Assembly (NCBI GenBank): GCA_002716485.1
Contig: PBBE01000047.1
Coordinates: 1-47,644 of the forward strand
Source: Actinomycetota bacterium
Lineage (GTDB): Bacteria; Margulisbacteria; Marinamargulisbacteria; GCA-2716485
Direction: 5' to 3'
Length of the DNA: 47,644 bases
Shown: piece by piece, positions 1 through 47,644 of the stretch
Layout of the letters: every line of letters begins with the position of its first letter
How positions within the stretch are numbered: the first letter of the stretch is position 1
Notes under the pieces: generated by a model
Databases searched by the model: none
What the model saw: only the letters and a program-made list of their open reading frames with translations
What the model was told of the DNA's origin: nothing
Translations under genes and position numbers: made by a program

Positions 1-44
1 AATTTCGAGAAAATAATTTAAGTTAAGTTAAAGTGGGAGTTTAA

Positions 45-120
45 TGGAGCGGGATACCAGGTTCGAACTGGCGACCTTCTGCTCGGCAAGCAGACGCTCT
101 ACCAACTGAGCTAATCCCGC
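45..120 (-). tRNA. tRNA-Gly (anticodon GCC), CCA encoded
   Basis: Reverse complement GCGGGATTAGCTCAGTTGGTAGAGCGTCTGCTTGCCGAGCAGAAGGTCGCCAGTTCGAACCTGGTATCCCGCTCCA folds as a cloverleaf; anticodon loop TTGCCGA; T-loop TTCGAAC; 3' CCA encoded. Confidence 0.97.
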
Positions 121-300
121 TTTGTTCTTGAAACTATATCATGTTGACTTGCTTTTTCTCAAGTCTGTGTTTGGATTCTAGTGTCTTAATCTATCGATAA
201 ATCTTCATACAAGTTCATTGGGTAGAAGTCCGATTATATAGGTGAAGTAATATTAAAGTGCCAAGAAAGCTGGTACAATACTAAAGAAAGGAGAAAAATC

Positions 301-597
301 ATGTCATATCCGAGTGGGGGTATAGGAGAATTTGGTGTAGGGGATATTGGAGGACAGTCCAATGTGCCATTTCATGGAACACCTGGGAAAGAAGGTGATT
401 TTGATGCCTTGCTTCATGAATTATTGGATGAAGATGCCATTGAGTTAGGTGGCCTGGCTGATGCGGCATTGAGGTCATCACCGGTTACATCGCTGAATCC
501 AGTGTTGTTATCAGGGCTAGAAAATTTGAAACATGCCAAAACAGATGATGTGTTTATTAAGAAACTAGCGCCGTTGATTCAGGATCTATTGGTTTAA
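301..597 (+). CDS. Hypothetical small acidic protein (98 aa)
   Basis: ATG preceded by AAGAAAGGAG; extended -10-like TGGTACAAT at about 271-279; no recognised family. Confidence 0.65.
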   Translation: MSYPSGGIGEFGVGDIGGQSNVPFHGTPGKEGDFDALLHELLDEDAIELGGLADAALRSSPVTSLNPVLLSGLENLKHAKTDDVFIKKLAPLIQDLLV

Positions 598-600
598 ATA

Positions 601-628
601 TCTAGGATCTTAAAATAGCTGTCCTAGA
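601..628. terminator. Inverted repeat between convergent genes (possible terminator)
   Basis: tctagga (601-607) pairs with tcctaga (622-628), 14-nt loop; no clear T-tract. Confidence 0.25.
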
Positions 629-2325
629 CCAAAGTGTAGGATGGGGTCTGTTTGACTGAGACCTAAATCCAGTCTAATGGCACCGACTGGGGTAAATATT
701 CGAAACCCAATTCCTTTTCCTTGTGAGAAATCAGAAAAAGTGGGTATGGGGCCCTTGTCAAAGGCATGGCCGATATCAATAAAGAACACACTTTGAAGAT
801 TTTTTAATACTTGCCATCGCAGTTCTATATTATTCAGTACTTTTCGGGTCCCGGTAAGCTCATAGTGATTGTCTTTTAAGCCTCTTAGTGAATAAGCGCC
901 TCCGAGTCGGTATTGTTCAGTTTCGATGGTTTTGATATTGCCTTGATTGGGTTCAAAGACGCCAATAGTTGTATTGATTCCAAGGATGACGCTTTCATAG
1001 AGAGGGAGAAATAAACGGTTATTAAATGATAATTGGCTGAAGTTGAGACCTTGAAGCGTGGTGATGCCGATATCGCCTCCTTTTTCTAATTCAATTTGCC
1101 AGAAGTGGCCACGTTGAGGGTTGCTGATATATTGTGTGGACTGAAATGATAGTGTAGAACCAATGGCATTAATGATGTAAGGGCTTAATTCGGTGTTTTG
1201 GTATCCCGAAATACGATCATGGCGATATTTTAATTGTAGTGTTAAAGGTCGGTGAGTGGGGGGGATGGTCATTCGAAAGGAGGCGCCTTCGCGTTGGGTG
1301 TTAATGGGGGTGGATTCGGCCACGCCTGAATCACTACTCAAATATATTTCTTGTTGGATGCTTTTCCAAATATTAATTTGACTGGAGATGGGTAAGTAGT
1401 TGAATGTCCAGGGCTGGTAATAACTGGCTTGATATCGTGTGATTTGTAATTGATTATCTTCTTGTCCAATTTGGACTTTAGCACTACTCATATCACCGGG
1501 TGTGATGCGATGAGAGGAGCTGGTTTGTAAGAACCCTAAAAATTGTTCAGATTCAGTTTCCAGACCTAGGGATAACTGGGATCGTTTTTTTTCTTTGACT
1601 TGAAAGGTGGCCAAGACCCCGTCTCGGGTCTGGGATAATTTAGGGGGTGAGATATAAGAGAAATACCCGGTTTTTAATAAACGGTCTCGGTTTTTTAGGA
1701 GCTGTTGTGAATTGAATTTTTCATTGCTTTTACGAGGGAGGTAGCGCCTTAAGAATGTATCTGGTAGGTAGTGAAGTCCTTGGAATTGGATTTTTTTGAA
1801 ATTACCTTCTGAGAGGGTGATTTGTAAGATGTTTTCTTTATTGAGTTGCATTTTGGTTACTTGTGATAGCTCGTAGCCTTTTTGGTGATAGAATTGTTCG
1901 ATATTTTCTTTGTCAGATTTAAGAGTATTAATATTGAGTGGGTGTTGGCGTTTATTGGATAAGTATGTATTTAAGATATCATCAGAAAATAGGCTGTTTC
2001 CAATAAATTCGATATTAGAAATGACGGGATTTTCTTGTAAGAGAAATTGGAGTTGGATACCGTTAGGGACTTGCGTGCTTTTAAAAGACACTTCATGAAA
2101 ATAGCCACTTTGGTAGAGTGTGTGGATATCTTTATTGACTTTATTGAGGGATAGTTTTCGAAATTGCTGTGAAGATAGATTACTAGTGGGGGGAAGTTGC
2201 TCAAGGGGCGTGTGTTTTCGACCGATATAGTGGATACTGGTAATGAGCGTATTTTCATCGTCTCCATAAAGGCTCATGGGAATGATGAGTAGCAGAGATA
2301 AAATGAGATAATATTTAAAATTCAT
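610..2325 (-). CDS. Omp85-family outer membrane assembly protein (BamA/TamA-like, POTRA domains plus barrel)
   Basis: Signal peptide MNFKYYLILSLLLIIPMSLYG; POTRA-like repeats; C-terminal GGAYSLRGL...GIGFRIFTPVGAIRLDLGLS...GLGQLF ending in Phe. Start trimmed from the ORF start at 2361 to the ATG at 2325. Confidence 0.92.
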   Translation of the reverse strand: MNFKYYLILSLLLIIPMSLYGDDENTLITSIHYIGRKHTPLEQLPPTSNLSSQQFRKLSLNKVNKDIHTLYQSGYFHEVSFKSTQVPNGIQLQFLLQENPVISNIEFIGNSLFSDDILNTYLSNKRQHPLNINTLKSDKENIEQFYHQKGYELSQVTKMQLNKENILQITLSEGNFKKIQFQGLHYLPDTFLRRYLPRKSNEKFNSQQLLKNRDRLLKTGYFSYISPPKLSQTRDGVLATFQVKEKKRSQLSLGLETESEQFLGFLQTSSSHRITPGDMSSAKVQIGQEDNQLQITRYQASYYQPWTFNYLPISSQINIWKSIQQEIYLSSDSGVAESTPINTQREGASFRMTIPPTHRPLTLQLKYRHDRISGYQNTELSPYIINAIGSTLSFQSTQYISNPQRGHFWQIELEKGGDIGITTLQGLNFSQLSFNNRLFLPLYESVILGINTTIGVFEPNQGNIKTIETEQYRLGGAYSLRGLKDNHYELTGTRKVLNNIELRWQVLKNLQSVFFIDIGHAFDKGPIPTFSDFSQGKGIGFRIFTPVGAIRLDLGLSQTDPILHFGLGQLF

Positions 2326-5300
2326 GGGAGTACCTGATGGCGACTTTGGGTTTAAATTCATCTTTGTTAAGTAAGTAGCGATAATTGGAGTAATTAATGG
2401 TTAAGTTGTTTAATAGGTAGTACGTTAGTTCAATTTCAGAGAGCTGGTCAATGAGTTTCTGGTTTTCTGACTGTAAATCAATATTGGTTTTGACATTTAT
2501 AAAAAGATTTTTGGTCAGTCGGTGGACGAGGTTTAAGCCTAAGAGGTTGCTTTCACGATCTTGATTAGTTAGTAAGGTATTGATGTTTTTCCCTAGGTTG
2601 TAGTTGATTTGGATGTCGTATAAGGGGGTGTTATTAATGATTTTTCTTTCCAATGGTCGAAGTATTTCTTTTCTAAATAAGAAGTTGATTTGATTTTCAC
2701 TGAATTCACTGACTAGTTTAATGGCATCTTCCTGGGAAAATTCGGATAAGTCAGACTTTAGAAAAACTTCAGGCATGAGTAGTTTCATAATATCTAGTGT
2801 GTCTGATGTGTTTTGTGATAGTGCTTGGCTATCTTGGATAAGTTGATATTGGCCGATATGGGTTAACTGGGAATTGTTGGGTTGATTGGAGGGGCTTTTA
2901 AACACGTCAATGGTGAGTTTGTTAATTTGGGTTAGGGGGCCGCTTAAGCTTAATAATAGATGTTTATATTGGGTGATATTGTTGGTGCTAACTTCACTTT
3001 CTGGATTGCTTTCAGTGATTATATTGAGGGCAGATAAGGTGATAATAGGGTTGGGGGCTTGATTGCTTGCAATTAAGATATTATCAAAGTTAAGTTGGTT
3101 ATTAATGCGTTCAGATTGGGTTTCTTGTCGATAGTTTTGTTGGTCTTGGGGCTGTAGTAATTGAAAATTTTGATTGAAGATGGATAAGTCCCCTTCTTTA
3201 AAGGTCATGGGGCTTAAAATGGATAAGGAATTAGGGTTACCTAAAAACTTGATTGGGGTTGTACTTGGTTCCATTTCAAGGTCGATGACCACGCCAGATA
3301 ATAGGTCGTTTCCGATTAATGAGTCATTAATAAAGATATTTTGATTGAGTTGCACATCTAAATCAAGATCAATGGGGATGAGTGGGCTTTGGGATGCTTG
3401 TCCTGGGTTGGTGTTGATGTTACCATTGTCGATTGCCAAGTGACCGGATAAGCTCATCGTAACATTAGGAGAGCCCGTTTGAGCAGTGCTCTTACTGGGT
3501 TTTCTTACACCATCTAATTGGAGGTTTTTTATTTGTAAATTGCCGCTATAATAGTTGCTTTGGATATCACTTAATTGGGCACTGGGAATATGGAATGATA
3601 GGGTGAGGTCACTGTCTTTAGGGGTGATTAAGTTTAGTGAATTGAGTTGGAGGGTTCCTTCAAAAGACAAATGATTGGGCGTGTTGTTATTGTCTTTCCA
3701 TTGGAAGGTGCTCAATGGAATAGAGAGTTGTTTTTGCCTGATACTGCTTTTAAGTGGTGGGATGTTGATAATAGTGGTCTTGAGGGGGCCTGTGAGGGCG
3801 ACTTTACTAGGCGTGTCAAGGTGAAGGTGACCTGATACACTTGCTTTTGTAAGGGGGCCTTTGAGGGTGGCGGATAGGTTCCCTGTACTGGTGATTTCTG
3901 TGATTTTGGGACTAAATAAACTGAGTAAATTCAGGTCTTTGTTTTGTAAGTGAACGGATAAGTCGATATTTCCACTGCTATTTTTTGGGTCCATTAGAAA
4001 TGAAACGGGGAAGTGGCCTTGGATCATGTTGTTTTGCTTGTGATCGTTTAATTGTGCGAATGATGATTGGATATGTACTTGTTGCTTTTCATCAATGTGC
4101 AAGTGACTTTTTAATGTGTCAAAGGGGGTTTGATTGAGTTGTCCTTTTTGGAGAAGAATATGGATGTTTTGGATGTTTTCACTGGGAGAAAGTTGTGCTT
4201 GAACGGTATTAATTTGATTGGATTTATATTCAAATTGAGAGATGTCGATATTGCCATCAAGTAATGGAGTGGCATCAGGTTTGCTTTGGATGCGCAGTTG
4301 GGTATTTAGTTGCCCTTTGATGAGTGATTGGTCTGGTATGGGGGTGATAATAGGTAATTCTTGAGTGCTTGATTTGGACAGAAAAAAGGCTAAGCTACTT
4401 TCGGTGGACTGGTGTTCAAATAAGGTGACGGGGTATTGGTTAAAATTGGGATCTTCAATTTTGAGTACTAAGGGAGTTTGGGGGCTTGTTGGGGTGTCTT
4501 CGATGGTATAAGTGAGTGGGGTTTTAGTGAACTCTGAAATGAAGGTGCTGATTAAGTGAATGGTTTTTTGGATATCTGCGTTTTGGGTGTTCATGGAGAG
4601 TAAATAGTTAGGAAGGGAGTTTTTTTGGAAAGGGCCGATATTTCCATCAATATGATAGTGGTTATTTTGGTTGTTAATGGATAGCGTGTTAAGGGTTAAG
4701 TGTCGATTTTTAAATAAGAATTTACTATTTACGTGGTCCAAATTCAGTGCGTTGCTTTTAATATTATTACCGTTGATCGTTAATTGAAGAGCCGGGTTTT
4801 CTCGTGTGCCTTGGATGTTTCCTGTTATTTGGATATCACCACTTAAGGCGCCATATAGGCCAGTTAGGGCTTGAAAGTTTTCTAAGGCAAGTTTGGATCC
4901 TGGTAATAGGGTGAGTGCAAATTTGTCTTTTTCAGTGGTGCCGTTCATTAGGAGATGGGATTTTTTCTCTTTGAGTTCAAGGGAATGGATTTGAAGGCCG
5001 TTAGTATTCCAAGTGCTATCAAAGCGCAATAGATCCAAGGGTTGGTTTCGGATGATGCCATTTTGAAGTTGGCCGGTATGACGGATCTGAAAATGTGGGG
5101 ATTGAACGGTTTTATTAGATGTATTGGTGTTTAAGTGACTATGAAGGCTAAGCTCACCTGATAAAGGAAGAAAAGGAGTGGGGACTTTACTGATTAAATA
5201 GTGAGAGTTTTCAATGGGAAGACGGTTAACAGAGACGGAGAAAGATTGCGGGATGTGGTGCTTAAAGTGGCCTTGAATGTCGATGCCACTGGCATCATTT

Positions 5301-7348
5301 TTTGCTGAAAACTGGTGAATATGAAGATCTTTATGGGTTTTGTTTAGTTTGATTTTACCAAGGTCAAAGTCAAAATTAATGATTGGAAAAGGACTTATTG
5401 TGGCAGACATGGTGACTGAATATGGCATCATGTTTTGATGGTAAGGGAAGGTGATTTTGGGGAGTGTTGCTTGGCTTGAAAGAGAGAACTTTCCTTGTTT
5501 TGCTACTTTATCTAGGGGTAGGAGGTCATTGAAAGGGATGTCGGTGCCGGTGATATTAATTTCTAAGTGCTGTGGATATTGTTTGCTTGAAATTTCGATG
5601 GGTTGAGGATTATTGTTAAGCCCTATTTTTCCAGATAGGTGTTGTAATTGATGATTGCTGATTTTAAATTGTGTATTAAATTGATGTATTGATTGGTTAA
5701 ATACGGTATAGTCGTTGGCACTGGCACTTAGGGCAACTTGAAGGGTTTTATTTTGTTGTTTAATTTCAATGGTGCTTTTCATAGTTCCCGAACTGGGGAG
5801 TTTGGGAAATAAAATGCTGGCTGGTGATAGATCTTGGCTATGTAGTGTCAGATGGGTGGATGCTGGCTTGGGTTTTAATCGGATATGTCCGCTTCCTGAG
5901 ACAGGGATACCAAATACAGTTGCTTGGGGGCTACTAAGGACGAGTTTTTCAGGAGAAAATTCATAATTTAAAAGAAGCTTATGGATGGGGATTTCACTTA
6001 GAGAGGTTGCCTGGCTTTTGGCATGCCCTTTGACGTTTGGAGACTTGAGGGGGCCGTTAATTTCAATATTTGTTTGAATATCACCATGAAGTTTAAGGGC
6101 GGGGAATTGGGGGATTAGATGCGCTAGTGCTTGGCTATTAAATGTATGCGTATTTCCATTTAATGATAGGGTTTTTTGAGATAAGTTGATAATACCATTA
6201 GCTTGGATAGGGATATTTTGGATATGGCCTTTAATTTTTTTGAGCTCTACATAGGCGTTGGGAGAATGGATTAAATGGCGAATAGGGCTATTCGTTAAAG
6301 GGTGTGTTGAATTAAGTAGGTGGCCTGAATAATTGATGCTTTGTGATTGGATGAGGTTTTGAACGATTGGGATAAAGTTTTCTTGATCATGGTTAGTCAG
6401 CTCGCTCTTAATTAGACCTTGGCTGAGAACAAAGTTGCTTATAAGAAGATGTCCTTCAAGGGATTCAAAAGGTGTCTTTAGAAAGGGGATCTGTAGGGTG
6501 TTTTGGTTTAGGTCGAATTTGAGTTGATAGCCAATTCGGGATTTGGTATGGATGGTTTTGGGGAGGGTTTGGAGTTGGATTTTGGTGCTGAGGCTGCCAT
6601 GACTTAATTGGTATTTAGGGAGAGGTAATAGGTAGCTTCCCCAATGGCTTAGTGGGAGTGAGGGGATATGAATGCTTAATTGGATATGGGGGTGTGTTTT
6701 TTGGATCATTCCAGAGATTGAAATGGGGCTTTTAGAGTGAACGAGATCACCTTTAAGGCTAATTCCTTTTTTGGACTTTGAGTATGTTTCAATACTGCCA
6801 TTAATGTTATTAATATGTTCTGATAGGGCCGTTTCGTTTTTCTTTGGGTACCATCCGTATGAATCTTTAATGTGGATTTGGCCATTGGTGATTTGTAATT
6901 TGCTTCGGATGGGTACACTTGTTTGTTTGGCTGATGATGGGGATGTAAGTGGAAATGAAAATGGAAATTGCCATTTTTTTTCTGTATTTCGGTAGAAATT
7001 TATGTTGGGACTGTGCAGGTGGATTCGTGATAACCGATTTAAGAGGGGGCGCCTGGGTGTCAATAGGAGGATAATGGGGTTGAAAGATACTTGAATTTGT
7101 TCACACTTAAAGAAGGCATCGTTGTTGCTTAGGTAAATATTATGTAAATTTAATCGGTTAAATAGATTGGTAGAGACATGACTTATTTGAACAGAAGTGC
7201 TCAGTTGACGGCTTAATTGTGACTCAATGACCTGTTTGAGTGTGTCCTGAATGACCTGACTTTGATATAAAAGTCCAATGACTGAAAATAAGATCAGGAT
7301 TAGACTGATCATGATGATACGTAGCCATTGGGTTGTTTTTTTGATCAT
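2315..7348 (-). CDS. tamB: TamB/DUF490-like translocation and assembly protein (1677 aa)
   Basis: Very long beta-rich protein with one N-terminal TM helix; C-terminus typical of TamB (YNLGKNI...VNVKTNIDLQ...VAIRYSHEF); directly upstream of and overlapping omp85. Confidence 0.85.
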   Translation of the reverse strand: MIKKTTQWLRIIMISLILILFSVIGLLYQSQVIQDTLKQVIESQLSRQLSTSVQISHVSTNLFNRLNLHNIYLSNNDAFFKCEQIQVSFNPIILLLTPRRPLLNRLSRIHLHSPNINFYRNTEKKWQFPFSFPLTSPSSAKQTSVPIRSKLQITNGQIHIKDSYGWYPKKNETALSEHINNINGSIETYSKSKKGISLKGDLVHSKSPISISGMIQKTHPHIQLSIHIPSLPLSHWGSYLLPLPKYQLSHGSLSTKIQLQTLPKTIHTKSRIGYQLKFDLNQNTLQIPFLKTPFESLEGHLLISNFVLSQGLIKSELTNHDQENFIPIVQNLIQSQSINYSGHLLNSTHPLTNSPIRHLIHSPNAYVELKKIKGHIQNIPIQANGIINLSQKTLSLNGNTHTFNSQALAHLIPQFPALKLHGDIQTNIEINGPLKSPNVKGHAKSQATSLSEIPIHKLLLNYEFSPEKLVLSSPQATVFGIPVSGSGHIRLKPKPASTHLTLHSQDLSPASILFPKLPSSGTMKSTIEIKQQNKTLQVALSASANDYTVFNQSIHQFNTQFKISNHQLQHLSGKIGLNNNPQPIEISSKQYPQHLEINITGTDIPFNDLLPLDKVAKQGKFSLSSQATLPKITFPYHQNMMPYSVTMSATISPFPIINFDFDLGKIKLNKTHKDLHIHQFSAKNDASGIDIQGHFKHHIPQSFSVSVNRLPIENSHYLISKVPTPFLPLSGELSLHSHLNTNTSNKTVQSPHFQIRHTGQLQNGIIRNQPLDLLRFDSTWNTNGLQIHSLELKEKKSHLLMNGTTEKDKFALTLLPGSKLALENFQALTGLYGALSGDIQITGNIQGTRENPALQLTINGNNIKSNALNLDHVNSKFLFKNRHLTLNTLSINNQNNHYHIDGNIGPFQKNSLPNYLLSMNTQNADIQKTIHLISTFISEFTKTPLTYTIEDTPTSPQTPLVLKIEDPNFNQYPVTLFEHQSTESSLAFFLSKSSTQELPIITPIPDQSLIKGQLNTQLRIQSKPDATPLLDGNIDISQFEYKSNQINTVQAQLSPSENIQNIHILLQKGQLNQTPFDTLKSHLHIDEKQQVHIQSSFAQLNDHKQNNMIQGHFPVSFLMDPKNSSGNIDLSVHLQNKDLNLLSLFSPKITEITSTGNLSATLKGPLTKASVSGHLHLDTPSKVALTGPLKTTIINIPPLKSSIRQKQLSIPLSTFQWKDNNNTPNHLSFEGTLQLNSLNLITPKDSDLTLSFHIPSAQLSDIQSNYYSGNLQIKNLQLDGVRKPSKSTAQTGSPNVTMSLSGHLAIDNGNINTNPGQASQSPLIPIDLDLDVQLNQNIFINDSLIGNDLLSGVVIDLEMEPSTTPIKFLGNPNSLSILSPMTFKEGDLSIFNQNFQLLQPQDQQNYRQETQSERINNQLNFDNILIASNQAPNPIITLSALNIITESNPESEVSTNNITQYKHLLLSLSGPLTQINKLTIDVFKSPSNQPNNSQLTHIGQYQLIQDSQALSQNTSDTLDIMKLLMPEVFLKSDLSEFSQEDAIKLVSEFSENQINFLFRKEILRPLERKIINNTPLYDIQINYNLGKNINTLLTNQDRESNLLGLNLVHRLTKNLFINVKTNIDLQSENQKLIDQLSEIELTYYLLNNLTINYSNYRYLLNKDEFKPKVAIRYSHEF

Positions 7349-7455
7349 TTAGTGGCTTTAGGTTGCATAAGAAATCCTGACGTGGAAATTTATTTGGAAT
7401 AAGGTACTAATATGGCATGATAATATGATAGAATGCCTTACTATAATTGTACCAG

Positions 7456-7480
7456 AAAAGGGGCCTGGAATCCCCATTTT
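7456..7480 (-). terminator. Possible Rho-independent terminator downstream of the apgM-like gene
   Basis: aaaaGGGGcctggaatCCCCatttt: GGGG/CCCC stem with A/T tracts on both sides, just after the minus-strand CDS ending at 7497. Confidence 0.45.
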
Positions 7481-7496
7481 GAGAAGAGGTTTATGT

Positions 7497-8702
7497 TTAT
7501 TGACCCTGTTGTGGGGATTGGTTTAAAAAATGAGCCAGGAGTTCCCAGGGGCTTTTAAATTTAAGGGGACTATTTTGGGTGTCTTTTTCTGTATAATGTT
7601 GAATGGGATCCGCAGTAATGGTTGGGTGGTAAATTAAAAATGGAACAGGGTGATTGGTATGGGTTTTAAGGTGACAAGGGGTGGGATGATCCGGTAGGAC
7701 CATTACAACTGTGTCAGGTTGGGTTTTGATATACTCACAGATGGGGTTGATGATTTGTTGGTCAAAGTCTTCAATGGCTTTGGTTTTGAGAGCTTCATCG
7801 CCCATGTGACCGCATTCATCGGGCGCTTCGATATGAATATATACAAAATCATGGGTATCAAGGATCTTTAGGGCTGCGTTGACTTTGGCTTGATAATTAG
7901 TATCAATAAATCCTGTAGCACCTTGGATATGGGGCGTTTCAAGTCCACAGAGTTGTCCCAATCCTTTTAATAAATCTACGGCGGTAATGATCCCGCCACT
8001 GAGTTGATATTTCTCTTTAAACGGGGGCAGTTGAGGCATTTTTCCTTGGCTCCAAGGCCAAATGGCATTGGCGGGGGATAAGCCATTTTGGATGCGCTGT
8101 TGATTGATGGGATGTGCGCTTAATATGCGGTTTGCCCGTGTGATAAATTGGGTTAATATATCGGCATGGGTGCCGTGTGGAAGATGTGCTTCGATGGTTT
8201 GGTCTATAATATCATGGGGGGCACATGTCACAAGGTCGGTAAATTGGTCTGGTAAGAGTAGGATATGCCGGTAACTAACGCCTGGAAAGAATTGGCTGAA
8301 TTCATCTTGTAATTCATCATTTAAGGCTATGATAAGGGTATCTGCTTCTTCGGTGCTAATATGACCGGCGGTAAAGTCGGTCATAATACCTTGATTGATA
8401 TGGACCAAGTTACATCGGAAAACCACTTGATTACTGGCCACTTGAATATCCATACTGGCAGCTTCGATAGGGCCTCGCCCGGTATGATATTGCCTAGGGT
8501 CGTATCCTAATAGACCCATGTTGGCGATATCCGAACCTGGATGTAGGCCGTCTGGCACAGTGTGGACTTGACCACAGACTCCTTTTTTAGCTAAAAAGTC
8601 GATATGTGGAATGTGGGCTGCTTCCAGAGGGGTTTTATTGTTTAAAGAGGCCAGTGGCTCATCTGCCATTCCGTCCCCTAAACAAATAATATACTTGGTC
8701 AT
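7497..8702 (-). CDS. apgM: Cofactor-independent phosphoglycerate mutase (archaeal/ApgM type)
   Basis: MTKYIICLGDGMADEPL...GLHPGSDIANMGLLGYDP...YTGRGPIEAAS...HIEAPDECGHMGD...VVMVLPDHPTPC. Confidence 0.93.
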   Translation of the reverse strand: MTKYIICLGDGMADEPLASLNNKTPLEAAHIPHIDFLAKKGVCGQVHTVPDGLHPGSDIANMGLLGYDPRQYHTGRGPIEAASMDIQVASNQVVFRCNLVHINQGIMTDFTAGHISTEEADTLIIALNDELQDEFSQFFPGVSYRHILLLPDQFTDLVTCAPHDIIDQTIEAHLPHGTHADILTQFITRANRILSAHPINQQRIQNGLSPANAIWPWSQGKMPQLPPFKEKYQLSGGIITAVDLLKGLGQLCGLETPHIQGATGFIDTNYQAKVNAALKILDTHDFVYIHIEAPDECGHMGDEALKTKAIEDFDQQIINPICEYIKTQPDTVVMVLPDHPTPCHLKTHTNHPVPFLIYHPTITADPIQHYTEKDTQNSPLKFKSPWELLAHFLNQSPQQGQ

Positions 8703-8726
8703 TTTGCTCCTTTCAGAGGATACTAC

Positions 8727-9185
8727 TTAATTGGCAGGTTTTAGTTCTGATTGGATATCGCGGAACTCTTGAAATGATTTCCGAACTTCAGGGTCTTTTA
8801 ATGCCAATATTTGCATGGCTAAAATAGCTGCGTTTTTACTACCGTTAATGGCCACAGTGGCAACAGGGACTCCTGGGGGCATTTGGACAATGGCGAGTAA
8901 TGAATCTAATCCATTTACAGCTGCGTTAATGGGGACGCCAATGACGGGTTTGGTGACCAAGCTGGCCATTACCCCAGGTAAATGGGCAGCGAGTCCCGCA
9001 CCTGCAATAACAATGTCATAGTTGGCTTCAATATCTTGGGCAATATCGTGGACTTTTTGGGGGGTGCGATGGGCAGATGCCACAAAGACTTCATTTTGAA
9101 TTCCATGTTCGGTTAGAAATTGGGCGGCTTTTTGCATGATTTCAAGATCAGATTTAGATCCCATTATAATGGCGACTTTGTTCAT
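8727..9185 (-). CDS. purE: N5-carboxyaminoimidazole ribonucleotide mutase
   Basis: VAIIMGSKSDLEIM...ASAHRTPQKV...IAGAGLAAHLPGVMAS...PVIGVPI. Confidence 0.96.
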   Translation of the reverse strand: MNKVAIIMGSKSDLEIMQKAAQFLTEHGIQNEVFVASAHRTPQKVHDIAQDIEANYDIVIAGAGLAAHLPGVMASLVTKPVIGVPINAAVNGLDSLLAIVQMPPGVPVATVAINGSKNAAILAMQILALKDPEVRKSFQEFRDIQSELKPAN

Positions 9186-9271
9186 AGTAACTCCTTTGAT
9201 ACGTTTCCGGAGTTAACCGGAAGTTAGATTGGATATATTATATCATAGGCCTATGGATTTCGGGAGTCGTT

Positions 9272-10432
9272 CTAATGGGAGATATATGCTTGGGTAAATT
9301 TACCGATTTTGTCTAGAGCGGTTTTTAATGCGTTTATTTCTGTAGTAAAACAGATTCGAATAAACCCATCACGTTGCCCGAAGGCGGTGCCGGGAACCAC
9401 GGCAACTTGATAGTCTTGGAGTAACTTCATGGCAAATGTTTCAGAGTTTAGTCCAGTGGGGCGAATATCGGGAAAACAATAAAAGGCGCCACCAGGCATT
9501 TCAGTGGGTAACCCGATTTCATTGAGTGCGTTGATGGTTAAATCTCGTCTTTTTTGGTAGGAGGCTTTCATGGGGTTAATGGCCTTTGGGCCTTCTTTGA
9601 GGGCTTTAATGGCTGCAATTTGTCCCATAATAGGGGCGCAAAGTAGGGCGTATTGATGAATTTTGAGTGCTCGGTCTATAAGTGGGGCGGGCCCTGCGAT
9701 ATAGCCTACTCGCCAGCCGGTCATTGCGTAGGTTTTTGAAAACCCATTAAAAACAATACTTCGTTCTTTCATGTTGGGTAGACTGGCAATGGATGTATAA
9801 GTATCTTGGTAGGAAAGCTCTGCATAAATTTCATCACTGAGGACCCAAAGATCATGGGAGATGGCAAGTTCAGCAATTTGCTGAAGGGTCTGAGGGTCAA
9901 TGACGGCGCCGGTAGGATTATTGGGTGAACAGATAATAATGGCTTTGGTGTTTTTATTGATATGTGATTTAAGTGTATTGATATCGGGAATAAATTGATT
10001 GTCACAAGTGTCGATGGCAATGGGTGTTCCGCCAGCCAGGGTAATTAATGGGGCATAGCAGACATAGCATGGCTCAAAGATAATGACTTCATCGCCGGGA
10101 TTTAATAGGGCACGAAGGGTAATATCAATTCCTTGAGAGACGCCTGCAGAAATTAGTAGTTCGGTTTTGGGGTCATAGTTACAGTTAAAGTATTGGGATA
10201 AATAGTGGCTAATGGCCTCTCTGAGTTCAGGCATACCGGTATTAGAGGTATAGGAGGTAAGTCCTTGCTCGATACTTTCAATGGCTTCTTTTCGAATGAT
10301 TTCAGGGGTAGGGAAGTCGGGTTCTCCAACGCCTAATGAAATGATGCCTTTGGATTGTAGGACCAAGTCAAAAAAGGCCCTGATTCCGGATTTAGGAATA
10401 CGATCTAGAATTTCAGCGAATTGATGTTTCAT
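9272..10432 (-). CDS. PLP-dependent class I/II aminotransferase (aspartate/aromatic type)
   Basis: GIISLGVGEPDFPTPE...SPNNPTGAV...SDEIYAEL...FNGFSKTYAMTGWRVGY. Confidence 0.92.
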   Translation of the reverse strand: MKHQFAEILDRIPKSGIRAFFDLVLQSKGIISLGVGEPDFPTPEIIRKEAIESIEQGLTSYTSNTGMPELREAISHYLSQYFNCNYDPKTELLISAGVSQGIDITLRALLNPGDEVIIFEPCYVCYAPLITLAGGTPIAIDTCDNQFIPDINTLKSHINKNTKAIIICSPNNPTGAVIDPQTLQQIAELAISHDLWVLSDEIYAELSYQDTYTSIASLPNMKERSIVFNGFSKTYAMTGWRVGYIAGPAPLIDRALKIHQYALLCAPIMGQIAAIKALKEGPKAINPMKASYQKRRDLTINALNEIGLPTEMPGGAFYCFPDIRPTGLNSETFAMKLLQDYQVAVVPGTAFGQRDGFIRICFTTEINALKTALDKIGKFTQAYISH

Positions 10433-10520
10433 TGGTGATGTTTAGGGGGTTGCTTAGGTTTGTGCTCAGAGATTAGACCATGTGTTGGAAGCAATGTAAT
10501 GTTAGGCGTTAAAGATAGGC

Positions 10521-11513
10521 TCATAGCATGCTGACATGAATTAAGCCGATATTTTGGGGTGAGTCATCTAGTTCTTTGATGTAAATGGGGGCCTGGCAAA
10601 TGGTATGTTTGAGTTCTTTTTTGAGTGTTTCTGCGACATTCTTTTGTTGGGAGTGTGAAATTAAGACACGGTTTACATAGTTGCCTTGGGCTTGAAATTG
10701 GGTGTTAATAATTAGTAGTAATTCGGTTAGTGTGGTTTGAAAGTCGTCAATAATATGGTGGATAGATAAGTGTGGGTTTTTGGCATGAGCGCTATAAATA
10801 ATGTAGTGCTTTTCTAGCTTTTCGGTAATGGCTTCATCGAATGCCGATTGGCGTTTATGCTGAAGGACATAGGATTGATTTTGTTGGATGCCAGCTTGAA
10901 AGATGAGGGGGAGGTGTTTATTGAGTAGTAATTTAAACTCTGATTCTGTTCCATTTTCAAATAAGTATTCAGCTAGAATTTCAATAAGGAGTCCGGTTCC
11001 ACTATAAAATGATCCAGTATTAATGATATGTAGCTTAGATTTAAACTCGGGTGTTTTGGATAATTCTTTTAGTTCATTAAAGTGTGGTGAGTAATGTGGG
11101 GCAGGTAAAATGGCGTAGATCAGATCGACAGTATTGAGTAGTTGGGAAATGCGCTTTTTGATTTGAGTGGGGGTTTCGGGGTTTTTGAGTTGGTGAATTG
11201 GGAAGCGTTTAGGATGAAAAAATGAGAAGAGCACATCTGCTTCGGTTAAGATAGCAATGGTTTTTTCTTGGGGGTCTCTTTTAATGAGTAAGCGTTTGAT
11301 TTCATCTAAATTTAGTTTTTCTGAGGTTTGGTAATGACGAATTTTTTTGATGGTTTCAATATCATTGTCATCAAATAGTCGAACAGACCCTTCGCTTCGT
11401 TTGAGGTGGGGTAATAGTCCAAGTTGGTCATAGTAACGAATGGTTCGTTGGGTAATTCCTAATACTTTAGATAAGTGCCCGATTCGATATAATCCTTTTT
11501 CTTTGATCATCAT
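10521..11513 (-). CDS. MerR-family regulator fused to a degenerate DegV-like domain
   Basis: N-term GLYRIGHLSKVLGITQRTIRYYDQLGLL = MerR HTH; C-term IAILTEADV...LLNTVDLIYAILPAPHYSPHFNEL...LHIINTGSFYSGTGLLIEILAEYLFENG...NRVLISHSQQKNVAETLKKELK follows the DegV order. ATG at 11513 has upstream GGGAG; the 11531 ORF start is probably untranslated. Confidence 0.75.
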   Translation of the reverse strand: MMIKEKGLYRIGHLSKVLGITQRTIRYYDQLGLLPHLKRSEGSVRLFDDNDIETIKKIRHYQTSEKLNLDEIKRLLIKRDPQEKTIAILTEADVLFSFFHPKRFPIHQLKNPETPTQIKKRISQLLNTVDLIYAILPAPHYSPHFNELKELSKTPEFKSKLHIINTGSFYSGTGLLIEILAEYLFENGTESEFKLLLNKHLPLIFQAGIQQNQSYVLQHKRQSAFDEAITEKLEKHYIIYSAHAKNPHLSIHHIIDDFQTTLTELLLIINTQFQAQGNYVNRVLISHSQQKNVAETLKKELKHTICQAPIYIKELDDSPQNIGLIHVSML

Positions 11514-11523
11514 ATACTCCCAA

Positions 11524-11594
11524 TGAGTCAACGCGTTAGTTCAATATGACTCACTATTATGATATATCATAGTGGGTTTGTTGGAAATATTCAA
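11524..11594 (-). promoter_or_regulatory. Promoter with two dyads upstream of the merR-degV gene
   Basis: Minus strand: TTGAAT (11589-11594)-17 nt-TATGAT (11566-11571). cactat/atagtg dyad (11552-11574) overlaps the -10. TGACTCA (11547-11553)/TGAGTCA (11524-11530) inverted pair lies downstream. Confidence 0.55.
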
Positions 11595-12763
11595 AGGTCA
11601 ATATAAATTTCGTTAAGGCTAGTATTCCCATAGGTGGCTTTTGCACTAATATGGAGTTGATGGGCATGTTTGTCTTGGGTATCAATTAAAATAAAGTGGG
11701 GGCCGGCTGGGAGTACTTCTTTAGAAATAATGGTTGAAATCAGGTTTTTTTGTTCATCTAATAGATTAATATTGATTTTTGAGGGCATACTTAAGTTAAA
11801 TTGAAGTTCATTTTGTGGGCGATCAGAGAGACTATTTTGGCGGTGGATACGAGCATGATTAATTTGCGTTTTTAAAGAAAAGTAGGCGCCTTTATGATGC
11901 TGATATAGGCCTAGAAGCCCAAATGAGGGGAGTAATATCATTTTTTTTACAGCAGTTAGATTGAATGAGTTTAGAGGGATTTCTTCTATGAGACTAAAGT
12001 GTTGGCTTCGAATGTCTAGTTGTTGTTTGGATGGGGAAAGTAAGTAGATTCCATGGTGGTAATTGTCTTGGATTTGGGTGTAGGGGATGGGTAGGGGATA
12101 GGATCTGATGGGGATTGAAAATTCATTGAGGTGATGAAAATGAGACTTGGTTAAGACGTATAGTTCATTATTTTCTAGGACGTTAAAGTCGATAATATTG
12201 GGAGACTTTCCTAAATAAAGACTGGTTTTTTGGGGCGGGTGTTGGGGAGCGCTGAGCTTGTATTTATATAAGTCAGGGCCATTGATAATATATAAGTGTT
12301 GATTATTAATTTCGCAAAGAGTTGGGTTTGGTAGGTGTTGACTGAATTGAAACTCAAGGCGATTTAAAAAAGGGCTGGCCTGAAAAATATGGATGATGCC
12401 AGTATCGATAATGGCGACTTGCCCCTGGGTTGATACGCATATTGTTACGGGGTTGTTCAGGGGGTGCTTAATGGGGGCGATTTTTGGTTTAGATAATGGG
12501 GACAGGTAGATAATAAAGGCTTGCTTTGATGTTTGATCGATGCCGGCGGTAAAGGGGATATGCTTTGGCCAAAAGAAAGGTCGTTTTTCTGCCACAATAT
12601 GTTGGGCGGATAAATGATGGATGGCTTGGATATGGTGGGGGAAAAAGTGGGAGTAGAAATCGTGGGCGCTAAATTCAGATTCCAATTCAATGGAGGCTGC
12701 CCATAGTGGTAGACATACAAAGAGCCAGATTAAGTAAATACTATATCTGACGCTTTGTATCAT
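11591..12763 (-). CDS. Secreted hypothetical protein, possible propeller-like body with FlgD-like Ig C-terminal domain
   Basis: Signal peptide YLIWLFVCLPLWA; C-term KININLLDEQKNLISTIISKEVLPAGPHFILIDTQD resembles FlgD-like Ig domains. Confidence 0.55.
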   Translation of the reverse strand: MIQSVRYSIYLIWLFVCLPLWAASIELESEFSAHDFYSHFFPHHIQAIHHLSAQHIVAEKRPFFWPKHIPFTAGIDQTSKQAFIIYLSPLSKPKIAPIKHPLNNPVTICVSTQGQVAIIDTGIIHIFQASPFLNRLEFQFSQHLPNPTLCEINNQHLYIINGPDLYKYKLSAPQHPPQKTSLYLGKSPNIIDFNVLENNELYVLTKSHFHHLNEFSIPIRSYPLPIPYTQIQDNYHHGIYLLSPSKQQLDIRSQHFSLIEEIPLNSFNLTAVKKMILLPSFGLLGLYQHHKGAYFSLKTQINHARIHRQNSLSDRPQNELQFNLSMPSKININLLDEQKNLISTIISKEVLPAGPHFILIDTQDKHAHQLHISAKATYGNTSLNEIYIDL

Positions 12764-12781
12764 TGTTGGTTTATATACTAT

Positions 12782-13105
12782 TTAGATGTGTTTCTGTAGT
12801 TCTTCTTCAAAAGCACTTTCAGATTTGAATCCAACGATTCGAGTAACTTCTTCGCCATTTTTAAATAAGATGCAGCAAGGGATACTTGTGATTTGATAGT
12901 TTTGTGCGATATTGGCATTTTTGTCAGTATCTAGTTTGCAGACCTTGAGTTGACCTTGGAATTTATTACTCATGGCTTCGATGACAGGTGCAAGCATTCG
13001 GCAAGGGCCACACCATTCTGCCCAAAAGTCCACAAGAACGGGTGTTCCAGATTCGTTTTTGACTAGTTCATCGAAGTTGCTTTCAGAAATTTCAGTGACG
13101 CTCAT
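12782..13105 (-). CDS. trxA: Thioredoxin
   Basis: VLVDFWAEWCGPCRMLAPVIE...YQITSIPCCILFKNGE. Confidence 0.97.
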   Translation of the reverse strand: MSVTEISESNFDELVKNESGTPVLVDFWAEWCGPCRMLAPVIEAMSNKFQGQLKVCKLDTDKNANIAQNYQITSIPCCILFKNGEEVTRIVGFKSESAFEEELQKHI

Positions 13106-13212
13106 AGTAGTTCCTCCATTATTAGGGTGTTGATTTAACCCCTTTGTTTCATGTAGATGATTAGTTTTATTTTAATGGGCCTAGACTACTGTGTCTAGTG
13201 TTAAAATATGTT

Positions 13213-14385
13213 TTAGTGCGTGTTAGGGAGATGCCAGCTTGGACTTAGGTGGGGATCTAGTAAGCTGATATATTCTTGTTGGACATAAGTGTCGGTCATT
13301 CCAGAGATATAATCAGCAATGAGTCTCATTTGTTTTTTAGGTTGGGTATTAATTTGGTGTTGGATCGATAATGGTAGGGTTTTGGTATCCTCATTAAATA
13401 AATGAAATAGATGTTGGATCAATTGTTGACCTTTTTTATTCATTCGGTAGATATGTGGATGTAAATAGAAGTGTTTGTAAAGATATTTTCGAAGTTTTTG
13501 GTTCTTTTTTTTCATATTGCTAGAAAACTCAATGATATTATTATTAACCGTTTGGATATCTTGAATAGAGTGGAGTTGGTGTTGTTTAATGCTCGCTTTT
13601 GATTGCTCACATACATCCATTACTTGGGCGGAAATAATATGGCTGTTAATGAGGTGTTGTTGTTCGTGGGTGGCAAGGTCTTGGTAGTCTTTTTGGATGC
13701 ATGCTTTGGCATCGTGCCATAATTCAATTTCATTATCGAGGTGGGACTCATTAAGGATTTGTGCATTTAAGCCATCGTCAAGATCACGGTTGTTATAAGC
13801 AATTTCATCGGCGATATTGACGACTTGGGCTTCTAGGGTGGTTATGCTATTGGAGGTGATTTCAGGAGGACTGTCCCAGGCCGTTTTATGTTTCATGAGT
13901 CCAAATAATGTTTCTTGAGATAGGTTAAGGCCAGGAAAATGGGGGTATTTCTTTTCTAATTTGGTTACAATTCGTAGTGACTGAATGTTATGTTCGTAGC
14001 CGCCATTGTCTGCCATTAGGGTATTCAGAATGGTTTCACCAGAGTGACCAAAAGGAGGGTGCCCTAGGTCATGGGATAGGGCGATGGCTTCACAAAGATC
14101 TTCGTTGAGCCCTAATAGTCGGGCAATGTGACGGGAGATTTGTGCGACCTCTAGGGAATGGGTGAGTCGGGATCGATAATGATCATTTTCGGTGGATAGA
14201 AAGACTTGGGTTTTGTGTTTGAGACGACGAAATGCTTTTGAATGAATAATTCGGTCACGGTCTCTTTGAAAACAAGTTCGTGTTGGCGATGCTGTATCTT
14301 TAAAGTATCGCCCTAAAGAGGATTTACTTTTCACCGCATATGGCTTAAGTAGTGTGTCTTCAATTGATTCGAAATATTCCCGCAT
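13213..14385 (-). CDS. dgt: Deoxyguanosinetriphosphate triphosphohydrolase-like protein (HD domain)
   Basis: RDRDRIIHSKAFRRLKHKTQVF...RSRLTHSLEVAQI...ALSHDLGHPPFGHSGE...NIADEIAYNNRDLDD. Confidence 0.94.
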   Translation of the reverse strand: MREYFESIEDTLLKPYAVKSKSSLGRYFKDTASPTRTCFQRDRDRIIHSKAFRRLKHKTQVFLSTENDHYRSRLTHSLEVAQISRHIARLLGLNEDLCEAIALSHDLGHPPFGHSGETILNTLMADNGGYEHNIQSLRIVTKLEKKYPHFPGLNLSQETLFGLMKHKTAWDSPPEITSNSITTLEAQVVNIADEIAYNNRDLDDGLNAQILNESHLDNEIELWHDAKACIQKDYQDLATHEQQHLINSHIISAQVMDVCEQSKASIKQHQLHSIQDIQTVNNNIIEFSSNMKKKNQKLRKYLYKHFYLHPHIYRMNKKGQQLIQHLFHLFNEDTKTLPLSIQHQINTQPKKQMRLIADYISGMTDTYVQQEYISLLDPHLSPSWHLPNTH

Positions 14386-14397
14386 TGCGGATCCCCT

Positions 14398-15207
14398 TTA
14401 GTTCAAATCGTATCGTAAAAATTGTTCAATGCTTGTGTTGGCAGGCAATACTTGCTTGATTTGTTTTTTATCGTCTTTAACAAAGGCTTGTTCCAAAAGA
14501 CAAGATTCTTTGTAAAATTTATTGATTCTTCCTTGTACAATTTTATCTAAGATTTGTTCCGGTTTCCCTTCATTTAGGGCCTGGGTTTTAATAATTTCTT
14601 TTTCGTTGTCCAGAATGGTGTTAGGGACTTCACTGGGGTCTAAGTAAGATGGGTTGCTAGCAGCGATGTGCATGGCAATATCTTTACTTGTTTCTTGGTC
14701 AATATCATTATTAAATTTTACTACTACGCCAATTTTTCCGTTCATATGAATATAGCTAGTAACGTGGGGGGTGTCTGTAATTACTTTGGTATTATTAACG
14801 GAGATATTTTCACCGAGCTTTAATACATATGAGGCCAAATAGTCTTTTAGTGGTTGGTTGTCGATACTAAGAGAGTTGATGGCGTCCTCAGAATCAATAT
14901 TGTGTTCAATAGCCGCTTTGGCAATGCGCTCTCCAAGTTGGATAAAAGCATCATTGTTGGCTACAAAATCGGTTTCACAGTTTAGTTCAAAGATAATGCT
15001 TCTTTGGGTTGATGTTTCAATAAAAATTCGACCTTGGTTGGCGGACCGGTCTGCTTTTTTATTGGCTTTGGCGAGTCCTCTTTCTCTAAGAATATTAATG
15101 GCTGAATCGATATCGCCATTGGATTCAGATAAGGCGCGTTTGCACTCCATTAATCCGACCCCTGTTTTTTCACGTAAGGATTTAACTTGTGATGCGGTGA
15201 TTTCCAT
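14398..15207 (-). CDS. tsf: Translation elongation factor Ts
   Basis: VKSLREKTGVGLMECKRALSESNGDIDSAINILRERGLAKANKKADR...ELNCETDFVANN. Confidence 0.97.
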   Translation of the reverse strand: MEITASQVKSLREKTGVGLMECKRALSESNGDIDSAINILRERGLAKANKKADRSANQGRIFIETSTQRSIIFELNCETDFVANNDAFIQLGERIAKAAIEHNIDSEDAINSLSIDNQPLKDYLASYVLKLGENISVNNTKVITDTPHVTSYIHMNGKIGVVVKFNNDIDQETSKDIAMHIAASNPSYLDPSEVPNTILDNEKEIIKTQALNEGKPEQILDKIVQGRINKFYKESCLLEQAFVKDDKKQIKQVLPANTSIEQFLRYDLN

Positions 15208-16280
15208 TATGACTTGTCTCCCTTTTCACTAGATTTTGATTCTGAGGTAGCTGCTTTTTTTACAGATGCTTCTTTTTTAGGTGCCTTTTCCTCTTTATTA
15301 GTGCTGGCTTTATCGGGTGCTATATTGGCGGTGGTTTCTTTTTCTTTGCTGGGGGCTGGTGTTGCTTTTTTGCTAGTGCTGGGGGTGTCATTTGTTTTTT
15401 TGTCAGGGCTAGTTTTAGAACCGTCTTTTTTGGTCTCGGCAGCGCTTGTTTTTTCGCTATCTTTTTTTTCAGTATCTTGGTTTTGTTGGTGAACAATTGG
15501 GTTTTCTTGTCCATTGGTGACGGCCTTTCTCATGACAGAGCATAATAACCGAATCGCTCTAATGGCGTCATCATTTGCCGGGATTGGGTAGGTGATGTTT
15601 TCTGGGTTGACATTAGTGTCGACTAAAGCAATTACAGGGATATTAAGTCGCTGAGCTTCTTTAAGAGCCAGGTGCTCTTTTTTGATATCTACAATAAATA
15701 CAGCAGAAGGGAGGCTACCCATGTGTTTGATTCCGTTGAGATAGTAGCTTAATCGCTCATATTTTTTAAGAATTTTAGCGGACTCTTTTTTACCCAAGGT
15801 TTCAAAGATGCCATCGTCTTTCATTTTTTCATATTTTTTTAGTTTTTGGACACTTTTTACTAAGGTTTGGTTATTGGTGAGTGTGCCACCTAACCAGCGA
15901 TGGTTAACATAGGGCATGCTGCATTTGGTTGCTTCGTCTTCAATGGCTTCTAAGGCTTGTTTTTTGGTTCCTACAAACATAATAGAGCCATTGTTTCGGC
16001 ATACATTATAAACAAAATAATAGGCGTTTTTGAGTAATTTGAGTGTTTGTTGAAGATCAATAACGTGAATGCCATTTCGAGAGGTGAAAATATAAGGTTT
16101 CATTTTGGGATTCCATCGTTTGGTCTGATGTCCAAAATGAACGCCACATTCAAGTAGGTCTCTCATGCTGACAATGCTATCAAATTGGGATCCTTTTTTA
16201 GGGGCAGTCTCGTTACTTGTCGTTGTGGTTTCACCTTTGTTAGTTTCTAACGTATTGGTTGTTTCTTTGGTTGTTGTCAT
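15207..16280 (-). CDS. rpsB: 30S ribosomal protein S2 with N- and C-terminal extensions
   Basis: Core MRDLLECGVHFGHQTKRWNPKMKPYIF...FVGTKKQA...HRWLGGTLTNNQT...PVIALVDTN. Stop overlaps the tsf start by 1 nt. Confidence 0.97.
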   Translation of the reverse strand: MTTTKETTNTLETNKGETTTTSNETAPKKGSQFDSIVSMRDLLECGVHFGHQTKRWNPKMKPYIFTSRNGIHVIDLQQTLKLLKNAYYFVYNVCRNNGSIMFVGTKKQALEAIEDEATKCSMPYVNHRWLGGTLTNNQTLVKSVQKLKKYEKMKDDGIFETLGKKESAKILKKYERLSYYLNGIKHMGSLPSAVFIVDIKKEHLALKEAQRLNIPVIALVDTNVNPENITYPIPANDDAIRAIRLLCSVMRKAVTNGQENPIVHQQNQDTEKKDSEKTSAAETKKDGSKTSPDKKTNDTPSTSKKATPAPSKEKETTANIAPDKASTNKEEKAPKKEASVKKAATSESKSSEKGDKS

Positions 16281-16350
16281 AATTCATTCTCAACTTTGTT
16301 TATTCTTGTGATTTATAACTTTTATTTACTACTTAACACAAGTAAGACAG

Positions 16351-16380
16351 ATTTTACTCTTATACTTACTTTATCGTCAA
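16351..16380 (-). promoter_or_regulatory. Putative rpsB-tsf promoter
   Basis: Minus strand TTGACG (16375-16380)-18 nt-TAAAAT (16351-16356). Confidence 0.45.
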
Positions 16381-16484
16381 GGGTCGATGAGCCTAATGGT
16401 GTTGGTGTGCATTTGTAAAGGTCTAATTTTTAACTAGAGTGTTTTGAAGCAGCTATGTTACTATAAATATTTAGTGTTACGGTT

Positions 16485-16513
16485 TTGTTAACAATATATT
16501 GGGCATTTATAAG
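16485..16513 (+). promoter_or_regulatory. Putative promoter of the double-receiver response regulator
   Basis: TTGTTA-17 nt-TATAAG. Confidence 0.35.
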
Positions 16514-16545
16514 GTATAAGAGCTATAGTATGAAGGGGTTATTTG

Positions 16546-17790
16546 ATGGATAAGCCATTGGTATTGCTAATACATGGGGTAGACTCAGATTGTCAGGAGT
16601 TTGATCGGTATTTAACGTCTTATCAGCTGATGTCAGCAACGTCTTATCAAGAGGGTCGTCGGTTATTTGAGCAACATTTTTTTAATATTAGGGTAGTGGT
16701 TATTGATTTAGGGGTTGAGGATGGGCAAGGGGCTTCTATGGTTGAGGATTTACGTGCCATTAGTAGCCTTCCTGAAGTGATTGTTTGTTCGGAACAAAAA
16801 GATGTGAATGTGGCGGTTCATTGTATGAAGGTTGGGGCCTTTGATTATTTAGTCAGCCCATTTAGTTCAGAAATGATTCAACAGTCGGTGTTTTCAGCCT
16901 TGGACAATATGGACTATTTAAAGAAAATCCAAGAGTTTTCTCATTCTCAATTACTCTCCCAGGTTTCATTAGAAAAGCGGCTTCGTGAGTCGACCCAGCT
17001 ACGGGGTCAAAAGCTCAAAGACGATGCCTCTTTAGATGTGGCGGATTTATTGGATTTTTTTCCACATCCTGATTCAAGGGACCCCAAATTTGATGCCCAT
17101 CTTCAAGGGCTGGTGAAGCAGCGTTTAAAAGAAGAGCATGAAAAAAACGGAAAAGCCAAGATTTTATTGGTAGAAGATGAGCATGTGTATCGTGCCATGA
17201 TGAAGACGATGTTGACGGACCTTTATGATGTTTATGAAGCCGATACTCTGGATGGGGCGGTGGAGCAGTTGTCTTCGTCAGTTCAGTTTGATGTGGTGCT
17301 ATTGGATATTTTTTTACCGGATGGTTTAGGGACGGACCTGTTGCCTAAAATTGACGATTATCAGTCTGATGTCGAGGTTATTATTGTTACCGCCTTTGAT
17401 TTAATTGATAAGGCTGTTCAGTCGATTCGTGGGGGTGCATCGGATTACTTGAATAAACCAGTATTAAAAGAAGATATATTGAAGCGGGTTAAGGGGGCCT
17501 TGGATCGAAAATATTTGCGACAGATATTGCCTCAGATTCGAGATGATTTTGTTGAGAATAGGTTGACATCGGATGAGAAGTGTGGGATTCTTGATCGCCT
17601 ATCCGAGAGTCGAAGAGAGTCTGGTAAGACGATTTTAATGAAAGATATCTATGATATTTTTCGTAATTTACGACAGACCTTTATTCCGGATAGTGTTGCT
17701 GTTCCTGATAGTGTTTTAAAAAATGGCTTAAAGGGATTTGTGGATTCTTTAGAGCAACGGTTTTCGACCCCAGAGCTCACTGATTTATAA
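16546..17790 (+). CDS. Response regulator with two receiver domains and no recognisable DNA-binding output
   Basis: REC1 LVLLIHGVDSD...VVVIDLGVEDGQG...; REC2 KILLVEDEHVYR...DVVLLDIFLPDGLGTDLL...VIIVTAFD...DYLNKPV. C-term helical, no HTH seen. Confidence 0.88.
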   Translation: MDKPLVLLIHGVDSDCQEFDRYLTSYQLMSATSYQEGRRLFEQHFFNIRVVVIDLGVEDGQGASMVEDLRAISSLPEVIVCSEQKDVNVAVHCMKVGAFDYLVSPFSSEMIQQSVFSALDNMDYLKKIQEFSHSQLLSQVSLEKRLRESTQLRGQKLKDDASLDVADLLDFFPHPDSRDPKFDAHLQGLVKQRLKEEHEKNGKAKILLVEDEHVYRAMMKTMLTDLYDVYEADTLDGAVEQLSSSVQFDVVLLDIFLPDGLGTDLLPKIDDYQSDVEVIIVTAFDLIDKAVQSIRGGASDYLNKPVLKEDILKRVKGALDRKYLRQILPQIRDDFVENRLTSDEKCGILDRLSESRRESGKTILMKDIYDIFRNLRQTFIPDSVAVPDSVLKNGLKGFVDSLEQRFSTPELTDL

Positions 17791-17844
17791 CTTTAGTTGC
17801 AGGTGGATTAGAACTTTAGCCCTATTTATATTTTAAATAAAGTG

Positions 17845-17873
17845 TTGACAGATGAATGGATTTGGTGTAAATT
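17845..17873 (+). promoter_or_regulatory. Putative sigma70-type promoter for the 17942-27987 operon
   Basis: TTGACA (17845-17850)-17 nt-TAAATT (17868-17873). Confidence 0.5.
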
Positions 17874-17941
17874 TGTTTTTTGTTACGTTTATGTTTGTTT
17901 TATGTGTTTTATAACAAAATTGAAAGGGAGGTTTTTAATAT

Positions 17942-18265
17942 ATGAACGTATATGGTAAAGTGCTCCGGTCAAGTAGTAGTGACTCTAAAGTAGGTTATGG
18001 AGCAATGGAAAGCCTTCGAAGTGCAGCCGATGTTGCGACGAAGCTTGTTTCTGATGATTTAGATGAACTTGCTTCTGATGATAAAGATAAAAAAGAATCC
18101 CCTGGAGGTAGCCCCGTTGCGGATATTTTGAATCAAATGCAACTAGAGCAAAGCTCAGTGGAACTTCGATCATATGACGATCAGTTATTTGAATTGCGAA
18201 TGGAGGAGGCACAAAAGATTTTTAGATCGAGTGAGATTTGGTTTGGTTCGAGTCCGTCTGAATAA
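17942..18265 (+). CDS. Hypothetical small acidic protein (107 aa)
   Basis: GGGAGG about 10 nt upstream of ATG; same strand as and adjacent to the following giant ORF; no recognised family. Confidence 0.65.
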   Translation: MNVYGKVLRSSSSDSKVGYGAMESLRSAADVATKLVSDDLDELASDDKDKKESPGGSPVADILNQMQLEQSSVELRSYDDQLFELRMEEAQKIFRSSEIWFGSSPSE

Positions 18266-18325
18266 TTAATACTGCATAATTTGGTTTTATTTTTAAAGAT
18301 TATTTGAATGCAAGGGGATCTCTAA

Positions 18326-21300
18326 ATGGGATTTAAGAAGATTGTTTCATCTGTTAGCAAAAAATCTGTTGACAAAAATGAGTCTTACATTCGTTTCTAT
18401 ATCGAAGTTATTGTAAAGTTAGATCAGATTCTTGGTCCATATTCAGATGTTACTTCAGGTAATGCTTTGGTTCCCCTTGTTCAGAACTATAAGGAGAGTT
18501 ATTACTTTTGGAAGATTTTAGTTCAAATGCCAAGAGCTAATTTAATTTCTGATAATGATAAGAAGGATGACTCTATTATTAGTTTTTTTCTTGAGGAATT
18601 ACAACGGGCAATTAACCTGCATTTTTCTGAAGATCAAAATAAAGAATTGTATTCAACTCCAGAAATCCGTATTCAGGTAGAATTTTTTATGCGAAACATA
18701 TTTGAAAGTTGGTTGAAGAATATTTATAAGCCTAAAGAGATTATTGAGTTTTTGAACGATGAAGAATTTAGAAGCTTTCGTGATAAGATTCGTGAGCATA
18801 CGAAAAATTCGATTGCTCGACCAGATGCGTTAACTTGGCGCGATTATTTGAAGAGGAGCTTTAATCATGGGATGATTTTTTTTCACGCAATGTACAGATC
18901 AGGTCCTTCATTAAGACTTATAAATTTATTTCAAGATTTAAATGAACTTGACCCTGAGCCTGATCTGAGTAACAGTGCCAAGTCGCTGTTTTTGTGGCAT
19001 TCTGCGAATCAAATGACGAAAATGGCTGGCGTTGTTCAGAGATATGCTTATCCTTATGTTGTTTTAGATGGTAAAATTATTGTTGCTTCTGGTGCTCTTT
19101 CACCTTTATTGCAAAAATTCTCTAAGAGTTTTACGCCAAAAATGTCACCGACGAAAACGGTGCTTCCTTATGCTAACTTTGATGTTGTTAAAGGGGCGCA
19201 TTGGAATGAGGAGAAACATGCGATGCATCTTCTTTTTGGTATTGGATCTAGTAAGTCGGTGTTTGATAAGTTTCATGTGCGTGAAGTGCTTTTAGAGATT
19301 TATAAAAGCAACAATAGCGATGATTCGGGAATAAAAAAAAAGGGTGAAGGAGCACCTGATTCAGGTGATACGAAAATAAATCCTGGTTTAAATATTGGGA
19401 AAAGAATAGCTGAAGAGTCAAGTCAGCTATTACAGTCGTTGTTAGCGCGAGATAAGAGAAAGGTTCGTTTTTGTCAAGAAATTGATCTTGTAGTCAAGCA
19501 CTTTGATGGCTCAATGATGACTAAGGAGAGTGAGACAATGCTTAGACTTTCTTTAGCTTTAAATGGGGTAACGACTCTTTATGCAAGAGACCAAGAAAAT
19601 ACGTTTAAAGACAAGTATGGATTGGACGTACAAGAGCAGGAGCTTAAACGTATGTTAAAGTTGGACTCTAAGGGTGCATTTCATGAGATATTTAATAAAG
19701 TGTTTGTTGATAAATCACTCAAATCAGATGTAGGAAAAGAAATAGTAACATATATTGCAAACTCTGCTGAAAAACGTCGTTGGGCACAGGTTACCTTATT
19801 ACCTGTAATGACTCATTTAGTTCGGTGTTGGTCAATATTTAAACTTTTGTTTGACATGGAGAAGATACTTAAAGATAATTCTAATGAAAACTCTGCTGAT
19901 AATGCGGTGAATTGTTTGTTTGCATTTTGTGATCAAGGTTCTTTGAAGTTTAGATATTCTGCTAAAGACTCCTCTATTCAGGACTATACCTTTGTAGGTC
20001 AGGCTTTAAAAACATTGAAAGATTTATACCCGGATAGTTTTAAATCAAACTTATTTCAAGATGCATCGATTATCAAGGCATTTAACAAAAAAAAAGATGA
20101 ATATGAGTGGAATAATTTTAAAGATGGTACTAAATACCTACAAAAGGTGTTTAATAGAATAGATACGTATCGATGTTTACCTGATGCATTGGTTCCGTCA
20201 AAGGCGGATAAAGGAAATGCGCGGGATTTTTTTCCGCAACGTATTGATTCCAAGGAAGAGGCTTTTTTGGAAGAGGATAGTAGTGTTACTTTTGATAAAG
20301 CAACTAAAAATAAATTATCAGATCTTTTAGATGTGTTTTTCTTTTTTGTTGTAGGAATGTTTTATTCCAAGAACGAGCCTGATAATGACATGCCTTCAGG
20401 TGATAAGGTGGATGTGCAAAAGATAGCAGTATATCGTAACAAGGTTGCGGCCTTTAAAAAAGATGTGCTTAATGAAGTATTGGGAAAAATGATGGGTGAT
20501 TTTTTTGATGGTTATGAAGAAGATGGGTGCAAACAATTTAGGGTTTTTGTTTTACATGTATTGTTTGAAAAGGTAATCGAGACAGGTGCAGTTGGACCGA
20601 TTGCATCTTTAACTTCACGAGTAGCAATACAGCAGTTGCTGATTTTTTTCATGGGGGACGCAAATAATTTGTTAGCAAGATTGGAGGTTAAAAAGGGTGA
20701 CGCTAGTCATATGTTTAAAAGATTATTTTTTACAAAATGGTTTAGTAAAGACTCCTTGCTTTCACGGAAGTCTAGAAAAATAATTGATTTTAAATCGTCA
20801 GAATTTAATGAGAATTTTAGTGATAAAAAAAATTATTTCGCTTTAATCCAAGCTTTTTTTATTTATTTTTGCCAGGAGTTTTGGAATATTGAATTTGAAC
20901 TAGAGGAATTTGAAGAAAAGTTTAATGATTTTGAGGCTTTTTTGGATAAGGTTAAGCAAGTTGAACAAACGGATCAGGATTCTAAAATGGTTATTCAGGC
21001 AAGGGTTCGACTTGAAAGATTGCGACTACTTATTCAGGAAGATTTAAAGATTACTAAAGGACTTGAGGGTCCTGAGAAAAAAGATAAAGTGTTTAAATAC
21101 CGTGTTGCTTTATTATCTGCAATTTATGATTATCTTTGGTTGGCTAATAAGAGCGATAAAAATTATGATGAAGACGATGCCCGTAATTCATTTATTGTAG
21201 GTGTTCTTATTGAATTGAACTTAGTATTTAAAGCAATTAATGACAGTAAACCTATAAAGGAGTTCGTTGGGCTTGGAAACTCGGATGCAATGGTGCATCT

Positions 21301-22699
21301 AGATGCTTTGTTAAGAGAATCACTTTGTCATGCGCCGCCATTAATAGGGCAATTGCATGGTGTAACCAGAGATGTAAATGACACTCTTTTGGAAGGGTGT
21401 TTACGTAGAGAAGGAGATTTGCTTAATAAAAGCATAAAACTTAAGTATTGTATTGCCGATTTATTAGTTCAGCATCAGGTGTTAATCAGCCTTGGTTCTG
21501 ATCAGTATTCTTTTGCGGATCATTTATCTAGATCAGAGTTGGTGTTAGTTTTTCAGCATTTTAATGATTATGCTTACTTATCAAAAGACGATGAAGAATA
21601 TAAACGTTTGGAGGCGTTTTTTAATGAAAAGTTAAAAAGTGATAAGAAAGAGCTGGACTTAAATGGCTATATTGATGTTTTGAAAAAGGAAATAGATGTA
21701 GATGCACCGATATGGGATCATTTAATTAAGAAAAAAGTGATATATGGTGGAGATAGATTGACAGCTCGATTGAAAGCCCCGTTTATTACAGGATCAAGAA
21801 TGGATATCCAAAAAAGACTCTCTTTTTTAGGTAAGTATTCTAACTTGGTTTCGGAATTAGTTTTGCAACATCGTAGTGGTCAACGTGTACGATTTTATAA
21901 AGGAGAAGATGCTGTTATTTCATTTGGGGCTCAAGTAGAGGTTAATCCTACTGGAACAAGACGACTTGGAAAAGAGGTGCCTGTGGATGAATTTTATCCA
22001 CAGCGTTGGATAGATTCATTGCGTTGGGGACTTCCTAGGCATACTATTGATCCTAATTCGAAGCTATTTATGTTTAGTGCGGGTAGTGGGAGTTGTCCTG
22101 CTGGTCCAAAGTTATTTTGGCCAAAGTTGTTAGCAGAGGCTGGTTATTTTTTAGAGCCTCTTGTTAAGCCTTTATATGACAAAATAGGTTTACCTATTTT
22201 GTGTATTTCCTCTAATGAAAAATTTATGAACCCTATTCGAATAAGATCATTGGTTTTTCAAAATAGGGATACTAAAGATAGTTCTCAAGGTAAGCTTGAA
22301 GGTGATGTTTCTTCAAAAGAGCATAAGTCGAAAGAGTCTAAAAGAGATTCTGGGGATCTATCAGGCACACCCTGCAGTGAGAGGCAAGACACTAAAATGA
22401 AAACTAGACATTCTTTTCATGATTTTCAAGTTTTAAGTCGCGATAAAGCCCCCAACTATAGAAAAAAAGAACCAGCTAAATCTCGCCAAAAACCTAAATC
22501 TTCCATAGAAGCTAAATTTCGCCAAAAAGATAAAGTTTCTGAAGATAAGGATGCTCGTGGAGTCTTTAACTATAATACAAAGTATAATGGTCTAACTAGT
22601 AATTTTAATTTTGGTTCTGTTGAGTTTTCTGTTCTTGCTGCTTTTGCTTTTGCTTTTGCTGCTGCTGCTGCTGTTGCTACTGTTACTGAAGAGAAGTGA
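18326..22699 (+). CDS. Giant hypothetical protein (1457 aa) with remote cytochrome-P450-like landmarks and a hydrophobic Ala-rich C-terminal tail
   Basis: Ordered P450-like segments: VVLDGKIIVASGALSPLLQKF; C-helix-like GAHWNEEKHAMHLLF; K-helix-like HLDALLRESLCHAPPL; PERF-like DEFYPQRW (aa 1221-1228); Cys-loop-like FMFSAGSGSCPAG (C1257). AAGGGG upstream of ATG. Confidence 0.5.
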   Translation: MGFKKIVSSVSKKSVDKNESYIRFYIEVIVKLDQILGPYSDVTSGNALVPLVQNYKESYYFWKILVQMPRANLISDNDKKDDSIISFFLEELQRAINLHFSEDQNKELYSTPEIRIQVEFFMRNIFESWLKNIYKPKEIIEFLNDEEFRSFRDKIREHTKNSIARPDALTWRDYLKRSFNHGMIFFHAMYRSGPSLRLINLFQDLNELDPEPDLSNSAKSLFLWHSANQMTKMAGVVQRYAYPYVVLDGKIIVASGALSPLLQKFSKSFTPKMSPTKTVLPYANFDVVKGAHWNEEKHAMHLLFGIGSSKSVFDKFHVREVLLEIYKSNNSDDSGIKKKGEGAPDSGDTKINPGLNIGKRIAEESSQLLQSLLARDKRKVRFCQEIDLVVKHFDGSMMTKESETMLRLSLALNGVTTLYARDQENTFKDKYGLDVQEQELKRMLKLDSKGAFHEIFNKVFVDKSLKSDVGKEIVTYIANSAEKRRWAQVTLLPVMTHLVRCWSIFKLLFDMEKILKDNSNENSADNAVNCLFAFCDQGSLKFRYSAKDSSIQDYTFVGQALKTLKDLYPDSFKSNLFQDASIIKAFNKKKDEYEWNNFKDGTKYLQKVFNRIDTYRCLPDALVPSKADKGNARDFFPQRIDSKEEAFLEEDSSVTFDKATKNKLSDLLDVFFFFVVGMFYSKNEPDNDMPSGDKVDVQKIAVYRNKVAAFKKDVLNEVLGKMMGDFFDGYEEDGCKQFRVFVLHVLFEKVIETGAVGPIASLTSRVAIQQLLIFFMGDANNLLARLEVKKGDASHMFKRLFFTKWFSKDSLLSRKSRKIIDFKSSEFNENFSDKKNYFALIQAFFIYFCQEFWNIEFELEEFEEKFNDFEAFLDKVKQVEQTDQDSKMVIQARVRLERLRLLIQEDLKITKGLEGPEKKDKVFKYRVALLSAIYDYLWLANKSDKNYDEDDARNSFIVGVLIELNLVFKAINDSKPIKEFVGLGNSDAMVHLDALLRESLCHAPPLIGQLHGVTRDVNDTLLEGCLRREGDLLNKSIKLKYCIADLLVQHQVLISLGSDQYSFADHLSRSELVLVFQHFNDYAYLSKDDEEYKRLEAFFNEKLKSDKKELDLNGYIDVLKKEIDVDAPIWDHLIKKKVIYGGDRLTARLKAPFITGSRMDIQKRLSFLGKYSNLVSELVLQHRSGQRVRFYKGEDAVISFGAQVEVNPTGTRRLGKEVPVDEFYPQRWIDSLRWGLPRHTIDPNSKLFMFSAGSGSCPAGPKLFWPKLLAEAGYFLEPLVKPLYDKIGLPILCISSNEKFMNPIRIRSLVFQNRDTKDSSQGKLEGDVSSKEHKSKESKRDSGDLSGTPCSERQDTKMKTRHSFHDFQVLSRDKAPNYRKKEPAKSRQKPKSSIEAKFRQKDKVSEDKDARGVFNYNTKYNGLTSNFNFGSVEFSVLAAFAFAFAAAAAVATVTEEK
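22640..22672 (+). repeat. In-frame microsatellite (GCTTTT)3-(GCT)5
   Basis: gcttttgcttttgctttt (22640-22657) then gctgctgctgctgct (22658-22672), encoding AFAFAFAAAAA. Confidence 0.9.
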
Positions 22700-25600
22700 T
22701 TGTGGAGGAAAAGTTTTTAGAAGGAATCCATGAAAAATATGAGTTATTGTCTTATCAGGGACGCCGGGTTTTAGAGCGGCATTTTTTGTCGTCAGATGTG
22801 GCCCTTTTGCAACACTTTATGAAGGAATCGGGGGTGCTTAAAGCGTTGACGGAGCGTGTGGAAGGGGTGTTTTTGGAGCATTGCCCTACAGGTGGGTTTG
22901 ATAAAAAGATGATGTTTTATTTACCTGAAAAGGGACTTAGTTTGGGGCAATTGTTATCTAAAGGGCCGATGAGTATGTCGGACTTTTATGCGTTTATTTT
23001 ACCCTTATTATCCCGACTCAAAAAGGTATATGGGGCAGATTTTTTTCATGGGAACTTGAACCCGAATACCATTATTGTGGATTCAGAGAGCTTTGAAAGT
23101 TATTTCTTTTCAGTTTCATTTTATGCAGAATCTGAACAGGCGGTTCCGTTTTATATGGCCTTAGGGAAATCTATATTGGCTTATTGTGCGCCGGAACGGA
23201 CCCAGCGATTGACCTTGCCTTATGATCATCGCTCAGATTTTTATGCCTTGGGGTGCTTGATTTATGAGTGCTTAACGGGCACTTGTTTATTTGATTTTGA
23301 GAAGCCAGAAGAGATGGTTTTTGCCCATTTGACCCAATCGCCTCGGGAGTTGTTTGGATTGAAGGGGAAGGTGCCGGACTACTTTTCGCCAATGTTACTT
23401 AAAATTATTGAAAAGTTGTTGCATAAAGATCCTCATCAGCGGTATCAGGATATTGATAGTCTGATTTATGATATTTCTCAGACTCAGCGCTTGGCAAGTA
23501 CAGTAAGCTTTCCTTTGGATACCCAGGGGAAGTATCGGAATGTGGTTCTTTCTGATCAATATTATGGTCATCAAAAAGAAAAAGATCAGATGGTGAGTAT
23601 TTATAAGAATAGCTTAAAAAATTATCCGCAGTTGGTGTTAGTGGAAGGCGAGAAAGGGGCTGGAAAGACCCGGTTTGCACATTCTATATTACATGGGGCG
23701 TTTAAACCGTATCCATTTATTGTGTTGGTTTCATTGCAGCCAAAAAATCAAGAAGTGCCCTACTTTGGCTTAACTAAGTTGTTGGAGCAACTGGTATTTA
23801 AGTTGATTTCTCAGACCAACGAACAAGAAATAGAAGAGATTCGGCCGCAGTTACATTCGATTTCGGATGAGAATGTGGCTTTGTTGATGCAGTTGTGTAG
23901 TAGTTATTCGGCGTTATTGGAGTTTTTTGAGTTGGATACCAAAGTCACTCAGTCGACTCAAGTGGCTAATTTTGGCCATGCAGTGGTTCAGTTTTTATCC
24001 GTGGTGTCTTTAGTGAAGCCCTTGGTATTTATTTTTGATGGCTTAGAATTTGCAGATGAGGCCACGATTCGCTTTATTTCTCAAAGTTTAGTGGTTTTGA
24101 ATGATCGACCAGTAACGTTTGTTGGGACTATTGGGGATGAGGTGCTAGCGGAAGGGAATTTGGTATATTCAGTGTTGGTTCAGCCGTCTAAAACGATGTA
24201 TGACTATCATTTATTAAAGTTGTCGTTATTGACGGTAAGAGATATTAAGGCATTTATTAAAGATACATTTCACTATCGAGTGGAGCGATTGGATGAATTG
24301 GCGGCCATTATTATACAAAAGACTCATGGGAATCCGCACTATATCCGGCAAAGTGTATCCTTTTTATTAAAGGAAGGATACTTTAAGTATTTGACGGAAT
24401 CGTCGATTTGGAAGTGGAGTTCGGAGCAGGTGAAGTCCATTAAAGTGGCAGATTCAGCAGTTAATTTGCTTTTGGGTCAGTATCGGTCTTATTCAGATGA
24501 TATTCGCTTATTGGTTCAATATGCGGCATGCTTTAAAGATTCATTTACCATGCAGCAAATGGCGTCTTTATTGGGCTTTTCTAATGATGTTTTAATTCAA
24601 TATTTATTGACCTTAATTGACGATAATATTTTAGTCATGGTGAACCAATCGATTTATTTGCTTTCTTCTCGAACTTTAAGGGAGCAGTCGTACGTGCTAG
24701 AACAAGCTAGTTTTGATTTTTCGAATCCAAAGATTAGTGCCTTTATTTATGATCAAGTTGCGGCTCAGGAGCGATCTGAGGTGCATTTTCGGATTGGGAA
24801 GTTATTGTTGGGGCAGCAAGATCAATTGGATGAGATGTTTGCAGAATATAAGATTGTGAAGCATTTTAATTTATCTGACAGAGCGTATTTGGATAAATCT
24901 TTGGCGAGACAGTTGGTGAACTTGAATTTACTTGCGGGTCAAAAGTCGAAAGCAGCGGGGCATTATCAAAAGGCCTTGGTTTATTTTGATTTTGCCTTAA
25001 AGTTTTTAGATGCCTTGCATGATGAGTGGGATCAGCCGTTATGTTTTTCTATTTTATTGGAACGGGTGAGGTGTTTGTATTTTAGTGTGGGATATGAGGC
25101 GGCCTTAGATGCCATTTCCCAGGCATCTGAATATAGTATGTCGCGCTTGGATAAGGCCACCGTGTTGATGGAGCAATTATTTGTTGAAATTGAACAAAAT
25201 TACTTTAGGAAGGCGACGGAAACGGCTTATGAGATGTTGCGACATTGTGGGGTTTATTTACCCAAAATAAAGGCGGTTATTATTTTGTTTTTGATTTTGG
25301 AAGCGCAAAAGATTAAACGATTTATTCATTTGCCAATTGAGACGGATTTGGTTTTAGATCCCCAACAATCACGGCGATTAGAGTTGATGTTTCGGGGGTT
25401 TGAGCTATTAAATACAAGTGTGCATTTGGTGAATAATGAACTGTTTGCCTTATCGTCTCTTAAATTACTATCCGCGTCTTATCAGATGGGAGGCTCTGCT
25501 AATTCGGCCTCTGGTTTGACCATGTATTCATTTTGGTTAACTACCCAACATAAGTTAGATGAGGCATTTACTTTTTCTGAAAAGGCCATTGATATTAGTA

Positions 25601-27987
25601 ATCACTTTGGTGACCCGACGATGATTGGTCGGTCTTTGTTGGCTTATTATGGGTTGGTAGGGATTTGGAAGATTCCTTTAAGAGAGACAGCCCCTGGTTT
25701 GGAGAAGGCATTTCGTAATTTGATGTTTGCAGGGCAACCTAGTTACGCTGTTATATGCTTGATATTTTCATTTTTGAATCAATTTTTTGTGGGGGTCAAG
25801 GTGCCCTTGTTATCGCAGCATTTAGCGCGTATTTTTGGGTATTTGAAGGGGATGGGGGTTTCTCTTGAATCGACTTCAGAGGTTCCTGATGAGCCAATGT
25901 CGTCTAGTATGAGCTTGATTAAAGTAGATGGGACCTTAGTGGATGATTTAAATATGTATCACAAATTTGTTCAGGTTTTAGCGGGTGGTGGTGGCCATTT
26001 TGATGAAATAAATCAAATTGATTTTAAACAATTAGATGATCGTTTTGACGATGGGTCACCGGTAGGCGTCTTTATGATGGTTTTTTGCTTTTTTGATAGT
26101 CAATATGAAAAGGGGCTTGAGATTGGGGATCAGCTTTGGCGTATGATTAAAGATCGTCATTTGGCGGTTATTTATCCGTTGTATATCTATTATTATAGTT
26201 TATTGATTTATCAAGGCTTTCAGGGTGCAAGCCTAAGACGGAAATGGATTTATCGACGACGTTTGTCTTATATTGTGAAACTTTATGATGGGTTTCAAGA
26301 TCGCTGTCCCGAAAATTTTCGGACGATTTATTTGTTTTTGGATGCCAAGTTATCGCATTTGAGATCTCCTTCATTTAACACAGTTCGTTATTTTAATGAG
26401 GCCGTGAGTTTGGCCATTCAAGATCAGATGCCCCATGTGGCAGGCTTGTGTCATCAAGCATTAGCGGATATTTATGAAGAAGAAGGGGTGTACCATTTGG
26501 CGTATACTCATTTAAATGAGGCTGTTCATTATTATTCGAATTGGGGCTTGAGTTTGGGGGTTCAAGAGATGAAGCTTAAGGTTGAATCATTGTATGAAAA
26601 ATGTAATTTATCTAAAGGGTTTATGCTTAATTTTTCTCAAGGGCTGGATTTTAAACGTTTGATTAATGCGAGTCAGTCTTTATCTCAAGAGACGAATTGT
26701 AAGGCCTTATTAGAGCAATTATTGAAGGTGGCCATGGAAAGTGCGGGAGCACAAAAGGCGGTTATTATTCTAAAGAAAGGAACTGATTTTTTTGTGGAAG
26801 CATCCTTTGATCCGAAGGACAATCAGATGAAGGTGTTTCAATCGGTTCCGATTCAGTCGGCGGATATGTTACCGAAGTCTTTGATTCAGTATGTTATTTT
26901 TACTAAAACCAAATTGCTGATTCATAACGCGGAGGGGCATAAGTTATTTCGGACGGATCCGTATGTGATTCAGAATGAACCGAAGTCGGTCTTATGTTTG
27001 CCTATTTTTAAACAGGTGGCATTAACAGGAGTGTTGTATCTTGAAAATAACTTGGTTTTTGATGGGTTTTCTGAAGATTCCTTACAGGTGTTAGAGGTGA
27101 TTGTCTCTCAAGCCGCTATTTCTATTGAAAATGCAGTTTTACATGAGCAGAACCAAGATTTAATTCATAACTTAGAGGACCGGGTTTCGTCTCAAATTAA
27201 GCAAACGCAGATAGCTGAACAGGAAAAAAACCAGAGTTTGAAAATGGTGAAAAAAGTATCAGAGCATTCGGCTTATGCGACTTTGACTAGAGGAATAGCT
27301 CATGAGATTCGCAATCCGATGGGGCTTATTTTATCGGGAATGGAATTAATTTTGGATAATATTCATGATAAAGAGTTGGTTCAAACGTATGCTCAATCTG
27401 TGAAGCAGAGCATGTTGCAGTTGTCGAGTATTACAACGAATATGCTTAACTATGGGACCCCGGTTTCGGACAAACGAGTCAATATGTCGATTAATGAGTT
27501 GATCAAAGATGCGTTAATGATGGCACGAACAGAGTGTAAGAAACGACGAATTGTGGTGAAAACGATTTTTAGAGAGGTTCCTGATGTGTATGTGGATACG
27601 AATAGTATTAGTCAGGCGTTTTTAAATATACTATTAAATGCGATTGAGGCCATTGATATGAATGGTGAAATTCAAATAGAAACCTTTGAGAGTCAGTGGG
27701 TTAATGCGTCTGGTCAACAAGTGGAAGGGGTGAAAGTGTTGGTTCAAGATTCTGGAAAAGGGATTCCTCAAGATATCTTAGATGAGATCTATGACCCGTT
27801 TTTTACTACAAAACATCAAAATGTAGGATTAGGACTTTCTCTGGTATTAAAAACAATAAGAGAGCATGAGGGGTTAATTGATGTGATTTCAAATGATGCA
27901 GGCTTGACGTCGTTTATTTTGCATTTACCTAGACAAGGTATTATAGAAGGGCGACGTGAGGAGGCCCTTTCTCTTTCAGTTAAGTAG
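22696..27987 (+). CDS. Multidomain signalling protein: Ser/Thr pseudokinase - STAND-type ATPase - TPR-like - GAF - histidine kinase
   Basis: Kinase C-lobe YCAPER...DFYALGCLIYECLTG; Walker A EGEKGAGKTR; FIFDGLEFAD; GAF region near 26700-27150; HisKA RGIAHEIRNPM; HATPase NILLNAIEAI, DSGKGIP, GLGLSLV. GTG start overlaps the upstream stop (GTGA). Confidence 0.88.
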   Translation: MIVEEKFLEGIHEKYELLSYQGRRVLERHFLSSDVALLQHFMKESGVLKALTERVEGVFLEHCPTGGFDKKMMFYLPEKGLSLGQLLSKGPMSMSDFYAFILPLLSRLKKVYGADFFHGNLNPNTIIVDSESFESYFFSVSFYAESEQAVPFYMALGKSILAYCAPERTQRLTLPYDHRSDFYALGCLIYECLTGTCLFDFEKPEEMVFAHLTQSPRELFGLKGKVPDYFSPMLLKIIEKLLHKDPHQRYQDIDSLIYDISQTQRLASTVSFPLDTQGKYRNVVLSDQYYGHQKEKDQMVSIYKNSLKNYPQLVLVEGEKGAGKTRFAHSILHGAFKPYPFIVLVSLQPKNQEVPYFGLTKLLEQLVFKLISQTNEQEIEEIRPQLHSISDENVALLMQLCSSYSALLEFFELDTKVTQSTQVANFGHAVVQFLSVVSLVKPLVFIFDGLEFADEATIRFISQSLVVLNDRPVTFVGTIGDEVLAEGNLVYSVLVQPSKTMYDYHLLKLSLLTVRDIKAFIKDTFHYRVERLDELAAIIIQKTHGNPHYIRQSVSFLLKEGYFKYLTESSIWKWSSEQVKSIKVADSAVNLLLGQYRSYSDDIRLLVQYAACFKDSFTMQQMASLLGFSNDVLIQYLLTLIDDNILVMVNQSIYLLSSRTLREQSYVLEQASFDFSNPKISAFIYDQVAAQERSEVHFRIGKLLLGQQDQLDEMFAEYKIVKHFNLSDRAYLDKSLARQLVNLNLLAGQKSKAAGHYQKALVYFDFALKFLDALHDEWDQPLCFSILLERVRCLYFSVGYEAALDAISQASEYSMSRLDKATVLMEQLFVEIEQNYFRKATETAYEMLRHCGVYLPKIKAVIILFLILEAQKIKRFIHLPIETDLVLDPQQSRRLELMFRGFELLNTSVHLVNNELFALSSLKLLSASYQMGGSANSASGLTMYSFWLTTQHKLDEAFTFSEKAIDISNHFGDPTMIGRSLLAYYGLVGIWKIPLRETAPGLEKAFRNLMFAGQPSYAVICLIFSFLNQFFVGVKVPLLSQHLARIFGYLKGMGVSLESTSEVPDEPMSSSMSLIKVDGTLVDDLNMYHKFVQVLAGGGGHFDEINQIDFKQLDDRFDDGSPVGVFMMVFCFFDSQYEKGLEIGDQLWRMIKDRHLAVIYPLYIYYYSLLIYQGFQGASLRRKWIYRRRLSYIVKLYDGFQDRCPENFRTIYLFLDAKLSHLRSPSFNTVRYFNEAVSLAIQDQMPHVAGLCHQALADIYEEEGVYHLAYTHLNEAVHYYSNWGLSLGVQEMKLKVESLYEKCNLSKGFMLNFSQGLDFKRLINASQSLSQETNCKALLEQLLKVAMESAGAQKAVIILKKGTDFFVEASFDPKDNQMKVFQSVPIQSADMLPKSLIQYVIFTKTKLLIHNAEGHKLFRTDPYVIQNEPKSVLCLPIFKQVALTGVLYLENNLVFDGFSEDSLQVLEVIVSQAAISIENAVLHEQNQDLIHNLEDRVSSQIKQTQIAEQEKNQSLKMVKKVSEHSAYATLTRGIAHEIRNPMGLILSGMELILDNIHDKELVQTYAQSVKQSMLQLSSITTNMLNYGTPVSDKRVNMSINELIKDALMMARTECKKRRIVVKTIFREVPDVYVDTNSISQAFLNILLNAIEAIDMNGEIQIETFESQWVNASGQQVEGVKVLVQDSGKGIPQDILDEIYDPFFTTKHQNVGLGLSLVLKTIREHEGLIDVISNDAGLTSFILHLPRQGIIEGRREEALSLSVK

Positions 27988-27995
27988 GGGTAGGG

Positions 27996-29000
27996 TTATT
28001 TGATAAAGGCGTTAAGTTGTTCGGTTTGTTTGGGGTTTAAAATGGAGAATAGCGTATCGTTGATATGGACTTTGGTGCTTGCTTGGGGGGCGTAATTAAA
28101 ATCACCTGTTTGGTGATCTCTAATACCAATGATTTGGATGCCAATTTTTTTGCTTAAATTAATTTCTTTTAAGGTCTTACCTGCGATCCAGGAGTTTTCA
28201 GGGATGACGATTTCTTCAATTCGGTGATGGGTTTTGTCTCGGAGCATGGTATCTAGAAAACTGACCACGTTAGGGCGGACTAGTTCTGAGACAAAGCGAA
28301 GGGCGCCGATATGATTGGGCACCACTAGAGAGGTTGCGCCTGCGCGATGGAATTTTCGGTGGTTTTTGAGGGTGATTAATTTTGAAATAATAGTGCAGTT
28401 GGGGTTGGTGTGCTTGATGGTAAGCGTTAGAAATAGATTGTCTTTATCTAGTGGTAATGTGCATGCCACTGCTTGGGCATGTTCGATACCGGCTTCGATG
28501 AGGACGTCTTCTTCGCTGGCATCTCCTAGTAGTATTAAGATATTATCAAATTCTGCTTTTAATTTTTCAACTACCTCTTTATCTTGTTCAATGACAACGA
28601 ATGCTCGTTGTGTTTTGATAAGTTCTTGGATAATATAGTGGCCGTTGATTCCGGCGCCACAAATAATAAAATGATTTTTTAACTGATTTATCTTTTTTTT
28701 CACTCGTTGTGTCCAAAAAAAATGATTGATTTGTTCGCCTACTATCATAGCAGTAATGCTGGATAAAACAAACCCTAAATTTGCCATTCCTAGGATAATG
28801 ATTAGGGTTGTTAGAAAGATTGCAGGTGGATTTCCTGCTAGAGGGACGGTTTCTCCAAATCCCACGGTGCTAATGGTGATAATGGTCATAAAGAAACTGT
28901 CAAGAAATGAGACTGGGCTTAGTGATACGAGTGGGTATCCCAAGGTCCCTAATAAGATGGTAACGATAAGAATGCTGATGGGGATCAGAATGCGTCTCAT
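27996..29000 (-). CDS. Two-TM potassium channel with RCK (TrkA-N/TrkA-C) domains
   Basis: Pore TIITISTVGFGE; HFIICGAGINGHYIIQEL Rossmann motif; TrkA-C-like C-terminus. Confidence 0.92.
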   Translation of the reverse strand: MRRILIPISILIVTILLGTLGYPLVSLSPVSFLDSFFMTIITISTVGFGETVPLAGNPPAIFLTTLIIILGMANLGFVLSSITAMIVGEQINHFFWTQRVKKKINQLKNHFIICGAGINGHYIIQELIKTQRAFVVIEQDKEVVEKLKAEFDNILILLGDASEEDVLIEAGIEHAQAVACTLPLDKDNLFLTLTIKHTNPNCTIISKLITLKNHRKFHRAGATSLVVPNHIGALRFVSELVRPNVVSFLDTMLRDKTHHRIEEIVIPENSWIAGKTLKEINLSKKIGIQIIGIRDHQTGDFNYAPQASTKVHINDTLFSILNPKQTEQLNAFIK

Positions 29001-29048
29001 GCTTGATATTATAGCATGCTTACTTTGGGAGTGCAGAGGATAGGGGGC

Positions 29049-30137
29049 TTAGTTGGGCTCGTTTAAGATCTGTTCACGAATTTGGGTAACGGTATTGATT
29101 AGGTATGCGATATTGTGGATACTTAATAAGGTGTGAGAGAGGAGTTCACCTGATTTAAATAAATGGTGAAGGTAGGCGATTGAGAAATGTTGGCAGGTAT
29201 AACATGGGCAGTGTTCATCAATTGGGTTGGGATTGGATTGGCAATCTTGGCGTTTGATATTTTGACGACCATTTGGAAAGAATACTTGACCATGTCGTGC
29301 TAATCGGGTGGGGATTACGCAATCAAACATGTCGGCTCCTTCGTGGATGGCATGAAGAAGGTTTTCGGGCAGGCCAACACCCATGACGTATCGGGGTTTG
29401 CTTGAGGGGAGTTTTGGAAGGCAGTATTCAAGGGTTTCTTTGAGGACCTTAGGGTCTTCTCCGACACTGACGCCACCAATGGCATAACCTGGAAAGTTTA
29501 AGTGGCTTAGATAATCAATGCTTTCCTGGCGTAACTGATGATATTGACCGCCTTGAATAATGCCAAAGAGCCATTGCTTGGTTTCTAAAGATTCCCAGTG
29601 TGAGTGGGCTTTTTTCGCCCATCGATGGGTTTTTATTAAGTCTTTAGCAATTTGGTCTTTACTATGGGTGCTAGGTGAGCAAATATCTAATGGCATCATG
29701 ATATCACTGTTATAGGCATATTGAAGATCAATGACATGTTCAGGTGTAAAGTTTAGGGGACGACCATCCAGGTGAGATTGGAAGGTGACGCCATTGTTGC
29801 TAATTTTGCAGTTTTGGGCCAATGAGAAGACCTGGTAGCCACCAGAGTCGGTTAGGATGGGTTTTTGCCAGTTCATGAATTGATGAAGGCCTTTAAAGTC
29901 TTGGATTAGCTTTGCACCGGGTCGGATGGATAGGTGATAGGTATTGGCTAAGATGATTTGGGTATTGAGGTCATGAAGTTGCTCAGGTGTAAGGGCTTTG
30001 ACACTTGCTTGGGTGCCAACGGGCATAAAGACGGGGGTCTTGATGATGCCATGGGGGGTGTATAATTCGCCGGCTCTCGCCTTGCTTTTGGAGGATGTTT
30101 TGATGATTTTGAACTTAAAATTTGGGGCTTTGTTCAC
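29049..30137 (-). CDS. tgt: Queuine tRNA-ribosyltransferase
   Basis: TPVFMPVGTQASVKALTP...ILANTYHL...LTDSGGYQVFSL...GYAIGGVSVGE...CPCYTCQ. Confidence 0.97.
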   Translation of the reverse strand: MNKAPNFKFKIIKTSSKSKARAGELYTPHGIIKTPVFMPVGTQASVKALTPEQLHDLNTQIILANTYHLSIRPGAKLIQDFKGLHQFMNWQKPILTDSGGYQVFSLAQNCKISNNGVTFQSHLDGRPLNFTPEHVIDLQYAYNSDIMMPLDICSPSTHSKDQIAKDLIKTHRWAKKAHSHWESLETKQWLFGIIQGGQYHQLRQESIDYLSHLNFPGYAIGGVSVGEDPKVLKETLEYCLPKLPSSKPRYVMGVGLPENLLHAIHEGADMFDCVIPTRLARHGQVFFPNGRQNIKRQDCQSNPNPIDEHCPCYTCQHFSIAYLHHLFKSGELLSHTLLSIHNIAYLINTVTQIREQILNEPN

Positions 30138-30348
30138 TGAGTATCTCGGTTGATTATGATATAATTATGATGGAAGACCTAGTATAAAATAACTTATTTT
30201 GAGTGGTGTTACTGTGTGTTGGTGATATATTTGGATGAGCATTGTTGTGGCGGCCTTATGTCGGATGGGTTTGATACCCCGATTACCCTTTATTGGGTGC
30301 GCGGGATTTTGAATTCTTCCTGGTCATATATTACATAGAGGAACTGTC

Positions 30349-31257
30349 TTGGGCAAGCTTTTTTCGTTAGGATTGCCGATTGACTGGGATCAATATTGTC
30401 TTAGGGTGTACGTTCGTTTGATGTTACTGGGATGCCTGATGGTCTTGGGTTTGCCATTGGAAGGCGTTGCTCAAGGGAAGCTTGATTTAATATTTTTGTC
30501 ACCAAAATCGGCTTGGTCTGAAACGACCCGAAGTAAGGTGTTGTTTAAGGGCCAAGCGACGAATATTATACGGCTTAAAATTGGGGACGATTGGGTTTCT
30601 TTGGATAAAGAGGGTAAGTTTTATAAGACGGTGACCTTGCCTGAAGAGCCAGGGCGATTCCAAGTGAAAGTGTTGGGAGTGGGCCGTTCAAAGCAGACCT
30701 TGTTAAAATTATTTGATATTGATCGGCTTTTATCATTAAAAGAACAGGAGTTTTTAATGTATGCCCAGGAACAAATTTTTAATCAAGTTGAATTAATGGG
30801 ATGGAAACCAGTGCCATTATTGCCATTATTTAGAGAGTATTTAACCACACAAGCGGTATCTTTTATTTTATCTTCGAATTTAAGAAGGGGCATTGAAGAG
30901 GAAGAGGTTCAGCTTCAGATTAGTAAAATGATGCAATATTTAAAGGTGTTTCGTTTGGGCACTTCGGCGATTTTTGCGATACCTTGGAGCAATAATTATA
31001 TACCGATTCAAGGGGTGGTTCCTTTTTTGGCACAAACTTTTTATGACTCACACTATGATGGTTTTACTGATTTTAGTGTGTTGATTTATAATCAGCCAAT
31101 GTCGGTACTTGAGGTTTTTTTTGCTAAAGTCAAAAAAAGGGGGGTGGTGCCTGTGTTATGGACCTTAGATGCGGGGCCTATCTCAAAACGTTTTGGGGGG
31201 CCTAGTGTGAAGAAATTAAAGCGATTTCAGCAGCAACGATTGGTGATTACTCAATAA
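30349..31257 (+). CDS. Hypothetical secreted or membrane-anchored protein (302 aa, TTG start)
   Basis: AGAGGA about 6 nt upstream of TTG; hydrophobic N-term VRLMLLGCLMVLGLPLEGVAQ; Ig-like N-terminal half. Confidence 0.6.
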   Translation: MGKLFSLGLPIDWDQYCLRVYVRLMLLGCLMVLGLPLEGVAQGKLDLIFLSPKSAWSETTRSKVLFKGQATNIIRLKIGDDWVSLDKEGKFYKTVTLPEEPGRFQVKVLGVGRSKQTLLKLFDIDRLLSLKEQEFLMYAQEQIFNQVELMGWKPVPLLPLFREYLTTQAVSFILSSNLRRGIEEEEVQLQISKMMQYLKVFRLGTSAIFAIPWSNNYIPIQGVVPFLAQTFYDSHYDGFTDFSVLIYNQPMSVLEVFFAKVKKRGVVPVLWTLDAGPISKRFGGPSVKKLKRFQQQRLVITQ

Positions 31258-31269
31258 TAGTAATGGCTG

Positions 31270-32463
31270 TTACTTTGCTAATAGTTCTATTACTTCTTTG
31301 TTGTTTGGATCGATTTCAATGGCACGTTGCCAACTATCAAAGGCCAAGTCTTCCAGTCCTAATTCATAATAAATGGAGCCAAGCCGGATATATAGTAGTG
31401 GTTGGGTAGGGTCAATTTGGATGGCTTGATTTAACTTGTTAAGTGCCATTTGGTAGCGTTTTTGTGAATAGTATTTGAATGAGTCAGAATAAAGGGCCAT
31501 GACTTTGCCGCTTTGCTTAGGTGCGACTTCAAATGGGAGGTCATGTTTTTTTCTGGGCCTCATTTCTTCTATTTTACTGGCCAATTGGGTTTTAAATCCA
31601 TCTACATCTTTTAATAAAGTGAGCCGTAATTTTTCAAGTTCATCCAATTCACCTTGGTATTGGTGCCATAAGTCTTCGATTTTATTGCCTAGTTTTTGGT
31701 ATTTTTTTTCATAGGCTTCAATTTCAGCACGTTGGTTTGAATAGGCGGATTTCATGCTGTTTTTTAGGGTGAATCCTACCGTTAGGTATCGGGAGGGGGC
31801 GTTATTATATTCCTCGTTGGCATCGCCTGAATGAGAAAGCTCGGTGAGGGCGATATTAATTTCAGTTTCTTTAGACGCATGAAACCGGTATCCAAAGTTG
31901 AAATCTTTGGTGTCATGTTCGAATATAATGGCGCCATTAAAAATATTGATTTCAAAGGCATAATAGAGACCGTTGCTGGTACTGATGCTTTTGATGGAGC
32001 TGAATTCTCGTTTGCCAAACCCGATATGTAGCCTTGAAAAGGGCGGTCCGAAATAAGTGGTTAAATAGGGGGAATAAAAATTTTCTTTTCCGGGACTCAC
32101 ATCGATCTTATTAGAACGGCTTGAGAGTTGTTTTTGGTTGCTAATATTTGCAATTCCGCCGGAGGCACCCACTAATTTTTTCATAAAAAAGTTCCAATGG
32201 ATATTAGCTGCAAATTGTTGGGGGCTTAAAATGGTGATGCCCGCTTTTATTTTTTCAGTGAGGCAGTAATTGAGCATCAGGTCAAATTCATGGGAGTAAT
32301 CTCGACTTAGTGCAAAAATCGTGCTTAGTTCAATGTCTCCACTTTGATGGGCTTTAGTCCCTGGAACATTGATTAAACTGGATGGGTAATGAAAGGCAGT
32401 GCTATAAACGGGGGTGTTTAAAAGACTGATGATAAAAATAAAGGTTCCGAGAATAATTCTCAT
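31270..32463 (-). CDS. Secreted barrel-like protein with coiled coil and C-terminal TPR (paralogue 2)
   Basis: Signal peptide; beta-rich N-term; C-term YYSQKRYQMALNKLNQAIQIDPTQPLLYIRLGSIYYELGLEDLAFDSWQRAIEIDPNNKEVIELL. Confidence 0.75.
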   Translation of the reverse strand: MRIILGTFIFIISLLNTPVYSTAFHYPSSLINVPGTKAHQSGDIELSTIFALSRDYSHEFDLMLNYCLTEKIKAGITILSPQQFAANIHWNFFMKKLVGASGGIANISNQKQLSSRSNKIDVSPGKENFYSPYLTTYFGPPFSRLHIGFGKREFSSIKSISTSNGLYYAFEINIFNGAIIFEHDTKDFNFGYRFHASKETEINIALTELSHSGDANEEYNNAPSRYLTVGFTLKNSMKSAYSNQRAEIEAYEKKYQKLGNKIEDLWHQYQGELDELEKLRLTLLKDVDGFKTQLASKIEEMRPRKKHDLPFEVAPKQSGKVMALYSDSFKYYSQKRYQMALNKLNQAIQIDPTQPLLYIRLGSIYYELGLEDLAFDSWQRAIEIDPNNKEVIELLAK

Positions 32464-32465
32464 GA

Positions 32466-33758
32466 TTAGTTGCTAATGGCTTTATTTGGGCTAATAGGGG
32501 CTTGTTGGGGGATTGTTTCTGTTTTGTTTTGTGGGGTATCTTTTTTTTCTTTGGTTTTTTTTTGGGTTTTTTTTGATTCTCTGATTAGTTCTTTTTTGAT
32601 TTGTTTGAGATAGTTTACGATGTCTTTGTTTTTGGGATCAATTCGTAGGGCCATTTTCCATGCTGCTTTTGCCTTCTTATAATCTTTAAGTTTGAAGTAA
32701 ATGGAGCCAAGTCGGGTAAAGCCAACTGCAGAATTGGGGACGATTTTGACCACATTTAAGTATTCTTTTAAGGCATTTTGGTAGTCTTCATCATAGTAAA
32801 ACTCAAGGCCTCGCTGCATATGGACAAAGGCCCGTTTACTTGGATAACTTTCTTTGGGAAGGCCATCTTTTTCAAATGCGTCGGATAGGGTTTCTTCTAG
32901 GTCTTTTAGAAAGCCGGTTTGTTTGATAAGTTGATGGGTTTTTTCCACATCTTCTAGATTGTTTAGTCGAGTGTCGATATTATCGTAAGTTGAATTGAAT
33001 TCTTGACGTCCTACTAATAGGTCAGTGAGGCTATCTAAGACATTGCTGGCATAACTGACGCCGAATGAAAATAATCGTATTTCATGGCTAGGGTCTAATA
33101 TTTTGGGTCTTGCCGCCGTCCATGTTAAATAAATACGGGCTTTTTTTAGGTTGTATTTAAGACCAAGATTCGGAGAAAACCCGTCATATTCGGCAATAAT
33201 GGTTCCAAAGAGCATGCTTTTTTCAAAACCGCCTACAACACGTGTGATATTGGGTCTAATTCGATCAGAGGCGATTCCAATATGATAATTAGAGTTAAAT
33301 TTTAGTGATGAAATGGAGTAGATTGCAAATAAGTTCATAATGGGAATATTAGGAGCAGAGTCAATTTGCGGGATACTTCCCCAGCCTAGGTTTTTGAGAC
33401 CAATTCCAATATTATGTTGGATGGTTTTTTTTCTGTTTTGTCTTACAAATGGGGCGAAGTGAAAGCTATGAAGGGTATTCATGGTGTCTTGGACATTAAG
33501 GTTATATTCAAAGCGATCGGATAGTGCCCAGCGTAAATAAAATAATGTTCTAAAATAGACGGTGGCAGAGTCCGGGGTTTTGGCTCGGTAATCAAACATG
33601 GCACCATATTCAGTAAACCCCATTTTTTCCATTTTGGCAGAGGGGACTGTGATGAGGTCGTTTGATCCGGAAAAGCCAAATAGAAGCCCGTTTGAAAAGC
33701 CCCAAAATAGACTTAATAAAATGATAAGTTGTGGCTTAATGCGCATGTTGATCATCAT
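32466..33758 (-). CDS. Secreted barrel-like protein with C-terminal TPR (paralogue 1)
   Basis: Signal peptide; SNDLITVPSAKMEKMGFTEYG...; C-term RLGSIYFKLKDYKKAKAAWKMALRIDPKNKDIVNYL matches the downstream paralogue. Exact start uncertain (33758 or 33746). Confidence 0.75.
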   Translation of the reverse strand: MMINMRIKPQLIILLSLFWGFSNGLLFGFSGSNDLITVPSAKMEKMGFTEYGAMFDYRAKTPDSATVYFRTLFYLRWALSDRFEYNLNVQDTMNTLHSFHFAPFVRQNRKKTIQHNIGIGLKNLGWGSIPQIDSAPNIPIMNLFAIYSISSLKFNSNYHIGIASDRIRPNITRVVGGFEKSMLFGTIIAEYDGFSPNLGLKYNLKKARIYLTWTAARPKILDPSHEIRLFSFGVSYASNVLDSLTDLLVGRQEFNSTYDNIDTRLNNLEDVEKTHQLIKQTGFLKDLEETLSDAFEKDGLPKESYPSKRAFVHMQRGLEFYYDEDYQNALKEYLNVVKIVPNSAVGFTRLGSIYFKLKDYKKAKAAWKMALRIDPKNKDIVNYLKQIKKELIRESKKTQKKTKEKKDTPQNKTETIPQQAPISPNKAISN

Positions 33759-34257
33759 TTAAGGGGTCAAACTTATGGCATATATGAATAAGGCCTAACT
33801 CTTTTTGGTTAAGGGTACATTGGATTTGAGCGACTTGTAGTTGTTGGTCAGGAAAAAAGCATTGGCATTGTTCTTTTTTGGTTTCGCAGCGAGTAAGCTC
33901 GACGGGCTTATTGAGCTTAAGATAGAGTTGTTTAGTATCTTGGGACAGTTGAGATGAGAACAGGGATTCACTTGATGTTAAAATGTGTTCGGGTCGTTTA
34001 GTTACAATGCCATCACCTCCTAACATTCGGTCTGCTAATGCATAGATAATAGGGAGGTCAAAATTAAATAGAATGGGTTGGTTGTTTTCTTCAAATAATA
34101 GGGTGAAATTAAAGTCAGGTAATTGCTCTAGGAGGACATTAAAGGGCTGGTGCTTAAATTCAATATGAGTCATTTGAATCGAAATTTTGAGCTGTGATGC
34201 GATATGATCAGATAAGTTGAGTGCAAGTTGTTTATAAAATGGCTCAAATTGTGTCAT
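33736..34257 (-). CDS. FliM middle-domain-like protein (173 aa), no SpoA/FliN C-terminal domain apparent
   Basis: FNFDLPIIYALADRMLGGDGIVTKRPEHILTSSES matches the FliM GG signature region; directly downstream of motB. Confidence 0.6.
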   Translation of the reverse strand: MTQFEPFYKQLALNLSDHIASQLKISIQMTHIEFKHQPFNVLLEQLPDFNFTLLFEENNQPILFNFDLPIIYALADRMLGGDGIVTKRPEHILTSSESLFSSQLSQDTKQLYLKLNKPVELTRCETKKEQCQCFFPDQQLQVAQIQCTLNQKELGLIHICHKFDPLNDDQHAH

Positions 34258-34274
34258 TGGACGTCCTTCCTATG

Positions 34275-34928
34275 TTATTGTACCGTTTCTTTAACGAGAA
34301 TGCTAATACGGCGGTTATTGGCTCTGTTTTGTTTGGAGGTATTCGGTGCAATTGGTTTGGTATCTGCATACCCAGTTACACGAAGACGGTGTGAGTTAAT
34401 TTTAGATTGAATTAGTCGTCTGGCTACGGCAGATGCTCTGGCAGCAGATAGTTCCCAATTAGATGGATAGATATCGGATTGGATGGGAATATTATCGGTA
34501 TGACCTTCAATAATAATTTGGCCGTTACTTTGTTGAAGAAGATGGCTGATTTTAATTAATATTTTGGAGGTGTTTGTTTTTATGCTGGCTTTACCCGAGT
34601 CAAATAATATTTCTGAACCTAGATTAATACGGATATTTTGGGGGGTTTGGATGATTTCAATATCATTTTCAAGTTGGTTTTCTATAATATAGGCATTTAG
34701 TGTATCGCTAATGTCTTGGAGTTGTTTTTGCTGATTTAAAAGGTCATTGAATGGGGAGTCGTTATTGTTGCTGAATGTATTGCTTAATGACGCTTGTGAT
34801 TCAATATATTTTCCGATATCGATTTCAGAAATAGAGTATAAATAAATGAAAAAGACGAGTAATAGAGTTAATAAGTCTGCCCAGCAGACAATAAAATGAT
34901 TTTTAGGTTGCTCGTTTAATTCATTCAT
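34275..34928 (-). CDS. motB: MotB-like stator protein (OmpA-like peptidoglycan-binding C-terminus)
   Basis: CWADLLTLLLVFFIYLYSIS plug/TM with conserved Asp; IIIEGHTDNIPI...NWELSAARASAVARRLI. Confidence 0.92.
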   Translation of the reverse strand: MNELNEQPKNHFIVCWADLLTLLLVFFIYLYSISEIDIGKYIESQASLSNTFSNNNDSPFNDLLNQQKQLQDISDTLNAYIIENQLENDIEIIQTPQNIRINLGSEILFDSGKASIKTNTSKILIKISHLLQQSNGQIIIEGHTDNIPIQSDIYPSNWELSAARASAVARRLIQSKINSHRLRVTGYADTKPIAPNTSKQNRANNRRISILVKETVQ

Positions 34929-35695
34929 TTGTTTGGTTTGAGCTTTTTACGCTCTTTTTCGGGTAGGCACATGGACATTTTTTCATAGATCATATAATTG
35001 GTCTCTTTTTGGGCAATGCAGATGATGCCTTCTAAGAGCATTTTCTTTTGGATTAGTTCTTCATTACTTGCAATTCGTAGACGACCTGATAGGGGTTGAA
35101 AAATGAGGTTCGCCAATAGGATGCCATAGAATGTTGTAATCAATGCGATGGCCATGTTAGGACCAATCGTCTCAGGGCTTTCTAGTTCTGACAGTAAGTT
35201 AATCAGTCCAATTAATGTGCCAATAAATCCGAATCCTGGAGCATATTGGGCCATTTGCTCAAAAAAATGGATACCTTGGTTATGTCGAGACTGGATAAAG
35301 TCAATATTTTTTTCTAAGATGGGAACTAATTCTTTGACGGGGATATTATCAATGAGTAGTTGAAGACCATGTTTTAAATAATGGTCTTGGGTTTTTTTGA
35401 CGGTTTTTTCGAGAGATAAGCGGCCATTTTTTTTGTAGTTAGTGGCGATTTCGCTCATGTGTTTGATGTCTTGTAAGTAGTCTCTGCCTCGTGGCGAGAA
35501 AATAACTTTTAACCGGCCACCAATTCGAAATAGCTGGGTTAATGGGAAATGGACGAGGGTGGCACCGAAAGTGCCGCCCATGACAATTAGAAATGAGGTT
35601 GGATGTACAAATAAATGGATTCCTTTTTCGATGCCAATGGCTTGAATAATGAGCCCGCAACCTAATAATACGCCTAAAAATGCGGTGATGTCCAT
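34925..35695 (-). CDS. motA: MotA-like stator protein
   Basis: GTFGATLVHFPLTQLFRI...YAPGFGFIGTLIGLINLL...MAIALITTFYGILLANLIFQPLSGRL; 4-nt overlap with motB. Confidence 0.93.
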   Translation of the reverse strand: MDITAFLGVLLGCGLIIQAIGIEKGIHLFVHPTSFLIVMGGTFGATLVHFPLTQLFRIGGRLKVIFSPRGRDYLQDIKHMSEIATNYKKNGRLSLEKTVKKTQDHYLKHGLQLLIDNIPVKELVPILEKNIDFIQSRHNQGIHFFEQMAQYAPGFGFIGTLIGLINLLSELESPETIGPNMAIALITTFYGILLANLIFQPLSGRLRIASNEELIQKKMLLEGIICIAQKETNYMIYEKMSMCLPEKERKKLKPNK

Positions 35696-35699
35696 GTGC

Positions 35700-36698
35700 T
35701 TACTCCCTTTTTTCGATTAGTTCTGATAATGGGTTGACTTTGTTGTTTCGTTCGAGTTCACGTGCTGTTTGAATAATATTTTTTTGGGCGATTTTGGCAT
35801 CATTTTCATTGAGCTCTTTGGGCAAGTTACTGATTTCTTCTTCTAACATGAACTTAAGTCGTTCGGAGAGGTTTTCTAGAATTCTATTTTTCACGTTGAT
35901 ATTAGAAATACTAAGGGCTGCTGCTAAGGTGCTTAATGGATCAATAGCGTATAGTAGACTTTGAAGATCTTTATCAGATAGATTGATTAAGTCTCCAAAT
36001 TCAAGCATATAGGATTTGATTTTTTGACTGGCTTCTTGGTCGCTTTGTTCAAAGTGGGTCATAATTGCACTCATATGTTCAGGGTTCATCACTTCGAGAC
36101 TTAAGGATAATTTGAGGTATGGATCTGTGCTTTCTTTGCTCACTTTTTCTTTTAATAATTGGTCTTTGAGGTGATGATGGATCTTCCAAGCCAAGCTAAT
36201 ATTGGGGATGTCTATTTTGAGTAGTTTTGAGGTGATGAGAATACTGATGTCTTTTTCAAATTGGGATAATAGTTGGGCCATTTTGTCTTCCGGTAAAAAA
36301 GAGCAAATAAGGGCGCTTAGTTGCGGTGGTTCATTTAATAAAAATTGGGTGAGCTTTTCATTATCAACTTGGTTAAGAAAGTGGAATAATTGGTCACTTT
36401 TTTCAAATAATGACGCATGGGAAATATCTGGAAATGATTGTTCAAAGAGATGGCTGGGGAGTAGTTCACCACCAAAGTGGGATCGCTTTCCGTTTAATAG
36501 GGTATGAAATTCTTCGATAATTGGTGAGGAGATATCTTCTTTAATATGTCCTAACTTTGACATGCTTTGTAGGAGTTGGGTGCTTTGTGTTTTTCCCAGT
36601 TTATTGAGTACTTCATGGGTTACCCCTGGGGACTCGACCTCTAAAGATAAGAGCAAGATGGCTGCTTTTTGGATAGGGGTATAGGTATCATCATTCAT
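35700..36698 (-). CDS. FliG-like rotor/switch protein
   Basis: TPIQKAAILLLSLE N-term; C-term LEFGDLINLSDKDLQSLLYAIDPLSTLAAALSISNINVKNRILENLSERLKFMLEEEI. Start trimmed to MNDDTYTP. Confidence 0.82.
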   Translation of the reverse strand: MNDDTYTPIQKAAILLLSLEVESPGVTHEVLNKLGKTQSTQLLQSMSKLGHIKEDISSPIIEEFHTLLNGKRSHFGGELLPSHLFEQSFPDISHASLFEKSDQLFHFLNQVDNEKLTQFLLNEPPQLSALICSFLPEDKMAQLLSQFEKDISILITSKLLKIDIPNISLAWKIHHHLKDQLLKEKVSKESTDPYLKLSLSLEVMNPEHMSAIMTHFEQSDQEASQKIKSYMLEFGDLINLSDKDLQSLLYAIDPLSTLAAALSISNINVKNRILENLSERLKFMLEEEISNLPKELNENDAKIAQKNIIQTARELERNNKVNPLSELIEKRE

Positions 36699-37788
36699 TA
36701 TTGATGTCTCCTTCTTGTTCTTGGTCTTTAATCCAGCCCATAATGGTGTGGGCAACTGCTTCTGGTTTTTTTAATGAGATATTGGCCAGTTCTTTTCGTT
36801 TCTGTTTAAAAAGTCGTAGTTGTCGTTTTGCTTCTAGAGCTGCTTTTTTTTGAGCGTCTTCTTGTTTTTTTAAAATGGCTGCTTTTTTTTCTTTGATTTG
36901 ACGTCGAAGAAATAGTCCTAGTTTTGTTAGAAAGTAGAGAAGTAAGAGTAATATGCTAGTAATAAATAATTTGAAGTCTTGAGCGGCAATAAAAGATTTA
37001 GTGGTATCAAAAAAGGGTTTATGTCGGGCAAGAAAGCGTTGGATAATAAATAAGGGGCCTTGAAATGGGGTGTATTGGATGTCGAGTTGGTCTTGTCGTG
37101 TAGGGTTAAATCCTGAGATTGATTGGATAAGTGATTTTAAAGTGTCGGTGTCAATGGGGATTAGTTGTGTGGAAGCGCTATCAAGTAAAATTTGGATTTG
37201 CATTTGTTGGATTATGTTTTTGGGGCTGGAAATAGTTTCATTGGTTTCATTGTAGTAAATGGATTCAATCTTTTCGGAGATACTGGTATTTACCTTTTGT
37301 ATTTTTTCTTTGGGGATGCTTGGTTTAATACTTTCGACGACGACGCCAGGAAAGCCTGGTAGTGCGGATTCATTACTTTGACGTTGGGTAATGAGCCCAG
37401 GAAGTTTAAGTCCGTCTTTATAGAGCTGTTGTAACATTTGAGCAGATTGTCTAAGCGGGACCTGGGGAATGATATCACCATTTAGTTTTTGTTGGCGTTG
37501 GGTAATGATTCGATTTGGGGTTAGTTCTTTAGATTTTTGGATACGATGTTCGGGGATATCTAAGTTAACGGCGATGATAAAGGCAGTTTCAGGATAGAAT
37601 TTTTTGAGTAGTAGATGGATGTCTCCTTTAATTTTAAGGCTTTGTCGTTCTGGAAATGATAGGGATTGATGGGGGCGACGCTCAGATAGCCAGTTAGTGA
37701 TTTTATTGGGGGTTCTGAATAGAAAAAAGGTCCCCAAGAGGATGGCGATAATCAGGATGGGTAAATAAGGTGATTTATGTGTCGTCAT
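36691..37788 (-). CDS. Reduced FliF-like MS-ring protein
   Basis: TM1 LPILIIAILLGTFFLF; PGFPGVVVESI; VNTSISEKIESIYYNETNE; TM2 FITSILLLLLYFLTKLGLFL; C-tail LKKPEAVAHTIMGWIKDQE is FliF-like (FliG-binding). Start trimmed to MTTHKS. Confidence 0.78.
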   Translation of the reverse strand: MTTHKSPYLPILIIAILLGTFFLFRTPNKITNWLSERRPHQSLSFPERQSLKIKGDIHLLLKKFYPETAFIIAVNLDIPEHRIQKSKELTPNRIITQRQQKLNGDIIPQVPLRQSAQMLQQLYKDGLKLPGLITQRQSNESALPGFPGVVVESIKPSIPKEKIQKVNTSISEKIESIYYNETNETISSPKNIIQQMQIQILLDSASTQLIPIDTDTLKSLIQSISGFNPTRQDQLDIQYTPFQGPLFIIQRFLARHKPFFDTTKSFIAAQDFKLFITSILLLLLYFLTKLGLFLRRQIKEKKAAILKKQEDAQKKAALEAKRQLRLFKQKRKELANISLKKPEAVAHTIMGWIKDQEQEGDINNE

Positions 37789-39073
37789 TAGTTTTAAAAA
37801 TTTGGATTCGGTTATTACCAGAATCAACGACATATAAGGTGCGGGCACTACTATCATAGTGTAATTGACGAGGGAATTTAAACTCACCTGTATCGCTGCC
37901 TTCTTGGCCCCAGTTGGCAACGTGAAGGCCGGTTCTTATATCAAATATTTGGATACGATGATTAAACGTGTCTGAAACGTATAGATGGTGGTTGGCGCTA
38001 TCTATGGCCATGCCTTCTGGGCTTTTGATATTGCCTGTACTGGTACCATATTTAATTGTATTAAATTGGGTGAGCTCATTATTGCTTAATCGTTGTACAA
38101 TACTTAATTCTTTGTTGACGATGTAGACATCGTTATCATAATGGGCCAGATCATAGGCAAATAAGGTGGCGTTACTGTCTTGGAATGAGCTTGTGGGGCC
38201 AGTGTGGATCCGGTGGTCATCGAGGCTGCTATAGACCACCGATGTGAGATTGCTTGGGTTGGCTCTGACGGCAATGGGGTTATCTAGATTGTTGATCGGG
38301 ATAAAGGGATCTCCACTTTCTCCCCAATTATCAGGGTCAAATTTGATGATACGGTTATTACCAGAATCAGCGACCCAGATTCTGCTCCCGTCATAGGTGA
38401 GTCCTCGGGGATATCTAAATTGAAACTCGCCAGACCCTGCAGTGCCATAGGTGGCCATTAAGCTGCCAGAGGGGGCATATTTTTGGATTCGAGAGTTTAG
38501 GGTGTCTGATACATAAATATTTTTGTTGCTATCTAGGGTAATGCCCGTGGGATGGATGAGTGCGTCATTGGGGGTAATATTGAGTTGATGGGACATAAAT
38601 CCGGTATATTTGAGTGCTTTGGGTGAGGATGATGAAAATGTGTAATTTCTAGTTGAAATGGCTTGTAAAATAAAATTATAAGTAGTAAAGCCTTCACTTA
38701 ACTTTTGCTCAAGGATATATTGGTATATGATGGCATTGTTAATGGAAATATTTTCAGTGATAATTAGTAGGTCTTGGTTGTTTTTATTAGGTTCAACAGG
38801 GAATTGTTGGATGTATTGGTAGGGCTGGGTGCTTCCTTCGGTTTTGAAAGCCAATTTGTAATGGTCTACATTTTCGGGGTTATTGATAATCCATTTGATG
38901 GTAATAAATTGGGTGGCTTTATCGAGTTCGATTGATGAGATCATTGGAATGCTTTGAAAATCGTCAAATTTAACAGTGGCGGTTAAATTATCGATGGGGC
39001 TGGATGTGCAGCCGATAATCAGGCCTAAGCAAAGAAGGATTGTACTGACTTCGATATGCAGCCTTTTGATCAT
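37775..39073 (-). CDS. NHL-repeat lipoprotein
   Basis: Lipobox LIIGC; repeated IYVSDTLNSRIQKYAPSG, IWVADSGNNRIIKFD, LYVSDTFNHRIQIFD, LYVVDSGNNRIQIF. Confidence 0.88.
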   Translation of the reverse strand: MIKRLHIEVSTILLCLGLIIGCTSSPIDNLTATVKFDDFQSIPMISSIELDKATQFITIKWIINNPENVDHYKLAFKTEGSTQPYQYIQQFPVEPNKNNQDLLIITENISINNAIIYQYILEQKLSEGFTTYNFILQAISTRNYTFSSSSPKALKYTGFMSHQLNITPNDALIHPTGITLDSNKNIYVSDTLNSRIQKYAPSGSLMATYGTAGSGEFQFRYPRGLTYDGSRIWVADSGNNRIIKFDPDNWGESGDPFIPINNLDNPIAVRANPSNLTSVVYSSLDDHRIHTGPTSSFQDSNATLFAYDLAHYDNDVYIVNKELSIVQRLSNNELTQFNTIKYGTSTGNIKSPEGMAIDSANHHLYVSDTFNHRIQIFDIRTGLHVANWGQEGSDTGEFKFPRQLHYDSSARTLYVVDSGNNRIQIFKTNDDT

Positions 39074-40917
39074 CGACTTAGCCTTTCTAGTTCATTTTTT
39101 AAGGCAATATTCTCTGATTTAAGGGCATTAATTTCGCTTTGTTGGGCTTTAATAGATTCAATGATAAGACCGATTAATGGCGTCATGTTCAATGTTTTAT
39201 ATCCGCTGGGATCGGTGCCTACTAGGTTTGGGTAAATATCTTCGACATTTTGGGCGATTAAACCGATTTGGCTGCCCTCTGGAAAGGACCGTTCGGGAAA
39301 CTCGTCTTGACGCCATTCATAAGTGACCCCATTGAGTTCAGAAAGGGAAGCTATGGGAGTTGAAATGGCCTTGATCTCTTTTTTTAAGCGCCGATCAGAT
39401 GGTGTGCTGAGTGCCATTCCGGGGGTTCCTGCCATAAAGGTGGTGCCAGTGACATGTAAGTCGCCGGTGATCTTAATGCCGGCACCGTAGTCATTGATTT
39501 TTCCTAATTCTAAATTGGTTCTGGCTGCTTCTGCAGTGGTGCCGCCGGTACCTCCCTTGCTTATGGCAATGATGGGGAGACGGTTGGCAGGGACCTCTTG
39601 GGCGTAGGTGGTGGTGATATTGGTATTGCTTAAATTGGTCATGGTGGCTGTTCCTGTAATATCACCAGTAAGTGTAATAACGGGATCATTGACATCAAAG
39701 CTTAGTGTTTTATTGGGATGGCTGCCAGCGCCATCTATAGAAATGCCATTCTCTGTATTGTCATTGACCATTTTGATTACTTCGTCTCTTACTTCATTTC
39801 CATTTAATCCGCCACCAGCCCCGGCGGGAACGTTAGATAGCCAGTTGTAGTGGATTCGACCGGCGCCTGTTGGCTCATCATCAAGGTCAACTTTTTTATA
39901 AAACGTATTTTCAGTATAGCTTGTAATGGCTTTTTCAGTAGGAATTGCGCTATCACTATTTCCTGTAAAGGTGGCATCACTACTGAACTCGTTGACTGGA
40001 ACCCCTGAGTTAAGGAGAAGTGTGCCTTTGACTTCAAGGGTTTCACTGGGATTGGTGGTATTAATACCGACATTGCCTTTATTATAGAAAATTTCATTGG
40101 CTTCACTGCCGTCTTCCCAGCGCCCTGCATTTTCGTCCACATAGGTTTTGATGGCTTTTTCAGTGGGAATACTGTTGTCACTATTGCCAGCAAGGGAGGT
40201 ATCGGTACTAAAGTTGTTAATCGCGGTTCCAGAATTTAAAAGAAGGGACCCGTTCTTGATATGAAGTTTCTCGGTTGGGTTGGTGATGCCAACGCCTACA
40301 TTGCCAGAGAGATAATAAATTTCATCGCTGTCATCACGCTCTTTCCATTTTCCACCGTTTTCTTTGATGTATTCGACAATGGCCAATTGGGATGCAATTT
40401 TATTATCACTTGGATTGGTAAAGGTGATGTCGGTACTTAGTGCTTGGATTTCGTTACCATTGTTAATTGTAATGCTTTTAACCTTAATGGATTGCTCGTT
40501 ACCAAATAATGATGGGACTAGGTCAATTGCATAGGGGGCGGCTGTGAGTGAGTGGGTTAGGGGGATGGTTACTTGGTCAATGGTATAGGACTCCGCCCCT
40601 TCGATGCTAAATTGCAAGTTTGGGGTGGGGATATCAAGTAGGTTTGGGGTTAAAGGGGTGCTATGTCCCAAGGTAAGATCAGCATGGCCATCCACAAAAG
40701 AGACCCCAATTAATGTTTCACTCCAAGCGGTTGCGGTGGTATCTGAAAATAGTGCGATTTTCACTCGCTTGTAGCCGTTAATAGGGCCGTTTTGGTCAGA
40801 AAGGTTTAATGTGATGGGGATGACTTTGGATGCCGCTATGATAGGGCTGCTATTTTTAATTAATAGGCCGGAGATAAGGGCGCTCCAAATAAGTATTTGA
40901 AAGAAATAGCGTTTCAT
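39070..40917 (-). CDS. Secreted fibre-like protein with C-terminal Peptidase_S74 intramolecular chaperone domain
   Basis: Signal peptide; tandem repeat modules (GNVGVGITNPTEKLHIKNGSLLLNSG / GNVGINTTNPSETLEVKGTLLLNSG); C-term PSDRRLKKEIKAI...LNGVTYEWR...QIGLIAQNVEDIYPNLV then coiled coil. Confidence 0.88.
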   Translation of the reverse strand: MKRYFFQILIWSALISGLLIKNSSPIIAASKVIPITLNLSDQNGPINGYKRVKIALFSDTTATAWSETLIGVSFVDGHADLTLGHSTPLTPNLLDIPTPNLQFSIEGAESYTIDQVTIPLTHSLTAAPYAIDLVPSLFGNEQSIKVKSITINNGNEIQALSTDITFTNPSDNKIASQLAIVEYIKENGGKWKERDDSDEIYYLSGNVGVGITNPTEKLHIKNGSLLLNSGTAINNFSTDTSLAGNSDNSIPTEKAIKTYVDENAGRWEDGSEANEIFYNKGNVGINTTNPSETLEVKGTLLLNSGVPVNEFSSDATFTGNSDSAIPTEKAITSYTENTFYKKVDLDDEPTGAGRIHYNWLSNVPAGAGGGLNGNEVRDEVIKMVNDNTENGISIDGAGSHPNKTLSFDVNDPVITLTGDITGTATMTNLSNTNITTTYAQEVPANRLPIIAISKGGTGGTTAEAARTNLELGKINDYGAGIKITGDLHVTGTTFMAGTPGMALSTPSDRRLKKEIKAISTPIASLSELNGVTYEWRQDEFPERSFPEGSQIGLIAQNVEDIYPNLVGTDPSGYKTLNMTPLIGLIIESIKAQQSEINALKSENIALKNELERLSR

Positions 40918-41010
40918 TGAAGTTGGGTCCTAAATACTTGTGATTTTGATATAGACGGGCTCCTTTATTCTATCCTTTTTATGGCCTGGAGTCCAATTTT
41001 TAAGCGACTA

Positions 41011-41937
41011 CTAGGTCTTTTTTTTAAGTGACCAATGTAATGAAAACAGGTGGGACTGGGGGACTTGAGGATGGCTGTTGGGTAAGAATGCGTATTGGAG
41101 TTGGAGTTGATTTAGATTAAGACTTAGCCCGGTACTTGCTTGTATGAGGTCTAGGTTATGGTGTTGGGAATATCCAAAATATATCGATAGGAGCGAGACT
41201 TGTGTGGGATGTAAAATGATGCCTAGTGCGCTGATCATGGCGTTTCGGGTGGGGTGGCTTTTGGTTTGGCTTCTGATGCTAAAGTGTCTGGATTGGAATT
41301 GATGGCTGATGATGATTTGGGTGGGGTAGTGGGCGCTGATGCGTTGGTTTTGGTAGTTTTGATGGAAAGGGTGCTTTATCAGGTGATTAATAATCAGGGA
41401 ATAGTGATGGGCGGATTGGGTCCAATATGCGCCGATGCCAGCATTGATATTATTGAATATATTCTGGTCGATTTCAGTGCGAATCCAAGATGTTTTGAGA
41501 CCGAGGTAAGCATGGGGAGATAGGCGGGTAGCGATGATATGGTTGAGTTCTAGGTGTTGATAATGAAAGCTGTGGTGAATGATTGGGTAGTCATTGATCA
41601 GGGTGCTGTGGTGTAACTGCGAGACACTGGTTTTCATTAGGCCGATTCCCATGGGGATGTTTTTGAATGGGAACGTGCTCGCGAATTGTTGGTACTGGAT
41701 TTCGTTTAGGATACGGGTGTTAAATAAGGAAAAGGATGGCGATTTGATACGCCCAATTGTGGCTGGGTTTCCGAAGACGCTGCTGGCATGATCTGAAAAG
41801 CCTTGGATGTTGCCGCTGCCGATCATTTTGGCACTATTGCCCAAGTGACTGGCTAAAAATGATTGGCTTTGCTTGCCCCAACTGGGGCTGCTTAGGAGTA
41901 GGAGTATTATAGCGAAGGTAGGGCGTTTATTGATCAT
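41011..41937 (-). CDS. PorV/PorQ-like outer-membrane beta-barrel protein
   Basis: SFLASHLGNSAKMIGSGNIQGFSDHASSVFGNPATIGRIKSPSFSLFNTRIL is typical of this OM family N-terminus; aromatic/basic beta-strand pattern. Confidence 0.6.
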   Translation of the reverse strand: MINKRPTFAIILLLLSSPSWGKQSQSFLASHLGNSAKMIGSGNIQGFSDHASSVFGNPATIGRIKSPSFSLFNTRILNEIQYQQFASTFPFKNIPMGIGLMKTSVSQLHHSTLINDYPIIHHSFHYQHLELNHIIATRLSPHAYLGLKTSWIRTEIDQNIFNNINAGIGAYWTQSAHHYSLIINHLIKHPFHQNYQNQRISAHYPTQIIISHQFQSRHFSIRSQTKSHPTRNAMISALGIILHPTQVSLLSIYFGYSQHHNLDLIQASTGLSLNLNQLQLQYAFLPNSHPQVPQSHLFSLHWSLKKKT

Positions 41938-42506
41938 GGGAGGCTTACCATTTTACCTTTACCAAGGATGGTTTTTTTAGTTGAAATTAGATAAAAATAA
42001 ATGGCGCTACTTAACGCGCTATTGGGGAGTGATTTTTTGGAAAAAGAAAAGGTATTGATCCCAGATTTTCCGCCGCTTTCTCCTGATGAGAACTGGGCCT
42101 GGTAGACCCGCTGGCCACTCATATCATAAATGTCGATGTTAATATCTGCGTTTTGGTTTAAGTGATAGTAGAGGGTGGTGCCAGAATTGATTCGGAATGG
42201 GTTGGGGTAATTTAAGGGGGCTTTTTCAAGTTGGATGGGGGCAATATCTTCATGAATCACTTCATCACTGCTGCTGTGTTGGTTGGCAGGGGGCTTGGCT
42301 TGTGAGTGTGGCATGTTAAAGGTATTGGGATGACTGGTGATGGTTCCGTAGATGGGTGTATCCATGAGGGTGTGTTGGCTTTGGTGTTGGCGTTTAAAAA
42401 GGGGTTCTTTTGCGGTGGTGTTGGTGATGGGGCTACATAAGCAAAGGATTAGTATCCCTTGGAAGAGTCGGGTTGATCGTTTAATTAGGAAGAGGTTTTG
42501 TTTCAT
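41934..42506 (-). CDS. Secreted protein with FlgD-like/type-A sorting-like C-terminal domain
   Basis: LNYPNPFRINSGTTLYYHLNQNADINIDIYDMSGQRVYQAQFSSGESGGKSGINTFSFSKKSL. Start trimmed to MKQNLFLIKR. Confidence 0.7.
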   Translation of the reverse strand: MKQNLFLIKRSTRLFQGILILCLCSPITNTTAKEPLFKRQHQSQHTLMDTPIYGTITSHPNTFNMPHSQAKPPANQHSSSDEVIHEDIAPIQLEKAPLNYPNPFRINSGTTLYYHLNQNADINIDIYDMSGQRVYQAQFSSGESGGKSGINTFSFSKKSLPNSALSSAIYFYLISTKKTILGKGKMVSLP

Positions 42507-42578
42507 TCTAGTTTTATTATTGACGATTAGGATAGGGAAATACAAGTCTGAATTTAGGTGTTTAAGTGGAGTGAAGAA

Positions 42579-42607
42579 TTGATTGTTGAGCCTGGATGGG
42601 GTATACT
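42579..42607 (+). promoter_or_regulatory. Putative promoter of the STAS/RsbW-like operon
   Basis: TTGATT (42579-42584)-17 nt-TATACT (42602-42607). Confidence 0.5.
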
Positions 42608-42651
42608 GGTGGTATATTTATTTTCAAGTAGTTTTTATAAGGAGGTGGCTT

Positions 42652-43008
42652 ATGACACAATTTTCAGTGACTCAGTCTTATAATGAGGCCTTTTCTTCGG
42701 ATGTTCTTCAGATTCAAGGGGAGCTTGATGTTCATACTTGTCCGATGGTGAAAGAGAAAGCAGAAGTTATTTTAGATGCTTCGCCTAGTAAGTTGGTGTT
42801 GGATTTGGATCAGACCAGTTATATTGATTCTACAGGGTTAGGTGTGATTGTATATATGGCCAAGCAGATGGCGGATCAATCAGGCACTGTATATGTCTTG
42901 ACGTCGCAGCCTCAAATACGTAAAGTGTATGAAGTGTCTGGGATAGGTCGGCAGAATATTCATTTAGTGGCAGACCAAGAGGAGCTGCTTCGTGTTAGCA
43001 CCGTCTAA
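42652..43008 (+). CDS. STAS-domain anti-sigma factor antagonist (SpoIIAA/RsbV-like)
   Basis: GGAGG upstream of ATG; LVLDLDQTSYIDSTGLGVIVYMAKQM with conserved DSTGLG. Confidence 0.92.
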   Translation: MTQFSVTQSYNEAFSSDVLQIQGELDVHTCPMVKEKAEVILDASPSKLVLDLDQTSYIDSTGLGVIVYMAKQMADQSGTVYVLTSQPQIRKVYEVSGIGRQNIHLVADQEELLRVSTV

Positions 43009-43030
43009 AAAAAGCCAAAAAGGAGATCTT

Positions 43031-43498
43031 ATGGATACCGAAAATTTACCCCTTCAGATATCAATGAAAGTTCCCTCAGTTCCAGAGTTAGTCAGTGTTG
43101 TTCGCTTGGCGGTGTCCGGTTTGGCCAATCGGTTGAATTTTACAGTGGAAGAAATTGAAGATATTAAGATTTGTGTTTCAGAAGCGTGTACCAATGTGGT
43201 TCAGCATGCCTATGCTAAAAGTACTCGTCCTCAAGATAATATGATTGATGTTGTGTTTACCGTATCGGATGAGTCATTGGGGATTCAGGTACAAGACTTT
43301 GGTGAGGGCTTTGATGTTTCGGTATTAGAGACGATGAAGACGGGGGTATTGCGTGAGGATTCATTGAACTTGGGGTTGGGCCTGACGTTTGTACGAAATT
43401 TAATGGATGAATGTGATGTTCATTCTGAGCCTGGGAAAGGGACCGTGGTGAGTATGAAGAAACGGGTTCCTCAGCAAACGCTTCAGACGACTTCTTAG
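43031..43498 (+). CDS. RsbW/SpoIIAB-like HATPase (anti-sigma serine kinase family)
   Basis: AGGAG upstream of ATG; IKICVSEACTNVVQHAY; VQDFGEGFD; LNLGLGLTFVRNLMDE. Confidence 0.9.
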   Translation: MDTENLPLQISMKVPSVPELVSVVRLAVSGLANRLNFTVEEIEDIKICVSEACTNVVQHAYAKSTRPQDNMIDVVFTVSDESLGIQVQDFGEGFDVSVLETMKTGVLREDSLNLGLGLTFVRNLMDECDVHSEPGKGTVVSMKKRVPQQTLQTTS

Positions 43499-43505
43499 TT
43501 TTCTG

Positions 43506-43781
43506 ATGTTGTTACCGCTGGTTCATATTGGGGTTTCGGCGCTAAGTATAGTGTTTATTCTTCAAGACTCTTATCGTCGTGGGCGTTTGGGTTATGGAAT
43601 AATTTTTAGTGCTTTAAGTTTGATTAGTCCTTTTTTTCTGGCCGTTTATATGTTTTTTCGACCCAAACATGTGGGTAATATTAGTCAGCAGTTTTGTCCC
43701 AAGTGTGGGGAAGTGAGTCGAGGGAAACCGGTATGTCCGAAATGTGGGAATCACTTGGAATTGGATGTCTCGTCTCGTTAG
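43506..43781 (+). CDS. Small membrane protein with C-terminal zinc ribbon
   Basis: Hydrophobic segments then FCPKCGEVSRGKPVCPKCG. Confidence 0.75.
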   Translation: MLLPLVHIGVSALSIVFILQDSYRRGRLGYGIIFSALSLISPFFLAVYMFFRPKHVGNISQQFCPKCGEVSRGKPVCPKCGNHLELDVSSR

Positions 43782-43785
43782 AGGC

Positions 43786-44943
43786 ATGATTGAAGGGCCT
43801 AATTCGAGGTTGCTTTCCCAGCTGCCGTCATCCATATGTTTGTATATTCATGTTCCCTTTTGTTCACATTTTTGTCCGTATTGTGCCTTTAGTAAGGCGA
43901 CGTGGCGTGAAGATTTAGAGTTGGCTTATGTCACTGCTTTATGTGAGGAATTGAGTGGTTTTGAGCGGCTAGGGCTAGGGGTGAAGACCGTGTTTTTTGG
44001 TGGTGGGACGCCAAGTATGTTATCTCCAGCTTCTATTTTGGCTATTATGGGGCAGGTGCGACGTTGTTTTGATGATTCGGAATTAACGGAGATTACGTTT
44101 GAGGCGAACCCTGAAAGTGTGAGTCGACCTTTTTTGGATGCTGTTTCTGAAGCTGGGGTGCATCGGCTGAGTTTGGGGGTGCAATCATTTGTGCCAGAGG
44201 AGTTAAGTGTTTTGGGGCGGGTTCATTCGGTGGATACGGTGCTTGAGGCGTTGGCATTGTTGGGCCAATACCCTGCATTGGCGATTAACATTGATTTGAT
44301 GTTTGGTATTCAAGGGGCGAGTATTAAGGCCATTCAATATTCTTTGGATCAATTGGCTTCTTATGATCCCGGGCATGTGTCTGTGTATGGATTATCTATA
44401 GAGCCCAATACCGTATTTGCCCAGCGGTCTGAACCGGTGGCCAGTGAACAGGTGTCTTTTGAGATATATGAGCGGGTTATTCAGGTGCTGACTGGGGCCG
44501 GGTATCGGCATTATGAGGTTTCGGCGTTTGCTAAGCCAGGTCAAGAGTGTCGTCATAATTTGGCGTATTGGCATTTTGATTCTTTTTTGGGGGTGGGTCC
44601 GTCGGCGGATAGTTTTTTGTTGGGGGCGCGATTTTCTCAGTGTTCTTCGTTAAAAACTTACCTTAAAGACCCTACATCGCCTTTTTTCTTGACCCCTTTA
44701 ACGCCATTGTCAGATACTCATTATCGGACAGAGTACTTGCTGGCTAATTTACGGGTTTTAGAAGGGTTTTCTTTGGATCAATACCAACATCGGTTTGGAC
44801 ATTCTCTTCAGGATGATTATCCTCATGTGTCGGATCGTTTGGTTTTAGAAGGGTTAATAGAGTATGATTCAAGGCGGTTGCGGTTTACTAAGAAAGGGAT
44901 TTATTTGCATAATGAAGTGCTAATGGCCTTTATTGAGGCTTGA
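43786..44943 (+). CDS. hemW: Radical SAM HemW-like protein
   Basis: LYIHVPFCSHFCPYCAF (CX3CX2C), FFGGGTPSML, FEANPES, RLSLGVQSF. ATG at 43786 chosen with upstream AGAGG; the ORF opens at 43744. Confidence 0.92.
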   Translation: MIEGPNSRLLSQLPSSICLYIHVPFCSHFCPYCAFSKATWREDLELAYVTALCEELSGFERLGLGVKTVFFGGGTPSMLSPASILAIMGQVRRCFDDSELTEITFEANPESVSRPFLDAVSEAGVHRLSLGVQSFVPEELSVLGRVHSVDTVLEALALLGQYPALAINIDLMFGIQGASIKAIQYSLDQLASYDPGHVSVYGLSIEPNTVFAQRSEPVASEQVSFEIYERVIQVLTGAGYRHYEVSAFAKPGQECRHNLAYWHFDSFLGVGPSADSFLLGARFSQCSSLKTYLKDPTSPFFLTPLTPLSDTHYRTEYLLANLRVLEGFSLDQYQHRFGHSLQDDYPHVSDRLVLEGLIEYDSRRLRFTKKGIYLHNEVLMAFIEA

Positions 44944-44971
44944 GCTTTGGATTTGTATTTTATAGGGCTTA

Positions 44972-45000
44972 TTGACAGGGAAAATAAAGTAAGATACCCT
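44972..45000 (+). promoter_or_regulatory. Putative rpmE promoter
   Basis: TTGACA (44972-44977)-17 nt-TACCCT (44995-45000). Confidence 0.4.
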
Positions 45001-45050
45001 AGATGTACTTAAAAATTTACCAAGCTAAGTCTTGGAAGTAGGACGTTAAT

Positions 45051-45290
45051 ATGGCAAAGAAAGAAAGTAAACGGAAGAATCAAGTTGATATCTCTAAAAT
45101 TGAGGCGCGACAGATTGTGGCTTCTTGTGTGTGTGGGGCCACATTTGATGTGATGACGACATTAAAGGAGCTACGTGTTGATATTTGTTCCGCTTGTCAT
45201 CCATTTTTTACTGGTGAGAGCCGGATCTTGGATGCAGAGGGTCGGATTGAGAAGTTTCGTAAGAAGTATCAGCTGGCGGATAAGAAATAG
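45051..45290 (+). CDS. rpmE: 50S ribosomal protein L31
   Basis: [48 protein letters not shown]. Confidence 0.95.
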
Positions 45291-45391
45291 GGATTGCCTA
45301 AATGTGGCACTTATTGGCTAATCTATTTGGGTGACTGCGTTGTCATTCACTGATTATAGTGTTCATAATCGGTCTTTATAATAGGGAGTGA

Positions 45392-46453
45392 GTGGTGTTA
45401 GATCAATTTCAGGAACTTGAACAGAGATTTGAGGACCTTGAGCTGAAGATGAGTGATCCGGAAGTGATTTCGGATCAAAAGAAGTATCAGGAATTGGTTT
45501 ATGCTCATAGTGAGTTAAAGCAGGGGGTGGAACAGTTTCGGGAGTATCAGACGTGTGTGAGGGACTTGGCGGAGGCCCGTGCTATGTTATCAGATCCTGA
45601 GATGGCGGAGCTGGCTCAGGAAGAGATTAATGGGCTTGAGGAGTCTCATGCGCGTTTGGAGATGTCTTTGAAGCGGTTTCTTGTTCCAGCGGATCCTAAC
45701 GATCATCGGAATGCGATTGTGGAGATTCGGGCTGGGACCGGTGGTGAAGAAGCGTCTTTATTTTGTGCAGAGTTATATCGGATGTATCAGAAGTATTCGG
45801 ATACGAAGCAGTGGAAAGTGGAGGTCATGTCACAGAGCTTGACCGGTTTAGGTGGGGTGAAAGAGATTTGCTTTTTGGTTGCTGGGAAACAGGTCTTTAG
45901 TCGTTTGAAATTTGAGAGTGGGACCCATCGTGTTCAACGGGTGCCGGAAACGGAAGCGTCCGGTCGGGTTCATACGTCTGCGGCTACTGTGGCGATTTTG
46001 CCGGAAGTGGAAGCGGTGGATGTGGATATTGAGACTAAAGATTTGCGTATTGATACCTATCGTGCCAGTGGGGCCGGTGGTCAGCATGTGAATAAGACGG
46101 ATTCAGCGGTGCGGATTACTCATATTCCCACAGGGTTGGTGGTGGCTTGTCAAGATGAACGCTCTCAGTTCCAAAATAAGGACCGGTGTATGCGATTGTT
46201 GCGGGCAAAGTTATATGAGAAGCAAGTTGAAGATCAGGCTCAAGCGTCTGCTCAGGCGCGAAAGATTCAAGTGGGTAGTGGGGACCGGTCTCAAAAGATT
46301 CGGACCTATAATTATCCTCAGCGGCGGGTGACAGATCATCGGATTAATATGACCTTATATACCTTGGAAGCGTTTTTGCAAGGGGATATGGAAGGTATGA
46401 TTGATGCGTTGATTGCTGCTGATTGTATGGAGAAATTGCAAGGAAGCCAATGA
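45392..46453 (+). CDS. prfA: Peptide chain release factor 1
   Basis: EIRAGTGGEEASLF...YRASGAGGQHVNKTDSAVRITHIPTG...VTDHRINMTLY. GTG start at 45392 or 45395. Confidence 0.97.
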   Translation: MVLDQFQELEQRFEDLELKMSDPEVISDQKKYQELVYAHSELKQGVEQFREYQTCVRDLAEARAMLSDPEMAELAQEEINGLEESHARLEMSLKRFLVPADPNDHRNAIVEIRAGTGGEEASLFCAELYRMYQKYSDTKQWKVEVMSQSLTGLGGVKEICFLVAGKQVFSRLKFESGTHRVQRVPETEASGRVHTSAATVAILPEVEAVDVDIETKDLRIDTYRASGAGGQHVNKTDSAVRITHIPTGLVVACQDERSQFQNKDRCMRLLRAKLYEKQVEDQAQASAQARKIQVGSGDRSQKIRTYNYPQRRVTDHRINMTLYTLEAFLQGDMEGMIDALIAADCMEKLQGSQ

Positions 46454-47319
46454 CCCTTTCATTGGTACTGAAGACGGCTTCTCGTCGCTTGAGCGCTATT
46501 ACTGATCTGCCGGATCAAGAGGCACAATGGATCTTGGCTCGGTGTATGTCGGTTTCCCATTCTCAGTTAATGGCCTCTTTGTCAGAGGTATTGTCAGAGC
46601 CGGTTCTGTCTGCTTTTGAGGCGATGATTTCGCGGCGCTTGGATGGTGAGCCCTTGGGCTTGGTCTTAGGTGATATTGAGTTTATGGGGCATGTCTATGA
46701 TGTTGAACCCGGGGTGCTCTTGCCTCGGCCTGAGACAGAGCTCTTGCTTCAGGCGGCCTTAGAGTTGGTGTCTGAGATTCAAGGGCCTTTTTACTGTCTA
46801 GAACTGGGTTTTGGGGCTGGTGTACTTAGTATTGAAATGGCGATTCGGTGTCCCAATGCTACGGTTATTGCTTGGGATATTAATCCCATTGCCCACGAGT
46901 TGGCGTTGCGTAATGCGGCCCGATTTCAAGTGACGGGAATTGAATGGATCTTAGATGACTTTTTTTCCTATCAACATCGCTTTGATTCGATGATGGCAAC
47001 GCCACACCCTATCTTGGTTTTGTCTAATCCTCCTTATATCTCAGCAGATCAATATCAGACCCTTGATCCCTCTGTTCGTGACTATGAGCCTCAAAACGCC
47101 TTGCTTGCTCATGAAAATGGGCTTAGTTATTATCGTCGTTTATGTGACTCTTTTCCTGCGGATCGCGTTATGATGGCCTGTGAATTTGGGATTGGTCAAG
47201 AAAAGTCATTGCAGCGTTGCTTGTTGGCGTGGGGGGCGCGGGGAGTGGTGTTTGGTGTTGATCACAAGGATATCCCCCGCCTCTTCACCTCTACCCCTAG
47301 TCACACGTTCTTGGGCTGA
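46450..47319 (+). CDS. prmC: Release factor glutamine N5-methyltransferase
   Basis: GVLLPRPETELLL...LELGFGAGVLSIEMA...VLSNPPYI; ATGA overlap with the prfA stop. Confidence 0.95.
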   Translation: MTLSLVLKTASRRLSAITDLPDQEAQWILARCMSVSHSQLMASLSEVLSEPVLSAFEAMISRRLDGEPLGLVLGDIEFMGHVYDVEPGVLLPRPETELLLQAALELVSEIQGPFYCLELGFGAGVLSIEMAIRCPNATVIAWDINPIAHELALRNAARFQVTGIEWILDDFFSYQHRFDSMMATPHPILVLSNPPYISADQYQTLDPSVRDYEPQNALLAHENGLSYYRRLCDSFPADRVMMACEFGIGQEKSLQRCLLAWGARGVVFGVDHKDIPRLFTSTPSHTFLG

Positions 47320-47413
47320 TCAGCGGCGCCATGAGTTCGGTCGTTTAGGGTTACTAAACTTCCCTCTCTCCTGACACCACTGCTCAGCCCAATAACGCGT
47401 GACTTATTTTTGG

Positions 47414-47644
47414 TTTTGGACATCGCGTTGCTCGTCGTTTTGTTTTGGACATCGCGTTGCTCGTCGTTTTTGGACATCGCGTTGCTCGTCGTTTTTTTTG
47501 GACATCGCGTTGCTTGTCGTTTTGTTTTGGATATCGCGTTGCTTGTCGTTTTGTTTTGGATATCGCGTTGTTCGTCGTTTTGTTTTGGACATCGCGTTTC
47601 TTGTCGTTTTTTGGACATCGCGTTGCTTGTCGTTTTGTTTTGGA
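47414..47644. repeat. Tandem repeat array, 24-nt core ttttggacatcgcgttgctcgtcg with T-rich linkers, truncated by window edge
   Basis: Eight cores at 47414, 47443, 47468, 47496, 47525, 47554, 47583, 47609 plus a partial at 47638; periods 29, 25, 28, 29, 29, 29, 26, 29. Confidence 0.95.

What the first reader, a model, noticed from the sequence alone, without database searches (positions are those of the whole stretch)
16546..27987. Signalling island: double-REC regulator + acidic orphan + P450-like giant + pseudokinase/STAND/GAF/histidine kinase
Four same-strand genes sit between oppositely oriented housekeeping genes; the last two are coupled by a GTGA overlap. Linkage of a sensor kinase with an atypical P450-like protein recalls Streptomyces conservons (sensor kinase + small proteins + GTPase + P450), but no roadblock protein or GTPase is present, so it would be a different design. 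The P450-like protein may sense or make a ligand read by the kinase.
Basis: inference. Interest (0 to 1): 0.7.

Follow-up and report, generated by a model that had tools for sequence, protein, structure and literature searches.

The report
Hypervariable giant protein beside histidine kinase
In an uncultured bacterium and its relatives, a sensor-kinase gene sits behind a small serine-rich protein and a huge orphan protein that changes much faster than its neighbours, which looks like a recurring signalling cassette with a fast-evolving partner rather than a one-off gene cluster.

Summary
The four genes are real: a double-REC regulator, a 107-aa Ser/acid-rich orphan, a 1457-aa giant and a 1763-aa pseudokinase/AAA_16/GAF/histidine kinase with a GTGA overlap. 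The P450 label fails for the window's own giant: no Pfam, PDB or profile support, only a chance-level match that lands in register on the heme-Cys loop. But the giant in the same position in another family of the order (G003) carries a significant, degenerate P450 core. The main result is comparative. A triad of Ser-rich small protein, giant orphan (918-1892 aa) and histidine kinase recurs in G003, G005 (twice) and G006. In the window and G005 it fills the rpsB-regulator...tgt interval; G002 has that interval without it. Giants of different families are mutually unrecognisable; between G005 and G006 the adjacent kinases are 74% identical, the giants 25%. Outside this order the kinase core usually lacks a giant, and the regulator belongs to the rpsB neighbourhood, not to the triad. 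Best reading: a two-component system with a fast-evolving accessory partner, by analogy with conservon accessory proteins. Function is inferred. A rival, nearly as likely: the giant is a regulated effector or surface protein.

The parts
16546..17790 (+). double-REC response regulator (no known DNA-binding domain). REC1 degenerate, REC2 (17161-17493) canonical, ~80 aa conserved C-terminal region of unknown fold
   Evidence: Pfam; alignment with 7 relatives; relatives in 16 of 74 phylum genomes
17845..17873 (+). sigma-70-like promoter match TTGACA-17-TAAATT in the 151-bp gap upstream of the triad (not more than chance)
17942..18265 (+). 107-aa Ser-rich (17.8%) acidic, probably disordered small protein, first gene of the triad
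   Evidence: a Ser-rich small ORF precedes all six giants, and only 9 of 181 ORFs of that size reach 13% Ser
18326..22699 (+). 1457-aa giant orphan protein, GC3 0.27 against 0.40 for the kinase; Lys/Ser-rich tail
   Evidence: no credible Pfam/NCBIfam/PHROG/PADLOC/PDB/plasmid/phage/viral/genome match; GC3
21908..22105 (+). P450-like meander and Cys loop of the giant (EFYPQRW ... FSAGSGSCPAG, Cys1257), suggestive only
   Evidence: hhalign best hit lands in register on the heme-Cys loop, E 0.15, equalled by 5 of 60 shuffles
22631..22687 (+). C-terminal hydrophobic Phe/Ala segment of the giant (possible tail anchor)
   Evidence: hydropathy
22696..27987 (+). histidine kinase: pseudokinase (22939-23445), AAA_16/STAND NTPase (23560-24120), helical middle, GAF (26704-27126), HisKA (27280-27453, expected phospho-acceptor His1536), HATPase_c (27595-27936)
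   Evidence: Pfam; motif alignment; 26% identity over nearly full length to the G003 kinase

Best explanation
A two-component system with an accessory triad. The intact HisKA/HATPase core of the 1763-aa kinase autophosphorylates on His1536 and passes phosphate to the canonical second REC domain of the neighbouring double-REC regulator. The giant, made with the kinase from overlapping genes, and the small Ser-rich disordered protein act upstream as a physically associated partner that sets kinase activity. Fast divergence of the giant suggests that it faces a variable ligand, competitor, phage or host. In one relative the giant kept the C-terminal half of a P450 with altered ExxR and no meander, which fits a heme- or ligand-binding sensor role better than a monooxygenase. 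Shown: gene order, recurrence, domain content, intact kinase and REC2 motifs, and the rate contrast. Inferred: phosphotransfer, giant-kinase binding, signal and output.
For: The order Ser-rich small ORF, giant, kinase occurs in the window, G003, G005 (twice) and G006, with small-to-giant and giant-to-kinase junctions of -4 to 136 bp; a second small-giant pair in G006 lacks the kinase. All six giants are preceded by a Ser-rich ORF, against 5% of ORFs of that size. The place beside regulator and rpsB is used in window, G005 and G006; G002 has regulator, rpsB and tgt with no triad. A related kinase core also sits beside a double-REC regulator, convergent to it, in G012 and in G005 and G006. The 4-base overlap of giant and kinase is the same in window and G003. 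Precedent: conservon accessory proteins CvnE (P450) and CvnF (GAF) accompany kinases without sensory domains, and CvnF8 binds its kinase and stimulates autophosphorylation (PMC13343842).
Against: The giants share no detectable fold or domain across families, so a common function is an argument from position only. The triad kinases are not one clade and range from 434-aa membrane kinases to 1763-aa STAND kinases; the window kinase already has GAF and STAND domains and would not obviously need a separate sensor. The window giant has a different GC3 from its neighbours. No binding or phosphotransfer data exist.
Confidence: 0.4

Rival explanations
1. The giant and small protein are fast-evolving effectors or surface proteins used against competitors, phages or a host, and the kinase/regulator pair controls when they are made. 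The signal flows from kinase to giant, not from giant to kinase.
For: Extreme divergence of giant (25% identity) and small protein (no alignment above chance) between congeners whose kinases are 74% identical; Ser/Pro-rich small proteins; hydrophobic segments in some giants.
Against: The giant and kinase genes overlap in two families, which favours matched amounts of both proteins; no toxin, effector or defence domain was found. The regulator has no recognisable DNA-binding domain.
Confidence: 0.33
2. The giant is a working or recently working P450-type enzyme that makes the ligand read by the kinase.
For: The G003 counterpart has a significant P450 I-helix-to-L-helix core with the Cys ligand; the window giant has Cys and a PxxRW-like motif in register.
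Against: G003 has ExxK in place of ExxR and lacks the meander; the window giant gives no significant match; the giants of G005 and G006 give no P450 match.
Confidence: 0.08
3. The giants are unrelated orphan genes that landed in a tolerant insertion spot between regulator and tgt; the triad is coincidence or decaying remnants.
For: No homology between giants of different families; low GC3 of the window giant; G006 has a giant without a kinase.
Against: Order, the Ser-rich small gene and overlaps or short gaps recur in three families, including at a different chromosomal place in G003; reading frames of 918-1892 codons stay open; the first giants of G005 and G006 are homologous over ~650 residues.
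Confidence: 0.15

Closest known systems
Conservons / actinobacterial G protein systems with accessory CvnE (P450) or CvnF (GAF) (PMC13343842)
   Same: Histidine kinase with an operon-encoded accessory protein, in some cases a P450, thought to set kinase activity
   Different: No roadblock protein or Ras-like GTPase here; giant is far larger than a P450 and hypervariable; a double-REC regulator is present; not an actinobacterial system
HstK / cbSTKIII dual Ser/Thr-histidine kinases of filamentous cyanobacteria (PMC2176072, citing Phalip et al. 2001)
   Same: N-terminal protein-kinase domain, GAF and HisKA in one long protein
   Different: Kinase-like domain here lacks HRD and DFG motifs; linked to a giant orphan and a small Ser-rich protein, partners not described for HstK in the passages read
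Cytochrome P450 (PF00067)
   Same: G003 giant has the I-helix to L-helix core and Cys-ligand loop; nearest solved relatives by sequence are CYP51
   Different: Only the C-terminal half is recognisable, ExxK, no meander, within a 1892-aa protein; window giant not significant

Membership tests
[quoted passage not shown]
   HisKA/HATPase_c, (role only; CvnA orthology not tested)
Conservon (AGPS) | MglB-type roadblock protein (CvnB) and Ras-like GTPase (CvnD) in the operon | tested here: not met
   no such domain in the four genes or the nearest flanking genes
Conservon (AGPS) | optional accessory P450 (CvnE) | tested here: inconclusive
   not significant in the window giant; degenerate P450 core in the G003 counterpart
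Cytochrome P450, window giant | match to PF00067 over its cut-off | tested here: not met
Cytochrome P450, window giant | FxxGxxxC loop with ExxR and PxxR | tested here: inconclusive
   FSAGSGSC and PQRW present, no clear ExxR in register; score at chance level
Cytochrome P450, G003 giant | match to PF00067 | tested here: met
   38.8 bits over two adjacent stretches against cut-off 22.8; whole-protein score 21.9, just under it, E 8.6e-5; hhalign 97.9%
HstK-type dual kinase | protein kinase domain, GAF, HisKA and HATPase in this order | tested here: met
HstK-type dual kinase | catalytic Ser/Thr kinase motifs | tested here: not met
   HGN for HRD, no DFG
Two-component system | conserved H-box His and canonical REC Asp/Lys | tested here: met
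   LTRGIAHEIRNP in kinase; ED, D, T, K in REC2
Two-component system | phosphotransfer between this kinase and this regulator | not testable with these tools
   adjacency only, in window, G005, G006, G012

The most novel reading that the evidence does not exclude
A previously undescribed signalling cassette in which a histidine kinase has its own hypervariable giant partner and a Ser-rich disordered companion, these two evolving as fast as recognition or arms-race proteins while kinase and regulator stay conserved; some giants are built on decayed enzyme folds such as P450.
Probability: 0.3. Interest if true: 0.8.

Novelty: new variant of a known kind. Interest (0 to 1): 0.55.

Why it matters
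If true, it shows a kinase-plus-accessory-protein design outside Actinomycetota, with the accessory protein turning over so fast that homology is lost between families while its position is kept. That would make a poorly known lineage a place to test what drives such divergence (phage, host or competitor), and it is a reminder that orphan giants can be matched by position when sequence searches fail.

Tried and rejected
Single-sequence AlphaFold2 models of giant residues 759-1340 and of the regulator were useless (pLDDT 38.7 and 39.1), so no fold search was run. A motif-by-eye P450 reading of the window giant was dropped as proof: hmmsearch --max gave no hit, profile scans put the best places elsewhere (two K-helix-like stretches at 744 and 990 exceed shuffles but lack a Cys loop at the right distance), and the hhalign E of 0.15 is matched by 5 of 60 shuffles. 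My first P450 profile was built from wrong frames and was discarded; some searches were script failures. Searches of plasmids, phages, viral contigs and species genomes with the giant found no relative. A defence-system origin was considered: PADLOC hits are to the kinase-like domain and a REC domain, plus weak ones. A single clade of giant-linked kinases was tested and not found. A weak common segment between window and G003 giants (PIL-SxNE-xMxPIR, E 0.006 to 0.06) was left unexplained. Conservon membership was rejected.

Full report
What is there. The four ORFs are as described, at 16546-17790, 17942-18265, 18326-22699 and 22696-27987, all on the + strand between oppositely directed genes: rpsB and tsf on the left, a TrkA-type K+ channel and tgt on the right. 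The giant and kinase share GTGA. The regulator has two REC domains; REC1 has lost its acidic pair and Lys (SPF in place of KPF), REC2 is canonical, and the C-terminal ~80 residues are conserved in relatives but match no Pfam family. The kinase is a pseudokinase (HGN, no DFG) joined to an AAA_16 NTPase with an intact Walker A, a long helical middle, GAF, HisKA and HATPase_c. The promoter match at 17845 exists but is not more than chance gives; the 151-bp gap makes a separate transcript for the triad plausible.

Is the giant a P450? For the window giant, not demonstrably. Pfam, NCBIfam, PHROGs, PDB sequences, plasmids, phages, viral contigs and species genomes gave nothing credible, and PF00067 found nothing in the genome even at E 10. 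With a profile built from P450s fetched here, hhalign's best place in the whole 1457 residues is 1195-1257, in register with the meander and heme Cys, but E is 0.15 and 5 of 60 shuffles score as well. I treat that as a hint. For the giant in the same position in G003, yes: PF00067 gives two adjacent stretches (38.8 bits together; 21.9 bits for the whole protein, just under the 22.8 cut-off), hhalign gives 97.9% over residues 1572-1733, and phmmer's best solved structures are CYP51s (E 0.007). Its K-helix reads ExxK and its meander is missing, so it is a degenerate P450 core.

The comparative finding. In G003 (same order, another family) the order is 161-aa Ser-rich ORF, 1892-aa giant, 1726-aa kinase, with the same 4-base overlap; the kinase is 26% identical to the window's over 1,700 residues. 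In G005 the stretch between rpsB and tgt holds the double-REC regulator, then two triads in tandem on the other strand: 243-aa Ser/Pro-rich, 1275-aa giant, 1383-aa kinase-like protein; and 105-aa Ser-rich, 985-aa giant, 434-aa membrane kinase. G006 has 104-aa small ORF, 918-aa giant, 434-aa kinase, regulator, rpsB, preceded by a second small-giant pair without a kinase; its tgt was not in the fetched stretch. G002 has tgt, regulator and rpsB with nothing between regulator and tgt. Thus the window's triad occupies an interval that exists without it elsewhere. In G003 the neighbours of the triad are different genes.

Rates. Between congeners G005 and G006 the identities are tsf 77.5%, HK434 74.0%, rpsB 67.2%, regulator 53.3%, first giant 25.3% (z 24, clearly homologous), small protein not above chance, second giants barely alignable (z 2.3). 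So the giants and small proteins diverge far faster than a kinase encoded next to them. Six of six giants are preceded by a Ser-rich ORF (13.5-19% Ser), although only 9 of 181 ORFs of 80-260 aa in the fetched loci reach 13%; the 13% line was drawn after seeing the data. Window and G003 giants share at best one short stretch (E 0.006 in the two-sequence run, 0.06 in the larger run).

What does not belong. The regulator keeps its place beside rpsB with no triad in G001 and G002 and is antiparallel to it in G005 and G006, so it is a neighbour and likely partner, not an operon member. Kinase-core or kinase relatives outside the order (G007, G009, G011, G012, G015, G021) have no adjacent triad; G011 has a small/1026-aa gene pair divergent to its kinase that may or may not be related. 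G019 and G002 could not be judged because their kinases lie at contig ends. A second kinase of G003 (L207) also has no giant before it. The triad kinases do not form one clade, so kinases may have been exchanged within the triad.

How it most likely works. Kinase core to REC2 phosphotransfer is the conservative reading, backed by intact motifs and repeated adjacency. The giant, whose gene overlaps the kinase gene in two families, is most simply a physical partner that sets kinase activity; conservon accessory proteins CvnE and CvnF, found with kinases lacking sensory domains, are the closest precedent, and CvnF8 stimulates its kinase in vitro (PMC13343842). That precedent is an analogy: the roadblock and GTPase core is absent. 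The competing view, that the giant is an effector or surface protein controlled by the kinase, explains the fast divergence about equally well.

Limits. All genomes here are fragmentary and unnamed; the window's own genome is 56% complete. The closest named rpsB matches are unnamed MAGs (nzgw233, TH-Jun18-244), so I do not assign a phylum. Structure prediction from single sequences failed.

Noticed in passing
window 610-2361 and 2315-7348 (-): A POTRA-containing 583-aa protein beside a 1677-aa orphan without a Pfam hit; the arrangement recalls TamA/TamB and suggests an outer membrane. TamB identity not tested.
   Followed up: partly
window 34275-35695 (-) and 39070-40917 (-): MotA/MotB-like pair (MotB with OmpA domain) and, nearby, a protein with a Peptidase_S74 endosialidase-chaperone domain in a setting without obvious phage genes.
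   Followed up: no
L184 4100-7057 and L186 5147-7903: The two homologous giants share a WH...NC-x-x-DD-x-A stretch that recalls the DDxxD/E metal motif of class I terpene synthases; resemblance by eye only.
   Followed up: no
L107 giant residues 485-501 and window giant residues 1290-1306: Short shared stretch PIL-SxNE-xMxPIR followed by a disordered region, at different places in the two giants; also G[ST]PCSER in the window giant tail and the G003 small protein.
   Followed up: partly
L105 (G017:C40:9058-9195): A P450 Cys-loop fragment with stops in frame, apparently a P450 pseudogene.
   Followed up: no
L109 4903-8842 (-): In G011 a 217-aa/1026-aa gene pair lies divergent to an HstK-like kinase; possibly a distant version of the small-giant pair, but the small gene is less Ser-rich (9.2%).
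   Followed up: no

Follow-up and report, generated by a model that had tools for sequence, protein, structure and literature searches.

A phylum-wide conserved rotor-stator core in Margulisbacteria points to a possible rotary motor uncoupled from the flagellum

The window, that is, the whole 47,644-nucleotide stretch of DNA analysed here, corresponds to contig C47 in the draft genome (1.40 Mb, 56% complete) of an uncultured marine Ca. Marinamargulisbacteria organism. Its minus strand carries a run of genes from 42545 to 31270, every one of which was scored against profiles (Table 1). The operon core consists of FliF, FliG, MotA, MotB and FliM followed by two barrel/coil/TPR proteins (TPR1 and TPR2), and is preceded by a group of surface genes starting at 42545. 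The initial annotation described overlapping or nearly abutting genes; indeed, all of the named reading frames exist, with gaps of -23 to 93 bp, and the sole break in the tight packing is the 93 bases from PorV to S74. The longer TTG-called reading frames of FliF and FliG overran their neighbours and shorter starts were therefore preferred, with an ATG at 37788 as the most likely start of FliF and position 36698 as that of FliG. Promoter-like sites at the locus were not above those of shuffled sequence and terminator-like sites were fewer than in shuffles, and neither served to prove an operon boundary. The motor locus is flanked by tgt and RsbV/RsbW/HemW genes both in the window and in L016, which counts against a contaminating contig; the locus is inherited vertically within the order.

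Table 1. Genes of the minus-strand run, in order of transcription. Gaps are to the following gene; negative values are overlaps.
Gene	Coordinates	Strand	Gap (bp)	Features
FlgD-Ig/T9SS type A-like sorting-domain protein	41934..42545	minus	-4	secreted; TIGR04183 37 bits (cut-off 23)
PorV/PorQ-like outer-membrane protein	41011..41937	minus	93	NF033709 3e-8, below the NCBIfam cut-off
S74 (endosialidase chaperone) fibre-like surface protein	39070..40917	minus	-4	Pfam Peptidase_S74 1e-13
NHL beta-propeller lipoprotein	37775..39073	minus	-14	lipobox IIGC; overlaps fliF; Pfam NHL 3e-28
FliF-like	36691..37788	minus	-8	TM1, RBM3 with collar insert, TM2, FliG-binding tail; without RBM1/RBM2
FliG	35700..36698	minus	4	N, M and C domains; Pfam, PDB 1lkv, residue mapping
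MotA	34925..35695	minus	-4	stator subunit; K at R90, E at E98, P173 and P222 kept
MotB	34275..34928	minus	17	TM with Asp32; OmpA-type peptidoglycan-binding domain
FliM middle domain	33736..34257	minus	-23	GGxG kept; no SpoA domain
TPR1	32466..33758	minus	2	signal peptide, predicted outer-membrane barrel, C-terminal TPR; TPR2 paralogue
TPR2	31270..32463	minus		signal peptide, predicted 12-strand barrel, 64-residue helix, TPR

The FliF-like protein scored above the cut-off of Pfam YscJ_FliF_C (4.5e-8), and a family profile made from its relatives matched residues 238-558 of Salmonella FliF at 2.4e-12. It corresponds to the RBM3/collar/C-terminal half only; PF01514, looked for as the sign of a full MS-ring FliF with RBM1-RBM2-RBM3, was absent from it and is carried in this genome by the copy on contig C5 alone. 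Transmembrane segments were located at residues 6-24 and 266-284, and the C-terminal tail, which in flagella binds FliG, is conserved in sequence. When the predicted structure, a model of low confidence (pLDDT 63), was compared with the PDB by Foldseek, the best 18 matches were all FliF MS-ring chains, at weak E-values of about 0.01-0.15. The collar insert contains the motif LPGFP in the window and in 12 other window-type clusters, defined as FliF-FliG-(MotA-MotB)-FliM-TPR1-TPR2 with FliF and FliG sometimes fused, and LPGYP or a related form was frequent in FliF::FliG fusions. The pattern LPG[FYW]P occurred 21 times in the 275,849 residues of the reading frames read; every occurrence was in a FliF-like protein and none in a flagellar FliF.

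All three FliG domains exceeded their Pfam cut-offs (FliG_C 1.9e-22, FliG_N 2.9e-12, FliG_M 4e-9), and the family profile matched T. maritima FliG (PDB 1lkv) at 5e-39. Mapping on E. coli FliG indicated that the stator-contact charges R281 and E288/E289 are kept and that the torque residues K264 and R297 are missing. This charge pattern is shared by most window-type relatives, and nearly all fusion-type FliGs have lost R281 and the acidic pair. FliM, matched over its middle domain only, fell just under the Pfam cut-off (9.8e-6; 26.0 bits against 27.0), and its family profile matched solved FliM middle domains at 1.7e-5. No SpoA domain was found in it by Pfam; the SpoA genes of this genome sit on contig C58 with the export system. 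The homologies of FliF, FliG and FliM are supported by profiles, solved structures and residue checks.

The stator genes were equally recognisable by Pfam (MotA_ExbB 8.5e-25 for MotA; MotB_plug 6e-11 and OmpA 2e-21 for MotB). The window MotA was nearest to MotP/MotA/PomA-type models, and Asp32 of MotB was kept in all readable copies from the window and its relatives. Four genomes (G005, G006, G030 and G031) have the cluster without MotAB, and stators coded elsewhere would be needed there. The FliF-, FliG-, MotA-, MotB- and FliM-middle-like identities first proposed from the sequence were thus borne out by Pfam, by PDB profile matches and at the level of residues.

Relatives of MotAB energise the Tol, Exb and Agl envelope systems, and AglRS, ExbBD and TolQR are named as such relatives (PMC12505986). 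The operon might accordingly encode an energised envelope machine that does not rotate fully, with MotAB acting as in those systems, FliF/FliG as a scaffold, and linear or stepwise movement of outer-membrane proteins or a cargo; outer-membrane barrel partners would be compatible with such a machine. The charges of FliG_C and the K90/E98 interface of MotA are nevertheless kept, although a pure scaffold has no need of them, and the FliM middle domain retains GGxG. We consider this explanation rather unlikely.

The conserved envelope partners of the motor are the two barrel-TPR proteins. TPR1 adjoins FliM in window-type clusters, a conserved arrangement. The AlphaFold model of TPR2, of low confidence (pLDDT 69), placed the barrel first, then the helix, then the TPR repeats, and Foldseek matched it to outer-membrane barrels (OmpG, FapF) and, separately, to TPR domains. 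TPR2 had 13 strong matches within the phylum. Eleven were inside window-type clusters; the twelfth neighboured a FliF-like gene in G006, a genome in which FliG and FliM are paired at another place, and the thirteenth was at a contig end. It may be guessed that the TPR domain binds the LPGFP segment of FliF.

Coupling of the motor to fibre proteins, as first claimed, stood for this operon only. S74 overlaps NHL and NHL overlaps fliF, making co-expression likely, but no S74 or NHL homologue was found in the other motor clusters read. The PorV-like and FlgD/sorting-domain partners are present upstream here and recur near some motors only: a PorV-like homologue was found in L086 (1.8e-16) and FlgD/sorting-domain homologues adjoin further motors (L086, L118, L119, L021 and L074), whereas most clusters are without them. 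The linkage of the S74, NHL, PorV and FlgD-domain genes is real for this operon and lies outside the conserved core. The PorV-like barrels and T9SS-type sorting domains beside several motors raise the idea that this motor drives a system for type IX-like secretion or gliding, in place of PorL/PorM (GldL/GldM). Against it, the SprA translocon was above cut-off in none of the 75 genomes of the phylum, which gave weak partial matches at residues about 580-715, and the neighbours in question are missing from most clusters; such a system is very improbable here.

The comparison set comprised 75 Margulisbacteria genomes, with 27 in the class and 7 in the order. A first search detected FliF-like proteins in 10 of the 75, and a FliG_C search detected FliG in 32, several with 4-7 copies. 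Three kinds of motor cluster were distinguished in the 60 neighbourhoods read. At least 16 of the 75 genomes (G000, G004-G006, G008, G011, G013, G014, G023-G026, G029-G031 and G033) carry the window-type core in the order found here, a few clusters being cut by contig ends. The second kind, a TPR protein followed by a FliF::FliG fusion of about 480 residues, MotA and MotB, is more widespread and occurs in most genomes of the class; the copy of this genome lies on contig C35. In the third group, fusions are accompanied by a second, short FliG and frequently by giant proteins (1500-2400 residues, Ig-like repeats). Canonical fliEFGHIJ together with flagellins was confined to families f18-f20, which also carry extra motors.

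Phylogenetic analysis separated window-type, other-motor and flagellar FliG into three groups (97/92, 97/94 and 96/90). The window-type clade thus stood apart from flagellar FliG at 97/92, and in a larger tree at 84/73, with the long-branch member L120 outside. A narrow FliG-alignment scan matched Margulisbacteria only, although as a single narrow pattern it has little bearing on other phyla, and on plasmids only ordinary flagellar/T3SS FliG was found (20-25% identity).

The dN/dS values of the motor genes were 0.07-0.20, against 0.13 for the neighbouring tgt; dS is near saturation and the values are rough. Judged from these ratios, the motor core is under purifying selection. A decaying remnant of a lost flagellum would fit the missing flagellin of the lineage, but the reading frames are intact, gene order is kept across distant families, dedicated new partners have been acquired and several copies occur per genome. 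A remnant is also contradicted by the selection test (dN/dS about 0.1), and we regard it as extremely unlikely. The idea of a rotor and stator set other than that of the flagellum was upheld: the FliF/FliG/MotAB/FliM set is real and conserved on the scale of the phylum.

As the initial annotation had stated, no rod, hook, filament, FliE, FliN or export genes were found within the motor cluster among the reading frames read and scored with Pfam, and the SctV/FlhA export gate, a feature of injectisomes, was likewise absent from it. The flagellar-type export genes of this genome were located on contigs C5 and C58, with FlhA on C58. C5 encodes a full-ring FliF (RBM1/2 present) with its own truncated FliG, which consists of FliG_N and half of FliG_M only. 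Similar export genes are common in the class, where 22 of 27 genomes encode FlhA, 24 a full FliF and 22 SpoA proteins. Flagellin (PF00669) was found in none of the 7 genomes of the order and, among the 27 of the class, in G002 alone. The FliG beside export-type FliF was about 150-256 residues in nearly all genomes, some copies being cut by the end of the stretch read. Rather than a full flagellar regulon with no second FliF/FliG/MotAB set, this genome thus holds an export half and two separate FliG-MotAB sets, in the window and on C35.

The export, rod and ring genes of C5 and C58 might form one machine with the distantly coded FliG and MotAB of the window. Both sets do occur in this genome, and in the stretches read the export half shows no MotAB and no FliG other than its truncated one. 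However, the export half owns a full-ring FliF with a FliG_N partner, and the window FliF is missing RBM1/2. Furthermore, the export half occurs without any FliG_C in four genomes (G001, G010, G020 and G021), and most of the f19 genomes, which encode a complete canonical flagellum including a FliG for it, hold a window-type cluster as well. A single machine is therefore unlikely.

The same four genomes support the idea that the export half and the motor half work apart. With its short FliG, the export side is now without the torque domain, and the motor side is without RBM1/RBM2. Such split losses fit previous reports that RBM3 alone forms rings (PMC8786727) and that the MS-ring houses the export gate via RBM2, the RBM2 i-loop of the M-ring serving the gate (PMC8092281). 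The chances are about even that the flagellum has been divided in this lineage into a non-rotating export half (rod, rings, gate and torque-less FliG) and at least two free-standing motors, of the window and fusion types, with the window type driving barrel-TPR complexes.

The conserved gene content, homology and linkage, the torque and ion residues, the selection and the lack of export, rod and filament genes in the cluster make it probable that the locus encodes an ion-driven rotary motor that stands on its own and descends from that of the flagellum. In this motor, the RBM3-only FliF would form an S-ring in the inner membrane. FliG would sit on the C-terminal tail of FliF, with the FliM middle domain bracing the FliG ring. 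Through the OmpA domain of MotB, MotA5B2 units would be fixed to peptidoglycan, from where they would push on FliG and so turn the ring. In flagella, RBM1/RBM2 house the export gate; with both gone, the ring would operate without export. Its periplasmic side, with the collar insert and LPGFP, would be coupled, probably via the TPR domains, to the outer-membrane barrels, and each barrel protein is predicted to reach into the periplasm with a helix about 95 angstrom long. No rod-like drive shaft of a known kind was found among the genes of the cluster. The output would thus appear at the outer membrane or surface rather than in a filament. Rotation itself, and an output such as surface motility by gliding, adhesin movement or envelope work, are what the sequences lead us to infer.

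It has long been asked in evolutionary biology whether a flagellar rotor-stator module can exist and function in the absence of secretion, rod and filament. A 2025 survey reported that 11% of non-motile species have rotor genes but no filament genes, and raised an alternative function for rotor parts (PMC12199754). Here, a conserved and selected set joins rotor and stator alone to defined new partners, with the export part persisting separately in the lineage. The operon supplies concrete proteins for testing a minimal FliF-FliG-MotAB rotor and what it drives. The division of the flagellum considered above, if true, would represent a new class of trans-envelope rotary motor. No description of these motor clusters was found among open-licence PMC papers.

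Several known systems share parts of this design. Like PorLM (GldLM) of Bacteroidota, the window motor would be an ion-driven envelope motor, with PorV-like and sorting-domain neighbours in some clusters; unlike PorLM, it has different rotor and stator proteins and occurs in a phylum with no SprA above cut-off. In the Agl-Glt gliding motor of Myxococcus, a MotA/B-like stator acts on envelope and outer-membrane partners with no flagellum, and no FliF/FliG ring is known to be associated with it. AglRS belongs to a non-flagellar stator clade (PMC12505986), whereas the window MotA is nearest to MotP/MotA/PomA-type models. SpoIIIAG, of the Bacillus sporulation ring, is an RBM3-type ring protein with a collar and without RBM1/2 (PMC8092281). 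The window FliF has the same composition. No FliG-binding tail, FliG or stator is known to accompany SpoIIIAG. The flagellar motor is matched in the FliF RBM3 and FliG-binding tail, the three-domain FliG with R281 and the acidic pair, the FliM GGxG middle domain, and MotA/MotB with Asp32 and a peptidoglycan-binding OmpA domain. The window motor differs from it in being without RBM1/RBM2, FliN, SpoA, export gate, rod, hook and filament, and in having barrel-TPR outer-membrane partners, LPGFP in FliF and a FliG clade of its own.

The second kind of motor, built around a FliF::FliG fusion, is common across the class, and in the copy carried by G000, the genome of the window, the torque charges of FliG are gone. 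In flagellated Margulisbacteria, giant proteins of 1500-2400 aa with Ig-like repeats adjoin a FliF::FliG fusion and a second, short FliG. In the clusters of family f19, two further proteins are encoded shortly past TPR2: one of 109-111 aa, the other a coiled-coil membrane protein (DUF6115) of about 390-500 aa. The motor cluster of the window is also found on NZWE01000021.1 (L029), a Margulisbacteria contig titled Actinomycetota bacterium NAT535, a label that looks wrong. Within the window itself, the second of two large ORFs (1763 aa) looks like a kinase-AAA-GAF-histidine kinase chimera.

Features and their locations (L, loci; C, contigs)
Feature	Location	Remark
Two adjoining very large ORFs, 1457 and 1763 aa	window 18326-27987	plus strand
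Low-complexity repetitive ORF, repeats like QNKTTSNAMSK	window 47301-47642	end of contig
TPR protein, FliF::FliG fusion (487 aa), MotA, MotB	L026:9749-13691 (G000:C35)	second motor kind
FliF::FliG, short second FliG, giant proteins	L096, L097, L099, L101, L103, L109, L111	
109-111 aa and DUF6115 proteins	L018:3693-5254, L019, L020, L021	f19 clusters
FlgF, FlgG, FlgA, FlgH, FlgI, FlgJ-like, FlgB/FlgC-like, FliE, FliF, FliG	L013 (G000:C5:12000-31900)	export system
FlhA/FlhB/FliPQR/FliN, sigma factor of the same export system	L014 (G000:C58)	

G000 also encodes an export system of flagellar type, without flagellin, whose FliG is shortened to N and half of M. Sec signal peptides seem to be present at the N-termini of its FlgB-, FlgC- and FlgF-like proteins, which would be unusual for type III substrates.
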